Origin: Streptomyces sp. 8L
GTDB lineage: Bacteria; Actinomycetota; Actinomycetes; Streptomycetales; Streptomycetaceae
Assembly: GCF_020176795.1 (NCBI RefSeq)
Contig: NZ_JAIUKE010000007.1
Location: 1-43,661, forward strand
Direction: 5' to 3'
Length of the DNA stretch: 43,661 nucleotides
The notes under the pieces are model-generated. The model made no database searches, had not been told where the DNA came from, and worked only from the letters and a program-made list of their open reading frames with translations. Shown here in pieces: positions 1-43,661 of this stretch. Each line of letters begins with the position of its first letter. Position 1 is the first letter of the stretch. Position numbers and translations under genes: made by a program.

Positions 1-80
1 AACGGTGGCGATGTTGGGGCCTACGGTTTTGTTCGCGGCCAACTGGACCACCAGATGCTGCCGGGGGGGGCCGCCCGCCT

Positions 81-147
81 CGCCCGGGCCCCCCCCCCCC
101 GGGGGCGGGGCCCCCCCGGCCCCCCCCGCCGGCCGGGCGGCGCCCGC
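81..147. other. G/C-only tract, probable sequence artefact
   Basis: Sixty-seven consecutive bases contain no A or T and consist mainly of long runs of C or G. Bases 1-60 before it are only about 60% GC, with Streptomyces-atypical codons in every frame. The tract probably marks poor base calling or a join, so the left edge should not be trusted for gene order. Confidence 0.6.
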
Positions 148-275
148 ACCTGGTCGCGCTCTCCGGCGGCCAGCTCGACCGTCTGCGCCGCCGCTTCGCG
201 CCGCCGGGCGCCGCCGGGGAGGACGGCGCAGACACCTCATCCGCGACAAGTGATCGGAACACGCTCCATGACTGA
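147..275 (+). CDS. C-terminal fragment of an upstream protein
   Basis: An open frame with strong GC third-position bias runs out of the G/C tract and stops at TGA 273-275. Its last 42 residues begin HLVALSGGQLDRLRR. The stop overlaps the ATG of the NRPS gene (268-270) by eight bases, a typical coupled arrangement in megasynthase operons. Only the tail is visible: no domain can be named and the 5' part lies outside the window or in the artefact. By position it could be another NRPS subunit, a salicyl-AMP ligase or a tailoring enzyme. That is inference from context only. Confidence 0.4.
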   Translation, partial: HLVALSGGQLDRLRRRFAPPGAAGEDGADTSSATSDRNTLHD

Positions 276-3200
276 TGCCAGCACCGTCGACGCCCTGATC
301 GGCGAGGTGCGCGCCCAGCTGACCGAGGGGGACGAGACTCCCGAGGCGTCCGACAACCTCATCGAGTGGGGGCTCGACTCGATCGGCCTCATGCGGCTCG
401 CCGCGCGCTGGCGCCGGGAGGGCATCGACGTCTCCTTCGGCGACCTGGCCGTCCGGCCGACCCTGGCGCACTGGCGCACCCTGCTGCTCGCGGCGGACAC
501 CGAGAACCCCGGCCCGGCGCAGGCCGCCGCAGCGGCGGACCCCGTGCCCGCGGGGTCCGCGGCAGAACCCGGCGACGGGGACGGCTCGTTCCCGCTCGCC
601 CCGCTCCAGCACGCCTACTGGATCGGCCGGGAGCCGGGCCAGCGGCTCGGTGGCGTCGCGGCCCACCTCTACACCGAGTTCGACGGTGCCGGGGTCGACC
701 CCGAGCGGCTGGCCCGCGCCGTCGGAGAGCTGACGCGGCGCCATCCGATGCTCCGCGTCCAGGTCGGCGGGGAGGGCCGGCAGCGGGTGCTGCCCGAGCG
801 CCCGTTCCCGCCGGTGGACGTGACCGACCTGCGCGCGGAGGACCCGGTCGAGGCGGACCGCGTGCTCGAACGGCTGCGGCAGGAGCGTTCGCACCAGACG
901 CTCGCGATCGAGGAGGGCCAGGTCTTCGGGATCGGGCTCGTCCGCCTCCCCGGCGGGCGCACCCGGGTGGCCGTGGACGTGGACATGGTGGCCGCCGACG
1001 CGCGCAGCTACCGGCTGCTGCTCGCCGAGCTGGCCCGCGCCTACACGACCGGCGAGGCGCTGCCCCCGGCGCCCGCCTACGACTACCGGCGCTACCTCGC
1101 GGAACGCGACGAGTCCGGGGCCGAGGAGGTCGAGCGCGACGCGCGCTGGTGGCGGGAGCGGCTCGACTCGCTGCCCGACGCGCCCGAACTGCCGACGGAC
1201 CCCCGCGCGCGCCGCCCCGAGCGCATCGGCCGCCGCGCCCACCGGCTGACCGCCGGGCAGCGGGACGGGCTCGCCGCCCGCGCCCGCGCGCACGGCGTCA
1301 CCCTCGCCGTGGCGTTCGCCACCGCGTACGCCGAGGTGATCGGCGCGTGGAGCGCGAACCCGCGGTTCCTGCTCAACGTGCCGCTGTTCGACCGGCAGCC
1401 GCTCGACCCGGCGGTGCCGGGGCTGGTCGGCGACTTCACCTCCTCCGTGCTGCTGAGCGCCGACGTGTCGCGGCCCGAGCCGTTCGCCGAGCGCGCCCTG
1501 GGGCTCCAGGCCCAGCTGCACGAGCGGGCGCGGCACGCCGCCTTCTCCGGGGTGCACCTGCTGCGCGAACTGGGCCGCGCGACGGGCTCGCCGGTCGTCG
1601 CGCCCGTCGTCTTCACCAGCGCCCTGGGGCTCGGCGACCTGTTCGCGCCCGAGGTGACCGACGCCTTCGGCGAACCGGTGTGGATGATCTCGCAGGGGCC
1701 GCAGGTGGTCCTCGACGCCCAGGTCACCGAGGTGGCGGGCGAAGTGCTCGTCAACTGGGACGTACGCGAGGACCTGCTGCTGCCGGGCGTCGCCGACGCG
1801 ATGTTCGCCGCCTTCCTCGGGCTGCTCGACCGGCTCACGGACGACGCCGAGGCCTGGACGTCGGCCGTCGGCGCCCTGCTGCCCGAGAAGCAGCGCCGGG
1901 TGCGCGAGCAGGCCAACACCGCCGCGGTCAGCGGGGCGGCCGGCACGGCGGCACCCACCGCGGCGGCGCGTCAGGAACCGGGCGCGCTGCTGCACTCCGG
2001 GTTCTTCGCGGCTGCCGCGCGCACGCCCGAGGCGCCCGCGCTGCTGTGGGGCGAGTCCGGTACCTGGAGCTACGCGGAACTCGCGGACCGCGCGCTGCGC
2101 GTGGCGGGTGCGCTGCGCGCCGCAGGCACGGTGCCGGGCGACACCGTCGCGGTGAGCCTGCCCAAGGGGCCGGAGCAGGTCGCCGCGGTACTCGGCGTGC
2201 TCGCCGCCGGCTGCACGTACCTGCCGATCGGCGTGGACCAGCCGGAGGCCAGGTTGCGCCGTGTGCTGACCCTCGCGGGCTGCCGGGTCGCCGTCACCGA
2301 CCGGGCCTCGGCGGCGGGCGAGGGGGTCGTGGTGCTGCGCCCGGCCGACGCGCTCGGCCACGACGGGCCGCTGCCCGCCCCGCACCTGGGCGACGGCGTG
2401 CCCGCCGAGGCGCTCGCGCCCGCCTATGTGCTGTTCACCTCGGGCTCGACCGGCGAGCCCAAGGGCGTGGAGGTCGGCCACGAGGCCGCGATGAACACGG
2501 TCACGGACCTGATCGGGCGGTACGGCCTCGGCCCGCGGGACCGCACCCTCGGCGTCTCGGCGATGGAGTTCGACCTGTCCGTGTTCGACGTGTTCGCCGC
2601 GCTGACCGCGGGCGGCGCGGTCGTCGTCGTGTGCGAGGAGGAGCGCGGCGACGCGCGCGCCTGGGCAAAGCTGGTGCGGGAGCACGCGGTCACGGTGCTG
2701 AACTGCGTGCCCGTCCTGCTGGACATGCTGCTGGTGGCGGCAGGGGACGCGGCGGACGGCGGGCTCGGGGACACGCTCGGGCTGGTGCTGCTCGGCGGCG
2801 ACTGGGTGGGGACCGACCTGCCGGGCCGGCTCGCCGCGCGGGTGCCCGGCTGCCGCTTCGTGGCGCTCGGCGGTACGACGGAGACGGCCATCCACTCGAC
2901 GGTGTACGAGGTCGAGGACCCGGACGCGCTGCCCGCCTCCTGGCGCGCCGTCCCCTACGGGACACCGCTCGGCGGCGTCGCCTGCCGGGTCGTCGACGAG
3001 CAGGGGCGTGACAGGCCCGAGTGGGCGGCGGGCGAGCTGTGGATCGGCGGAGCGGGCCTCGCCCGCGGCTACCGCGGCGACCCCGCGCGCACCGCCGACC
3101 GGTTCGTGGAGCACGACGGGCTGCGCTGGTACCGGACCGGTGACCTCGCGCGCTATCTGCCCGGCGGGGTGCTGGAGTTCCTCGGCCGCGCCGACCAGCA

Positions 3201-3828
3201 GGTCAAGCTGCGCGGCTACCGGATCGAGCTGGGCGAGGTGGAAGCGGCGCTCGCCGCCCAGCCGGGCGTGAAGCGCGCGGTGGCCTGCTGCTCGAAGCGG
3301 AACGGCGGTTCGCTGCGTGCGATGGTCGAGGCGGACCCCGGCACGGACGAGGCGGCGCTGCGCGAGGACGCCGGGAGCCGGCTGCCCGGCTACATGGTGC
3401 CCGACCGGGTCGTCGTACGGGACGCGCTGCCGCTGAACCGCAACGGCAAGCCGGACCGGGCGGCGATCGCCGACGCGCTGTGGACCGCCGGGGAGGCCGC
3501 CGGACCCGCGGCGCCGAGCGGGGCGTTGGAGGCACTGCTGCTGACGGTGTGGCAGGAGATCCTGCGGGCGCCGGACCTGGGGCCCGAGGACGACTTCATC
3601 TCCGGCGGCGGGGACTCGGTGCTCGCCACCCGGATCGTGGCCAGGCTGCGTGATCTGACGCAGACGGACGCGGTGCGGGTGCAGGACGTCCTGGGCTCGC
3701 ACACGGTGGCCGCCATGGCACGCGCGCTGCTCGCGGCCGACCCCGGCTGGGAGGAGATCGCCGAACTCACCCTGGCGGTCGCCTCGATGTCCCCCGAGGA
3801 TCTGGCCCGCGAGCTCGCGTCGGGCTGA
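268..3828 (+). CDS. NRPS subunit: carrier-Cy-A-PCP, cysteine-like code
   Basis: This 1186-residue nonribosomal peptide synthetase subunit probably loads an aryl acid onto its first carrier, condenses it with cysteine and cyclises the product to a thiazoline. Residues 1-75 form an N-terminal carrier domain with GLDS and the pantetheine site Ser38. From about 108 comes a condensation-like domain whose core motif is D239-x4-D244-x2-S247, the heterocyclisation signature in place of HHxxxDG. An adenylation domain (about 578-1070) has YVLFTSGSTGEPKG near 720, YRTGDL, and NRNGKPDR. Aligned by eye to GrsA, its specificity positions read D-L-F-N-L-G-L-I-H, closest to known Cys codes such as DLYNLSLIW. 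A second carrier has GGGDS with Ser1117. There is no epimerase, methyltransferase, reductase or thioesterase, so other subunits must complete the product. ATG 268 overlaps the upstream stop. Domain organisation resembles PchE without its epimerase. Confidence 0.93.
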   Translation: MTDASTVDALIGEVRAQLTEGDETPEASDNLIEWGLDSIGLMRLAARWRREGIDVSFGDLAVRPTLAHWRTLLLAADTENPGPAQAAAAADPVPAGSAAEPGDGDGSFPLAPLQHAYWIGREPGQRLGGVAAHLYTEFDGAGVDPERLARAVGELTRRHPMLRVQVGGEGRQRVLPERPFPPVDVTDLRAEDPVEADRVLERLRQERSHQTLAIEEGQVFGIGLVRLPGGRTRVAVDVDMVAADARSYRLLLAELARAYTTGEALPPAPAYDYRRYLAERDESGAEEVERDARWWRERLDSLPDAPELPTDPRARRPERIGRRAHRLTAGQRDGLAARARAHGVTLAVAFATAYAEVIGAWSANPRFLLNVPLFDRQPLDPAVPGLVGDFTSSVLLSADVSRPEPFAERALGLQAQLHERARHAAFSGVHLLRELGRATGSPVVAPVVFTSALGLGDLFAPEVTDAFGEPVWMISQGPQVVLDAQVTEVAGEVLVNWDVREDLLLPGVADAMFAAFLGLLDRLTDDAEAWTSAVGALLPEKQRRVREQANTAAVSGAAGTAAPTAAARQEPGALLHSGFFAAAARTPEAPALLWGESGTWSYAELADRALRVAGALRAAGTVPGDTVAVSLPKGPEQVAAVLGVLAAGCTYLPIGVDQPEARLRRVLTLAGCRVAVTDRASAAGEGVVVLRPADALGHDGPLPAPHLGDGVPAEALAPAYVLFTSGSTGEPKGVEVGHEAAMNTVTDLIGRYGLGPRDRTLGVSAMEFDLSVFDVFAALTAGGAVVVVCEEERGDARAWAKLVREHAVTVLNCVPVLLDMLLVAAGDAADGGLGDTLGLVLLGGDWVGTDLPGRLAARVPGCRFVALGGTTETAIHSTVYEVEDPDALPASWRAVPYGTPLGGVACRVVDEQGRDRPEWAAGELWIGGAGLARGYRGDPARTADRFVEHDGLRWYRTGDLARYLPGGVLEFLGRADQQVKLRGYRIELGEVEAALAAQPGVKRAVACCSKRNGGSLRAMVEADPGTDEAALREDAGSRLPGYMVPDRVVVRDALPLNRNGKPDRAAIADALWTAGEAAGPAAPSGALEALLLTVWQEILRAPDLGPEDDFISGGGDSVLATRIVARLRDLTQTDAVRVQDVLGSHTVAAMARALLAADPGWEEIAELTLAVASMSPEDLARELASG

Positions 3829-3846
3829 GCGGTCCGCTCCCGAACG

Positions 3847-3870
3847 CTCCCGCGGCGCCCGCCGCGGGAG
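3847..3870 (+). terminator. Hairpin terminator after the NRPS gene
   Basis: A perfect ten-base-pair stem (CTCCCGCGGC with GCCGCGGGAG) and a four-base GCCC loop lie 18 bases after the NRPS stop. No T run follows, as is usual in Streptomyces. Confidence 0.6.
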
Positions 3871-3874
3871 GCGT

Positions 3875-4025
3875 CCGGGCCGGGGCGCCCCCCGCCCCGG
3901 GGGGGGGGGGGGGGGCGCCCCCCCCGCCGCCCCCCCCCCGGGCCCCCCCGCCGGGGCCGGGGGGGGGGCGCGCCCCCCCCCGGCCCCGCCGGGGGGGGGC
4001 CCCCCCCCCGGCCGGGCCCCCCCCG
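3875..4025. other. 151-base G/C-only tract, probable artefact
   Basis: No A or T occurs in 151 consecutive bases, which consist of runs of up to about 20 G and about 12 C. Even at 73% GC this is not credible as ordinary sequence. It separates the NRPS gene from the salicylate synthase gene, so their true spacing, and strictly their linkage, is unproven. No gene can be read in it. Confidence 0.65.
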
Positions 4026-4069
4026 AGGGCAGATCCACTGGGAGTGTGCGCGCCGCCTCTCCGTACGCG

Positions 4070-4098
4070 CCGGTGCCGGGGCGCCGCCCCGTGCCCGG
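4070..4098 (-). terminator. Hairpin downstream of salicylate synthase
   Basis: A stem with six inner GC pairs (CGGGGC with GCCCCG), a three-base loop and four more outer pairs after a small internal loop lies just beyond the salicylate synthase stop codon. It is plausible as that gene's terminator. Confidence 0.4.
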
Positions 4099-4118
4099 CC
4101 TGTCCCGGAGGGACCGGG

Positions 4119-5480
4119 TCAGCGGGTGGCGGGCCGCACCAGGTAGCGGGCCACGCTGTTGAGTTTCTCGCAGGTCTCGGTGAACTCGCGCTCCGGCTTC
4201 GACTGGCTCACGATGCCCGCACCCGCCCGCAGCCAGACGCGGTCGCCCGCGCCGAAGACGGTGCGCAGCACGAGGGCGGCGTCGAGCGCGCCCTCGGAGT
4301 CCAGGCAGAACACCGCTCCCGAGTACAGGCCGCGCGGCGTCCGTTCGTGGTCCCGCAGCACGGGGTAGGCCGCGCGCTTGGGCACACCGGATGCGGTCAC
4401 GGCGGGGAAGAGCGCGCCGAAGGCACGCCAGGCGCGCTCCTGCGCGTCCCCGGAGTCCCGCGCCTCCGGCAGCCGTCCGGTCACCATGGAGCCGAGGTGC
4501 TGCACGCTGCCGCGGTCCTTGACGTCCATGAACTCCGGGACCGTCGCGGTGCCGGGCCGGCAGATCCGCGTCAGCTCCTCGTGCGCGAGTTTGACCGAGA
4601 CGGCGTGCTCGTACACCTCCTTGGGGTCCGTCGTCAGGTCGCCGCGCAGCCGCAGGTCGTCCTCGGCGTCGCCGGTGCGCGCCCGGGTGCCGGCGAGCGG
4701 GCGGGTGCGCACCGTACCGTCGGCGTCGACCTCCGCCACCGTCTCCGGGCTGAAGCCGAAGGCGCGCAAGTCGGGTGTGTCGACCACGAAGGACCGTGCC
4801 GGGGTGTTGTTGCGCCGGCCCACGAGGTAGCTGGCGACGAAGTCGACCGGGCCGTCGACGGCCAGTTCGCGGGAGAGCACGACCTTCTGGAGCTCTCCCG
4901 CCCTGATGGCGCGCACACAGTCGGCGACGGCGGCGAGATAGTGCTCGTCGCGTGTCTCGACGGGCACCTCGACCGGCTCGCGGCGGTCCGCTTCGGCCTG
5001 GGGGCCGGTGAGCAGCGAGGTGACGAGGTCGAGCTGCCGCGTCGTGTCGGAGGTGATCACGGCTGCCCCGGGGCACAGCCGCACCTCGGTCCTCGGCACC
5101 ACGGCCCGTATCAGGGTGGCGTCTGCGGGTACGGCGTCCCCGGCCAGGGCGTGGGCCAGTTCGAAGGCGGCCCAGCCGTAGCCGGACCAGCCGGGCAGCG
5201 GCAGTTCGCCGAGCAGGCGGGCGAAGGCCCCCAGCGGGTCGCCCGCCGCGTCGAGGGAGGACTCGCCCCAGGGGCCGCGGGAGACGGCGGCCCGCCCGGT
5301 CAGCGTCACCTCGGCCAGTACGCCCACGCCGACGCGTACTTCGGCGTCGCGCTCGTAGAGCACCTGCGTGTCGGAGAGCCCGTGCCGCAGGAGTCCGGCG
5401 GCGAGGGCGACGGGGTCGCCGCCAAGGGGTACGGTCCGGCGCACCGGCGTCGGCACGGTGATCGTTTCATCTGTGGTCAT
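4119..5480 (-). CDS. Salicylate synthase (MbtI/Irp9/YbtS family)
   Basis: This cytoplasmic, Mg-dependent chorismate-utilising enzyme is expected to convert chorismate through isochorismate to salicylate and pyruvate, giving the aryl cap of the siderophore. The 453-residue length matches MbtI. Family motifs include GELQKVVLSREL (the conserved lysine), FGFSPETV, RPLAGTR, the acidic stretch DPKEVYEHAVSVK, HLGSMVTGRL, ASGVPKRAA and, near the C terminus, RAGAGIVSQSKPEREF. Isochorismate-only synthases such as EntC share the fold, but the overall pattern fits the salicylate-forming branch and the neighbouring Cy-type NRPS supports it. ATG 5480 is chosen over the GTG at 5507 because a GGAG lies upstream of it and none lies upstream of the GTG. 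An iron box sits about 220 bases upstream. Confidence 0.9.
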   Translation of the reverse strand: MTTDETITVPTPVRRTVPLGGDPVALAAGLLRHGLSDTQVLYERDAEVRVGVGVLAEVTLTGRAAVSRGPWGESSLDAAGDPLGAFARLLGELPLPGWSGYGWAAFELAHALAGDAVPADATLIRAVVPRTEVRLCPGAAVITSDTTRQLDLVTSLLTGPQAEADRREPVEVPVETRDEHYLAAVADCVRAIRAGELQKVVLSRELAVDGPVDFVASYLVGRRNNTPARSFVVDTPDLRAFGFSPETVAEVDADGTVRTRPLAGTRARTGDAEDDLRLRGDLTTDPKEVYEHAVSVKLAHEELTRICRPGTATVPEFMDVKDRGSVQHLGSMVTGRLPEARDSGDAQERAWRAFGALFPAVTASGVPKRAAYPVLRDHERTPRGLYSGAVFCLDSEGALDAALVLRTVFGAGDRVWLRAGAGIVSQSKPEREFTETCEKLNSVARYLVRPATR

Positions 5481-5700
5481 CAGTCTCGCAACTCCGCGTT
5501 CTGGCACAGCCGTGGAAGGGACGGTGACGGTCGTGTGTGCGGTCGGACTCCGCGGCCGTGCCGGGCGCCCCCGGCCCCGGCCGGGCCGAATCCGACGAGG
5601 ACGCCCGCGCGTTCGGCCCGCGTGGCCGGTCCGCCGGTGTGCACCGCGGCGGACTCCCGGGACGGCCGGAGATCCGCAAGGCCCGCGAACCCCCGAGTTG

Positions 5701-5719
5701 TTAGATTAGCCTAACCTTA
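5701..5719 (-). promoter_or_regulatory. Iron box (DmdR/IdeR-type) upstream of salicylate synthase
   Basis: TTAGATTAGCCTAACCTTA differs from the actinobacterial consensus TTAGGTTAGGCTAACCTAA at three positions. On the minus strand, TTGACC (5728-5733) followed 18-19 bases later by TAATCT would be a promoter whose -10 lies inside the box, the usual layout for iron repression. The 220-base leader to ATG 5480 holds nothing else I recognise. Confidence 0.85.
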
Positions 5720-5861
5720 CTTGTGCGGGTCAAGGGGTGGCTCCTCGCGCGGGGCGGGGGGTACCTCCGCCCACCCGCCGCCGAGCAGCCTCTTCACCGC
5801 CGCCCGGTACCGTCCCGGCCGGTGCGGACACGCCGGCGGGCGGCACCTCACGCGCAGTCGG

Positions 5862-7529
5862 TCAGGTCCCGGACAGCAGCCTTCGCGTGGTGGGGTGTCG
5901 GGTGTCCCGCAGGGCGGCCGCGGGAAGGTCTTCGACGACCCGGCCCTCCGCCATGACGAGGACCCGGTCCGCGACGTGGGGCACCAGGGCCATGTCGTGG
6001 GTGACGAACACCGAGGTGAGGTGGTGCTCGGCGCGCAGCCGCGCGAGGAGCCGCAGGATCTGGGCCTGGGCTGTGACGTCGAGATTGGTGGTGGGTTCGT
6101 CGCACAGCAGCACGGCGGGCGCGGCGGCGAGGGCGCGGGCGAGAGCGACCCGCTGTGCCTGTCCGCCGGACAGCTCCGCGGGCCGGAGGCCGGCCGTGCG
6201 CGGCGCGAGGCCGACGTCGTGCAGCAGGCGGACGATCGGCGCCGCCGCGTCCGCTTGCGCGTGCGGGCGGTAGCGGAGTGCTTCCGCGATCACCTGGCCC
6301 ACGGTCCACCGGGGGTTGAACGACGAGACCGCGTCCTGGAAGAGGAGTTGCACGGGAGCCGGGCCCGCGGACTCGGGCAGGTGCCGGCGTACGAGCCCCG
6401 TCGTGGGCCGCTGGTGCTGGGCGAGGCAGGAGAGCAGGGTGGACTTGCCGCATCCGCTCGCGCCGACGACGGCGACGGCTTCGCCACGTACGAGGGTCAG
6501 GCTGATGTCGTCCAGGGCCGTCACGGGGGAGTGCCTCCGACCGCGCGGCGCGTGGACGACACGCAGGTGTTCCGCCGTCAGGACGCGCTCCGGTGTCCGC
6601 GCCGTCCCTGCCTGGCTTCGCGGGGGCCGGCCCCGGCCCGGGGCGTGCGACGGCGCCGTGGCGCGCGGCGGTGGCGTGGCGACGGCGGCCGCAGCCGTTC
6701 CGGCGGTGTCGGCCGGGTGAGCGGGGCCCGGGGAAGTGGACTCCGGCCGGTCCGCGAGGAGTCGCCGGGTGAACGGGTGCCGCGGGTGGTGCACGACCCG
6801 GTCGACCGTGCCGGACTCCACGGCCTCGCCGTCGCACAGGACAGTGACGTGGTCGGCCCACCGTTCGACGACGCCGAGGTCGTGGGTGATCAGCAGGACG
6901 GCGCGGGCCCTGGTGTCCGCGCGCTCGCGGATCGCTCGCAGCAGCGCGGTCCTGGTCGCCGGGTCGAGACCGGTGGTGACCTCGTCGGGGATGCTCACCC
7001 ACGGGCGGCAGAGTTCCGCGAGGGCGAGGACGGCCCGCTGCCGCTGTCCGCCCGAGAGCTGATGGGCGTACGAGCGCAGCGGGTCGCGCCCGCCGTCCAG
7101 GACCAGCCCCGCCCAGCGCACCGCGTCGCGTGCCGCCTCGGGCCAGCCCTCGCGGCGCCCGTGGGCACGCAGCACGGCACGCGCCTGCGCACCGAGCGTA
7201 CGGCCAGGGTGCAGGGCGGTCGCCGTCTGCTGCGGCACATAGGACAGCGCCGCGCCCCTGAGCCGTTCCGCCCGCTCGGCGTGCGGTCCGATCAGCGGAT
7301 GGGACCGCCCGTCCGGGCCGGTGACCAGGGCCCGGCCCTGCGCCCGGACGCCGGGTGGCAGCAGGCCGGCCAGCGCGCGGGCCGTGAGGGACTTGCCGCT
7401 GCCGCTGGGGCCCACCAGGGCGTGGATCTGCCCGGGCCGCAGGGTCAGTGACAGTCCCTCGACCGCGGCCGAACCGTCGGGGAGCACCACCGTGAGGTCT
7501 TCCACGGACAGGCTGACGGAGGTGCTCAC
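5862..7529 (-). CDS. Opp/Nik-type ABC transporter, fused double ATPase
   Basis: The 555-residue protein joins two nucleotide-binding domains, the equivalent of OppD and OppF in one chain. It energises the two permeases encoded just upstream. Domain 1 has Walker A GPSGSGKS at about 40, signature LSGGQRQR and a Walker B region ending PDEVTTGLD. Domain 2 has Walker A GASGCGKST, signature LSGGQAQR and CDEPTTNLD. An Ala/Pro/Arg-rich linker joins the halves. GTG 7529 overlaps the stop of the permease gene by four bases (GTGA), indicating coupling. Uptake systems of this family carry peptides, nickel, or metallophore complexes such as staphylopine. Beside siderophore genes, metallophore uptake is likely but inferred. 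Confidence 0.88.
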   Translation of the reverse strand: MSTSVSLSVEDLTVVLPDGSAAVEGLSLTLRPGQIHALVGPSGSGKSLTARALAGLLPPGVRAQGRALVTGPDGRSHPLIGPHAERAERLRGAALSYVPQQTATALHPGRTLGAQARAVLRAHGRREGWPEAARDAVRWAGLVLDGGRDPLRSYAHQLSGGQRQRAVLALAELCRPWVSIPDEVTTGLDPATRTALLRAIRERADTRARAVLLITHDLGVVERWADHVTVLCDGEAVESGTVDRVVHHPRHPFTRRLLADRPESTSPGPAHPADTAGTAAAAVATPPPRATAPSHAPGRGRPPRSQAGTARTPERVLTAEHLRVVHAPRGRRHSPVTALDDISLTLVRGEAVAVVGASGCGKSTLLSCLAQHQRPTTGLVRRHLPESAGPAPVQLLFQDAVSSFNPRWTVGQVIAEALRYRPHAQADAAAPIVRLLHDVGLAPRTAGLRPAELSGGQAQRVALARALAAAPAVLLCDEPTTNLDVTAQAQILRLLARLRAEHHLTSVFVTHDMALVPHVADRVLVMAEGRVVEDLPAAALRDTRHPTTRRLLSGT

Positions 7530-8530
7530 AGCGCGGTGCCTCTCGCTCGGGCGGGTCGTGTGGCCTTCCGGGGAGCGATCACGACATTGACGGCCAGGAC
7601 GGTGACGACGATGCAGGCGGCGGGCAGGGCGACCAGCCACCACTGGCCGCCCAGCAGGTTGTCCTGACCGCGGCTCAGCAGATTGCCCCAGGTGGGCAGC
7701 GAGGGCGGCACGCCGAGTCCGAGGAAGCTCAGTGTGGATTCCGTCAGTACGGCGCTCGCCACCTCGAACACACTGACCGCCAGTACCGCCGGTGCCACCC
7801 CCGGCAGCAGGTGGTGGCGGAGCAGGTCGCGCCTGCGCGCGCCCAGGCCGCGTGCCGCGGTGAGATACGGGCGGATGCGCAAGGATGCGGTCTGTGCCCT
7901 GGTCGTACGGGCGACGCGCATCCAGCTGGTCAGCCCGATGGCGAGCACGACGCCCGTCACGCCCGGGCGGACGACCGCCTGGAAGGCGAGGACCACCACG
8001 AGCAGGGGCAGCGAGAGCAGGGCGTCGACCACCGTCGAGACGGCGTGGGCGGACGCGCTGCCCAGGTAGGCCCAGCCGAGGCCGACGGCCGTCCCGACGA
8101 GCGTGGCGACACTCGCGGCCGCGAGCCCCACGATCAGCGAGGTGCGCCCTCCGTACAGCAGCCGCGCCAGTTCGTCCCTGCCGAGCTGGTCGGTACCCAG
8201 GAGATGGCCGGGGGTGCCGGGAGGAAGCAACTCGCCCGCGACGCCGGTGGCCTGCGGGTCGTACGTGCTGAGCAGCGGCGCGCACGCGCAGAGCAGCACG
8301 ACGAGGGCGAGCAGCGCGAGGCCCGCCCACCGGCGTACGGGGATGTCCCGCACGTGCCACCGGCGCCGCAGGGAAGCACGGACCGCGTCCGTCCCGGGGC
8401 AGGAGTCCGACCCGCCCTCGGCCCCCTCCGCGCGGACGGGTGCGGGCGCCGTGTCCGCCGCGGTGCCGAGCGGCCGGGTTTTCGCCGCGCCGGGGCCGGC
8501 GGGACGCGGCACGTCACTCTCCCGCGCCAT
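7526..8530 (-). CDS. ABC permease, DppC/NikC-like
   Basis: The 334-residue inner-membrane permease belongs to the binding-protein-dependent family. Its N-terminal 60 residues are an unusually long, Pro/Ala-rich cytoplasmic extension. The first membrane span (around LALLALVVLLCACAPLL) and the DppC hallmark GTDQLGRDELARLLYGGRTSL follow. The coupling (EAA) region is around YLTAARGLGARRRDLLRHH, and the protein ends in a further membrane span. Its start overlaps the upstream permease gene by 17 bases and its stop overlaps the ATPase start, so the four transporter genes form one tight operon. Confidence 0.87.
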   Translation of the reverse strand: MARESDVPRPAGPGAAKTRPLGTAADTAPAPVRAEGAEGGSDSCPGTDAVRASLRRRWHVRDIPVRRWAGLALLALVVLLCACAPLLSTYDPQATGVAGELLPPGTPGHLLGTDQLGRDELARLLYGGRTSLIVGLAAASVATLVGTAVGLGWAYLGSASAHAVSTVVDALLSLPLLVVVLAFQAVVRPGVTGVVLAIGLTSWMRVARTTRAQTASLRIRPYLTAARGLGARRRDLLRHHLLPGVAPAVLAVSVFEVASAVLTESTLSFLGLGVPPSLPTWGNLLSRGQDNLLGGQWWLVALPAACIVVTVLAVNVVIAPRKATRPARARGTAL

Positions 8531-9578
8531 GGGGCACCTCCTCGGTCGGGGGAGCGGCGGCCTCGCCCGGTGCGGGCAGCGAGCGGCGCGAGGGACGCCC
8601 CCGCCCCTCGCGGGTGGCCGGCGAGAGCCAGGCGACGACCAGGTCCGCCAGCAGATTGACGGCCAGTACGACCGCGCCGGACAGCAGCACGACGCCGGTG
8701 AGCGTCGCGTAGTCGTGGCCCAGCGCGGCGTTCAGCGTGACGCGCCCCATGCCGGGCCAGCCGAAGATGACCTCGGCCGCGTACGAGCCGCCGACCAGGG
8801 AACCGAACGACGTGCCCACCCGCGCCACGAACGGGACCAGCGCCGTGCGCAGGATGTGCTGGACCGTGACGGTCCGCCGCGGCAGGCCCAACGCCCTCGC
8901 CGTCAGCACGTGTTGGTCGTCCCGGGCCTCCACCACACCGGTCTCCACGAGACGGGTGAACACCCCGAGGTGGTGGGAGCCCGCGAGGGTGGCCGCGGGG
9001 AGCACCAGATGCAGGGCCACCTGCCCGGCACCGGCCGGGACACCGGGCGTGCTCACACCGCCCGCGGGCAGCCAGCCGAGCAGCAGGGCGAAGACACCGA
9101 TCGCCAGCAGGGCGAACACGAAGGCGGGACAGGCACCGAGCACCAGAGTGAGCGCGTGCACGGCGCGTGCCGCCCACCGGCCCGCCCGATTCGTCCGTAC
9201 GACTCCGGCGGCGGTGCCGAGCACCAGGGCGAGCGCCGCCGTCAGGATCAGGGAGGAGCCGACGAGCAGCAGCGTCCAGGGAAGGGCCTGGCCCAGGACC
9301 GAGGCGACGGGCTCACCGGTGTCGTAGGAGAAGCCGAGGTTCCCGTGGAGCGCGTCCCACAGCCAGTGGAGGTACCGCACGGCAAGCGGCTGGTCGAGCC
9401 CGAGATTGTGGCGCGCCCTGGCGAGCTCGGTCGTGGTGGGGGCGATGACGGAGCGGGCGGTGAGCTGGGCGGCGGCGGCGTCGCCCGAGGCGATCTCCAG
9501 CAGGGCGAAGGAGATCCAGGACAGGGCGAGGAGCATCGGGACCAGTTGCAGCACCCGGACGGCGGCGAAGCGGATCAC
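8514..9578 (-). CDS. ABC permease, DppB/NikB-like
   Basis: The 354-residue membrane protein has the DppB/NikB layout: an N-terminal span (VLQLVPMLLALSWISFALL), a large extracytoplasmic loop with the family hallmark LGLDQPLAVRYLHWLWDALHG followed by GNLGFSY, then five more predicted spans. The EAA-like coupling loop is near TARALGLPRRTVTVQHILRTA. It probably pairs with the downstream permease to form the channel. The start is GTG 9578, 76 bases after the binding-protein gene. Confidence 0.88.
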   Translation of the reverse strand: MIRFAAVRVLQLVPMLLALSWISFALLEIASGDAAAAQLTARSVIAPTTTELARARHNLGLDQPLAVRYLHWLWDALHGNLGFSYDTGEPVASVLGQALPWTLLLVGSSLILTAALALVLGTAAGVVRTNRAGRWAARAVHALTLVLGACPAFVFALLAIGVFALLLGWLPAGGVSTPGVPAGAGQVALHLVLPAATLAGSHHLGVFTRLVETGVVEARDDQHVLTARALGLPRRTVTVQHILRTALVPFVARVGTSFGSLVGGSYAAEVIFGWPGMGRVTLNAALGHDYATLTGVVLLSGAVVLAVNLLADLVVAWLSPATREGRGRPSRRSLPAPGEAAAPPTEEVPHGAGE

Positions 9579-9654
9579 GGACGCCGTCCGTGGAGGTCCG
9601 CTCCGCGCCCGTGCCGAGGGCGCGCGCCGCGCGGCGAACGGCTTTCTCGCGGCG

Positions 9655-11250
9655 TCACTTGGTGTTCAGCAGCCAGTCCTGCGCGTTCTCGAACAGCCCC
9701 GCGCCATGGTGCCCGAGCAGTTTGTGCTGGATGCCCTTGAGACCGCTCGGCATGGCGTACACGGTGTCGAGGTACACCAGCCAGGACTCCGGCGGGTCGG
9801 TGCGGAACCGGGCCTGGAGGTCCCCGTAGGCCGCACGCCGGGCGGCGGTGTCCGTACTGCCGCGGCCCGTGTCGAGGTCCTTGTCGACCTGCTGGTCGCA
9901 GTAGGCTCCGTGGTTCCCCGTCCCCTGCGCGCCGCAGTGGAACGAGCTGAACACGGCGGTGTCCGGGTCGTACTGTGCCGCGTTGCCGCCCTGGAAGACC
10001 TCCTCCTCGGAGCGGTGCGAGGAAACGTACGCGGCGGGCTGGACCGAGGTGGTGACCCGGAAGCCCGCCTTCTTGAACTGGTTGGCGAGCAGGTCGTCGA
10101 TGTCCGCGCGCACCTGGTCGTTCGTGTAGGTGCTCAGCCGGAACGCGGCGGGTCTGCCGTCCTTCGTCCACACCCCGTCCTGCTTCTTCCATCCCGCGCC
10201 CGTCATCAGGTCCTCGACCCTGGGGAGGTCGGCGCCCGCGTGTTTCGGCAGGGACGTGTCGGCGTAGGGGCTGCGGTCGAGCGGGCCGTAGCCCGCAGCA
10301 CCGTAGCCGTGCAGTACGGAGGTGACCAGTTGGCCGCGGTCGATGGCGGCGTCCAGCGCCTCACGGACCCGCCGGTCCTTGAGCAGGGGGATGCGAAGGT
10401 TGTAACTCAGGGCGCGGAAGTCGGCGTTGCGCTCCCGCAGGATGGAGTGGCCGGAGATCTTCTGTGCCGCCGGAACCTCCTCCGGTTCGAGGAAGGCGCC
10501 GTTCAGCTCACCGTTGCGCAGCTGTACGAGACGCTGTGAGGCGTCGGGCACGAACCGCACGACGATGTTGCGGATGTGCGGCTTGTCAGATCCGTACCAG
10601 TACGTACTGGCCCGCAGCGTCACGGAGTCGCCCTTGCGGCGCGAGGTGATGCGGTACGGGCCGGTCCCGACGGGTTTGTCGTTGAACGCCGCGTCCCGGG
10701 TGATGTCCCGGCCCGCGAGGAGGTGCTTGGGCAGGATGCCCAGGCTCAGTGCGTCCAGCAGGCCGGCGAACGGATGGCTCAGCTTCAGCCTGACGGTGTG
10801 GTCGTCGGGGGTCTCCACCGTGTCGACGGCGTCGAACTGGGAGGCGGAGGGGGAGTTGACCTTCGGGTCGCGCACCTCCCCGAGCGTGTAGGCGACATCC
10901 GCAGCGGTGAAGGGTTCGCCGTCCTGCCAGCGCACCCCTTCGCGCAGGTGGAACGTGTACTGCGTGCCGTCGGGCGAGATCGTCCAGGACGTGGCGAGCG
11001 CCGGGACGATCCGGTTGTCGTCGCCGTGGCCGACCAGACCGCGGAAGACCATCTCCGTCACCGAATCGGTCTGGCTCTGCAACAGCGGGTTGAACGAACT
11101 CGATTCGAGCGGGTCGCCGTAGACGAAGGTGTCCGAGGCCTCGGGCGATCCGCCCGAACCTCCGGAGGTGCAGCCGGCGACGGTTGCCAGCGCGGCTGCG
11201 GCTGCCGCGCACGCCGTGGCGCGCCCGCGCCTCGAACGTCTGGTGTTCAT
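9655..11250 (-). CDS. Extracellular solute-binding lipoprotein, SBP_bac_5 family
   Basis: This 531-residue lipoprotein captures the ligand for the Opp/Nik-type transporter. An Arg-rich N terminus, an Ala-rich hydrophobic stretch and a lipobox LATVAGC give lipidated Cys27. The mature part shows family-5 features: PALATSWTISPDGTQYTFHLR, VRWQDGEPFTAADVAYTL and GTGPYRI. The family binds oligopeptides, nickel-histidine or metallophores, and sequence alone does not give the ligand. Location between an MFS exporter and siderophore genes makes a metal-metallophore complex the first guess. No iron box precedes this gene or the MFS gene upstream. Confidence 0.88.
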   Translation of the reverse strand: MNTRRSRRGRATACAAAAAALATVAGCTSGGSGGSPEASDTFVYGDPLESSSFNPLLQSQTDSVTEMVFRGLVGHGDDNRIVPALATSWTISPDGTQYTFHLREGVRWQDGEPFTAADVAYTLGEVRDPKVNSPSASQFDAVDTVETPDDHTVRLKLSHPFAGLLDALSLGILPKHLLAGRDITRDAAFNDKPVGTGPYRITSRRKGDSVTLRASTYWYGSDKPHIRNIVVRFVPDASQRLVQLRNGELNGAFLEPEEVPAAQKISGHSILRERNADFRALSYNLRIPLLKDRRVREALDAAIDRGQLVTSVLHGYGAAGYGPLDRSPYADTSLPKHAGADLPRVEDLMTGAGWKKQDGVWTKDGRPAAFRLSTYTNDQVRADIDDLLANQFKKAGFRVTTSVQPAAYVSSHRSEEEVFQGGNAAQYDPDTAVFSSFHCGAQGTGNHGAYCDQQVDKDLDTGRGSTDTAARRAAYGDLQARFRTDPPESWLVYLDTVYAMPSGLKGIQHKLLGHHGAGLFENAQDWLLNTK

Positions 11251-11351
11251 GCGGGGAAGTCCTTCCGCTGGTTACTGCGACGGTGGTGACGCGCACCTGT
11301 CCTGCGACACGGCGCGGTGTGGTCCTGCGACCGGGTGTGAAGCGGCTCTCG

Positions 11352-12665
11352 TCAGCCCGTGTCGGCCCCTGCGTCGCCGGCCTTCGCCGGCGGCTGCACC
11401 GCGTCGGCCGCCCCACGGCCCGGCCGGCCGGTTCCGGTCTCCGGCACGTACCGGATCAGCAGGAACGCGACGACCGCCGCCGAGACCGCTGTGAACGCGA
11501 AGGACGAGGCGTACCCCAGCTGGGCCGCAAGCAGGGCGAACAGAAGGGGGCTCAGGGTCTGTCCGCCCTGCCCGGTGAACCGCCACAGGCCCAGGAACAT
11601 CCCGCGTCCCTCCGCCGGGGCCACGTCCGCCCCGACCGTCTGGATGGAGCCGCCGGTCAGCGCCTGCGCGGCCACTCCGACGAGGAAGAGGACCACGTAC
11701 CAGAACAGGGAGAGGTGGAACAGGGCGGAGGCCGCCAGCGCGCACATGGCCAGCGCCACACCGGTGAAGCCGGGAACCATGGTGCGCTTGCGTCCGTAAC
11801 GGTCCATCAGCCACCCGCTGAGGAACCCGATGGGCAAGGTGATGGCGGCGGCGGCGGTCGAGAGATAGCCGATCTCGGCGGGCCCGAGGCGGTAGGCGAA
11901 CGCCGCGTACAGGTGGAGCAGGTCGGCCTGTACGGGTCCGCGGGTGAGGCCCGCGAACAGGGCGACGCCGAAGTACACGAGCCGCGGCAGCACGATACGG
12001 CGCAGCATCGCGATCCGGCCGCCCCGCGGCCGGCGCACCTCGCTCCGCTCGCGTCGCGGGGTGTCCTGCGCGAAGAGGTAGGCGGGGACGAGGGCGGCGA
12101 TCGCCAGCGCGCCGTAGGCGACGAACGGCGCCCGTGCCCCGCCGCCGCTCGCGAGGAACCCTCCTACCAGGGGGCCGGCCAGCTTGCCCGAGTTGTTCAT
12201 CCCGAACAGCCAGCTGACCTCGCGTCCGCGCCGGTTCGCCGCGGCCCCGTGCGAGATCGCCGCGAGGCGCGCCATCAGCCACATCTGCGCGGCGACCCCG
12301 TCGAAGAACCTCAGTACCAGGAGTGTTCCGAAGGAGTGGGTGAACACCACAGCGAACGCCATCAGCGCGGTCAGCACCGGCCCGCCGAGGAGTACCGCGC
12401 GCCGTCCGAACCGGTCGATGAGCCAGCCGGACGGTACGGTGCCCGCGAGGTTGCCCAGGACGAATGCCGTGACGACGCCACTGGCCGAACCGAAGCCGAC
12501 ATGGAACGACTTGGCCAGGGTCGGCACGGCGGGTACCGCGATACCCGCCCCGAGCGAGAGCACGAAGGCGGGCAGATAGGTGGAGAAGACCGCCTCACGG
12601 GAGAGGGGACCGCCGCCTCCCCGGGTCCGGTAACCCGCGGAACGCGGTATGCCATCCCTTCCCAC
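11352..12665 (-). CDS. MFS transporter, probable metallophore exporter
   Basis: The 437-residue major-facilitator protein has about 12 membrane spans. Two MFS loop motifs are visible: GWLIDRFGRRAVLLGG after span 2 and GWLMDRYGRKRTMVPG in the second half, a clear internal duplication. Export of the siderophore (as EntS does for enterobactin) is a reasonable assignment from context. GTG 12665 is preceded by AGGGGG with about seven bases spacing. It is probably the first gene of the five-gene operon running down to the double ATPase. The C-terminal tail is Gly/Ala/Pro-rich. Confidence 0.82.
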   Translation of the reverse strand: MGRDGIPRSAGYRTRGGGGPLSREAVFSTYLPAFVLSLGAGIAVPAVPTLAKSFHVGFGSASGVVTAFVLGNLAGTVPSGWLIDRFGRRAVLLGGPVLTALMAFAVVFTHSFGTLLVLRFFDGVAAQMWLMARLAAISHGAAANRRGREVSWLFGMNNSGKLAGPLVGGFLASGGGARAPFVAYGALAIAALVPAYLFAQDTPRRERSEVRRPRGGRIAMLRRIVLPRLVYFGVALFAGLTRGPVQADLLHLYAAFAYRLGPAEIGYLSTAAAAITLPIGFLSGWLMDRYGRKRTMVPGFTGVALAMCALAASALFHLSLFWYVVLFLVGVAAQALTGGSIQTVGADVAPAEGRGMFLGLWRFTGQGGQTLSPLLFALLAAQLGYASSFAFTAVSAAVVAFLLIRYVPETGTGRPGRGAADAVQPPAKAGDAGADTG

Positions 12666-12688
12666 CGGCGCAGCCCCCTAGGCATCTA

Positions 12689-12722
12689 TTGCGAACGATC
12701 TGCAAGAGCGATCAATGTGCAA
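12689..12722 (-). promoter_or_regulatory. AT-rich promoter region with imperfect dyad upstream of MFS/Opp operon
   Basis: The stretch from about 12680 to 12755 is clearly AT-richer than its surroundings. It contains a dyad of the form TTGC-N4-GATC-N9-GATC-N5-GCAA, which could be an operator. It does not match the iron box. TTGATC and CAATAG on the minus strand could serve as -35 and -10. The rest of the 455-base gap to 13120 shows no gene, only a hairpin at 13054-13085. Confidence 0.4.
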
Positions 12723-13053
12723 CAGATAATAGTCATACCATTCACTCACCGGCAATGGGCGGCCTGCCCAGGCCGGTATCCGCTCACACCTCGCCTGCGC
12801 CGCGGCATCGCCCGACACGCCTGAGACACCTCGCGATCGGCCACCGAAAAGGGGGCGGGGCGACCGAGGACGTACGCGCACGGGCGCGGGGACGGTGACC
12901 CGGCGCGCGGGGGGACGGCGACCCCGACGGGATGGCTGACGCTGCTCTTTGCCGAGGCGCGGCGCTCCGTCGCCCGGCGGCAGCGGCAGCGTGCTCGCGG
13001 ACCGGGCGGCCCCGGCGTTCGGCAACGGGGGCGTGCCGGGGGCCGGATGCCCC

Positions 13054-13085
13054 GTGCTCCCCTCCTCGGTCCCGCGAGGGGGCAC
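13054..13085 (-). terminator. Hairpin terminator after the ABC exporter pair
   Basis: Arms GTGC-t-CCCCTC and GAGGGGGCAC can pair around an eleven-base loop, just past the stop codon of the 13121-15064 gene. One base bulges. Confidence 0.45.
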
Positions 13086-13120
13086 CGCTCACCGACGGGC
13101 GCCTCCGCCCGGCCGCGCGG

Positions 13121-15064
13121 TCAGGTGCGCGCGCCCGACCACGCCTCCCAGAGCCCCGCGTACACGCCGCCCGCGCCCACCAGTTCGTCGTGGGTGCCCG
13201 ACTCGGCGATACGGCCTTCCTCCAGCACGACGACGCGGTCGGCGCGGACCGCCTGGGTGAGGCGATGCGCGACCACGAGGGCCGTACGGCCGCGGAGGGC
13301 CCGCTCGGCCGCCGCCTCCAGGACCCTGGAGCCCGCGCTGCCGGCCTCCGCGGTGGCCTCGTCCAGTACGGCCACGGGCGGATCGGCGAGCACCAGGCGG
13401 GCCAGCGCCAGTTGCTGGGCGCGGATGGGGTCCAGCCTCAGGCCGGCCTGGCCGACCTTGGTGTCCAGGCCGTCGGGCAGGTTCTCCGCCCAGCTCCGGG
13501 CCCGGACGGTGTCCAGCGCCGCCCACATCTCGTCGTCCGTCGCGCCGGGGCGGGCCAGCCGCAGATCGTCGCGGAGCGGACCCGCGAACACGTGCGTCTC
13601 CTGGCTGATCAGGGTGATCGTGGTGCTCACCTCCGCGGCGCGCAGGCTCTCCAGCGGGCGGTCGCCGAGGAGGACCCGGCCATGGGCGGGCCGGTGGATG
13701 CCGGTGAGGAGGCGCGCCAGTGTGCTCTTGCCCGCGCCGGAGGTGCCGACGAGGGCGACCCGTTCGCCCGCCGCGAGGCGCAGATCGATGTCGTGCAGCA
13801 CGGGGTGCCCGGGAACGTAGGCGTGCGTCACACCCTCCAGTGCGACCGGGATGGCGCCGGAGCCGACGGGGGAGGGGCGTTGAGACGGCAGCGGTGTCGC
13901 CCCTTCGCCGGTGCGTGCGCGCGCGAAGTCGCCGTCGCCTGCCGCCGCGCCGTCCGCCGCCTGCGGGGCAGCGGACTCGCGGGCGGACGGGGCGCCGGGG
14001 GAGGGCGCCAGGCCGGCCTCCCGCGCGTCGGGATCGTCCAGGGTCGTCAGGCCCACCAGGCGGTTCGCCGCCGCACCTGCCGACTGGACCTCGTCGAAGG
14101 ACGACAGCAGCCCGTTGACCGGCTCGAAGAGCTGATGGAAGTAGAGCGCCGCCGCGCTCGCCGTGCCGAGCGGCACGTCCCCGTCGCGGACGAGCAGCCA
14201 GCCGATGGCGAGCAGGGCGCTCAGCCCCGTCCACTCGGCGCCGTTCAGCTTCCCGAAGAAGCGGGTGCCGATCTGCGTGGCGCGCAGGGCGAGGTCGCGT
14301 GAGCGGCGTGAGCGGCTGCCCACCAGTTCCAGCCGGTCCTTCTCCAGGCGGAAGGCGCGCACGGTGGGCGCGCCCTCGGTGGACTCCAGGATGGCCCGGG
14401 TCTGCTCCCCGAGCGCGAGCCGCTCGGCCACCCGCACCGGCCGGGAGGTCCTGCGCAGCCAGCGCACCGCCACCACCTGCAAGGGCACGACGAGCAACGA
14501 GGCCGCGGCGAACCGCCAGTCGAGGACGATCAGCGCGACGAAGGTCAGCGCGACCTGGAGGACGGAGCTCGCGAGCTGGGGGACCAGGGAGCGCACCGCG
14601 TCCGCCAGTACGGAGACGTCGTTGCTGACCCGCGAGACCAGGTCGCCCGCGCCGGAGCGCTCCAGACGTTCCGTCGGGACGGCCAGCGCCCGGCCGAGCG
14701 CGCTCTCGCGCACCCCGGCCAGCAACTCCTCGCCGGTGCGGGCCACCAGGGCGCCGCCCCACCCGGTCAGGACCGCCTGTGCCAGGCAGGACGCCGCCAC
14801 CAGGGCGGTCGGTCCTGTGATCGCCGAGACGGCGTGTCCGCCCTGGGCGACCACGTCGATGATGCGGCCGAGGGCGCGCGGCACGAGGAGCCCCGCGACC
14901 ACGTTCGCCACGGTGACGAGCAGGGCGAGGAGCGGACGCAGCGGGGCCCGGCGCAGCCGGGCGACGAGTTCGGCGCGCGTCTCGCGAGCCGTCGCCGTGG
15001 GCAGCAGGTCCGTCGCCCGGATGCTGACGGGCGCCGGGCCCCGCGCGGTGACCTGGTTGTTCAT
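13121..15064 (-). CDS. Heterodimeric ABC transporter subunit (IrtB/YbtQ-like), degenerate signature
   Basis: The 647-residue protein has an exporter-type fold: an N-terminal six-span membrane domain and a C-terminal ATPase. Such pairs import ferric siderophores in mycobactin (IrtAB) and yersiniabactin (YbtPQ) systems, although they look like exporters. Walker A GTSGAGKST (about 437-445) and Walker B VAVLDEAT are intact. The ABC signature, normally LSGGQ, instead reads LDPIR in LRLDPIRAQQLALAR. A roughly 60-residue Ala/Pro/Ser-rich insert separates the membrane and ATPase domains. ATG 15064 overlaps the partner's stop by four bases (ATGA), so the two are translationally coupled. Iron control is likely through the box at 16965. 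Confidence 0.9.
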   Translation of the reverse strand: MNNQVTARGPAPVSIRATDLLPTATARETRAELVARLRRAPLRPLLALLVTVANVVAGLLVPRALGRIIDVVAQGGHAVSAITGPTALVAASCLAQAVLTGWGGALVARTGEELLAGVRESALGRALAVPTERLERSGAGDLVSRVSNDVSVLADAVRSLVPQLASSVLQVALTFVALIVLDWRFAAASLLVVPLQVVAVRWLRRTSRPVRVAERLALGEQTRAILESTEGAPTVRAFRLEKDRLELVGSRSRRSRDLALRATQIGTRFFGKLNGAEWTGLSALLAIGWLLVRDGDVPLGTASAAALYFHQLFEPVNGLLSSFDEVQSAGAAANRLVGLTTLDDPDAREAGLAPSPGAPSARESAAPQAADGAAAGDGDFARARTGEGATPLPSQRPSPVGSGAIPVALEGVTHAYVPGHPVLHDIDLRLAAGERVALVGTSGAGKSTLARLLTGIHRPAHGRVLLGDRPLESLRAAEVSTTITLISQETHVFAGPLRDDLRLARPGATDDEMWAALDTVRARSWAENLPDGLDTKVGQAGLRLDPIRAQQLALARLVLADPPVAVLDEATAEAGSAGSRVLEAAAERALRGRTALVVAHRLTQAVRADRVVVLEEGRIAESGTHDELVGAGGVYAGLWEAWSGART

Positions 15065-16836
15065 GCTGTCACCGCCGCCCGGTAGACGGAGTGGTCGCGG
15101 AGCAGATCGGCGTGGGCGCCGTCCGCCGCCACGGCGCCGTCGCCGATGAGGACGACCCGGTCGCAGTGGCGCAGCAGGATGGGGCTCGTGGTCACCAGGA
15201 GTGTCGTGCGTCCGCGGCGCAGCTCGCGCAGCCCCCGCGCGATGCGCGCCTCGGTCGCCGGGTCGACGGCGGTGGTGGGCTCGTGCAGAACCAGTACGGG
15301 GGCGTCGGCCGCGAGCGCGCGGGCCAGGGCGACCCGTTGGCGCTGACCGCCCGACAGCTGCCTGCCGCGCTCGCCGATCCGGCTCCCGGCACCGCCGGGC
15401 AGGACTGAGGCGACCTGGTCGGCGTCGGCCGCGGCGAGCGCCGCCGGTACACGCTCCGGCACGGCGGCGATCGCGACGTTCTCCTCGATCGTGCCGTCGA
15501 AGAGGTCGCCGTCGTGATCGGCCACGAGGACCGCGCCGCGCGCCGCGCTCAGGGACAGGGCCGCCAGCGGCTCCCCGCCCAGCAGAATCGCGCCGCCGTC
15601 CGGTGGCACCCGCAGGGCGAGCACGTCGACGAGGGCTGCCGACGCGACCGGGTCCGGCGCCACGACGCCGACCAACTCGCCGCCGCCGACGTGGAGATCG
15701 AGTTCCTTCAGCGGCCCGTGGGACAGGCCCGCCAGGGTCAGCCCGCCACGCCCGGTCTCCGGTGTCCCGTCGCCCGCGCCCCCGGTGAGCGCGTAGGGCT
15801 CGCCCAGCAGTTGCGCCATCCTCTTGGCCGAGCCCCGGGCCCGGGCGCGCAGGCCCACCGCCCCGGCGAACACGTTGCAGGGGCCCACGAGGAACTGCGC
15901 GAGGCCCACGGAGGACACGAACTCGCCCACGGACAGGCGGCCTTCCATGGCGAGCCGGGCCCCGAACCAGGTGATGCAGACGAGGAAGAGGCCGTTCAGC
16001 AGCAGGCTGACGCCCTGGTGGCCGGCGTCCCAGCGCGCCGCCCGCACGGTCGCGGCCAGGGCCGACCGGCTGGCTCCCCGGTAGCGCTGCTGCGCGGCGG
16101 CCTCCGCGCCAAGCCCTTTGAGTACGCGCAGCCCGCGCACCAGATCGGCCGCCGTGGCCGTGGCCTCGGCCACCTGCGCCTGCTCCGCGCCGCCACGCGC
16201 CGCGAGGGGCTTGGACAGCAGTTGGGTCAGCACGAGCAGCGGGACAAGTCCCACCAGGACGACGAGGCCGAGCCGTACGGACGTGATCAGAAGAGCCGCG
16301 GCGCCGAAGGCGATCGCGGCGACACTGCCCGCGCCCAGGACCCAGAAGCGGTTGCCGAGTCCGACGCGCAGCGCGTCCGAGGTGGCGGTGGACAGCAGCG
16401 CGCCGGAGCTGAGGGAGGTCCGCTCGAATCCCCGGGCGTCGAGGAGCCGGGTGGCTGCCGCCATGCGCAGGTCGTGCGCCGCGCCCTGGCTGCCCTGCCG
16501 GTTCCACCGGCCGCCCAGGCGCATCGCCGCGGACAGGACCAGGAACACCGCGCCGAGCAGCCCGATCCACAGCGCCAGTGCGCCCGGACCCCCGCCGTGC
16601 AGCGCGTGGTCGACGGTGGCGCCGATCAGGACCGGGATCGCTGCCTCGCACATCTGGTGCACCGACGTGAACAGGGCGGCGCCCACGATCCACCGTCGGC
16701 GCCGCCGGAAGGCCCAGCGCAGCACGCCCTGCTGGGTGGGTTCGAGGTCCGTGGGGGCCCCGGCTGTGTCCCGGCCGCCGGGCGCCTCGGAGGGGCTGGT
16801 GGCCCCTTGTGTCCTCCGTGCCGCATCGACTGTCAT
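15061..16836 (-). CDS. Heterodimeric ABC transporter subunit (IrtA/YbtP-like), dead Walker A
   Basis: This 591-residue partner has the same architecture: a six-span membrane domain followed by an ATPase domain. Its signature LSGGQRQRVALAR is canonical, but the Walker A position reads VAPDPVASAALV, with neither the GxxGxGK frame nor the lysine. Walker B ends LVLHEPTTAVD, with His where Asp is normal. It therefore cannot hydrolyse ATP by itself and must rely on the 13121-15064 subunit. It has no N-terminal FAD (siderophore-interacting) domain of the kind found on IrtA. It is the first gene of the pair, 129 bases from the iron box at 16965. Confidence 0.9.
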   Translation of the reverse strand: MTVDAARRTQGATSPSEAPGGRDTAGAPTDLEPTQQGVLRWAFRRRRRWIVGAALFTSVHQMCEAAIPVLIGATVDHALHGGGPGALALWIGLLGAVFLVLSAAMRLGGRWNRQGSQGAAHDLRMAAATRLLDARGFERTSLSSGALLSTATSDALRVGLGNRFWVLGAGSVAAIAFGAAALLITSVRLGLVVLVGLVPLLVLTQLLSKPLAARGGAEQAQVAEATATAADLVRGLRVLKGLGAEAAAQQRYRGASRSALAATVRAARWDAGHQGVSLLLNGLFLVCITWFGARLAMEGRLSVGEFVSSVGLAQFLVGPCNVFAGAVGLRARARGSAKRMAQLLGEPYALTGGAGDGTPETGRGGLTLAGLSHGPLKELDLHVGGGELVGVVAPDPVASAALVDVLALRVPPDGGAILLGGEPLAALSLSAARGAVLVADHDGDLFDGTIEENVAIAAVPERVPAALAAADADQVASVLPGGAGSRIGERGRQLSGGQRQRVALARALAADAPVLVLHEPTTAVDPATEARIARGLRELRRGRTTLLVTTSPILLRHCDRVVLIGDGAVAADGAHADLLRDHSVYRAAVTA

Positions 16837-16964
16837 GCGTTTGTCACTTCCTCGCCGCTCCTTCTCCTCGGGCCCGACAACGCTGTTGGCGCGGCGGCCA
16901 CCGCGTCGAGAGGCCGGGGCGGGGAGAGGGCGCGGGTGGTGCGGATGAGGCAGTGGACACGATT

Positions 16965-16983
16965 GGTTAGGCTAGCCTAACCT
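16965..16983. promoter_or_regulatory. Iron box between ABC pair and B3/4 gene
   Basis: GGTTAGGCTAGCCTAACC is a perfect 18-base palindrome matching the core of the DmdR/IdeR box. It lies between divergent genes (ABC pair to the left, B3/4 gene to the right). A minus-strand promoter TTGCGA-N18-TAGCCT would overlap it, so control of the ABC pair is the clearest prediction. Confidence 0.9.
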
Positions 16984-16994
16984 TTTGGTTGCTC

Positions 16995-17028
16995 GCAATG
17001 AGCGGTCGATCCGGCAATGAGCGGTCGA
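16995..17028. repeat. Two 15-base direct repeats, period 19, next to iron box
   Basis: GCAATGAGCGGTCGA occurs at 16995-17009 and again, identical, at 17014-17028. A 19-base period places both copies on nearly the same DNA face. This may be the site of an activator such as an AraC-type protein. No such regulator is encoded in the window. Confidence 0.5.
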
Positions 17029-17183
17029 GGGAGAAGGCACCGTCGACCGGGAGAAGCGTCTGAAGTGACGGGCGGGGCCCGCCCGGTAGGATGCGCGCCC
17101 CGCCCGCACGGCCCGGCCCGAGGTCCGGTGTCCGGCGGTCAGGGACGCGAGGGACGAATCCACCGAACGATCCAGGAGGTCTG

Positions 17184-17864
17184 ATGCGGGTCCATGTCAC
17201 ACCGGAGGTCCGAGCACTGGGGCTGCACCACGTCAGGGTCTGGCGGCTGTCCTCGGACCGCCCGCTGCTCGCCGACGACGGCCTGTCGGCCGACCGTGTG
17301 CGGGCCCTGTACGACGACGCGTCACCGCTGCCCGAGGGATATCGCAAACTGCTTGCCGAGCTGGGCCACCCCGACTCCGTCCCCGCGGGGGAGCGGCTCA
17401 GGGAACTCGTACGCACCCGGGGCTTCGGCTCGCACGGAGCCGTCGTCGATGCGGTCACCGCGGCCACCCTGCGGTACGGCGCCGGGATCGGTCTCCACCG
17501 CCCCGGCCCCGCAGGGCCGGGTCCGCTCGTGGTGGCCAGGGCGGCGGGCGGCGAACGCATCGTGCCCGCCTTCTCCACCCGCTCGAAGCCGGTGCCCGCG
17601 GGCGACCTGGTGTACGGACTGCGCGCGGCCGACGGCACGTTCGAACCTTTCGCCTGGCTCGGCCGGCGCGACTGTGACGCGGCCGACTGGCAGCTGCGGC
17701 CCGACGACACCGAGGCGCTGGTGGTCGTGCTGGGCTGCCCGGGGCAGGGCGCCGACCACTCGGACGCGATCGGGCAGACTCTCCGGGACGTCCTCGCCGA
17801 GGCGCGTCCCGACGTCGTGTTCGAGGAGGTCACGACCGAGGAGGCGACGACTGAGGAGAGGTGA
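17184..17864 (+). CDS. B3/4-domain protein (PheT tRNA-editing-domain-like)
   Basis: The 226-residue soluble protein resembles stand-alone B3/4 domains, the fold that forms the editing region of the phenylalanyl-tRNA synthetase beta chain. Supporting stretches are SHGAVVDAVTAATLRYGAGIG (about 87-107), where family members have a VDxYNxxSLRxxLPxG-like helix, and VPAGDLVYGLRAADGTFEPF. The role of free B3/4 proteins is not well known; editing mischarged tRNA or amino-acid binding are possibilities. AGGAGGT precedes ATG 17184. It is divergent from the ABC pair with an iron box between, and followed by a strong terminator. A part in metallophore assembly or in coping with a non-protein amino acid is conjecture. 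The C terminus (TTEEATTEER) is repeat-derived. Confidence 0.6.
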   Translation: MRVHVTPEVRALGLHHVRVWRLSSDRPLLADDGLSADRVRALYDDASPLPEGYRKLLAELGHPDSVPAGERLRELVRTRGFGSHGAVVDAVTAATLRYGAGIGLHRPGPAGPGPLVVARAAGGERIVPAFSTRSKPVPAGDLVYGLRAADGTFEPFAWLGRRDCDAADWQLRPDDTEALVVVLGCPGQGADHSDAIGQTLRDVLAEARPDVVFEEVTTEEATTEER

Positions 17865-17895
17865 CGACCGGGGAGGCGACGACCGGGGAGAGGTG
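17832..17895 (+). repeat. Tandem 32-base duplication spanning the B3/4 gene stop
   Basis: Two 32-base units, each made of ACGACC/T-G/A-GGGAG-type half-units, lie head to tail at 17832-17863 and 17864-17895 with few differences. The TGA of the B3/4 gene falls at the junction, so the last ten codons are repeat sequence. Confidence 0.7.
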
Positions 17896-17946
17896 ACACC
17901 GGCGCGTGCGCCGCGCCCGGCCGCTGCCCTTCCCGCGGCCGTGGCG

Positions 17947-17965
17947 CCCCGCCCTCGGGGCGGGG
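17947..17965 (+). terminator. Strong hairpin terminator after B3/4 gene
   Basis: CCCCGCCC and GGGCGGGG pair perfectly around a TCG loop and are followed by a T-rich stretch (ATTCTCTCGCTTTG). This separates the B3/4 gene from the next iron-controlled unit. Confidence 0.75.
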
Positions 17966-18464
17966 ATTCTCTCGCTTTGTCGCTTTGTCGCCTTGTCCTC
18001 TTGCGAGGAGCCGGGGCTCCGGGTCCGAGCCGCGCGGGACCGGCGCCGCACGCGGGCCGCTCCGCGGCGTCGGTCGCGTACCCGCGCCGTGTGGAGGTGG
18101 CCGACCCCGGTGGCTCGGCCGGCGGGAGGCCGGACGCCTTCCGCCCGAGCCGGGCCCCCGCTTTCCCTCGCTGTCTCATGTACCGCTCTTGTACGGCGTG
18201 TTGACGCCGTCCCCCCGTCGATCAGTGCGACCGTCCGCCGTTGGGACGGGTCCGAAGACCCCTGTCCAGCCGACGCCGCGAGCGAACACGCCGACATCGC
18301 GCGCGAGATGACCGCGCACTGGTGAATCCACCCGCGCCGCTGTCCGTGCGGCCCACGTTCCGCGTCCCCTGACCGCCTTTGGCGTCGCGTCAGGCGTAGC
18401 CGCCCGGCGGCCGGTTGTCGCGCCGTCGCCCCCGGCCGCGGAGGCCGTCCTCCAGGAGAAGGGC
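17966..18464. other. Non-coding gap, nothing recognised
   Basis: About 500 bases lie between the terminator and the promoter of the SznF-like gene. Frames on both strands lack a good start, ribosome site or family resemblance. I see no RNA gene or repeat of note. Confidence 0.5.
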
Positions 18465-18481
18465 TTGACGCGTGCCGATAA

Positions 18482-18500
18482 TTAGGTAAGCCTACCCTAA
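18482..18500 (+). promoter_or_regulatory. Iron box upstream of the SznF-like gene
   Basis: TTAGGTAAGCCTACCCTAA differs from the consensus iron box at three positions and keeps both TTAGG/CCTAA ends. TTGACG (18465-18470) with TAAGCC sixteen bases later gives a promoter whose -10 lies in the box. The SznF-like start is 92 bases downstream. Confidence 0.88.
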
Positions 18501-18591
18501 GTCACGTCGGGTGGAACGTCCCCCAGGCCGCGGCCTGTCCCGCGTGACCGCCCTCAGGCCACACCCGGCCCCAATCCCTCGGGAGGTTTCC

Positions 18592-20004
18592 ATGTCCCTG
18601 GAGCATGCGGAGATACTGGACGGGCTCGATCCGTCCGACACCAACGGCATCGTCAAGGCGTTCGCGGCCAACACCGCGTTCCGGGCGGCCGAATGGGAGG
18701 AGCTGACCACAGAGGAGAACCCCTACCGGCGCCCGGTGCGCCCCGACGACCTGGCCTGGCTCGACTACAGCAAGCCGATGCCCGTCGCCAAGGCGCTCAA
18801 GCTCAGCGCCCTGCTCGGCCACCGCATGCTGCGCAACGTCTACGACAGCGATCTCCTCTACCTGCCGCCCGTCGCCGGGGGCCCCGCGGAGCAGGACGGC
18901 GCCGCCTTCTACAGCACGCGCAACCGCATCCTCTCCGCGCTCGCCGCCCCGGTGCTCGAACAGCACCTGTTCACCCTGCTGGAGGCCGAACGCAAGCCGC
19001 TCGGCGGCACCAGCCTCGGACACCTGGAGCAGGAGGTACGGGAGACCTACGAGCGCCGGACCGCCGAGCCCGGCGCCGCCTTCCGCGCCGCGCTGTCCAC
19101 GCAGGACCGCAAAGCCTCCGCGACGTTCGTCATGCTGCAGCTCAGCGCCTACCTGCCCGCGGCCCACGCGGCGGCGGGACGGGCCGCGCTCGGCGAGTTC
19201 GACGTCGCGCACCCGGGCGGACGCCTCCTCCTCCTCGACGACTACCGGGACTGGGCCGACCTGCACGAAACGTACCGCGCGCTGCTCGACGGCGCCGGCC
19301 TGAAGCCCACCGCGGCGGCCTACTGGCAGCTCTACCTGGGTTCTTCCCTGGCTCGCGGCAACCACCTGCACTGGCTGGGCCGGAACCGGGAGACCTACCC
19401 GGAGTTCCTGGGCGCGCTGGTCCACCACAAGCTCGACGAGGCCGTCACCGGCCCGCGTTTCCGCGATGTCTTCGAGGACGGACTCGGTGTGCACACCGAC
19501 CTGTTCACCCGGCTCGGCTCGGGCACGACCGCCGACTCCCTGGCGGAACTGACGCGGCGTCTGGCGGCCCCGCTCGAACGCCAGTGGGGCCCGAGTGCCA
19601 TCGAGCGCTTCCACCAGGGCTTCGCCGACGCGCGCTGGTTCGCCGAGCTCTGGGACGACGACCTGGCCCAGCAGCTGACCTGGGCCGACGCCATCCCCCT
19701 GCACCAGGAGAAGGCGGAGCGCATCAACGCCCACATCCAGGAGAACAACATCCAGGTCGACCTCGACACGTTCGTGGAGAGCAACGAGGAGACCTCGACC
19801 ACGCACGTGCACGACGAGCACCGCCTCGTGATGATCGAGCGCGGCGACATGCACTTCTGGAACAACGTCACCCACAAGGTGGAACTCCACGAGGGCGACA
19901 AACTCCTCATACCGGTGACGCGGCTGCACGGCTCCACGGTGCTCTCCGGCGAGTGCACCTACCACCAGCCGATCATCCCGGAAGAGATGTACCAGCGGTT
20001 CTGA
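18592..20004 (+). CDS. SznF-like N-N bond-forming enzyme: helical, haem-oxygenase-like and cupin domains
   Basis: The 470-residue protein matches SznF of streptozotocin biosynthesis (about 471 residues) in length and domain order. A N-terminal helical region includes ENPYRRPVRPDDLAWLDYSK (about 43-62). A haem-oxygenase-like diiron-oxidase (HDO) domain follows to about 390, then a C-terminal cupin. Cupin metal ligands are visible as H405-x-H407 and H446 (in RLHG), two residues from the SznF positions I recall (407, 409, 448). In the HDO domain, the H-x3-D-x2-H motif of SznF is not visible around residues 295-320, the first glutamate ligands also seem missing, and only LDDYRDWADLHETY resembles the second ligand helix. 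The cupin reaction (rearrangement of an N-hydroxylated guanidine to an N-nitroso product) may therefore remain while N-hydroxylation is lost. GGGAGGT precedes ATG. It is predicted to make a diazeniumdiolate amino acid with the next gene. Confidence 0.85.
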   Translation: MSLEHAEILDGLDPSDTNGIVKAFAANTAFRAAEWEELTTEENPYRRPVRPDDLAWLDYSKPMPVAKALKLSALLGHRMLRNVYDSDLLYLPPVAGGPAEQDGAAFYSTRNRILSALAAPVLEQHLFTLLEAERKPLGGTSLGHLEQEVRETYERRTAEPGAAFRAALSTQDRKASATFVMLQLSAYLPAAHAAAGRAALGEFDVAHPGGRLLLLDDYRDWADLHETYRALLDGAGLKPTAAAYWQLYLGSSLARGNHLHWLGRNRETYPEFLGALVHHKLDEAVTGPRFRDVFEDGLGVHTDLFTRLGSGTTADSLAELTRRLAAPLERQWGPSAIERFHQGFADARWFAELWDDDLAQQLTWADAIPLHQEKAERINAHIQENNIQVDLDTFVESNEETSTTHVHDEHRLVMIERGDMHFWNNVTHKVELHEGDKLLIPVTRLHGSTVLSGECTYHQPIIPEEMYQRF

Positions 20005-20098
20005 GCGGGCGCCGCACCGGCCCCGGGCCCACCGCGCCGCGGACTCCGGTGGCGGTCCTGTCAGTTGTCCGAATTCTCCGGGATGGAGTTCCCCTCTC

Positions 20099-20932
20099 GT
20101 GCACACTTCCACCGAAGGGCCCGACCGGCCCCTGGACTCACGCACGGCTCAGTCGCTGGAAGACTGCGTCATCGGTGACGTCCCCGCCTGGGGGCTGCCG
20201 GTCGCACACGATCTCGTCACCACCCTGCTCTCCCAGGAGAGCCCGTTTCCCTGCAGCTTCGCGGTGGCCGCCGCGAAGAAGCACTCGCTGCGGTTCGGCT
20301 TTGTCGAGAGCGCGCGCGACGAGGGCACTTGGGGCCCGCTCGTCGACATCCTCCGTGCCTACCTCGACTGTTACCAGGAGCTGGGCAGGGACACCTCGCT
20401 GGTCGTCTTCTTCCAGCCGGACGAGCAACAGGAGTCGTTGCAGGACTATTTCACACGATTCTGGTCGGTCCTGCAGTTCCTGCACGAGAAGGACCCGGAG
20501 CCGTGGCCCGCGGAGACCCCCACCGACCCCGAGGACACCTGGTGGGAGTTCAGCTTCGGCGGTACCGAGATCTTCGTCGTCTGCAACACCCCGGCGCACG
20601 TGACCCGGCTCAGCCGGCACAGCCCGGGCTTCATGATCACATTCCAGCCGCGCTGGGTGTTCGACGGGCTGGCGCCCGACTCCCCGCGGGGCGCCAAGGC
20701 GCGTGAGGTCATACGCAACCGCATCCGCCGCTACGACGGCATGGAGCCGGCGCGGGAGCTGGGAAACTACGGCGACCCGGCCAACCGCGAGTGGCGGCAG
20801 TACTTCCTGCCCGACACCCCTCAGGAACGCATGACGCGTTGCCCCTTCCACGCGGCGCGGCAGCGCGGCGCCGACGGATCGGAACAAGCCGGCGGCCCGG
20901 CGGCCCCTCCCCTCGCGGAGGAGATCGGATGA
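20099..20932 (+). CDS. YqcI/YcgG-family protein, candidate arginine N-hydroxylase
   Basis: The 277-residue protein carries the conserved blocks of the YqcI/YcgG family: FPCSFAVAAAKKHSLRFGFVE (about 49-69), WWEFSFGG, IFVVCNTPAHVTRLSRHSPG, FMITFQPRWVFD and GNYGDPANREWRQYFLPD. Members in natural-product clusters have been reported, as I recall, to act as haem-dependent N-oxygenases on guanidine nitrogen of arginine, and a member stands beside an SznF-like protein in graminine (gramibactin-type) clusters. The predicted step is L-Arg N-hydroxylation, handing the product to the cupin enzyme. It starts at GTG 20099 with GGAG ten bases upstream, 94 bases after the SznF-like stop, with no terminator between. 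The C-terminal 35 residues are low-complexity and carry CPFHAARQRG. Confidence 0.82.
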   Translation: MHTSTEGPDRPLDSRTAQSLEDCVIGDVPAWGLPVAHDLVTTLLSQESPFPCSFAVAAAKKHSLRFGFVESARDEGTWGPLVDILRAYLDCYQELGRDTSLVVFFQPDEQQESLQDYFTRFWSVLQFLHEKDPEPWPAETPTDPEDTWWEFSFGGTEIFVVCNTPAHVTRLSRHSPGFMITFQPRWVFDGLAPDSPRGAKAREVIRNRIRRYDGMEPARELGNYGDPANREWRQYFLPDTPQERMTRCPFHAARQRGADGSEQAGGPAAPPLAEEIG

Positions 20933-21012
20933 ACCCGCGTGAAAACCCCCGCAGGGGATCGCCCGGGCGAGGTCACCGAACCCAGCCGGGTGCGGTGACC
21001 GCTGACCGCTGA
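20929..21012 (+). CDS. 27-residue basic peptide, coupled to YqcI/YcgG gene
   Basis: ATG 20929 overlaps the TGA of the YqcI/YcgG gene (ATGA) and has an excellent ribosome site, GGAGGAG, seven bases upstream. The encoded peptide starts MNPRENPRRGSPGR and is rich in Arg, Pro and Gly. It may be a real small protein, or the start of a gene that has since been truncated: the quality of the translation signals is out of proportion to the product. I recognise no family. Confidence 0.4.
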   Translation: MNPRENPRRGSPGRGHRTQPGAVTADR

Positions 21013-21071
21013 CCGGCTCCCACCGTACCCCGCGGCACCGCGCACACCGCACGGGAACAGAAGAGGCGTGC

Positions 21072-21317
21072 ATGACCGAGCGGTTCGACGGCGCCGGGAG
21101 AGCACCGCTGACGGCCGCCCGATCCGGAATCCGGTAGGGGCAGCGGCGGGGCCCCGGCACCCCGGCGTGTGACTGCGCCGAGTACGTCGAACTGCCCGGC
21201 CCGTCACGGTTGTCGGCGTTCCTGTCCTCGGTGCGGCGGGCCACGGGGGAGGCCGGTCTCAACAGGTACGTCCTGGAACGCACTTCCCGGACGGCGGCGA
21301 CACCTCCGGGCCCGTGA
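21072..21317 (+). pseudogene. Open frame broken by one in-frame TAG
   Basis: ATG 21072 with an AGAGG upstream opens a frame that meets TAG at 21135-21137 after 21 codons, then continues for 59 more sense codons to TGA 21315-21317. The part after the TAG has strong GC third-position bias and protein-like sequence (AEYVELPGPSRLSAFLSS, then RRATGEAGLNRYVLERTS). I do not recognise it. It could be a decayed gene, a sequencing error at TAG, or a shadow frame. Nonsense suppression is possible but nothing here supports it. Confidence 0.35.
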
Positions 21318-21488
21318 CACGCCGCGCCCGGCCGCTCGGGCCCGGGGCAGGGGACCGGCGTGGCGCCGACCTCCGCGTACACACGTGCCCTGCGCCCGGC
21401 TCCGCGGTCGGACGGCCCCGATTCCGCGTGGGCGTGGGACGCGTCGCCTCCGGGCCCCCTCCAGCCGGCACCCTGAAAGCGAGCGATC

Positions 21489-22025
21489 TTGTCCGACCAC
21501 GACAGCGCACCCGCCAGCGGCACTGTGGCGCGTCGCGTCTCCGACACCGCCTTCCGGCGGGCGATGGCCGCGGTGGCCACGCCCGTCTCCGTCGTCACCA
21601 CCATGGAAGGGGAGATCCCCTACGGCGCCACGGTGAGCGCGTTCGCCTCCCTGTCGATGGACCCGCCGATGGCCATGATCGCGCTCGACGAGAAATCCGG
21701 ACTACTCGCCGCTCTTCGCCGTACCCATCGCTTCGCCCTGAACGTGCTCGGCGCCGGCCAGCACGACCTGGCGGGTGTCTTCGCCCGCCGGGGCGGCGAC
21801 AAGTTCGCCGGCGTCGCCTGGCACGAGGAAGCGGGCCTGCCCCGCCTGGCGGGCGTCAGCATCTGGGTGGAGTGCGTGGTGGAGCAGTTCCTTCCGGGTG
21901 GGGATCACACCATCGCGGCGGGCCTGGTCACCGACGCCTGCGTGGGGGAGGACCTCGCGCCGCTCGTCTACCACTGCCACCAGTTCGGTACCCACGCCCC
22001 GACCGGTGCGGCCGCGCACGGCTGA
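21489..22025 (+). CDS. Flavin reductase (HpaC/ActVB-like, FMN-binding split barrel)
   Basis: The 178-residue protein fits the short flavin reductases that use NAD(P)H to make free reduced flavin for a partner oxygenase. Family features are FRRAMAAVATPVSVVTTMEG, GATVSAFASLSMDPPMAMIAL, RFALNVLGAGQHDLAGVFA, KFAGVAWHEEAGLPRLAG and VVEQFLPGGDHTIAAGLV. Start TTG 21489 has only a weak GAAAG upstream; GTG 21522 is an alternative. The cluster portion seen here has no flavin-dependent monooxygenase, so the partner may be outside the window, or reduced flavin may serve iron release or electron supply. It follows the YqcI/YcgG gene after a 556-base stretch holding only doubtful small frames. Confidence 0.82.
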   Translation: MSDHDSAPASGTVARRVSDTAFRRAMAAVATPVSVVTTMEGEIPYGATVSAFASLSMDPPMAMIALDEKSGLLAALRRTHRFALNVLGAGQHDLAGVFARRGGDKFAGVAWHEEAGLPRLAGVSIWVECVVEQFLPGGDHTIAAGLVTDACVGEDLAPLVYHCHQFGTHAPTGAAAHG

Positions 22026-22403
22026 CCCTGGGCGGCGACCGGGCCCCTGAGCGGCGTCCCCGCAATCGGCTCCGCACTCGTCCGCCGTGATCGTGTCGCC
22101 GGTCGCCGGTCACGCGTCGTAGCAACGGGGACGGCGGACAGGAGCGCGGCCCATACGGAACGCCGGGCGCAGGTCTGCTTCCTCGGTGGGTGAGCAGCTC
22201 TGATGTAGCCCGGAGACCCCGGCCCGGCGAGACAACGCCCTAGTGGACCGCCGCGCCCCCGGCCTTGGCTGCCGTGGGTGTGCGCGGCCGAGGTCGCGAT
22301 GGCGGAGGGGCAGACCACTCCGGTCCGCGGGGATGCGGATCTCGGGGGCGGCCGGACTGGCGACCGAGCCGTGTCAGCGGCGCCTCGCGAGCGGCGCGCA
22401 CCC
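22026..22403. other. Convergent intergenic gap, nothing recognised
   Basis: This lies between the flavin reductase (+) and the TetR gene (-). No convincing frame, RNA or strong hairpin was found. It is the likely right boundary of the metallophore cluster. Confidence 0.4.
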
Positions 22404-22952
22404 CTAGGCCCCGTCGGGACCGGGGGTCACGGTGAGTCCGTCGAGGAAGACGTCGACCATGGTCTGGGTTTCGTCGCCCTGGTCGAACCGGCTCGTGACG
22501 CAGAGGTTGCCGATGGCCCGCAGCAGGAGTGCGGGCGGCATGTCCGTCCGCAGCGACCGCTGGGCGATCCCCGCGTCCAGGATCTGAGCGCACGCGGGCA
22601 CCAGCCGGTCGAGGAAGTAGGCGTGCAGGGTGCCGAACTCGCCGTCGTCCGAGCTCATCACGGAGGCGAGTCCGTGCTTGGTGGTGAGGAACTCCACGAA
22701 CAGCCCCACCCAGCTCCGCAGGGCCGCGCGGGGTGAGGGTGAAGAGGCGAGGAGTTCGGGGGCGGCCGCGGCGCAGGCCTCCACCTGATGCCCGTAGACG
22801 GCGACGATGAGTTCCTGCCGCGTCGGGTAGTGGCGGTAGATGGTCGCGATGCCGACACCCGCACGGGCGGCGATCTGGCGGATCGGCGCATCCACGCCGG
22901 ATTCGACGAACACCGCGGCCGCGGCGTCCAGCACCGTCCGCGCGTTGCGCAC
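22404..22952 (-). CDS. TetR-family regulator of the divergent hydrolase operon
   Basis: The 182-residue repressor has a TetR helix-turn-helix at the N terminus: LDAAAAVFVESGVDAPIRQI, then ARAGVGIATIYRHYPTRQEL. The C-terminal domain contains the AIGNLCVTSRFDQGDE stretch typical of a large TetR group near oxidoreductases and hydrolases. GTG 22952 has AGAGGG nine bases upstream. The frame stays open upstream and a CTG at about 22991, with GAGG eight bases before it, would add a 13-residue N terminus (TANSREPSEAKRA); the start is therefore uncertain. It is divergent from two hydrolase genes, with a dyad operator in the shared promoter. Confidence 0.85.
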   Translation of the reverse strand: MRNARTVLDAAAAVFVESGVDAPIRQIAARAGVGIATIYRHYPTRQELIVAVYGHQVEACAAAAPELLASSPSPRAALRSWVGLFVEFLTTKHGLASVMSSDDGEFGTLHAYFLDRLVPACAQILDAGIAQRSLRTDMPPALLLRAIGNLCVTSRFDQGDETQTMVDVFLDGLTVTPGPDGA

Positions 22953-23025
22953 GGCGTCGGCCCTCTTCGCCTCGCTCGGTTCCCTGCTGTTCGCCGTCAG
23001 CGTTCTGTCCTCACGTCGTGGTGCT

Positions 23026-23076
23026 TGCTAAACGGATCGGTGTTCCGTATCGTTGTGGATCGTTGATCCGCTTAGC
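23026..23076. promoter_or_regulatory. Divergent promoter with TetR-type inverted repeat
   Basis: GCTAAACGGATC (23027-23038) and GATCCGCTTAGC (23065-23076) are inverted copies with one mismatch, 26 bases apart. The left arm lies on a plus-strand promoter candidate, TTGCTA (23026-23031), 17 bases, TATCGT. The wide spacing suggests two dimers or looping. Confidence 0.6.
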
Positions 23077-23137
23077 CGATGATAGCGGATTCGACCTCGA
23101 CACACCCCCCTGCCTTCGCAACTTCTCAGAAAGCACC

Positions 23138-24064
23138 ATGATGACCACCACCACCACGACCGATCCGGCTCCCGTCATCACCGTCTCGCCTGTCACGGTC
23201 CCCGCTCCGCACCGCGGCCAGGACCTGCAGGTGAAGGTATCCGCGCCGAGCTCCGGCGACAGCCTGCCCGTGATCGTCTTCGCCCACGGCTTCAGCCTCT
23301 CCTCCCGCGACTACGCCCCGCTGGCCGATTACTGGGCGGCCCGCGGCTTCGTCGTCGTCCAGCCGACCTTCCTGGACTCCAAGACGCTCGGCCTCGCCCC
23401 CGACGACTCGCGCACCCCGGACATCTGGCGGCTGCGCGTGCAGGACATGAGCCTCGTCGCCGACAGCCTCGGTCTCGTCGAGCAGGCCGTGCCGGGCCTG
23501 GCCGGGCGGATCGACCGGAGCCGGCTGGTCGCCGCCGGCCACTCGTACGGCGCCCAGACCGCGGCCATGCTGCTCGGCGAACGCGTTCGCGACACCGCAG
23601 GCGTCGCCGGCGCGAGCATGAGGGATGCCCGCTTCACGGTCGGCGTCCTGCTGGCCCACCCCGGCGACGGGGACAGCCTCACGGAGCTGGCGCAGACGTA
23701 CTTCCCGTTCATGCGCCCCGACTTCACCGAGCTCTCCGCCCCGGTGTTCATCGCCGCAGGCGACCACGACCAGTCTCCCCTGTCGACGCGCGGTCCGGAC
23801 TGGTTCACCGACGTGTACACGATGAGCCCCGCGAACAAGACCCTGCTCACCCTCTTCGGCGGCGAGCACGGACTCGGCGGCATCAACGGCTACGAGGCCG
23901 CCGCGACCACCGACGAGAACCCCGAGCGCGTCGAGCTCGTCCAGCGCCTCACCACCGCCTACCTGCGTACCGCCGTCCTCGACGATCCCGACGCCTGGAC
24001 CAAGGCGGCGGACGCTCTGCGCGCCCAGGCGGAGCCCGGCGGGCGCCTGGAGAGCAAGCAGTGA
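23138..24064 (+). CDS. Alpha/beta hydrolase (chlorophyllase/PAF-hydrolase-like)
   Basis: The 308-residue predicted soluble hydrolase has the oxyanion region VIVFAHGFSLSSRDY, nucleophile elbow GHSYG in RLVAAGHSYGAQTAAMLLGE, an acid candidate in AGDHDQSP, and the final histidine in GGEHGLGGINGYEAA. This order of Ser, Asp and His is the normal catalytic triad. The substrate is probably an ester, unknown. ATG 23138 (followed directly by a second ATG at 23141) has a weak AGAAAG upstream. It is the first of two hydrolases translated together under the divergent TetR. Confidence 0.85.
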   Translation: MMTTTTTTDPAPVITVSPVTVPAPHRGQDLQVKVSAPSSGDSLPVIVFAHGFSLSSRDYAPLADYWAARGFVVVQPTFLDSKTLGLAPDDSRTPDIWRLRVQDMSLVADSLGLVEQAVPGLAGRIDRSRLVAAGHSYGAQTAAMLLGERVRDTAGVAGASMRDARFTVGVLLAHPGDGDSLTELAQTYFPFMRPDFTELSAPVFIAAGDHDQSPLSTRGPDWFTDVYTMSPANKTLLTLFGGEHGLGGINGYEAAATTDENPERVELVQRLTTAYLRTAVLDDPDAWTKAADALRAQAEPGGRLESKQ

Positions 24065-25038
24065 TGAGCGCGGCGGACACACCGCTCCCGCGCCCGCCCT
24101 TCGACCCGGAGCTTCAAGCCGTCCTCGACACCCTGTCCGCGCAGCTTCCGCCCACGATCACCCCTGAGATGATCCAGCCGATGCGGCAGGCCATGGGCCA
24201 GGGGCCCGACGCGCGGGAGACGCTCACGCGGCGCGGCCTCGACGTACGGGACGTCACCATCTCCTCGTACGACGGCGGGGCCGTCGTCCTCAGCGTCGTG
24301 CGGCCGGCCGGCCACTCCGGCGCGGGGCCCGGCTTCTACTACTGCCACGGCGGCGGCATGATGTTCGGCGACGCGCTGGGCGGCGTCGAGGTGCTCGCGG
24401 ACTGGCTCCTGCGCTATGACGCCGTCGGCGTCAGCGTCGGCTACCGCCTCGCGCCGGAGCACCCCGACCCGACCCCGGTCGAGGACTGCTACGCGGGACT
24501 CGTCTGGACGGCCGAGCACGCGGGCGAGCTCGGCATCGCCCCGGACCGGCTCGTCATCGCCGGCAGCAGCGCGGGCGGCGGCCTCGCCGCGGGCACCGCC
24601 CTGCTCGCCCGCGACCGGCGCGGCCCGGCTCTCGCCGGCCAGCTCCTCATGTACCCGATGCTCGACGACCGCGACGACACCGTCTCGACGGCGCAGATCC
24701 ACGGCGTCGGCATGTGGGACCGCGGCAGCAACCGCACCGGCTGGACCGCGCTGCTCGGGACCCGCCGAGGTACCGGCGACGTCTCCGTCTACGCGGCGCC
24801 CGCTCGCGCCGCCGAGCTGTCCGGTCTCCCGCCGACCTTCATCGACTGCGGTTCCGCGGAGGTCTTCCGGGACGAGGACGTCGCCTACGCGACCCGGATC
24901 TGGGCCGCGGGAGGGCAGGCCGAGCTCCACGTATGGCCCGGCGGGTTCCACGCCTTCGACGTCTTCGCGTCGCACACCACTCTCGCGAAGGACATGGTCG
25001 CGGCCCGCGACCGGTGGATCGACCGCCTGTTCTCCTGA
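24064..25038 (+). CDS. Alpha/beta hydrolase, hormone-sensitive-lipase family
   Basis: The 324-residue enzyme carries the HSL-family oxyanion motif HGGG (YYCHGGGMMFGD), YRLAPEHP, and nucleophile motif GSSAGG. Asp and His candidates are in DCGSAEVFRDED and GGFHAFDVF. The family comprises esterases and lipases of the carboxylesterase type IV group. ATG 24064 shares one base with the stop of the previous hydrolase (TGATG), so translation is coupled. A GTG three bases earlier is also possible. A role with the first hydrolase in one catabolic or detoxifying step is likely. Confidence 0.87.
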   Translation: MSAADTPLPRPPFDPELQAVLDTLSAQLPPTITPEMIQPMRQAMGQGPDARETLTRRGLDVRDVTISSYDGGAVVLSVVRPAGHSGAGPGFYYCHGGGMMFGDALGGVEVLADWLLRYDAVGVSVGYRLAPEHPDPTPVEDCYAGLVWTAEHAGELGIAPDRLVIAGSSAGGGLAAGTALLARDRRGPALAGQLLMYPMLDDRDDTVSTAQIHGVGMWDRGSNRTGWTALLGTRRGTGDVSVYAAPARAAELSGLPPTFIDCGSAEVFRDEDVAYATRIWAAGGQAELHVWPGGFHAFDVFASHTTLAKDMVAARDRWIDRLFS

Positions 25039-25040
25039 CA

Positions 25041-25160
25041 CCCGGCGCCGGCGCCGCGGACCATCCGGGCGAGCTGTGCACCCGGCGCCGACGTCGCGGA
25101 CTACCTGAGCGAGCTGTACACGCGGCACTGGCGCCGCGGACTACCCGGGCGAGCCGTGCC
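25041..25160. repeat. Three tandem 40-base repeats between convergent genes
   Basis: Units at 25041-25080, 25081-25120 and 25121-25160 are exactly 40 bases long and differ at several positions. The array starts two bases after the hydrolase stop. Unit 3 covers the stop and last five codons of the siderophore-interacting protein gene. Confidence 0.85.
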
Positions 25161-25962
25161 CGTGGCGCCAATAGCCGGTGAAGGTGATGGCGGACTTGGG
25201 GAGGCGGCGGTCGTTGACGAGGTGGCGGCGGACGCCCGTGGCGAGCGCCGACTCCCCCGCGACCCACGCGTAGTCGGGCGGGGCCGGCAGCTCCGCGCCC
25301 CGCACGGCCTCCAGCGCACGCGCCCCCGGCCGCAGGGCCGGGTCGTCGCGCGGCAGCCAGTGAACGACGGCGCCCTCCGGACGGTGGATGCCGGGCCGGA
25401 TGTCCGCCTCGGTGGGGACTTCGAGGAAGACGTCCGCCCGCAGATCCGGCGAGGCGTGATCGAGGACGGCCAGCACGGCGGGCAGCGCGCTCTCGTCTCC
25501 GACGAGAAGCTGCCGGCGCGCCGTCGGGGCGGGCCGGAAGGTGTAGCCCTCGTCGAAGACGCCCACCGGATCGCCGGGGGCGGCGCTGAGCGCCCATGCG
25601 GTGGCGGGGCTGGGACCGTGCTCTCCTTCGTGCAGGGCGATCTCGACGTCGAGCTCTCCGAGCTGCGGGCGGATGGCCCGCACGGTGTACATGCGCACCC
25701 ACGGCCGGCGGCTGACCGGCTGCATGATCAGCTGCGCCATCCATGCCTCGTTGGCGAAGGTCGGCATCGTCAGCCGCCGCTGTCCCTGGCGCCGGAAGAA
25801 CATCCGGAATGCCTGGTCGGGGCCGCTGGGCCGGAACCTGCCGAGCTCGGCGCCCCCGAGCGTCACCCTGACGAAGCTCGGGCTGAGGCGCTCGGCGCGC
25901 AGGACTTCCAGGGTGACCATGGCCCGCTCGCGCGGCCGGCGGACGCTGGGGAGCAACGACAT
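25141..25962 (-). CDS. Siderophore-interacting protein (ViuB-like ferric reductase)
   Basis: This 273-residue flavoprotein of the SIP family reduces ferric siderophores in the cytoplasm to free iron. The FAD-binding motif is RMYTVR in a family-typical PWVRMYTVRAIRPQ setting. The nucleotide-binding parts include GDESALPAVLAVLDH, VHWLPRD and AGESALATGVRRHLV, and the family C-terminal signature FTGYWRHG is present. ATG 25962 is chosen, not the ATG at 25983, because GGAAGG lies nine bases before it. It starts two bases after the stop of the TetR gene and is co-transcribed with it. No iron box is seen, so control may be by the TetR. Confidence 0.92.
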   Translation of the reverse strand: MSLLPSVRRPRERAMVTLEVLRAERLSPSFVRVTLGGAELGRFRPSGPDQAFRMFFRRQGQRRLTMPTFANEAWMAQLIMQPVSRRPWVRMYTVRAIRPQLGELDVEIALHEGEHGPSPATAWALSAAPGDPVGVFDEGYTFRPAPTARRQLLVGDESALPAVLAVLDHASPDLRADVFLEVPTEADIRPGIHRPEGAVVHWLPRDDPALRPGARALEAVRGAELPAPPDYAWVAGESALATGVRRHLVNDRRLPKSAITFTGYWRHGHGSPG

Positions 25963-25963
25963 G

Positions 25964-26623
25964 TCAGTCGGCCTTCCGGGCATCCGGTGTCCGCGCCGCC
26001 GTGCTCGTATGCCGCTGCCGGAGACCGTCGAGACAGAGGCTCAGGCCGAACTCGAAGCGGTCGTCCGGGTCGGCGAGTACGGCGTCGACGAGCGCGGCGG
26101 TGACCTCGTCGGGGCGGTCGCCGTCCGGCAGCACGGTCCCCGACTTCGCTGACCGCTGCTCCGGGGTCAGCTCCGCCATGCCCTGCTCCTCGATGACGTG
26201 GCCGAGGACGAAGCTGAACACGGCGAACCCGCCCCACGCCGCGTCCCGCACGGCGAGGCCGTGATCGCGCAGGGCCTGGACCCAGGCGCGGCTGACGGCG
26301 ACGGTGTTCTGCTCGGTGACGTAGGAACCGGCGACCACGCGCCCGCCGTCCCGGTGCGCTCGCAGCGTTCGCCTGAGCCCGTGGGCGAACTCGGCCAGCT
26401 TCTCGTCCCAGGTGCCTCCCGGCGAGGGTGAGCCCACGCCCGCGACGATCTGGTCGGCCATGGCCTCAAGCAGCGCCTGCTTGCTGGGGAAGTGCCAATA
26501 GAGGCTGCCGGCCTGGAGGCCCAGGTGGGCGGCCAGCTTGCGAGTCGTCAAGGCCTCCAGGCCCTCGGCGTCGAGCAGCTCCAGGCCGCCGGCGACCACA
26601 TCACCGCGCCGTACTTGAACCAT
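25964..26623 (-). CDS. TetR-family repressor with TetR_C-like domain
   Basis: The 219-residue protein has an N-terminal helix-turn-helix (GLELLDAEGLEALTTRKLAAH, then LGLQAGSLYWHFPSKQALLEAM) very close to tetracycline-repressor-type proteins, and a C-terminal domain of the same class (ending FEFGLSLCLDGLRQR). ATG 26623 is set by a near-perfect AAGGAGG six bases upstream; an earlier in-frame start exists but lacks this. It is divergent from a DHA2 exporter gene and precedes the siderophore-interacting protein gene. It probably represses both units through the repeated sites at 26649-26726. Confidence 0.9.
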   Translation of the reverse strand: MVQVRRGDVVAGGLELLDAEGLEALTTRKLAAHLGLQAGSLYWHFPSKQALLEAMADQIVAGVGSPSPGGTWDEKLAEFAHGLRRTLRAHRDGGRVVAGSYVTEQNTVAVSRAWVQALRDHGLAVRDAAWGGFAVFSFVLGHVIEEQGMAELTPEQRSAKSGTVLPDGDRPDEVTAALVDAVLADPDDRFEFGLSLCLDGLRQRHTSTAARTPDARKAD

Positions 26624-26648
26624 CGTGACCTCCTTCAGCAAAACCCTA

Positions 26649-26726
26649 ACGTTGTTTGACTCTAACACGGCATGACTCTAACATCGCTCAAGTCAAACAT
26701 TGCTCAAGTCGAACATTGTTAGAGTC
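26649..26726. promoter_or_regulatory. Operator array with repeated GACT/AGTC half-sites
   Basis: The 150-base divergent promoter carries TTTGACTCTAACA, ATGACTCTAACA, two tandem 16-base units GCTCAAGTC(A/G)AACATT at 26686-26701 and 26702-26717, and GTTAGAGTC. Together these give five half-sites of the form GACTnnAnC or its complement, in an AT-rich stretch. Binding by the adjacent TetR is expected. Confidence 0.65.
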
Positions 26727-26772
26727 TCGGTCCGCGAGTCATCGGCGGCGAGACGCGAGAGGGATGCGAACG

Positions 26773-28236
26773 ATGCCGGAATCCCAGCTTGAGAGCCCCG
26801 AGGACACGAACACCGACACGGAGCCCGTTCCATGGCGTTGGTGGGTGCTGGGGCTGATCGCCCTGGTGCAGCTGATCCTGGCGCTGGACGCGTCGGTGGT
26901 GAACGTGGCCCTGCCGAAGGTGCAGGAGACGCTGGACATCTCGGACGCCTCGCGGCAATGGGTCGTGACCGCGTACGCGCTCACCTTCGGCGGTCTGCTC
27001 CTGCTCGGCGGCCGGATCGCCGACTTCGCCGGACGCAAACGCGTCCTGCTCACCGGCCTGATCGGGTTCGCCGCCGCCTCCGCACTGGGCGGCCTCGCCA
27101 CGACGGCGTCGGTGCTCTTCGTCGCACGCGGGCTCCAGGGAGCGTTCGCGGCCCTGATGGCGCCGGCGGGCCTGGCGATCCTCTCGGTCACCTTCACCCG
27201 GACGAAGGGACGCGGAACCGCCTTCGCGGTCTACGGCGCGGTCTCCGGCGCGGGCGTGGCGATCGGCCTCATCGTCGGCGGACTGCTGACGCAGTACACG
27301 TCGTGGCGCTGGTGCCTGCTGATCAACGTGCCGGTCGGCGTCATCGCCGCGGTGATCGGCGCCGTCGTGCTCGCCGAGAGCAGAGCCGGAGGAAAGGGCC
27401 GGTACGACGTGCCGGGAGCGCTCACGGTCACCTTCGGCCTCATGAGTCTGATCTTCGGAATCACCAAAGGCCAGGAGAAGGGATGGACGGCTGCTGTGAC
27501 ATCGGAGGCGCTGATCGCGGCCGTGGTGCTCCTCGTCGCCTTCGTCGTGATCGAGGCGCGCAGCGCGCACCCGCTGCTGCCCCCGCGGATCGTGCTGCAC
27601 CGGTCGCGCGGTGGCGCCTACCTGACCAGCCTGCTCTCCGGCGCGGCGCTGTTCAGCATCTTCTTGTTCCTCTCGTACTACATGCAGGGAGTCAGCGGGT
27701 ACAGCCCCGTGCGCACCGGCCTCGCGTTCCTGCCGTCCGCCGTCGGCGTCGGTGTCGGCTCCGGAGTCGCCGGACGCCTGATGAGCCGGCTCGCGCCCCG
27801 CACACTGGCCGTCGCCGGGCTGGTCATCACCGCAGGCGGCATGCTCCTCCTCGCCGGCCTGAACGTCTCCGGCGGATACCTCGCGCACGTCCTTCCGGGC
27901 GAAGCGGTCACCGCCATCGGCTGCGGCCTCGTCTTCGTCATCGCACCGAACACGGCCATGACCCGCATCGACGAGACCGACGCCGGAGCCGCCGGCGCAC
28001 TGGTCAACACTACCCAGCAGATCGGCGGGTCGCTGGGCATAGCCGTCCTCGGCGCCGTCGCCGCGAGCGGAACCAGCGCCTATCTCGCCGCGCATCCCGG
28101 CGGCATCCCCGCCGCCACCGTCCAGGGCTTCCACGACGTCTTCCTCGTCGGAGGCACCGCCCTCGCCGTCGGCGCCGCAGTCGTCGCGGTGCTCATCGGC
28201 CGCGGACCCGCGCGGTTGACGGAACACGACGGGTAG
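26773..28236 (+). CDS. MFS drug exporter, DHA2 (EmrB/QacA) family
   Basis: The 487-residue membrane protein has the 14-span DHA2 pattern. Markers are LALDASVVNVALPKVQETLD in span 1, SRQWVVTAYALTFGGLLLLGGRIADFAGRKRV (motif A region), and the antiporter motif around YGAVSGAGVAIGLIVGGLLTQ followed by SWRWCLLINVPVG. It probably exports drugs or secondary metabolites by proton antiport. ATG 26773 has GAGAGGG nine bases upstream; another ATG lies at 26764. It is divergent from, and probably repressed by, the TetR at 25964. Export of a siderophore is possible but not indicated specifically. Confidence 0.9.
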   Translation: MPESQLESPEDTNTDTEPVPWRWWVLGLIALVQLILALDASVVNVALPKVQETLDISDASRQWVVTAYALTFGGLLLLGGRIADFAGRKRVLLTGLIGFAAASALGGLATTASVLFVARGLQGAFAALMAPAGLAILSVTFTRTKGRGTAFAVYGAVSGAGVAIGLIVGGLLTQYTSWRWCLLINVPVGVIAAVIGAVVLAESRAGGKGRYDVPGALTVTFGLMSLIFGITKGQEKGWTAAVTSEALIAAVVLLVAFVVIEARSAHPLLPPRIVLHRSRGGAYLTSLLSGAALFSIFLFLSYYMQGVSGYSPVRTGLAFLPSAVGVGVGSGVAGRLMSRLAPRTLAVAGLVITAGGMLLLAGLNVSGGYLAHVLPGEAVTAIGCGLVFVIAPNTAMTRIDETDAGAAGALVNTTQQIGGSLGIAVLGAVAASGTSAYLAAHPGGIPAATVQGFHDVFLVGGTALAVGAAVVAVLIGRGPARLTEHDG

Positions 28237-28253
28237 CGAAGGGCCCGGGCCGA

Positions 28254-28316
28254 CCGAGCGGGGCGACCGGCGCGGGGCCGGCGCCGCCCGGCTCGGCACC
28301 GTCCGGACGCGGTGCC
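28254..28316. terminator. Convergent terminator region with nested hairpins
   Basis: CCGAGC (28254-28259) pairs with GCTCGG (28291-28296), and GGCACCG (28295-28301) with CGGTGCC (28310-28316). The hairpins sit between the exporter (+) and the methyltransferase (-) and could serve both. Confidence 0.5.
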
Positions 28317-28325
28317 GCGGCGAGT

Positions 28326-29066
28326 TCAGCCCGGCTTGCGCCATACGGAGATGTGCTTCGCGGAGTCCTGGGTGAACGGCGCCCCGTCCCAGTCCCCGAC
28401 GCGACGCTCCCTCTCCAGCCCGGCGATCCGCGCCATCAGGTCGAGCTCCGCCGGCCAGGCGTACCGGTGCCGGGACTGGTCTCGACGGTAGCGGCCGCCG
28501 TCGCCGTCGCGGGTGAAGTGATGTGAGACGAGCATCTGCTCGACCAGGTCGAAGGTGTCGAAGCCGAGATGCCGCTCGGAGACGTCGAACGGCACCGCGA
28601 CCTGGCCGGGCGGCAGGAACCGCAGGGGCGGCACGGCCAGTTCGACGACGAATCGGCCGCCGGGCTCCAGATGACGTGCGGCGTTGCGGAAGCACTCGAC
28701 CTGCTCGTCCTGTGTGAGCAGGTTCGTGATGGTGTTGTAGACGAGATAGACCAGGGTGAACCCGCCCGGGACGACGGTGGTGGCCATGTCCCCGATGACC
28801 ACCGGGAGTGTGTCCTCGTCCAGCTTGCGGCGCAGCACCGCGGCCATGTGCTCGGACAGTTCGATGCCCACCACCGGCACACCGTGTCTTCGGAGCGGGA
28901 CGCCCACGCGTCCGGTCCCGATGGCGAACTCCAGCGCCCGGCCGCGTCCGGCGAGCTCGGCGAGGAAGGCGACGGTCGGTCCGAGAACGGCGGCCGAGAA
29001 CGTCTCGGCCTCCCCTGCGTCGTAGCGTTCGGCGGTCGCACGGCTCCACAGCTCACTGCTCGTCAT
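28326..29066 (-). CDS. Class I SAM-dependent methyltransferase
   Basis: The 246-residue enzyme has the SAM-binding motif I (RALEFAIGTGRVGVPLRRHG), an acidic residue at the end of the next strand (VVGIELSEHM), and motif IV-like VIGDMATTVVPGGFTLVYLVYNTI. HLEPGGRFVVELAVPP follows, the usual post-motif III segment. The substrate is unknown; such stand-alone methyltransferases act on small molecules. ATG 29066 (MTSSELWSRATAERYD) is the family-typical start. It is monocistronic, converging on the exporter gene. Confidence 0.85.
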   Translation of the reverse strand: MTSSELWSRATAERYDAGEAETFSAAVLGPTVAFLAELAGRGRALEFAIGTGRVGVPLRRHGVPVVGIELSEHMAAVLRRKLDEDTLPVVIGDMATTVVPGGFTLVYLVYNTITNLLTQDEQVECFRNAARHLEPGGRFVVELAVPPLRFLPPGQVAVPFDVSERHLGFDTFDLVEQMLVSHHFTRDGDGGRYRRDQSRHRYAWPAELDLMARIAGLERERRVGDWDGAPFTQDSAKHISVWRKPG

Positions 29067-29594
29067 GGACGGCCACTGTGCCGGGGCCGAGGGGCGCTGT
29101 CGACGCATTTACCGACGCCGCGGTGTGCGTGTCCGTATCCGGTACCTGCTGCACCCGCGGGTGCGCGTACCTCCGGCATTCGCACCCCGCTCACAGCATT
29201 GCGCCGGTGTTGCCGCGTGTTGCGTGCCGTTGCGGTCGTGTTGCGGTTCCCGGTGTCTCTTCCGGCCCCGGCCCGCGGGTCCTAGGGTCGCTCACACCGG
29301 ACCCCGGCGTCCCGCGCGGAAGGCCGCGACCCCGTACGTCCCGTGCACTACGGCCGAGCACGTCGCCGTACCCGATGCCCGATCACGCCTCGGGCCGCGC
29401 CCCGCACACCGCGTCCCGGGGCGCCCGCCGTACGACACGACACTCCCGGCCCCGGAGAGGCGGCGGCCTCCCCGGGGGCGGGTCTCGCCGTCGCGGTCAC
29501 GGTGTGACACTGCCCGCACGTCCGCGAAGTGGTGTGTGCGGGCGGCGCCATGGCCCTGGATCACACCCCGGTGCGAGCGGCCGGGCGGGACTGT
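29067..29594. other. Intergenic gap with GTTGC-rich stretch, no gene recognised
   Basis: About 530 bases hold no credible gene. Around 29200-29250 the motif GTTGC recurs five to six times with spacing of 7 to 15 bases. Its meaning is unknown. Confidence 0.4.
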
Positions 29595-29600
29595 TAGGGT
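29595..29600 (+). promoter_or_regulatory. -10 element TAGGGT for a leaderless leader-peptide transcript
   Basis: TAGGGT ends seven bases before the ATG of the leader peptide. Transcription would start at or next to the A of ATG, giving an mRNA with no 5' untranslated region. No good -35 is visible. Confidence 0.55.
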
Positions 29601-29607
29601 GTCCGCC

Positions 29608-29679
29608 ATGGACCCCGTGCTGCTGACAAGTCGACGTGTGATCGACTACGCGCGCGTCGCCAGCTGCCTCTGTCACTGA
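29608..29679 (+). CDS. 23-residue Cys-containing leader peptide upstream of metQNI
   Basis: The peptide begins MDPVLLTSRRVIDYARV and ends ASCLCH. It fits the short actinobacterial leader peptides found before sulfur-assimilation genes: a hydrophobic start, RR-x-I/V-D, R-V-x-S, and Cys at the end. Cys codons TGC and TGT are two codons apart just before the stop, as expected if ribosome stalling on low Cys-tRNA controls the downstream operon. A hairpin follows after nine bases. It is followed 243 bases later by the binding-protein gene. It is thus both a peptide gene and a regulatory element for cysteine or methionine supply. Confidence 0.75.
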   Translation: MDPVLLTSRRVIDYARVASCLCH

Positions 29680-29687
29680 CACGCGGC

Positions 29688-29702
29688 CGGGCGGACCGCC
29701 CG
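29688..29702 (+). terminator. Candidate attenuator hairpin after leader peptide
   Basis: CGGGC and GCCCG pair around GGACC, and the stem can be extended by neighbouring G/C. It begins nine bases after the leader stop, where a stalled or moving ribosome would affect folding. I could not identify an alternative antiterminator fold with confidence. Confidence 0.4.
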
Positions 29703-29921
29703 CTGCCGTCCTCCGACTCCGCACGGGCCTCTACCGGTAACCCGGGCTGCCACAGCCGTACTTGACCGCACGGCGCACACACCTCCCGTGGCGTCGCCGA
29801 ACGCGGCGGTCGGTCGGTACCACCCCCGGCCCGTATCACCCCAGCCCGTGCCACCTCGAACACCCCTTGTCGCACCCCCGTCCCCTTCGCTGCGCGTACG
29901 CGGCCTTCCGGAGGTATTGTC

Positions 29922-30878
29922 ATGTCCACTTCTTCCATAGCCGACGGGTCGCCGGAAGAGCCCCAGTTGCCACCGCGTCGAGGAGGAAGCCGCCGGCGCG
30001 TGATCTGGCTGGTGGCAGGCGCGGTGATCGTGGTCGCGGCGCTGGTCGTCGGCCTCGTCCTCGGGACCGGCGGCGATGGGGACACGAAAGCCGTCACCAT
30101 CGGTGTCACCGACGGTTCGCAGCCGTACTGGAAGACGTTCTCGGCGCTCGCCAAGAAGAAGCTGGGCGTCACCGTGAAGTTGGTGAACTTCACCGACTAC
30201 AGCCAGCCCAACCCGGCGCTGAAGGAGAAGCGGCTCGACCTCAACGAGTTCCAGCACATCCAGTACCTCGCGAACTACAACGTGAGCGCGCACGACGACC
30301 TCCAGCCCATCGGAGCCACGGCCGTCTACCCGCTCCCGCTGTACTCGCTGAAATACCACAACGCGGCGGCGCTGCCGGCCGGTGCCAAGGTGGCCATCCC
30401 GAACGACGCGATCAACGAGGCGCGGGGGCTGCTCGTCCTCCAGGCGGCGAAACTGATCACCCTCAAGGCAGGCGGCACGGCGTTCTCCAGCACCTCGGAC
30501 ATCGCGACACACAAGGTCGACGTGGTGACACTGGACGCCTCCCAGACCGCGGGAGCGGTGCAGAGCGGCTCGGTTGCCGCGTCGGTCGTCAACAACAACT
30601 ACGCCACGAGCGCGAAGCTGTCGCAGTCGGACGCGATCTTCCAGGACGACCCGTCGAGCGCCATCGCCGCACCGTACGTCAACGTCTTCGTGGCCCGCGC
30701 CGCCGACCAGGACAACCCCACGTACCTGAAGCTGGCCGCCCTCTACCAGGACCCCTCCGTCCAGAAGGGCGTCCAGAAGGCCAACAGCGGTACCGCCGTC
30801 TTCCGCACCGTCGCACCGGCACGCTTGCGTGCGGAGCTCACGACGGTGGAGAAGCAGGCCAGGGCGGCGACGAAGTAG
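29922..30878 (+). CDS. metQ: MetQ-like substrate-binding protein with membrane anchor
   Basis: The 318-residue NlpA/MetQ-family protein is the binding component of a methionine (or related sulfur compound) importer. Family stretches are KAVTIGVTDGSQPYWKTFS, TDYSQPNPALKEKRLDLNEFQH, VYPLPLYSLKYHNAAALPAG and VAIPNDAINEARGLL. The N terminus is odd: a cytoplasmic basic stretch, then a hydrophobic segment of about 20 residues (WLVAGAVIVVAALVVGLVLG) with no lipobox cysteine, so it is probably held by an uncleaved membrane anchor instead of lipid. ATG 29922 has GGAGG nine bases upstream. MetN begins two bases after the stop. Confidence 0.9.
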   Translation: MSTSSIADGSPEEPQLPPRRGGSRRRVIWLVAGAVIVVAALVVGLVLGTGGDGDTKAVTIGVTDGSQPYWKTFSALAKKKLGVTVKLVNFTDYSQPNPALKEKRLDLNEFQHIQYLANYNVSAHDDLQPIGATAVYPLPLYSLKYHNAAALPAGAKVAIPNDAINEARGLLVLQAAKLITLKAGGTAFSSTSDIATHKVDVVTLDASQTAGAVQSGSVAASVVNNNYATSAKLSQSDAIFQDDPSSAIAAPYVNVFVARAADQDNPTYLKLAALYQDPSVQKGVQKANSGTAVFRTVAPARLRAELTTVEKQARAATK

Positions 30879-30880
30879 CC

Positions 30881-31966
30881 GTGGCCGAAGCGAAGAACAT
30901 CACCGGCGGCGAGCCGACCGTCCGTCCTGACGCGGTCCACGTCCGCCTGGAGAACATCCGCAAGACGTTTCCCGGCAAGGGCGGGCGCGGCGAGGAGTTC
31001 GTCGCACTCGACGGCATCAGCGCGGAAGTCCGCAGAGGGGAGGTCTTCGGGATCATCGGGCAGTCCGGAGCGGGCAAGAGCACACTCGTACGGCTCATCA
31101 ACGGCCTGGAGACGCCCACGTCCGGCACGGTGCGCGTGGGCGAGCACGACCTCACCGCGCTGACCGAGCGGGACCGCAGGCAGGTGCGGCGCGACATCGG
31201 AATGGTCTTCCAGCAGTTCAACCTGTTCCGGTCCCGGACGGTCGCGGGCAACGTCGCCTATCCGCTCAAGGTCGCCGGGACCGGACGGGCCGAGCGCGAC
31301 CACAGGGTCGCCGCCCTGCTGGACTTCGTGGGCCTGCTGGACCGCGCCCACGACCATCCCGAGCAGTTGTCCGGAGGGCAGAAACAGCGCGTGGGCATCG
31401 CCCGCGCGCTGGCGACGGAGCCCTCGCTGCTGCTGGTGGACGAGGCGACCAGCGCACTCGACCCCGGGACGACCGCTGAGGTACTGGCCCTGCTGCGACG
31501 CGTCAACCGCACCCTGGGCGTCACCGTCGTAATGATCACGCACGAACTGGACGTCATCCGCGCCGTGGCGGACCGGGTCGCCGTGCTCGACGCGGGGAGG
31601 ATCGTCGAACAGGGCGCGGTCTACGACGTTTTCGCGCACCCGAAGACCGAGGCTGCCGCGCGTCTGGTCGGCGCGGCACTGCGCGAGCGCCCGTCCGCGG
31701 CGACCCTGGAACGGCTGCGCCTGCGGCACACCGGCCGGATCGTCTCCATCAGGGTGCAGGACCGTACGGGCTTCCAGACCGACGTCGCCCGGGTGTTCCT
31801 GGACCACGCGGTCGCCGCCGAGATCATCTTCGGCGGCATCAGCGAACTCCAGGAACGCCCCATCGGCAGCCTCACCTTCGAACTCGTCGGCCCCGACGAC
31901 GCGGTGGACGCGGCACTGGACACACTGCGCGGGGACGGCGTCGACCTGATCGAGGAGGAATCCTGA
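30881..31966 (+). CDS. metN: MetN-like ABC ATPase with NIL domain
   Basis: The 361-residue ATPase powers the methionine-type importer. Walker A GQSGAGKST, Q-loop region GMVFQQFNLFRSRTVAGNVAYPL, signature LSGGQKQRVGIARALA, Walker B LLLVDEATSALDP and switch MITHELDVI are all intact. The C-terminal 75 residues (from GRIVSIRVQDRTGFQTDVAR to the end) form a NIL domain, which in MetN binds methionine and shuts the transporter down when substrate is abundant. It starts at GTG 30881, two bases after metQ, and its stop is one base before metI. Confidence 0.92.
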   Translation: MAEAKNITGGEPTVRPDAVHVRLENIRKTFPGKGGRGEEFVALDGISAEVRRGEVFGIIGQSGAGKSTLVRLINGLETPTSGTVRVGEHDLTALTERDRRQVRRDIGMVFQQFNLFRSRTVAGNVAYPLKVAGTGRAERDHRVAALLDFVGLLDRAHDHPEQLSGGQKQRVGIARALATEPSLLLVDEATSALDPGTTAEVLALLRRVNRTLGVTVVMITHELDVIRAVADRVAVLDAGRIVEQGAVYDVFAHPKTEAAARLVGAALRERPSAATLERLRLRHTGRIVSIRVQDRTGFQTDVARVFLDHAVAAEIIFGGISELQERPIGSLTFELVGPDDAVDAALDTLRGDGVDLIEEES

Positions 31967-31967
31967 C

Positions 31968-32627
31968 GTGCACGAATTCGTCGACAACCTGTCGGTCTAC
32001 CAGGAGGCGATCCGGCAGACGTTCTTCATCGTCCTCGTCTCCGTCGCGGCGGGCGGTCTGCTCGGGCTGGTCCTCGGTCTGGTGCTGTATGCGACGAGGC
32101 CGGGGAACCTGCTGGCCAATCGATCGGTGTTCGTGGTGGTGAACATCCTGGTGAACGTCGTGCGGCCGGTGCCGTTCGTGATCTTCCTGACCGCCATCCA
32201 GCCGCTCATGCTGCACACCATCGGTACCACGATCGGCACCAACGCCGTGACGTTCGCGCTGTCGCTGTCGGCGGCGTTCGCCGTCAGCCGCATCGTCGAG
32301 CAGAGCCTGCTCACGGTGGAGCCCGGTGTCGTCGAAGCGGCCAGGGCGTCGGGCGCGCGCCGGATCGCGATCCTGGTGACCGTGCTCGTCCCCGAGGCGC
32401 TCGGTCCGATCGTCCTCGGCTACACCTTCATCTTCGTCGCGGTGGTGGACATGTCGGCCCAGGCAGGCCTGTTCGGCGGTGGCGGGCTCGGGGACTTCGC
32501 GATCACCTACGGGTCGCAGCGCTACAACTGGCCCATCGTCTACATCACGGTGGCCACCATCGTCGTGATCGTGCAGGCCGGCCAGTTCCTCGGCAACTGG
32601 CTCGCACGGCGCGCCCTGCGCCGCTGA
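31968..32627 (+). CDS. metI: MetI-like ABC permease
   Basis: The 219-residue inner-membrane permease has five predicted spans. The coupling loop (VEPGVVEAARASGARRIAILVTVLVPEALG) has the EAA-type sequence typical of MetI. NVVRPVPFVIFLTAIQPLM and GGGGLGDFAITYGSQRYN are also family hallmarks. GTG 31968 is preceded by GAGGAGGAA. It is the last gene of metQNI. The Cys leader peptide upstream suggests the operon answers to sulfur amino acid supply. Confidence 0.92.
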   Translation: MHEFVDNLSVYQEAIRQTFFIVLVSVAAGGLLGLVLGLVLYATRPGNLLANRSVFVVVNILVNVVRPVPFVIFLTAIQPLMLHTIGTTIGTNAVTFALSLSAAFAVSRIVEQSLLTVEPGVVEAARASGARRIAILVTVLVPEALGPIVLGYTFIFVAVVDMSAQAGLFGGGGLGDFAITYGSQRYNWPIVYITVATIVVIVQAGQFLGNWLARRALRR

Positions 32628-32751
32628 GCCGCTCAGCGCCCCGCGCCGGCCCTCGGATGCCGGAACCCGGTGGGTCTTCGGCCGATGGGCGTCGGAGCGG
32701 GACCGGCCGGACGAGGACCGGCGCCCTCGGCACGCCGGTTTGCCATGTCGT

Positions 32752-32777
32752 GCAACGTGGGGCGCGCCGCCGTCGTA
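32752..32777 (+). promoter_or_regulatory. ECF-type promoter, copy A
   Basis: GCAACG, 13 bases, CGTCGTA. The same elements with identical spacing lie before the sigma-factor gene (33932-33957). It probably drives the metalloprotease gene and is recognised by the neighbouring sigma factor. Confidence 0.55.
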
Positions 32778-32824
32778 GAAGAGGTGTCCGTGTGACCCCT
32801 GCCTATGACGAGAGGTGCATATCT

Positions 32825-32935
32825 GTGAGAGCGACCACCGCACGAGACCCCGAGTTCAGTGAACGCGTGAGCCCATGACGTACCGAACTCGTACGCGGCG
32901 CGGACCTCTTGCCCTCACGCGCCCCGGGCCCCGGC
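32825..32935 (+). pseudogene. Relic of the 5' end of an ECF sigma-factor gene
   Basis: Base for base, without indels, 32747-32896 aligns to 33927-34076 (offset 1180), the promoter and start of the sigma gene. Codons read VRATTARDPEFSERVSP, then TGA at 32876 where the intact gene has CGA, then RTELVR as in the intact gene (STSEQDLEFSEYVRRRRTELVR). Similarity fades by about 32935. It is a duplicated, nonsense-inactivated fragment that leaves its promoter in front of the metalloprotease gene. Confidence 0.8.
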
Positions 32936-32945
32936 CGGGGGTTCG

Positions 32946-33815
32946 GTGACCGGCACGCCCACGCGCCGGCAGCGTGCCACGCCGTCGCACGGCGGAGACA
33001 TCCGGAACGGGACCTCCCATCGGCGCGCCCGCCGGCGCCGGGGGCCCCTGCTCGGCATCGTGGCGGCCGTGGCCCTGGTGGGCACCGCGTCGTTCCTGGT
33101 CAACGGGGCGCGGAGCGACGCGTCGAGCGGCCCGCCGCACGCTGCGAGCGAGACACACGTCACACCGTCCCGGTCGGCAGCGCGCAAACCGACACCCACA
33201 CCGACACCGCCGTCCCCGAGCCCGACTCCCACCGAGATCAAGGTCCCCGCGACCGGTCCCGGCACGTTCGAAACCGCTCAGGCATCCGGTGCGAGAGTCG
33301 GCCATGGGGCGAAGCTGCTCCGCTACAAGGTCGAGGTCGAGGACGGCATCGACGTGTCGCCGACCCAGGCGGCCAACGAGATAGCGGACATACTCGGAGC
33401 TCCCCGGGGCTGGACCCGCAACGGGACCTCCTCGTTCCAGCTGGTGAGTTCGGAGCCCTACGACCTGGTGGTGAAAATCGCGACACCGGGCACGACCGAC
33501 GCCCTGTGCTGGGCGGGGATACACCAGGACACCTCGGGCGAGTACGACTGCGAGGTACCGGGCGGGGTCGTGGTCAACCTCAAACGCTGGGTCAAGGGCT
33601 CACCCACGTTCGACGGGCCGATCCACGACTACCGGGCGCTGATCATCAACCATGAAATGGGCCATTTCCTGGGCTTCCAGCACCAGGCGTGCCCGGGGCA
33701 GGGAAGGCCGGCGCCGGTGATGATGCAGCAGATCAAGGGCCTGCACGGATGTGTCGCCAACGCCTGGCCCTATGACAAGAACGGCCATTTCGTCTCGGGC
33801 CCCCCGGAGCAGTGA
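32946..33815 (+). CDS. Membrane-anchored metalloprotease-like protein (DUF3152 type)
   Basis: The 289-residue protein has a basic N terminus, a signal or anchor segment (LLGIVAAVALVGTASFLV, about 35-52) and a Pro/Thr/Ser linker, then an extracellular domain. H236-E-M-G-H240-F-L-G-F-Q-H246 is the long zinc-binding HExxHxxGxxH motif of metzincin-like proteases. Surrounding stretches (YKVEVEDGIDVSPTQAANEIADIL, CWAGI, VVVNLKRWVKG, and CPGQGRPAPVMMQQIKGLHGC) fit DUF3152 proteins. No substrate is known. It starts at GTG 32946. It is expressed probably from the duplicated ECF promoter upstream, tying it to the sigma factor downstream. Confidence 0.85.
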   Translation: MTGTPTRRQRATPSHGGDIRNGTSHRRARRRRGPLLGIVAAVALVGTASFLVNGARSDASSGPPHAASETHVTPSRSAARKPTPTPTPPSPSPTPTEIKVPATGPGTFETAQASGARVGHGAKLLRYKVEVEDGIDVSPTQAANEIADILGAPRGWTRNGTSSFQLVSSEPYDLVVKIATPGTTDALCWAGIHQDTSGEYDCEVPGGVVVNLKRWVKGSPTFDGPIHDYRALIINHEMGHFLGFQHQACPGQGRPAPVMMQQIKGLHGCVANAWPYDKNGHFVSGPPEQ

Positions 33816-33931
33816 GCGATGAACAGTTCGCGGTGTGCGCGGTGGGGAGTGCGCTCAGGCGGAGGACCGGCCGGGAACCGGCCCCGCGTGCGTCGCGTCC
33901 GGTGTTCGACGAAAAGATATTCGAGCGTCGT

Positions 33932-33957
33932 GCAACGCGGGAGAGGGCGGCGTCGTA
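33932..33957 (+). promoter_or_regulatory. ECF-type promoter, copy B, before the sigma gene
   Basis: GCAACG, 13 bases, CGTCGTA, the same as copy A at 32752. GTG of the sigma gene lies 73 bases from the first base of the box in both copies. Autoregulation by the encoded sigma factor is the usual arrangement. Confidence 0.55.
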
Positions 33958-34004
33958 CAAGAGGTGTCCATGTGGCACGTGCCGACGCCGGAGGGTGCAG
34001 ATCT

Positions 34005-34511
34005 GTGAGATCGACCAGCGAACAAGACCTGGAATTCAGCGAGTATGTGCGAAGGCGACGCACCGAACTCGTGCGCCTGGCGACCCTCCTGCTGTCGGGC
34101 GACCCGAACAGGGCGGAGGACGCGGTGCAGGTGGCGCTCACCCGCCTGTATCTGGCCTGGCCCCGGATTCGCCCCGACACCCGGGACGCCTACATACGCC
34201 GTTGTGTGGTGAACGCGACGATAGACGAACGGCGCAGTGTCTTCCGCCGCCGCGAGCAGGCCCACGCGGAGGTTCCCGATGTGGCCTTCGCCGAGCTCGA
34301 CCTCGCGGACCACACGGGGCTCGTCGCCCTGCTCGCCACACTGCCCTCCCGGATGCGGGCCGCGGTCGTGCTGCGGTACGTCGAGGGGCTCGACGTGGCC
34401 GACACTGCGAAGGCACTGGGCTGCCGGGAGGGCACCGTCAGAAGCCAGAGCGCCCGCGGCCTGGAACGCCTCCGCGCCAACTTCGCCCGCCACGAGAACG
34501 CCTACGTCTGA
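34005..34511 (+). CDS. ECF RNA polymerase sigma factor, SigE family
   Basis: The 168-residue sigma-70-family factor has region 2 (FSEYVRRRRTELVRLATLLL, then GDPNRAEDAVQVALTRLYLAW) and region 4 (LPSRMRAAVVLRYVEGLDVA, then DTAKALGCREGTVRSQSARGLERL), separated by a short linker. The length and pattern match the Streptomyces SigE family of small ECF factors. GTG 34005 is chosen because GGAGGG lies nine bases upstream and because the duplicated relic aligns from the same codon. The next gene (34545) codes for a membrane protein that could be its anti-sigma partner. Confidence 0.92.
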   Translation: MRSTSEQDLEFSEYVRRRRTELVRLATLLLSGDPNRAEDAVQVALTRLYLAWPRIRPDTRDAYIRRCVVNATIDERRSVFRRREQAHAEVPDVAFAELDLADHTGLVALLATLPSRMRAAVVLRYVEGLDVADTAKALGCREGTVRSQSARGLERLRANFARHENAYV

Positions 34512-34544
34512 AAGGTGCAGGACCACACCATGGAGGAATCTCCC

Positions 34545-35240
34545 GTGCAGAACATGATCGACGCGCTCGGAACGCTCCGTACCACGGCCGCACAGCCCGA
34601 CCCCGGCACGGAACAGCTCGCAGCCGACGTCGCCCGCGGACATTCCGCGCTGAACCGCCGACGCCGCCTGCGGATCGCGGGCGTGGGCGTCACGGCCGCG
34701 GTCGCGGCGGCCGCTGTGACCGCCGCGGTGACCGGTCCCCTCGGTGGGCAGGCGCCGGACGTGGCGGCGCGGCACACCTCGCGGGTTCCGGTGTCGTCCG
34801 CGCCCGCGGTGCCGTCGAGCACGCTGGAGCTCGCCGCCTACACGGGCGCGCAGCCCGTCGGGTTCAAGGTCTCCACGCTTCCCAAGGGCTGGAAGGTGAC
34901 CTCCGTCAGCCAGGAGGAGTTCGTCGCCGTGCCGCCGGGGACGCACGAGAGCCCCTCGCCCCAGGGTGACGTCTCCTTCGCCAACGGCATCGCCGTCATG
35001 CTCCAGGGGCTCTCCCGGTTCCCCGCCGGCGCGTCCCTCACGAAGGTGACCGTGCAGGGCAGGACGGGCCAGCTGGGGCTCACCAGCGACAAAGAAGCCA
35101 CATGGCTGATGTTCCCGTCCGAGGCGAGCCAGAAGGTCCTGATCCAGGTGCCCGTCAAACTGGGCCTGACCAATGCGCAGATCGTCCAGTTCGCGCAGGG
35201 CGTCACCGCCACGAGCGACGCGAAGCCCGGCCTGGGCTGA
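34545..35240 (+). CDS. Membrane protein next to sigma factor, probable anti-sigma or sensor
   Basis: The 231-residue protein has a short cytoplasmic N terminus (VQNMIDALGTLRTTAAQPDP and on), an RRRR-type positive patch, one membrane span around 41-63 (IAGVGVTAAVAAAAVTAAVTG), and an external domain of about 150 residues with no family I recognise. Such proteins often follow SigE-family sigma genes and are presumed to hold or sense for them. No zinc anti-sigma HxxxCxxC motif is visible. GTG 34545 has GGAGGA seven bases upstream; ATG 34530 and GTG 34515 are alternatives. It begins 33 bases after the sigma gene. Confidence 0.7.
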   Translation: MQNMIDALGTLRTTAAQPDPGTEQLAADVARGHSALNRRRRLRIAGVGVTAAVAAAAVTAAVTGPLGGQAPDVAARHTSRVPVSSAPAVPSSTLELAAYTGAQPVGFKVSTLPKGWKVTSVSQEEFVAVPPGTHESPSPQGDVSFANGIAVMLQGLSRFPAGASLTKVTVQGRTGQLGLTSDKEATWLMFPSEASQKVLIQVPVKLGLTNAQIVQFAQGVTATSDAKPGLG

Positions 35241-35386
35241 GCGGCCGGCAGCCTGCTGCCCGGACGCCGCACGACGCCGGCGCCCGGGAGCGGCCCGCGC
35301 GGCGCCGCGGGTGGACCCGTTTTCTCGACGCGCCTGGGACGTCGCTGACCGGACGCCCGGGCGTGGTCTACGAGGAGGCGGCCGGA

Positions 35387-35419
35387 GCCGCACGGTGATC
35401 TCGACGATCGCCGTGCGGC
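35387..35419 (+). terminator. Strong hairpin terminator after the sigma operon
   Basis: GCCGCACGGTGATC and GATCGCCGTGCGGC pair over 14 positions (one T-G wobble) around a five-base loop, and TTTCGGCTTTG follows. Confidence 0.8.
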
Positions 35420-35548
35420 TTTCGGCTTTGACGGACGTGTCTGTGGCTGGAGTTCAGGCCGGCGGGCGTGGCCTGTTCGAGCGGACGTCGCCACGACAGG
35501 CGGCTCGCACCGGACCGGCACGCGAACCGCTCGGCGCGGGCGCCGCCA

Positions 35549-35697
35549 GATCCCGGATCAGGGATCAGGGATCAGGGATCCCGGATCAGGGATCACGGTC
35601 AGGAGTCCCGGATCAGGGGTCGGGAATCCCGGACCAGGGATCAGGAGTCAGGGTTAGGAATTTCGGTCAGGAATTTCGGTCAGGGATCAGGCAACAG
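35549..35697. repeat. Degenerate 7-base tandem repeats (GGATCAG/GGATCCC)
   Basis: About 20 imperfect copies of a seven-base unit alternate between GGATCAG and variants such as GGATCCC, GAGTCCC and AATTTCG. They end four bases before the stop codon of the SGNH hydrolase gene, in its 3' flank. Confidence 0.8.
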
Positions 35698-35700
35698 GGC

Positions 35701-36894
35701 TCAGTCGAAGAGCGAGAGGTCGACGGCCTCGGCGAGAGCCGCGTACCCCGCGTCACTGCCGTGCAGGTGGTCACCCATGTGCAGCCCGTCGCGGATGCGC
35801 GTCGGGTCGTCGGGGGCGCGCCAGACCGCGTCGAAGTCGAGCACGCCGTCGAAGGCACCGCTGGAGCGAATCCAGGCGTTGACCTGCTCACGCGCCTTGT
35901 CGCCGTCGGCCGAGTACATCTCCGAGCCCCCGTAGGGGGCGATGGTCGCGGCGTACGCCTTGGCGCCGTGCGCGCGGGCCCGGGAGGCAAGCTGGAGATG
36001 GGCCGCGACGATGTCGTCCACGGTGACGGGCGCGCCGGGAAACATGTCGAGGAACCCGGCCGTCTCCTCGGTGCGCGGGGCGAAGGAGAAGACAACGTCG
36101 TTGCCCACGGCGATAACCACGTGACCCAGACCGGGAGTCGACAGGATGTCCCGGTCGAAGCGGGCGACGGCGGCGGTGCCGATACCGTCGTTGAGGAGGC
36201 GGTTGCCCCCGATGCCCTGGTTGATCACGTAGGGCGTCGCCCCCTCTCGGGCCAGGAGCCGTTCGGCGAGCAGATCGGTCCAGCGGCGGTCCGCGCCGGG
36301 CGTGGAGCCGATGCCGTCGACGCGTGAGTCACCGAGGACGGCGATGGCTTTCGACGCCGTGGCGGTCTGCGCCTCCACGGCCGTGAGCAGGGCCCCCGCC
36401 GGCATCGGCGTGGCGTCCGCGGGAGTTGAGGCGTGCGGCGTGGCGTCGCCGGGGACGGTCCAGCCGAGTGCGTGGAAGGTCCCGTGGCAGGTGACGGTGT
36501 CGACCCGGCCGGGCAGGTAGAGGCTGATCACCAGCCGCGACAGGGCGGCGACCGGTATGTCGACGGGATCACTGAGCACGGGCGCTCCCGCCGGAACGGT
36601 CGTGAACGGCCGACCGCTGAACGTCACCGCTAGCGGGCTCCCCTCCCCGTCCCCGCCCTCGGAGCCCGCGACGGCGCCGGAGGCGGCGCCGAGGGTCAGG
36701 GGGGTCCCGCCGTACTCGTTGCTGATGCGCACGCGGACGCGGTGTCCGCCGCCGCTGACGCGCACGACCTGGCGCACCGTCGCGTTCTCAAGCGGCTCGA
36801 TGGAACTGACCGAGCTGTCGGGCGCTTGCGGCGAGGCGCCCCAGGTGCGGACCCAGTGCTCGGTGGTTGCGGGTCGGGTGATGCCGGAAGTCAT
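35701..36894 (-). CDS. SGNH/GDSL-family hydrolase
   Basis: The 397-residue esterase-like protein has an N-terminal beta-rich part (to about 185), then an SGNH domain. Block I is IAVLGDSRVDGIGS (GDSR in place of GDSL), block II INQGIGGNRLL, block III VGND, and block V GLHMGDHLHGSDAGYAALA with the catalytic Asp and His. The layout resembles secreted SGNH lipases of Streptomyces, but there is no signal peptide, so it may be cytoplasmic. ATG 36894 has GAGGGG upstream. It lies 54 bases after the FAD monooxygenase gene in a probable three-gene operon headed by a TetR. Confidence 0.88.
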   Translation of the reverse strand: MTSGITRPATTEHWVRTWGASPQAPDSSVSSIEPLENATVRQVVRVSGGGHRVRVRISNEYGGTPLTLGAASGAVAGSEGGDGEGSPLAVTFSGRPFTTVPAGAPVLSDPVDIPVAALSRLVISLYLPGRVDTVTCHGTFHALGWTVPGDATPHASTPADATPMPAGALLTAVEAQTATASKAIAVLGDSRVDGIGSTPGADRRWTDLLAERLLAREGATPYVINQGIGGNRLLNDGIGTAAVARFDRDILSTPGLGHVVIAVGNDVVFSFAPRTEETAGFLDMFPGAPVTVDDIVAAHLQLASRARAHGAKAYAATIAPYGGSEMYSADGDKAREQVNAWIRSSGAFDGVLDFDAVWRAPDDPTRIRDGLHMGDHLHGSDAGYAALAEAVDLSLFD

Positions 36895-36948
36895 GATCGC
36901 CCCTCAATGGTCGATGTCGTGGTGCGCGGTTCGCCGGATCGTGGGCTG

Positions 36949-38472
36949 CTACCGCCGCGGGCTGCCGAGCCATCGGGCCGCGGCCTCTTCGAACGTGTCG
37001 CTGTCGGAGGCGTGTTCACCGCCCCAGGCCACGACACCGTCGGGCCGGATCAGTACGGCCTCCAGCCCGAGGCCGTCGCGTACCGGACCGGACGCGTACC
37101 GCAGGCGGCCCCGCCAGCCCTCGGCAGCGGTCCGCAGGCCGTCAGTGCCGCTGAAGTCGAGCAGTACGCTCCGGCCCTCGTGCATCAGGTCGCCGAGGTG
37201 GGTGCCGTCCTCGAAGCGGAAGTCCGGGGCCGTGCGGCCGACGAGCGGGTGGCCACTTCCCAGGTCGTAGTGGTGGAACAGCCCGGACGTCCTGCGGTGG
37301 ACGTGTGTCGTCCCGGTGGGAGTGCTCATCAGGTCGAGGACCAGCTGCCGGAGGGCGGGAGCGTTGGGACCCGGCTTCATCGTCGCCACCTGGGCTCGCG
37401 ACCAGTCGAGGACGGACGCGCCAACGGGGTGGCGCTCGCTGGTGTAGGTGTCGAGCAGACCGTCGGGAGCGTGGCCCTGGACGGTCGCCGCGAGCTTCCA
37501 GCCGAGGTTCATGGCGTCGCCCAAACCGAGGTTGAGGCCCTGACCGCCGAGGGGGGAGTGGATGTGCGCGGCGTCTCCGGCGAGCAGCACGCGCCCCTGG
37601 CGATAGGTGGTCGCCTGCATGGCGCGGTCGGTGAAGCTGGAAGCGAGACGAACATCGGTCAGTGTCACATCGGTGCCCGTGATGCGGCGCAGGACCGACT
37701 GCAGGTGCTCGCGGGTCAGCGGCTTGGAGCGGTCGAACGTGCCGCCGTCGAAGTCCATCATGCCCAAGTACCCCTCCAGCGGGGTCCGCAGGTACATGCC
37801 GTTCGGGGTCAGGTTGAACCCGAGGGGCAGCCGCTCGGGCTCGGAGAGGGCGACCTGGGCTATATAGCCGGTGAACAGCGGCTCGGTGCCGACGAAGTCG
37901 AAGCCGGCGAGCGTGCGCACCGTACTGCGTCCGCCGTCACATCCCACCAGCCAGTGCGCCCGGAACTCGCGTCCGCCCGCGGTCGCGGTGACCGTCCGGC
38001 CGTCCTGGACCACGGCCGTGACGGGCGCGCCCCGTACGATCTCCACGCCGAGCACGGCGGCCCGCTCGGTCAGTACCGAGCAGACCGCTTCCAGGCTGGT
38101 CAAAAAGCCCTCCATGGCCGGTCCTGGCAGCCGGTCGGGGAGGGCGGCCACGTCGATGTCCGCCGCGTCGAGGGTCATGCCCGCGAAGTGGCTCACCTCG
38201 CGCGGGGCCGGCGCCCGGAGGGCTTCGGGGTCCGCGCCGACCTTCTTCTCGTCGACGCCGGAAGCCTTCGTCATGGCCGGCAGCAGGCCGCGGCGGTAGA
38301 AGGCCTCGGCGGAACCGGCGTTCAGCCCCCGCAGCCCGAGCGGCAGTGCCTTCAGCGGGGCGCTGGGTTCCTCGTCCCGTTCGAGGACCAGGACGCGGCA
38401 GCCGGACAGGGCGAGTTCGCCGGCCAGGAACAGGCCGACCGGGCCGCCGCCCGCGATGATGACGTCGTGCAT
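36949..38472 (-). CDS. FAD-dependent aromatic monooxygenase (PHBH/Rox-like)
   Basis: The 507-residue flavoprotein belongs to the class A aromatic hydroxylase family that includes polyketide hydroxylases and rifampicin monooxygenases. The N-terminal Rossmann motif is VIIAGGGPVGLFLAGEL, with ERDEE at the end of the second strand. The DG motif reads WLVGCDGGRSTVRTLAG and the second FAD motif VLLAGDAAHIHSPLGGQG, all intact. A C-terminal thioredoxin-like domain is present (from about 390). The substrate is unknown; drug inactivation or catabolism are both possible. ATG 38472 follows the TetR stop after 55 bases. Confidence 0.9.
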   Translation of the reverse strand: MHDVIIAGGGPVGLFLAGELALSGCRVLVLERDEEPSAPLKALPLGLRGLNAGSAEAFYRRGLLPAMTKASGVDEKKVGADPEALRAPAPREVSHFAGMTLDAADIDVAALPDRLPGPAMEGFLTSLEAVCSVLTERAAVLGVEIVRGAPVTAVVQDGRTVTATAGGREFRAHWLVGCDGGRSTVRTLAGFDFVGTEPLFTGYIAQVALSEPERLPLGFNLTPNGMYLRTPLEGYLGMMDFDGGTFDRSKPLTREHLQSVLRRITGTDVTLTDVRLASSFTDRAMQATTYRQGRVLLAGDAAHIHSPLGGQGLNLGLGDAMNLGWKLAATVQGHAPDGLLDTYTSERHPVGASVLDWSRAQVATMKPGPNAPALRQLVLDLMSTPTGTTHVHRRTSGLFHHYDLGSGHPLVGRTAPDFRFEDGTHLGDLMHEGRSVLLDFSGTDGLRTAAEGWRGRLRYASGPVRDGLGLEAVLIRPDGVVAWGGEHASDSDTFEEAAARWLGSPRR

Positions 38473-38527
38473 GAGAGCGTTCCTCCTGGAACCGGTGCGA
38501 GAGGGCCGGCCCGCCGGACGGGGCAGG

Positions 38528-39235
38528 TCAGCGGAGGCGGGTGAGGCCGTCGAGGATGATGGCGATGCCAGTGAGGAACTGCTCACGGTCGTCGTGGTCC
38601 ACCATCTGGCCGGCGATGGCGTGCATGAACGGGTAATCCTCGGGGGCGAGTTCCTGCCACGCCATGGACGCGGCGCCGAGGAACTCCCCGCGGTCCGCGT
38701 CGGGCTCGACACCGGAAGTGTCGCCTTCGACGCGGGCGTTCTGGCTGACGGCTCCGAGGATGTAGTGCACGAGCGTGGAGGCCGCGTCGAACCACGAGGC
38801 CCGCGGCACACCCAGCGCGCCCAGCTGCCCCCCGATCCTCTCGAAGATGCCCACCGTCACAGGACCCACCGGGTTGCGGATGATCTGAAGCGTCAGCCGC
38901 GTGGCGAGCCACTGGTGCTCCGCGATCGCGTCGAACAGAGCCAGCGCCGCGGCGCGGATCTCGTCCGCGGGCGCCTCCCCGGCCTGTGCGGGTTGCGTCG
39001 CCAGCGCGCCGGTGACGACCGTCTCGGTCGCGGCGTCCAGGAGGTCGTCCCGTCTGCCGACGTGGTAGGAGATCGCGCCGGACCCGGTGGCCAGGCGCTC
39101 GCTCAACGCCCGGGTGGTCAGCACGCCCTCGCCGCCCGAGTCGAGCAGCTCGATCGCGGCCTCGATGATCTGCTCCCGGGAGAGCACCTGGTTGCGCCGC
39201 TGAGCCCGGCGTTCCGACGTTGTCACGCCTCCCAT
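38528..39235 (-). CDS. TetR-family regulator, head of monooxygenase operon
   Basis: The 235-residue regulator has an N-terminal helix-turn-helix (LSREQIIEAAIELLDSGGEG, then TTRALSERLATGSGAISYHVGRRDDLL). The unusual YHV in the recognition helix region replaces the common YRHF or YWHF. The C-terminal part belongs to a TetR group often found beside flavin monooxygenases. ATG 39235 is used; a GTG nine bases in (39226) is an alternative with GGGAGG directly before it. Two palindromes at 39246-39280 lie just upstream and are the likely autoregulatory operators. Confidence 0.87.
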   Translation of the reverse strand: MGGVTTSERRAQRRNQVLSREQIIEAAIELLDSGGEGVLTTRALSERLATGSGAISYHVGRRDDLLDAATETVVTGALATQPAQAGEAPADEIRAAALALFDAIAEHQWLATRLTLQIIRNPVGPVTVGIFERIGGQLGALGVPRASWFDAASTLVHYILGAVSQNARVEGDTSGVEPDADRGEFLGAASMAWQELAPEDYPFMHAIAGQMVDHDDREQFLTGIAIILDGLTRLR

Positions 39236-39245
39236 GATGGCACGT

Positions 39246-39280
39246 TTGGTGCGCTGTGCCAACTTGGTGCAGTGCACCAA
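39246..39280. promoter_or_regulatory. Twin palindromic operators before the TetR gene
   Basis: TTGGTGCGCTGTGCCAA (39246-39262) and TTGGTGCAGTGCACCAA (39264-39280) are 17-base palindromes separated by one base. The second is almost perfect. They are 11 to 45 bases from the TetR start and probably bind two dimers of the encoded protein. Confidence 0.75.
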
Positions 39281-39309
39281 ATGGCGCACGGCGCGGCACT
39301 TCACTCGGC

Positions 39310-39560
39310 AGGCGCGCGGGAATCGGTACGGGTCGCACGCGCCGAGCCCGCCTGGTGGGGCCCGCCCGGGAATCGCCTGGGAATCGCTGCGGGTCACAGG
39401 TCGCGCCCGTCTGCCGGAGCCCGCTCGTGCAGATCGCACGCCGCGCCCGTCTGCTGCGGCCCGCCCGGAAACCGGGCTCGCGGGGCCCCGGAACCTGGAC
39501 TCCGGTGTCCTGGAACCGAGGCTCGCGGTGTCCCGGAACGAGGGGCTGGCGATGCCCCGG
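39310..39560. repeat. Decayed GC-rich tandem repeats
   Basis: Blocks such as GGAATCGSTRCGGGTC and CGCGCCCGTCTGCYG recur several times in 39310-39470, and CCCGGAACC-like units follow to about 39560. Periods vary and copies are degraded. No gene is evident. Confidence 0.55.
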
Positions 39561-39695
39561 CCCCGGGCTCGACGGGCGTGGCCTCGCCCGCAACGGAGTG
39601 CGCCTCGCGGCGGCCCCGGACGCGGGCCGGGTGAACCGATTTATGGCGGTCCCGTTTATTGACGCCGCATAACCGCAATGATTCACTTCGTCCCT

Positions 39696-39707
39696 GAGAG
39701 CGCTCTC
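39696..39707 (+). promoter_or_regulatory. LacI-type operator GAGAGCGCTCTC
   Basis: This perfect 12-base palindrome has the GCGC centre typical of LacI-family sugar regulators in Streptomyces. TTGACG at 39659-39664 with TTCACT 17 bases later could be the promoter. The beta-helix gene begins 53 bases downstream. The regulator is not in the window. Confidence 0.6.
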
Positions 39708-39760
39708 TCGCGGTTGGGCCAGCCGCATTCGCCTTCCCCGTCCACCCTTCAGGGAGAGCC

Positions 39761-41554
39761 GTGTCCGTCATTCCCACGCGCCGTTCCGTCCTTCGCGGGG
39801 CGACCGCCGCTGCCGCGATACCGCTGGCCGGCGGCATCGCCACCACCTCGGCCTTCGCCTCGCCGCCCGCGCGCAGACCCGTCGATCTGGGCTCGAACGT
39901 CCTTGTCTTCGACCCGTCCATGGGCGATGCCGCGATCCAGGCCCGGGTCGACGCCGTGTTCGCCGCCCAGGCGTCCAATCAGTTCGGCACCGAGCGGTAC
40001 GCCCTGGCCTTCAAGCCGGGGACCTACCACGTCGACGTCAACGTCGGGTTCTACACCCACGTCCTGGGACTCGGCGAGAGCCCTTCGGACGTCGTGATCA
40101 ACGGGCATGTCACCGTCGACGCCCAGTGGTTCGACGGCAACGGCACCCAGGACTTCTGGCGGTCCGCCGAGAACCTGACCATCGTGCCGCCGGACGGCCT
40201 TGAGCGCTGGGCGGTCGCCCAGGCCGGCCCGCTGCGCCGCGTCCACGTCAAGGGCGACATGAACCTGATGCCGAGCCCGCCCGGCAACGGGTGGTCCAGC
40301 GGCGGCTACCTGGCCGACAGCGTGGTGGACGGCCAGGTGGACTCGGGCTCGCAGCAGCAGTGGCTGTCACGCAACGACACCATCGGCAGCTGGACCAGCT
40401 CCAACTGGAACATGGTCTTCGTCGGTGTCGAGGGCGCCCCCGCCACGTCCTTCCCCACCCCGCCGTACACCACCGTCGACCGCACCCCGGCCGTCCGCGA
40501 GAAGCCGTTCCTGACCGTCGACCGCCACGGCGACTACCAGGTGTTCGTGCCCGCGCTGCGCCGCAACAGCACCGGAACCTCCTGGGCCCACGGACCGGCC
40601 GCCGGCCGCAGCGTCCCGCTGTCCGACTTCCACGTGGCACGGCCCGGCGACTCCGCCGCCACCATCAACCTGGCACTCGCCCTCGGCAAGCACCTCCTGT
40701 TCACGCCCGGTGTCTACCCGCTGTCAGCCCCTCTGCTGGTGCTCCGGCCCGGCACCGTCGTCCTCGGCCTGGGCCTGGCCACCCTCCAGGCCGTCCACGG
40801 CAACTCGCTCATCGAGGTCGCCGACGTGGACGACGTCTCCGTCGCCGGCCTGATCCTCGAGGCCGCCTCGCCCAGGTCGCCCGTCCTGCTCCGGGTCGGC
40901 GACAGGTTCAGCAGGAGGAACCACGCCGCGCGGCCCACCGCGCTCTTCGACGTCTTCCCCCGCATCGGCGGCGCCGTCGCGGGCGGCACCGACGTCAGCA
41001 TCCAGATCGACAGCGACGACGTGATCGTCGACCACGTCTGGGCCTGGCGTGCCGACCACGGCCTCGACGGCACGGTGGGCTGGTCGGTCAACCCGGCCGG
41101 CACCGGCTTCCTCGTCAACGGCGACCGGGTCACCGCCTACGGCCTGTTCGTCGAGCACCATCAGAAGTACGAGGTGCTCTGGAACGGCAACCACGGCCGC
41201 ACCTACTTCTTCCAGAACGAGCACCCCTACGACGTCCCGACGCAGTCCGCCTGGAAGCACGGCGACACCAACGGCTACGCTGCCTACAAGGTCGGCGACC
41301 ACGTCTCCGAGCACCACGCCTGGGGCCTGGGCAGCTACTGCTTCTTCAACCTCGACGCCGACATCTACACCGATCGGGCCTACGAGGTCCCCGACACCCC
41401 CGGCGTCGTCTTCACCTCGCTGATGACCGTCTGCCTCAACGACGCGGGCGGCGGCGGCATCCTGCACTGCGTCAACAACACCGGTGACCCCGTGCAGAAC
41501 GGCTTCGGCACGTTCAACATGAAGAGCTACACGAACGGCGTCGCAAGCGTCTGA
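39761..41554 (+). CDS. Tat-exported right-handed beta-helix protein (GH55/lyase-like)
   Basis: The 597-residue secreted protein has a Tat signal peptide (TRRSVLRG, then a hydrophobic run ending TTSAFA at about residue 33). The mature protein has the look of a right-handed beta-helix: FDPSMGDAAIQARVDAVFAA, FKPGTYHVDVNVGFYTHVLGLG, FTPGVYPLSAPLLV, and VSVAGLILEAAS. Proteins of this type are often annotated as adenylyl-cyclase or coagulation-factor-like by error and probably act as polysaccharide hydrolases or lyases. It starts at GTG 39761 with AGGGAGAG upstream. A LacI-type operator in the promoter supports a sugar-linked role. Confidence 0.85.
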   Translation: MSVIPTRRSVLRGATAAAAIPLAGGIATTSAFASPPARRPVDLGSNVLVFDPSMGDAAIQARVDAVFAAQASNQFGTERYALAFKPGTYHVDVNVGFYTHVLGLGESPSDVVINGHVTVDAQWFDGNGTQDFWRSAENLTIVPPDGLERWAVAQAGPLRRVHVKGDMNLMPSPPGNGWSSGGYLADSVVDGQVDSGSQQQWLSRNDTIGSWTSSNWNMVFVGVEGAPATSFPTPPYTTVDRTPAVREKPFLTVDRHGDYQVFVPALRRNSTGTSWAHGPAAGRSVPLSDFHVARPGDSAATINLALALGKHLLFTPGVYPLSAPLLVLRPGTVVLGLGLATLQAVHGNSLIEVADVDDVSVAGLILEAASPRSPVLLRVGDRFSRRNHAARPTALFDVFPRIGGAVAGGTDVSIQIDSDDVIVDHVWAWRADHGLDGTVGWSVNPAGTGFLVNGDRVTAYGLFVEHHQKYEVLWNGNHGRTYFFQNEHPYDVPTQSAWKHGDTNGYAAYKVGDHVSEHHAWGLGSYCFFNLDADIYTDRAYEVPDTPGVVFTSLMTVCLNDAGGGGILHCVNNTGDPVQNGFGTFNMKSYTNGVASV

Positions 41555-41876
41555 CGGACAGCGGCCGTTACGTTGTCGGGCGCGGTCCGGTGCGAGCGGC
41601 TGCCCACACGGCTCCTTCACCGGCCGCGACGACACCAACGGCGCCGGCGATACCGGCGACCCCAACGACACCGACGACCCCAACGACACCGACCACACTG
41701 ACCACGCGGACACCGACGGCACGCCGGGCTCCCGCGCACGGTGGAATCCATCGAGCGCGGCCCCGGCCGTGCCCGCTCTCGTCGCCGACCGCCACCGGTC
41801 CGCCGCCTCCTGCGGAGGGCCGCCCGACGCGACGTCAAGTCGGACCGTCGGCCGCGTGCAACGGCGACGGGTGTGA
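41553..41876 (+). other. Start-less open frame with acidic Asp-Thr-Asn repeats
   Basis: The frame reads SFTGRDDTNGAGDTGDPNDT and further D/T/N/H-rich units, with two perfect 18-base copies of GACCCCAACGACACCGAC (41658-41675, 41676-41693). Nearly all third codon positions are C, a Streptomyces coding pattern that the other frames lack, and the sequence resembles calcium-binding acidic repeats. No start codon is near; the frame runs back into the beta-helix gene in another phase and stops at 41874-41876. It may be a gene remnant. The rest of the 579-base gap shows nothing. Confidence 0.3.
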
Positions 41877-42133
41877 GCGGAGTCCGGGCGACGCGGGCGA
41901 CCCGCGTGACACCGGCCGGGGCCGTAACCGGAGCGGCCCGCGACGCCTCCCGCCCCGGCCGCCGCACCCGCGCGCCCGGGCCGGGACGCACCGGTCAGGA
42001 TCTCCGTGTACCGGGACGCGTACGGCAGTTGACGGGCAGGCGGACTCGACAAGAGGAGCACAACAGGGGTATTCCCCTGCCTTCCCCGTGCGATCATCAT
42101 GGCCACACCGCTGTTGCACGACGGGGGGGAACC

Positions 42134-43504
42134 ATGGACGAGCCGAGCTCAACGGTCTGCGCGGTGGCCGGTGTGTGGAGTGACATCCCTGGCCTGCTGT
42201 GCCCGGAGGAACGTGCGTCCTTCGAATCCGCCGTCGTCATCGCCCTGCGCGCCGTCGAAGGCGCGGAATCCGCCGAGGCCGGGCGGCGCGCCGCGGCCGG
42301 TCTGGCGTCGCTCTTCACGCGTAGGCCCGAGGTGGCGGACCGGTTCCTGGCAGAGCTGGCCGAGCTCGCGGCCGAGGACGAGGGCGGTTTCTCCGACGAC
42401 GAGGCCGGGCCCGTCGTGCCGGGCGGCGTCCCGTACCTGCGCTCTCTGATCCTGACGGTCCTGTACGCCACGGACCGTGCCGCGGGGCGCGGGGCCGGGA
42501 CCCCGCGGAACGCCGGGAGCGCGCAGACCGGTGTCAGCACCACCGGCGGGCGGCCGGGTTCTGCCTTCGGCGGGCGGCGTGGGCCTCTGGTGTTCGGAGC
42601 GGCCCGGGTCGGCGTGCCCGACGATCACCGGATGGGCGTACTGGAGAAGCCCGCCCGCTGGTCCCTGCGCTTCCGGGCAAGGCCGGCGAGGGACGTCCTG
42701 GTCGGCGACGTCACGGCACTGTCGCGGGAGGCCTTCGTCGAGCGGGCCCGCACCTGGGCGGGGACGGGCGCGGAGAGGGAGGCCGCGGGCGCCAAGGACG
42801 TGCTCGTCTTCGTGCACGGCTACCACGTGGGTTTCGAAGACGCCCTCACCCGCACCGCGCAGATCGTCTACGACCTCCAGTTCCCCGGCCTCGCGGTCCT
42901 CTACAGCTGGCCGTCGAGGGGCAGTGTGCTCAGCTACACGCACGACGAGAACAACGCGCGCTGGACCGTCCCGCACTTCCGGGAGTTCCTGCGCGTGGTC
43001 CGCGCGGCGGCGGGCACCGGCCAGGTGCACATCGTGGCCCACAGCATGGGGTGCCGGGTGGTGGCCGACGCCCTCGCGGACCCCGGACACGAACCGGGAC
43101 CCGCACCGGAAGCGCCGCTCGGACAAGTGGTCTTCGCCGCTCCCGACATCGACGCCGAGGTCTTCCGCGACCTTGCCCCTGCGTTCGTGCCGAGGGCCCG
43201 GGGCTGCACGCTCTACGCCTCCTCCAACGACAAGGCCCTGGCCCTGTCCCGGCGGCTCGCCGGCTATCCACGGGCCGGCCAGTCCGGGAGCGGCATGCTC
43301 CTGGTGGACGGCGTGGACACCGTCGATGCCTCCGACCTGGACACCGGCCTGTCGGGCCACTCGTACATCGGGGACAACTCCTCGATCCTCTCCGACCTGT
43401 ACGCGCTCGTCCGGCACGGGCACCCTCCGGCAGAACGCTTCGGCCTGAACGCGGTCACCCGCGCGGGCTCGGTCTACTGGAGGTTCCCGGCCCGCCGGGG
43501 CTGA
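42134..43504 (+). CDS. Alpha/beta hydrolase, DUF900-like
   Basis: The 456-residue protein has an N-terminal helical region (about 1-120) of unknown type and a DUF900-like esterase/lipase domain. Domain hallmarks are DVLVFVHGYHVGFEDALTRT (oxyanion strand and loop), LAVLYSWPSRG, VHIVAHSMGCRVV (nucleophile Ser), VFAAPDIDAEVF (acid) and a late His in LSGHSYIGD. The usual substrate is unknown. No signal peptide is seen. ATG 42134 is preceded by GGGGGGA. The frame extends further upstream but without a good ribosome site. Confidence 0.82.
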   Translation: MDEPSSTVCAVAGVWSDIPGLLCPEERASFESAVVIALRAVEGAESAEAGRRAAAGLASLFTRRPEVADRFLAELAELAAEDEGGFSDDEAGPVVPGGVPYLRSLILTVLYATDRAAGRGAGTPRNAGSAQTGVSTTGGRPGSAFGGRRGPLVFGAARVGVPDDHRMGVLEKPARWSLRFRARPARDVLVGDVTALSREAFVERARTWAGTGAEREAAGAKDVLVFVHGYHVGFEDALTRTAQIVYDLQFPGLAVLYSWPSRGSVLSYTHDENNARWTVPHFREFLRVVRAAAGTGQVHIVAHSMGCRVVADALADPGHEPGPAPEAPLGQVVFAAPDIDAEVFRDLAPAFVPRARGCTLYASSNDKALALSRRLAGYPRAGQSGSGMLLVDGVDTVDASDLDTGLSGHSYIGDNSSILSDLYALVRHGHPPAERFGLNAVTRAGSVYWRFPARRG

Positions 43505-43524
43505 GAGGGCCCGGCGGCCCGGCT

Positions 43525-43587
43525 GCCGCGGGGCGGGGGGGGGGGCCCCCCCCCCGGCGCCGGGGGGGGGGGCGCGGGCCGCCGCCC
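43525..43587. other. G/C-only tract, probable artefact
   Basis: Sixty-three bases contain only G and C in long runs, immediately after the hydrolase stop. As with 3875-4025, linkage across it is uncertain. Confidence 0.6.
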
Positions 43588-43661
43588 TGGACGACGTTCT
43601 CGTCCTGGACGAGGAGGCGGCCGCGCTCGTCCTCGGGCTCCAGGACCGCGAGACCCGGGAC
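43581..43661 (+). CDS. Fragment of a gene cut by the window end
   Basis: A frame with strong GC third-position bias (AALDDVLVLDEEAAALVLGL and on) reads to the end of the window. It is too short to name. The start lies in or before the G/C tract. Confidence 0.3.

Follow-up and report, generated by a model that had tools for sequence, protein, structure and literature searches.

Genes and iron boxes of the locus

The stretch of DNA analysed here, referred to as the window, comprises 43,661 bases and is the whole of one contig (C7) of the genome of Streptomyces sp. 8L (G000). At its very start lies an NRPS gene, which is followed by genes for a salicylate synthase, several transporters, a protein that showed the predicted fold of the tRNA deacylase CtdA, an SznF-like enzyme and a YqcI/YcgG protein (Table 1). 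A first-pass annotation had described the SznF-like/YqcI pair as standing behind an iron box and beside the salicylate synthase, a heterocyclisation (Cy)-type NRPS and metallophore transporters, and our analysis confirmed each of these features. In addition, we found two more iron boxes and noticed that the NRPS gene is cut by the start of the contig. The box located about 90 bp upstream of the SznF-like gene, TTAGGTAAGCCTACCCTAA, showed 0 mismatches to the degenerate pattern TTAGGNNAGNCTNNCCTAA and 2-3 mismatches to TTAGGTTAGGCTAACCTAA, and no such site appeared in 100 shuffles with either of the two patterns.

Table 1. Coordinates of the annotated features in the window and the data on which each assignment rests
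Coordinates	Strand	Feature	Support
268..3828	+	NRPS: aryl-type carrier protein, Cy, A, carrier protein; ORF open from 55, likely start about 268	Pfam domains; Cy motif D-x4-D-x2-S and no HHxxxD; two carrier motifs; A-domain pieces read by hand as about DLFNLGLIH
4119..5507	-	Salicylate synthase	TIGR03494, 406.3 bits (cut-off 325.15)
5701..5719		Iron box upstream of the salicylate synthase	2-3 mismatches to consensus; none in 100 shuffles
5862..7523	-	Fused Opp/Nik-type ABC ATPase (two ATPase domains); start uncertain	PF00005, two stretches
7526..8530	-	Opp/Nik-type permease C	All NCBIfam equivalogs under cut-off
8514..9578	-	Opp/Nik-type permease B	All NCBIfam equivalogs under cut-off
9655..11250	-	Solute-binding protein family 5, candidate metallophore uptake	PF00496, 275.2 bits; NikA 168 bits and CntA 140.1 bits, both under cut-off
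11352..12665	-	MFS transporter, candidate exporter	PF07690
13121..14902	-	ABC exporter half 1; start uncertain	PF00664, PF00005; 63-72% identical, over 268-586 residues, to genes near the pair in loci L044, L051 and L043 of other genomes
15061..16836	-	ABC exporter half 2	PF00664, PF00005; 69-71% identical in L044, L051 and L043
16962..16985		Two overlapping iron-box matches in the divergent promoter of the exporter pair and the B3/4 gene	3 mismatches to consensus; none in 100 shuffles
17091..17864	+	Stand-alone B3/4 (CtdA-like) protein, predicted tRNA-Arg editing deacylase; may start at 17184	AlphaFold model, pLDDT 81.8; Foldseek E 1.8e-12 to CtdA 9mkl_A; VIA Z 19.9 to 9f7e_A over 211 residues
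18482..18500		Iron box upstream of the SznF-like gene	See text
18592..20004	+	SznF-like enzyme of the GrbD/ChmM type, 470 aa; cupin intact, HDO site lost	phmmer E 3.7e-46 to SznF 6m9r over residues 35-458; AlphaFold pLDDT 90.6; Foldseek E 9.9e-27 to SznF 6m9s_D, TM 0.86/0.88
20099..20932	+	YqcI/YcgG haem N-oxygenase (GrbE/ChmN/AglA-like), inferred to act on arginine	PF08892, E 1.6e-74, 250.7 bits (cut-off 27); AglA 9ubb, E 8.3e-34; cysteine of the FPC motif
21489..22025	+	Flavin reductase, possible electron donor	PF01613, 132.8 bits; chm also has a flavin reductase gene, ChmR (PMC11085572)
25141..25983	-	Siderophore-interacting protein (ferric-siderophore reductase type); likely but not surely part of the cluster	PF04954, PF08021; genes 35-41% identical lie near the pair in L043, L044 and L051

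The SznF-like and YqcI/YcgG proteins

Although the SznF-like protein gave no Pfam or NCBIfam hit at E 0.001, it is a homologue of SznF over its full length with the same predicted fold. SznF combines a diiron HDO site for N-hydroxylation with a cupin, and we compared the metal ligands of both sites, using ten ligand positions that in SznF itself all fell on the expected residues (E/E/H/E/H/D/H/H/H/H). The window protein keeps all three cupin histidines but only 0 (multiple alignment) or 1 (pairwise alignment) of the seven HDO ligands. The same picture was obtained for 34 of 34 aligned relatives (0-2 HDO ligands, 3 of 3 histidines), with the 35th, L077, being left out as a fragment, while 6 of 6 szn-type sequences keep all ten ligands. 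Two szn-type or distant hits (L008 and L012) and a partial plasmid hit from Pantoea were likewise left out of the alignment and the tree, and of two genomes that were present twice (L061 and L068, identical to G073 and G002) one copy each was used. Given the loss of the HDO ligands, we rejected the possibility that the gene encodes a true SznF (N-nitrosourea) enzyme.

In a phylogenetic tree, the window protein grouped with the SznF homologue encoded on the Tistrella plasmid NC_017966.1, which we take to be the tistrellabactin enzyme MobE and which keeps the cupin histidines and 2 of 7 HDO ligands, and the branch holding both was separated from the SznF side with 100/100 support, although the tistrellabactin protein is a long branch and ChmM and GrbD were not part of this tree. 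The YqcI/YcgG protein stayed below the cut-off of the model for the guanitoxin N-hydroxylase GntA (NF041366, 58.8 against 145 bits), while the cysteine of its FPC motif aligned with the FPC-like cysteine of AglA and was found in 32 of 32 sequences, window included. A YqcI gene accompanied the SznF-like gene in 31 of 35 loci, and in the other 4 the SznF-like gene lies within 4 kb of a contig end. These data support the proposal of the first-pass annotation that the pair is of the GrbD/GrbE type, to which we add ChmM/ChmN, with the refinement that, since the SznF-like protein has lost its own N-hydroxylating site, the YqcI protein is inferred to supply the hydroxylated arginine.

When compared to characterized systems, the chalkophomycin cluster of Streptomyces (chm; ChmL-ChmM-ChmN-ChmO-ChmR) likewise combines an HDO-dead SznF homologue with a YqcI/YcgG N-oxygenase, a Cy-type NRPS, graminine derived from arginine and a flavin reductase gene, but starts from N-hydroxypyrrole, ends with a PKS and yields a product that binds Cu(II) (PMC10849742, PMC11085572). 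The gramibactin (grbD/grbE) and tistrellabactin (mobE/mobF) clusters share the graminine enzyme pair. The other ligands of tistrellabactin are β-hydroxyaspartate and a hydroxamate and not salicylate (PMC10391617).

The assembly line and its linkage to salicylate synthase

The window's NRPS is cut by the contig start. Two contigs, C6 and C5, probably carry the rest, namely two graminine-like A domains, a serine A domain, a thioesterase and an aryl-AMP ligase, the latter on C5, although the joining of C5, C6 and C7 is inferred. A search of the genome with the S. triticagri PKS gave 29 matches, none of which lies on C5, C6 or C7. The graminine-like A domains do not carry the published proteobacterial graminine code DVHRTGLVAK (PMC10391617) but read DINYWGGIG (C6) and DINYWGGVG (C5), as deduced by hand from motif-anchored pieces without position 517, the last lysine being assumed. 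This code appears to correspond to that for hydroxyformylornithine, and hence graminine loading is likely rather than shown. A domains of the DIN..WGG..G type are present in 26 of 35 loci, 32 of which show any A domain.

We next analyzed whether salicylate synthase and the pair occur together in other genomes. Both share a contig within 30 kb in 9 of 35 named relatives from at least four lineages, whereas 0.24 would be expected. In Pseudofrankia, the synthase is fused to the Cy NRPS and the genes run on one strand through to YqcI and the SznF-like gene. P. eucalypti holds on one contig a salicylate synthase, a Cy NRPS with the same A-domain code as the window, the ligase, large NRPSs, exporters and the pair. 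However, it is not a gene-for-gene match, as we read only one DIN-type A domain and no serine code, and MacB-type permeases lie between. Iron boxes were found at both the salicylate synthase and the SznF-like promoters of Actinomadura DC4, at the SznF-like promoter of P. eucalypti and at the synthase fusion of Pseudofrankia. In contrast, 23 of 35 loci showed no iron box at 3 mismatches or fewer in the stretch examined, among them S. triticagri, S. niveiscabiei and P. spinosispora, which have the salicylate synthase.

Taken together, we consider it fairly likely that the locus is part of an iron-repressed NRPS cluster for a mixed-ligand siderophore, with the enzyme activities, the iron control and the product being inferred. 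In this model, the YqcI/YcgG haem enzyme hydroxylates L-arginine at Nδ and Nω, as inferred from ChmN, and the cupin of the SznF-like protein rearranges the product to graminine, a C-diazeniumdiolate amino acid, although no activity had been seen for ChmM in vitro (PMC10849742). Salicylate made by the salicylate synthase would be loaded by the ligase on C5 onto the carrier domain of the window's NRPS, whose Cy domain would form a phenolate-azoline, while the NRPSs on C6 and C5 would add graminine, serine and a second graminine, in an order that is not known, and release the chain by a thioesterase. The first-pass annotation had named a thiazoline, but thiazoline and oxazoline cannot be told apart. 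Phenolate-azoline plus two diazeniumdiolates would give six donor atoms for Fe(III), i.e. a hexadentate siderophore. Our literature searches, which rested mainly on titles and the beginnings of abstracts, revealed no such compound, and a survey in which graminine accounts for under 2% of detected regions names no salicylate–graminine hybrid in the parts of its text that we consulted (PMC12971057). JBIR-141, which we considered as a possible precedent, is described in a review with N-nitrosohydroxylamine, acyltetramic acid and oxazoline and a synthesis of a close analogue from threonine, alanine and glutamate, and no salicylate is named (PMC11503016). Salicyl-azoline siderophores of actinomycetes such as amychelin and cahuitamycin would share the phenolate-azoline arm, but their other arms are presumably hydroxamates.

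It is also conceivable, although in our view unlikely, that two neighbouring pathways are present, with the salicylate/Cy NRPS part (1-12665) producing a salicyl-azoline siderophore and the exporter/SznF/YqcI part (13121-22025) a separate graminine peptide. Indeed, the three closest relatives of the pair (75-78% identical) show no salicylate synthase beside it, one of them, SID10853, being on an 18 kb contig and S. parmotrematis having a partial match on another contig, and in the window the salicylate synthase lies on the other strand from the NRPS and the pair. Against this view stand the recurrence of the combination on one contig in 9 of 35 genomes, the co-directional run in Pseudofrankia and the iron boxes of both halves in the window and in Actinomadura DC4. 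Similarly doubtful is a salicyl-hydroxamate peptide, perhaps of the amychelin kind, in which the DINYWGG[IV]G A domains load hydroxyformylornithine and the pair makes something else or is idle. The ChmO A domain is also predicted to load hydroxyformylornithine (PMC11085572), and the genome contains three strong lysine/ornithine monooxygenase matches (contigs C510, C540 and C77), in addition to a second salicylate synthase (C357) and a second aryl-AMP ligase (C77).

However, none of these monooxygenase matches lies on C5, C6 or C7, and P. eucalypti and Actinomadura DC4 have the code but no credible monooxygenase (best E 3.0e-8 and 2.9e-9, partial matches). Moreover, among the A domains read in this genome, those of 12 loci out of 21 NRPS matches, only C6 and C5 show the code, and ChmO is nevertheless taken to insert graminine in a known product (PMC10849742, PMC11085572). 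Since chalkophomycin, the closest characterized actinobacterial product, binds Cu(II), we finally considered copper instead of iron as the metal, which appears very unlikely given the three iron boxes, the siderophore-interacting protein gene and the six donors that the predicted product would offer, as Fe(III) needs.

A predicted CtdA-like protein and a possible siderophore family

Unexpectedly, the gene at 17091-17864, which shares an iron box with the exporter pair, encodes a protein whose predicted model has over most of its length the B3/4 fold of CtdA, an enzyme that clears canavanyl-tRNA-Arg. A profile of 5 homologues found no CtdA chain among PDB sequences at E 1, and PF03483 matched only weakly (E 0.0036, under the cut-off) in one homologue only of four scanned. 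Homologues of this protein sit beside YqcI genes even without SznF, as seen in searches that scored only 7 or 8 first-look candidates per genome and may thus have missed others. While CtdA is linked to canavanine breakdown (PMC10018355), the gene studied here is linked to YqcI genes, and both are stand-alone genes connected to the handling of an arginine analogue. The protein probably deacylates tRNA-Arg mischarged with hydroxyarginine, and may protect the protein synthesis of the producer from this toxic arginine look-alike made along the way. No CtdA or tRNA deacylase in a biosynthetic cluster, nor an editing enzyme for hydroxyarginine, was apparent in the titles and beginnings of abstracts that we searched.

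More tentatively, the data are compatible with a widespread actinomycete family of NO-releasing salicylate–graminine siderophores loaded by an actinobacterial graminine code DINYWGG[IV]G, some members of which carry an iron-controlled tRNA-editing enzyme that removes N-hydroxyarginine from tRNA-Arg. This enzyme would be a self-resistance factor that guards translation against a biosynthetic intermediate.

Our analysis predicts a ligand combination that we found in none of the papers searched, in this strain and in named actinomycetes such as Thermocatellispora tengchongensis and Streptomyces triticagri. The HDO-dead SznF/YqcI pair together with DINYWGG[IV]G A domains gives a way to find more of these clusters, which a search for the code DVHRTGLVAK would miss. 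Since other graminine siderophores release NO (PMC6771848, PMC10391617), members in Frankia, a root-nodule genus, would be worth a look. The CtdA-like gene makes it directly testable how producers of arginine analogues keep them out of their own proteins.

The SznF-like protein and its YqcI/YcgG partner

To compare the SznF-like protein with characterized enzymes, we first searched it against SznF, with which it aligns from residue 35 to 458 at E 3.7e-46. Its AlphaFold model (26-row alignment, pLDDT 90.6, pTM 0.92) matches SznF crystal structures in ranks 1-12, with a best E of 9.9e-27 and TM of 0.86/0.88, while the next hits, HDO N-oxygenases, start at E 5.8e-5. We then inspected the positions assumed for the seven diiron ligands and the three cupin histidines of SznF, which fell on the expected letters in SznF itself. 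At these places the window protein keeps all three histidines and none of the seven diiron ligands by multiple alignment, or one by the pairwise alignment. The 34 relatives that were aligned keep 0-2 diiron ligands and all three histidines, and the SznF homologue of Tistrella mobilis plasmid NC_017966.1, which we took to be MobE (the tistrellabactins of this strain contain graminine; PMC10391617), keeps two and three, respectively. SznF, five szn-type homologues and three plasmid homologues, in contrast, keep all ten. The plasmid homologues, each followed by a Rieske protein gene, lie in Azospirillum, Methylobacterium and Gloeothece (loci L123, L124 and L125), and a Streptomyces SznF homologue (locus L014) represents the mirror case of the window gene in that it keeps all seven HDO ligands but has Q, A and Y in place of the three cupin histidines. 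In a 46-row maximum-likelihood tree, the side of the window protein, which includes the Tistrella protein, is parted from the SznF side with 100/100 support, although the Tistrella row is a long branch.

The partner protein is a YqcI/YcgG protein (250.7 bits) and is by sequence closest in the PDB to AglA (E 8.3e-34). A YqcI gene was found in 31 of 35 named loci, and in the four loci without it the SznF-like gene lies within 4 kb of a contig end. The FPC cysteine is present in 32 of 32 proteins, window included. The YqcI protein of S. triticagri moreover carries an MbtH-like motif at its C terminus, and a similar motif was seen in locus L073. The positions of these and all further features are listed in the table.

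Positions of the features described in the window, on other contigs of the same genome (C5, C6, C77) and in other genomes (L numbers denote loci, G numbers genomes)
Feature	Source	Position
Iron box upstream of the salicylate synthase	Window	5701-5719
Iron box in the divergent promoter of the exporter pair and the B3/4-type gene	Window	16962-16985
Stand-alone B3/4 protein gene, predicted CtdA-like fold	Window	17091-17864
Iron box upstream of the SznF-like gene	Window	18482-18500
SznF-like gene	Window	18592-20004
YqcI/YcgG gene	Window	20099-20932
597-residue ORF, coding-like GC pattern, no Pfam match	Window	39761-41554
First match to the S. triticagri graminine-type NRPS	Contig C6	C6:2928-5270
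Third match to the S. triticagri graminine-type NRPS	Contig C5	C5:41207-43093
Weaker iron-box match	Contig C5	L040:15013
Lysine/ornithine monooxygenase match	Contig C77	C77:36479
Salicylate synthase fused to a Cy-A NRPS	Pseudofrankia sp. BMG5.36	L132:5411-10726
Isochorismate synthase (DhbC-like) near the pair, with a 2,3-dihydroxybenzoate-type AMP ligase in the latter organism	Amycolatopsis acidicola and Actinomycetospora endophytica	L045:1009-2124 and L050:6314-7525, 7360-9183
SznF homologue with HDO ligands and without the cupin histidines	Streptomyces, L014	G225:C1:1901780-1902802
YqcI protein with MbtH-like motif	S. triticagri	L015:13661-14851
Iron box between the B3/4-type gene and FecCD	Thermocatellispora	L067:4010

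Iron boxes and the assembly line

Three iron boxes lie in the window, and none appeared in 100 shuffles. On contig C5 of the same genome a weaker match (4 mismatches, without a control) lies between an aryl-AMP ligase and a thioesterase NRPS. In other genomes, boxes sit at the SznF-like promoter of Actinomadura DC4 (1 mismatch), Amycolatopsis acidicola (2) and P. eucalypti (3), as well as at the salicylate synthase of Actinomadura DC4 and the synthase fusion of Pseudofrankia BMG5.36 (3 each). Overall, 12 of 35 loci have a box at 3 mismatches or fewer within the stretch examined, whereas 23 do not, and a scan of further stretches of P. spinosispora, S. niveiscabiei and Thermocatellispora added none at the salicylate synthase.

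Since the window is the whole contig C7, the assembly line is cut at position 1. When the graminine-type NRPS of S. triticagri was searched against the genome, the match on contig C6 ranked first (695.4 bits, 50%) and that on contig C5 third (467.4 bits, 47%) of 21 matches. C6 (10,069 bases) consists of two NRPS ORFs, while C5 ends in a C–A–carrier–thioesterase NRPS next to the aryl-AMP ligase (TIGR02275, 610.3 bits, under its cut-off of 723.55). Reading of the A-domain pieces at the presumed Stachelhaus positions, of which the last was not read, gave DINYWGGIG (C6), DVWHLSLID, serine (C6), DINYWGGVG (C5) and about DLFNLGLIH for the window. Among the A domains read in the twelve loci of this genome retrieved with the S. 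triticagri NRPS, only C6 and C5 show the DIN code. In P. eucalypti, a single contig holds a Cy NRPS with the window's code, a salicylate synthase, a homologue of the C5 ligase (53%), NRPSs whose best local matches are those of C5 and C6, exporters, and the pair. It is not a gene-for-gene match, as it shows one DIN-type A domain, no serine code, and MacB-type permeases. This makes it likely, but does not prove, that C5, C6 and C7 form one cluster.

The DIN-type A domains, which lie in 26 of the 35 loci, likely load graminine rather than hydroxyformylornithine. The ChmO A domain is predicted to load hydroxyformylornithine, yet chalkophomycin contains graminine (PMC11085572). P. eucalypti and Actinomadura DC4 possess such A domains and no credible ornithine monooxygenase (best E 3.0e-8 and 2.9e-9, partial matches). 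The window genome does have three strong ones, but none of them is located on C5-C7. One such lysine/ornithine monooxygenase match lies on contig C77 in a second salicylate-type NRPS region with Cys-like A domains and a second aryl-AMP ligase, and a second salicylate synthase (403.9 bits) is found on contig C357.

Salicylate synthase in genomes with the pair

We next asked how often the pair occurs together with a salicylate synthase. Of 35 genomes with the pair, 26 have a match to the window's salicylate synthase at E 1e-40, some of them partial or TrpE-like. Related species are not independent, but at least four lineages are involved, namely Streptomyces/Thermocatellispora, Actinomadura, Pseudonocardia and Frankia/Pseudofrankia. 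In Pseudofrankia BMG5.36, the salicylate synthase and the Cy NRPS are one 1,771-residue ORF, which is followed on the same strand by the ligase, giant NRPSs, and the YqcI and SznF-like genes, and several Frankia genomes show ORFs of 1,629-1,820 residues at their synthase match. S. triticagri, S. niveiscabiei and Thermocatellispora have a chm-like line (Cy NRPS, graminine NRPS, PKS, and an O-methyltransferase in the first two) with salicylate synthase. Against a fixed partnership stand S. parmotrematis, ICBB 8177 and SID10853, whose SznF-like protein is 75-78% identical to that of the window and in which no salicylate synthase was seen beside the pair, although the contig of SID10853 is only 18 kb and S. 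parmotrematis has a partial match on another contig. In Amycolatopsis acidicola and Actinomycetospora endophytica, the isochorismate synthase near the pair points to possible catechol–graminine clusters.

A gene with a predicted CtdA-like fold

Unexpectedly, the 257-residue product of the gene that shares its iron-box promoter with the exporter pair has no Pfam match even at E 10, but its predicted structure (4 rows, pLDDT 81.8, pTM 0.79) matches CtdA, a stand-alone B3/4 protein, with a Foldseek E of 1.8e-12 and a VIA Z of 19.9 over 211 residues at 2.9 A, ahead of the B3/4 region of PheRS at Z 15.0. A profile search of PDB sequences found no match to CtdA, which removes canavanine, an arginine analogue, from tRNA-Arg (PMC10018355). 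The gene is rare, being found in 6 of 392 genus genomes (E 1e-15), 2 of 297 family genomes (E 1e-8) and 1 of 394 class genomes, the window's own (E 1e-20). Of the 35 genomes with the pair, 4 have it strongly and 1 weakly, so most clusters lack it.

Among nine genomes in which we found the gene strongly, it lies within 8 kb of a YqcI gene in five (window, S. triticagri, Thermocatellispora, and the genomes G391 and G214). G391 and G214 gave no SznF-like match, and there the set is YqcI – amino-acid permease – this gene (in G214 by the like gene), the two loci looking like copies of one cluster. In S. niveiscabiei its contig is separate, but it neighbours the FecCD gene as in S. triticagri, and in Thermocatellispora a box (3 mismatches) also lies between this gene and FecCD. 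In the genomes G075, G181 (a 5.9 kb contig) and S. zagrosensis no YqcI was seen nearby. Within the genus sample, genomes with the HDO-dead SznF type carry the gene in 2 of 3 cases against 4 of 389 (p 0.0006, small numbers). We read this as protection of translation from hydroxyarginine, an interpretation that we consider about as likely as not; the shared fold does not show the substrate.

Taken together, the SznF-like/YqcI–YcgG pair in its salicylate cluster is real, and the first-pass annotation, which had predicted a diazeniumdiolate metallophore from this arrangement, is right in outline, with the product and the activities being predictions. While the chemistry of the pair is known from chm and grb, the combination with salicylate, its spread, the actinobacterial A-domain code and the CtdA-like gene are, as far as our searches reach, what is new here.
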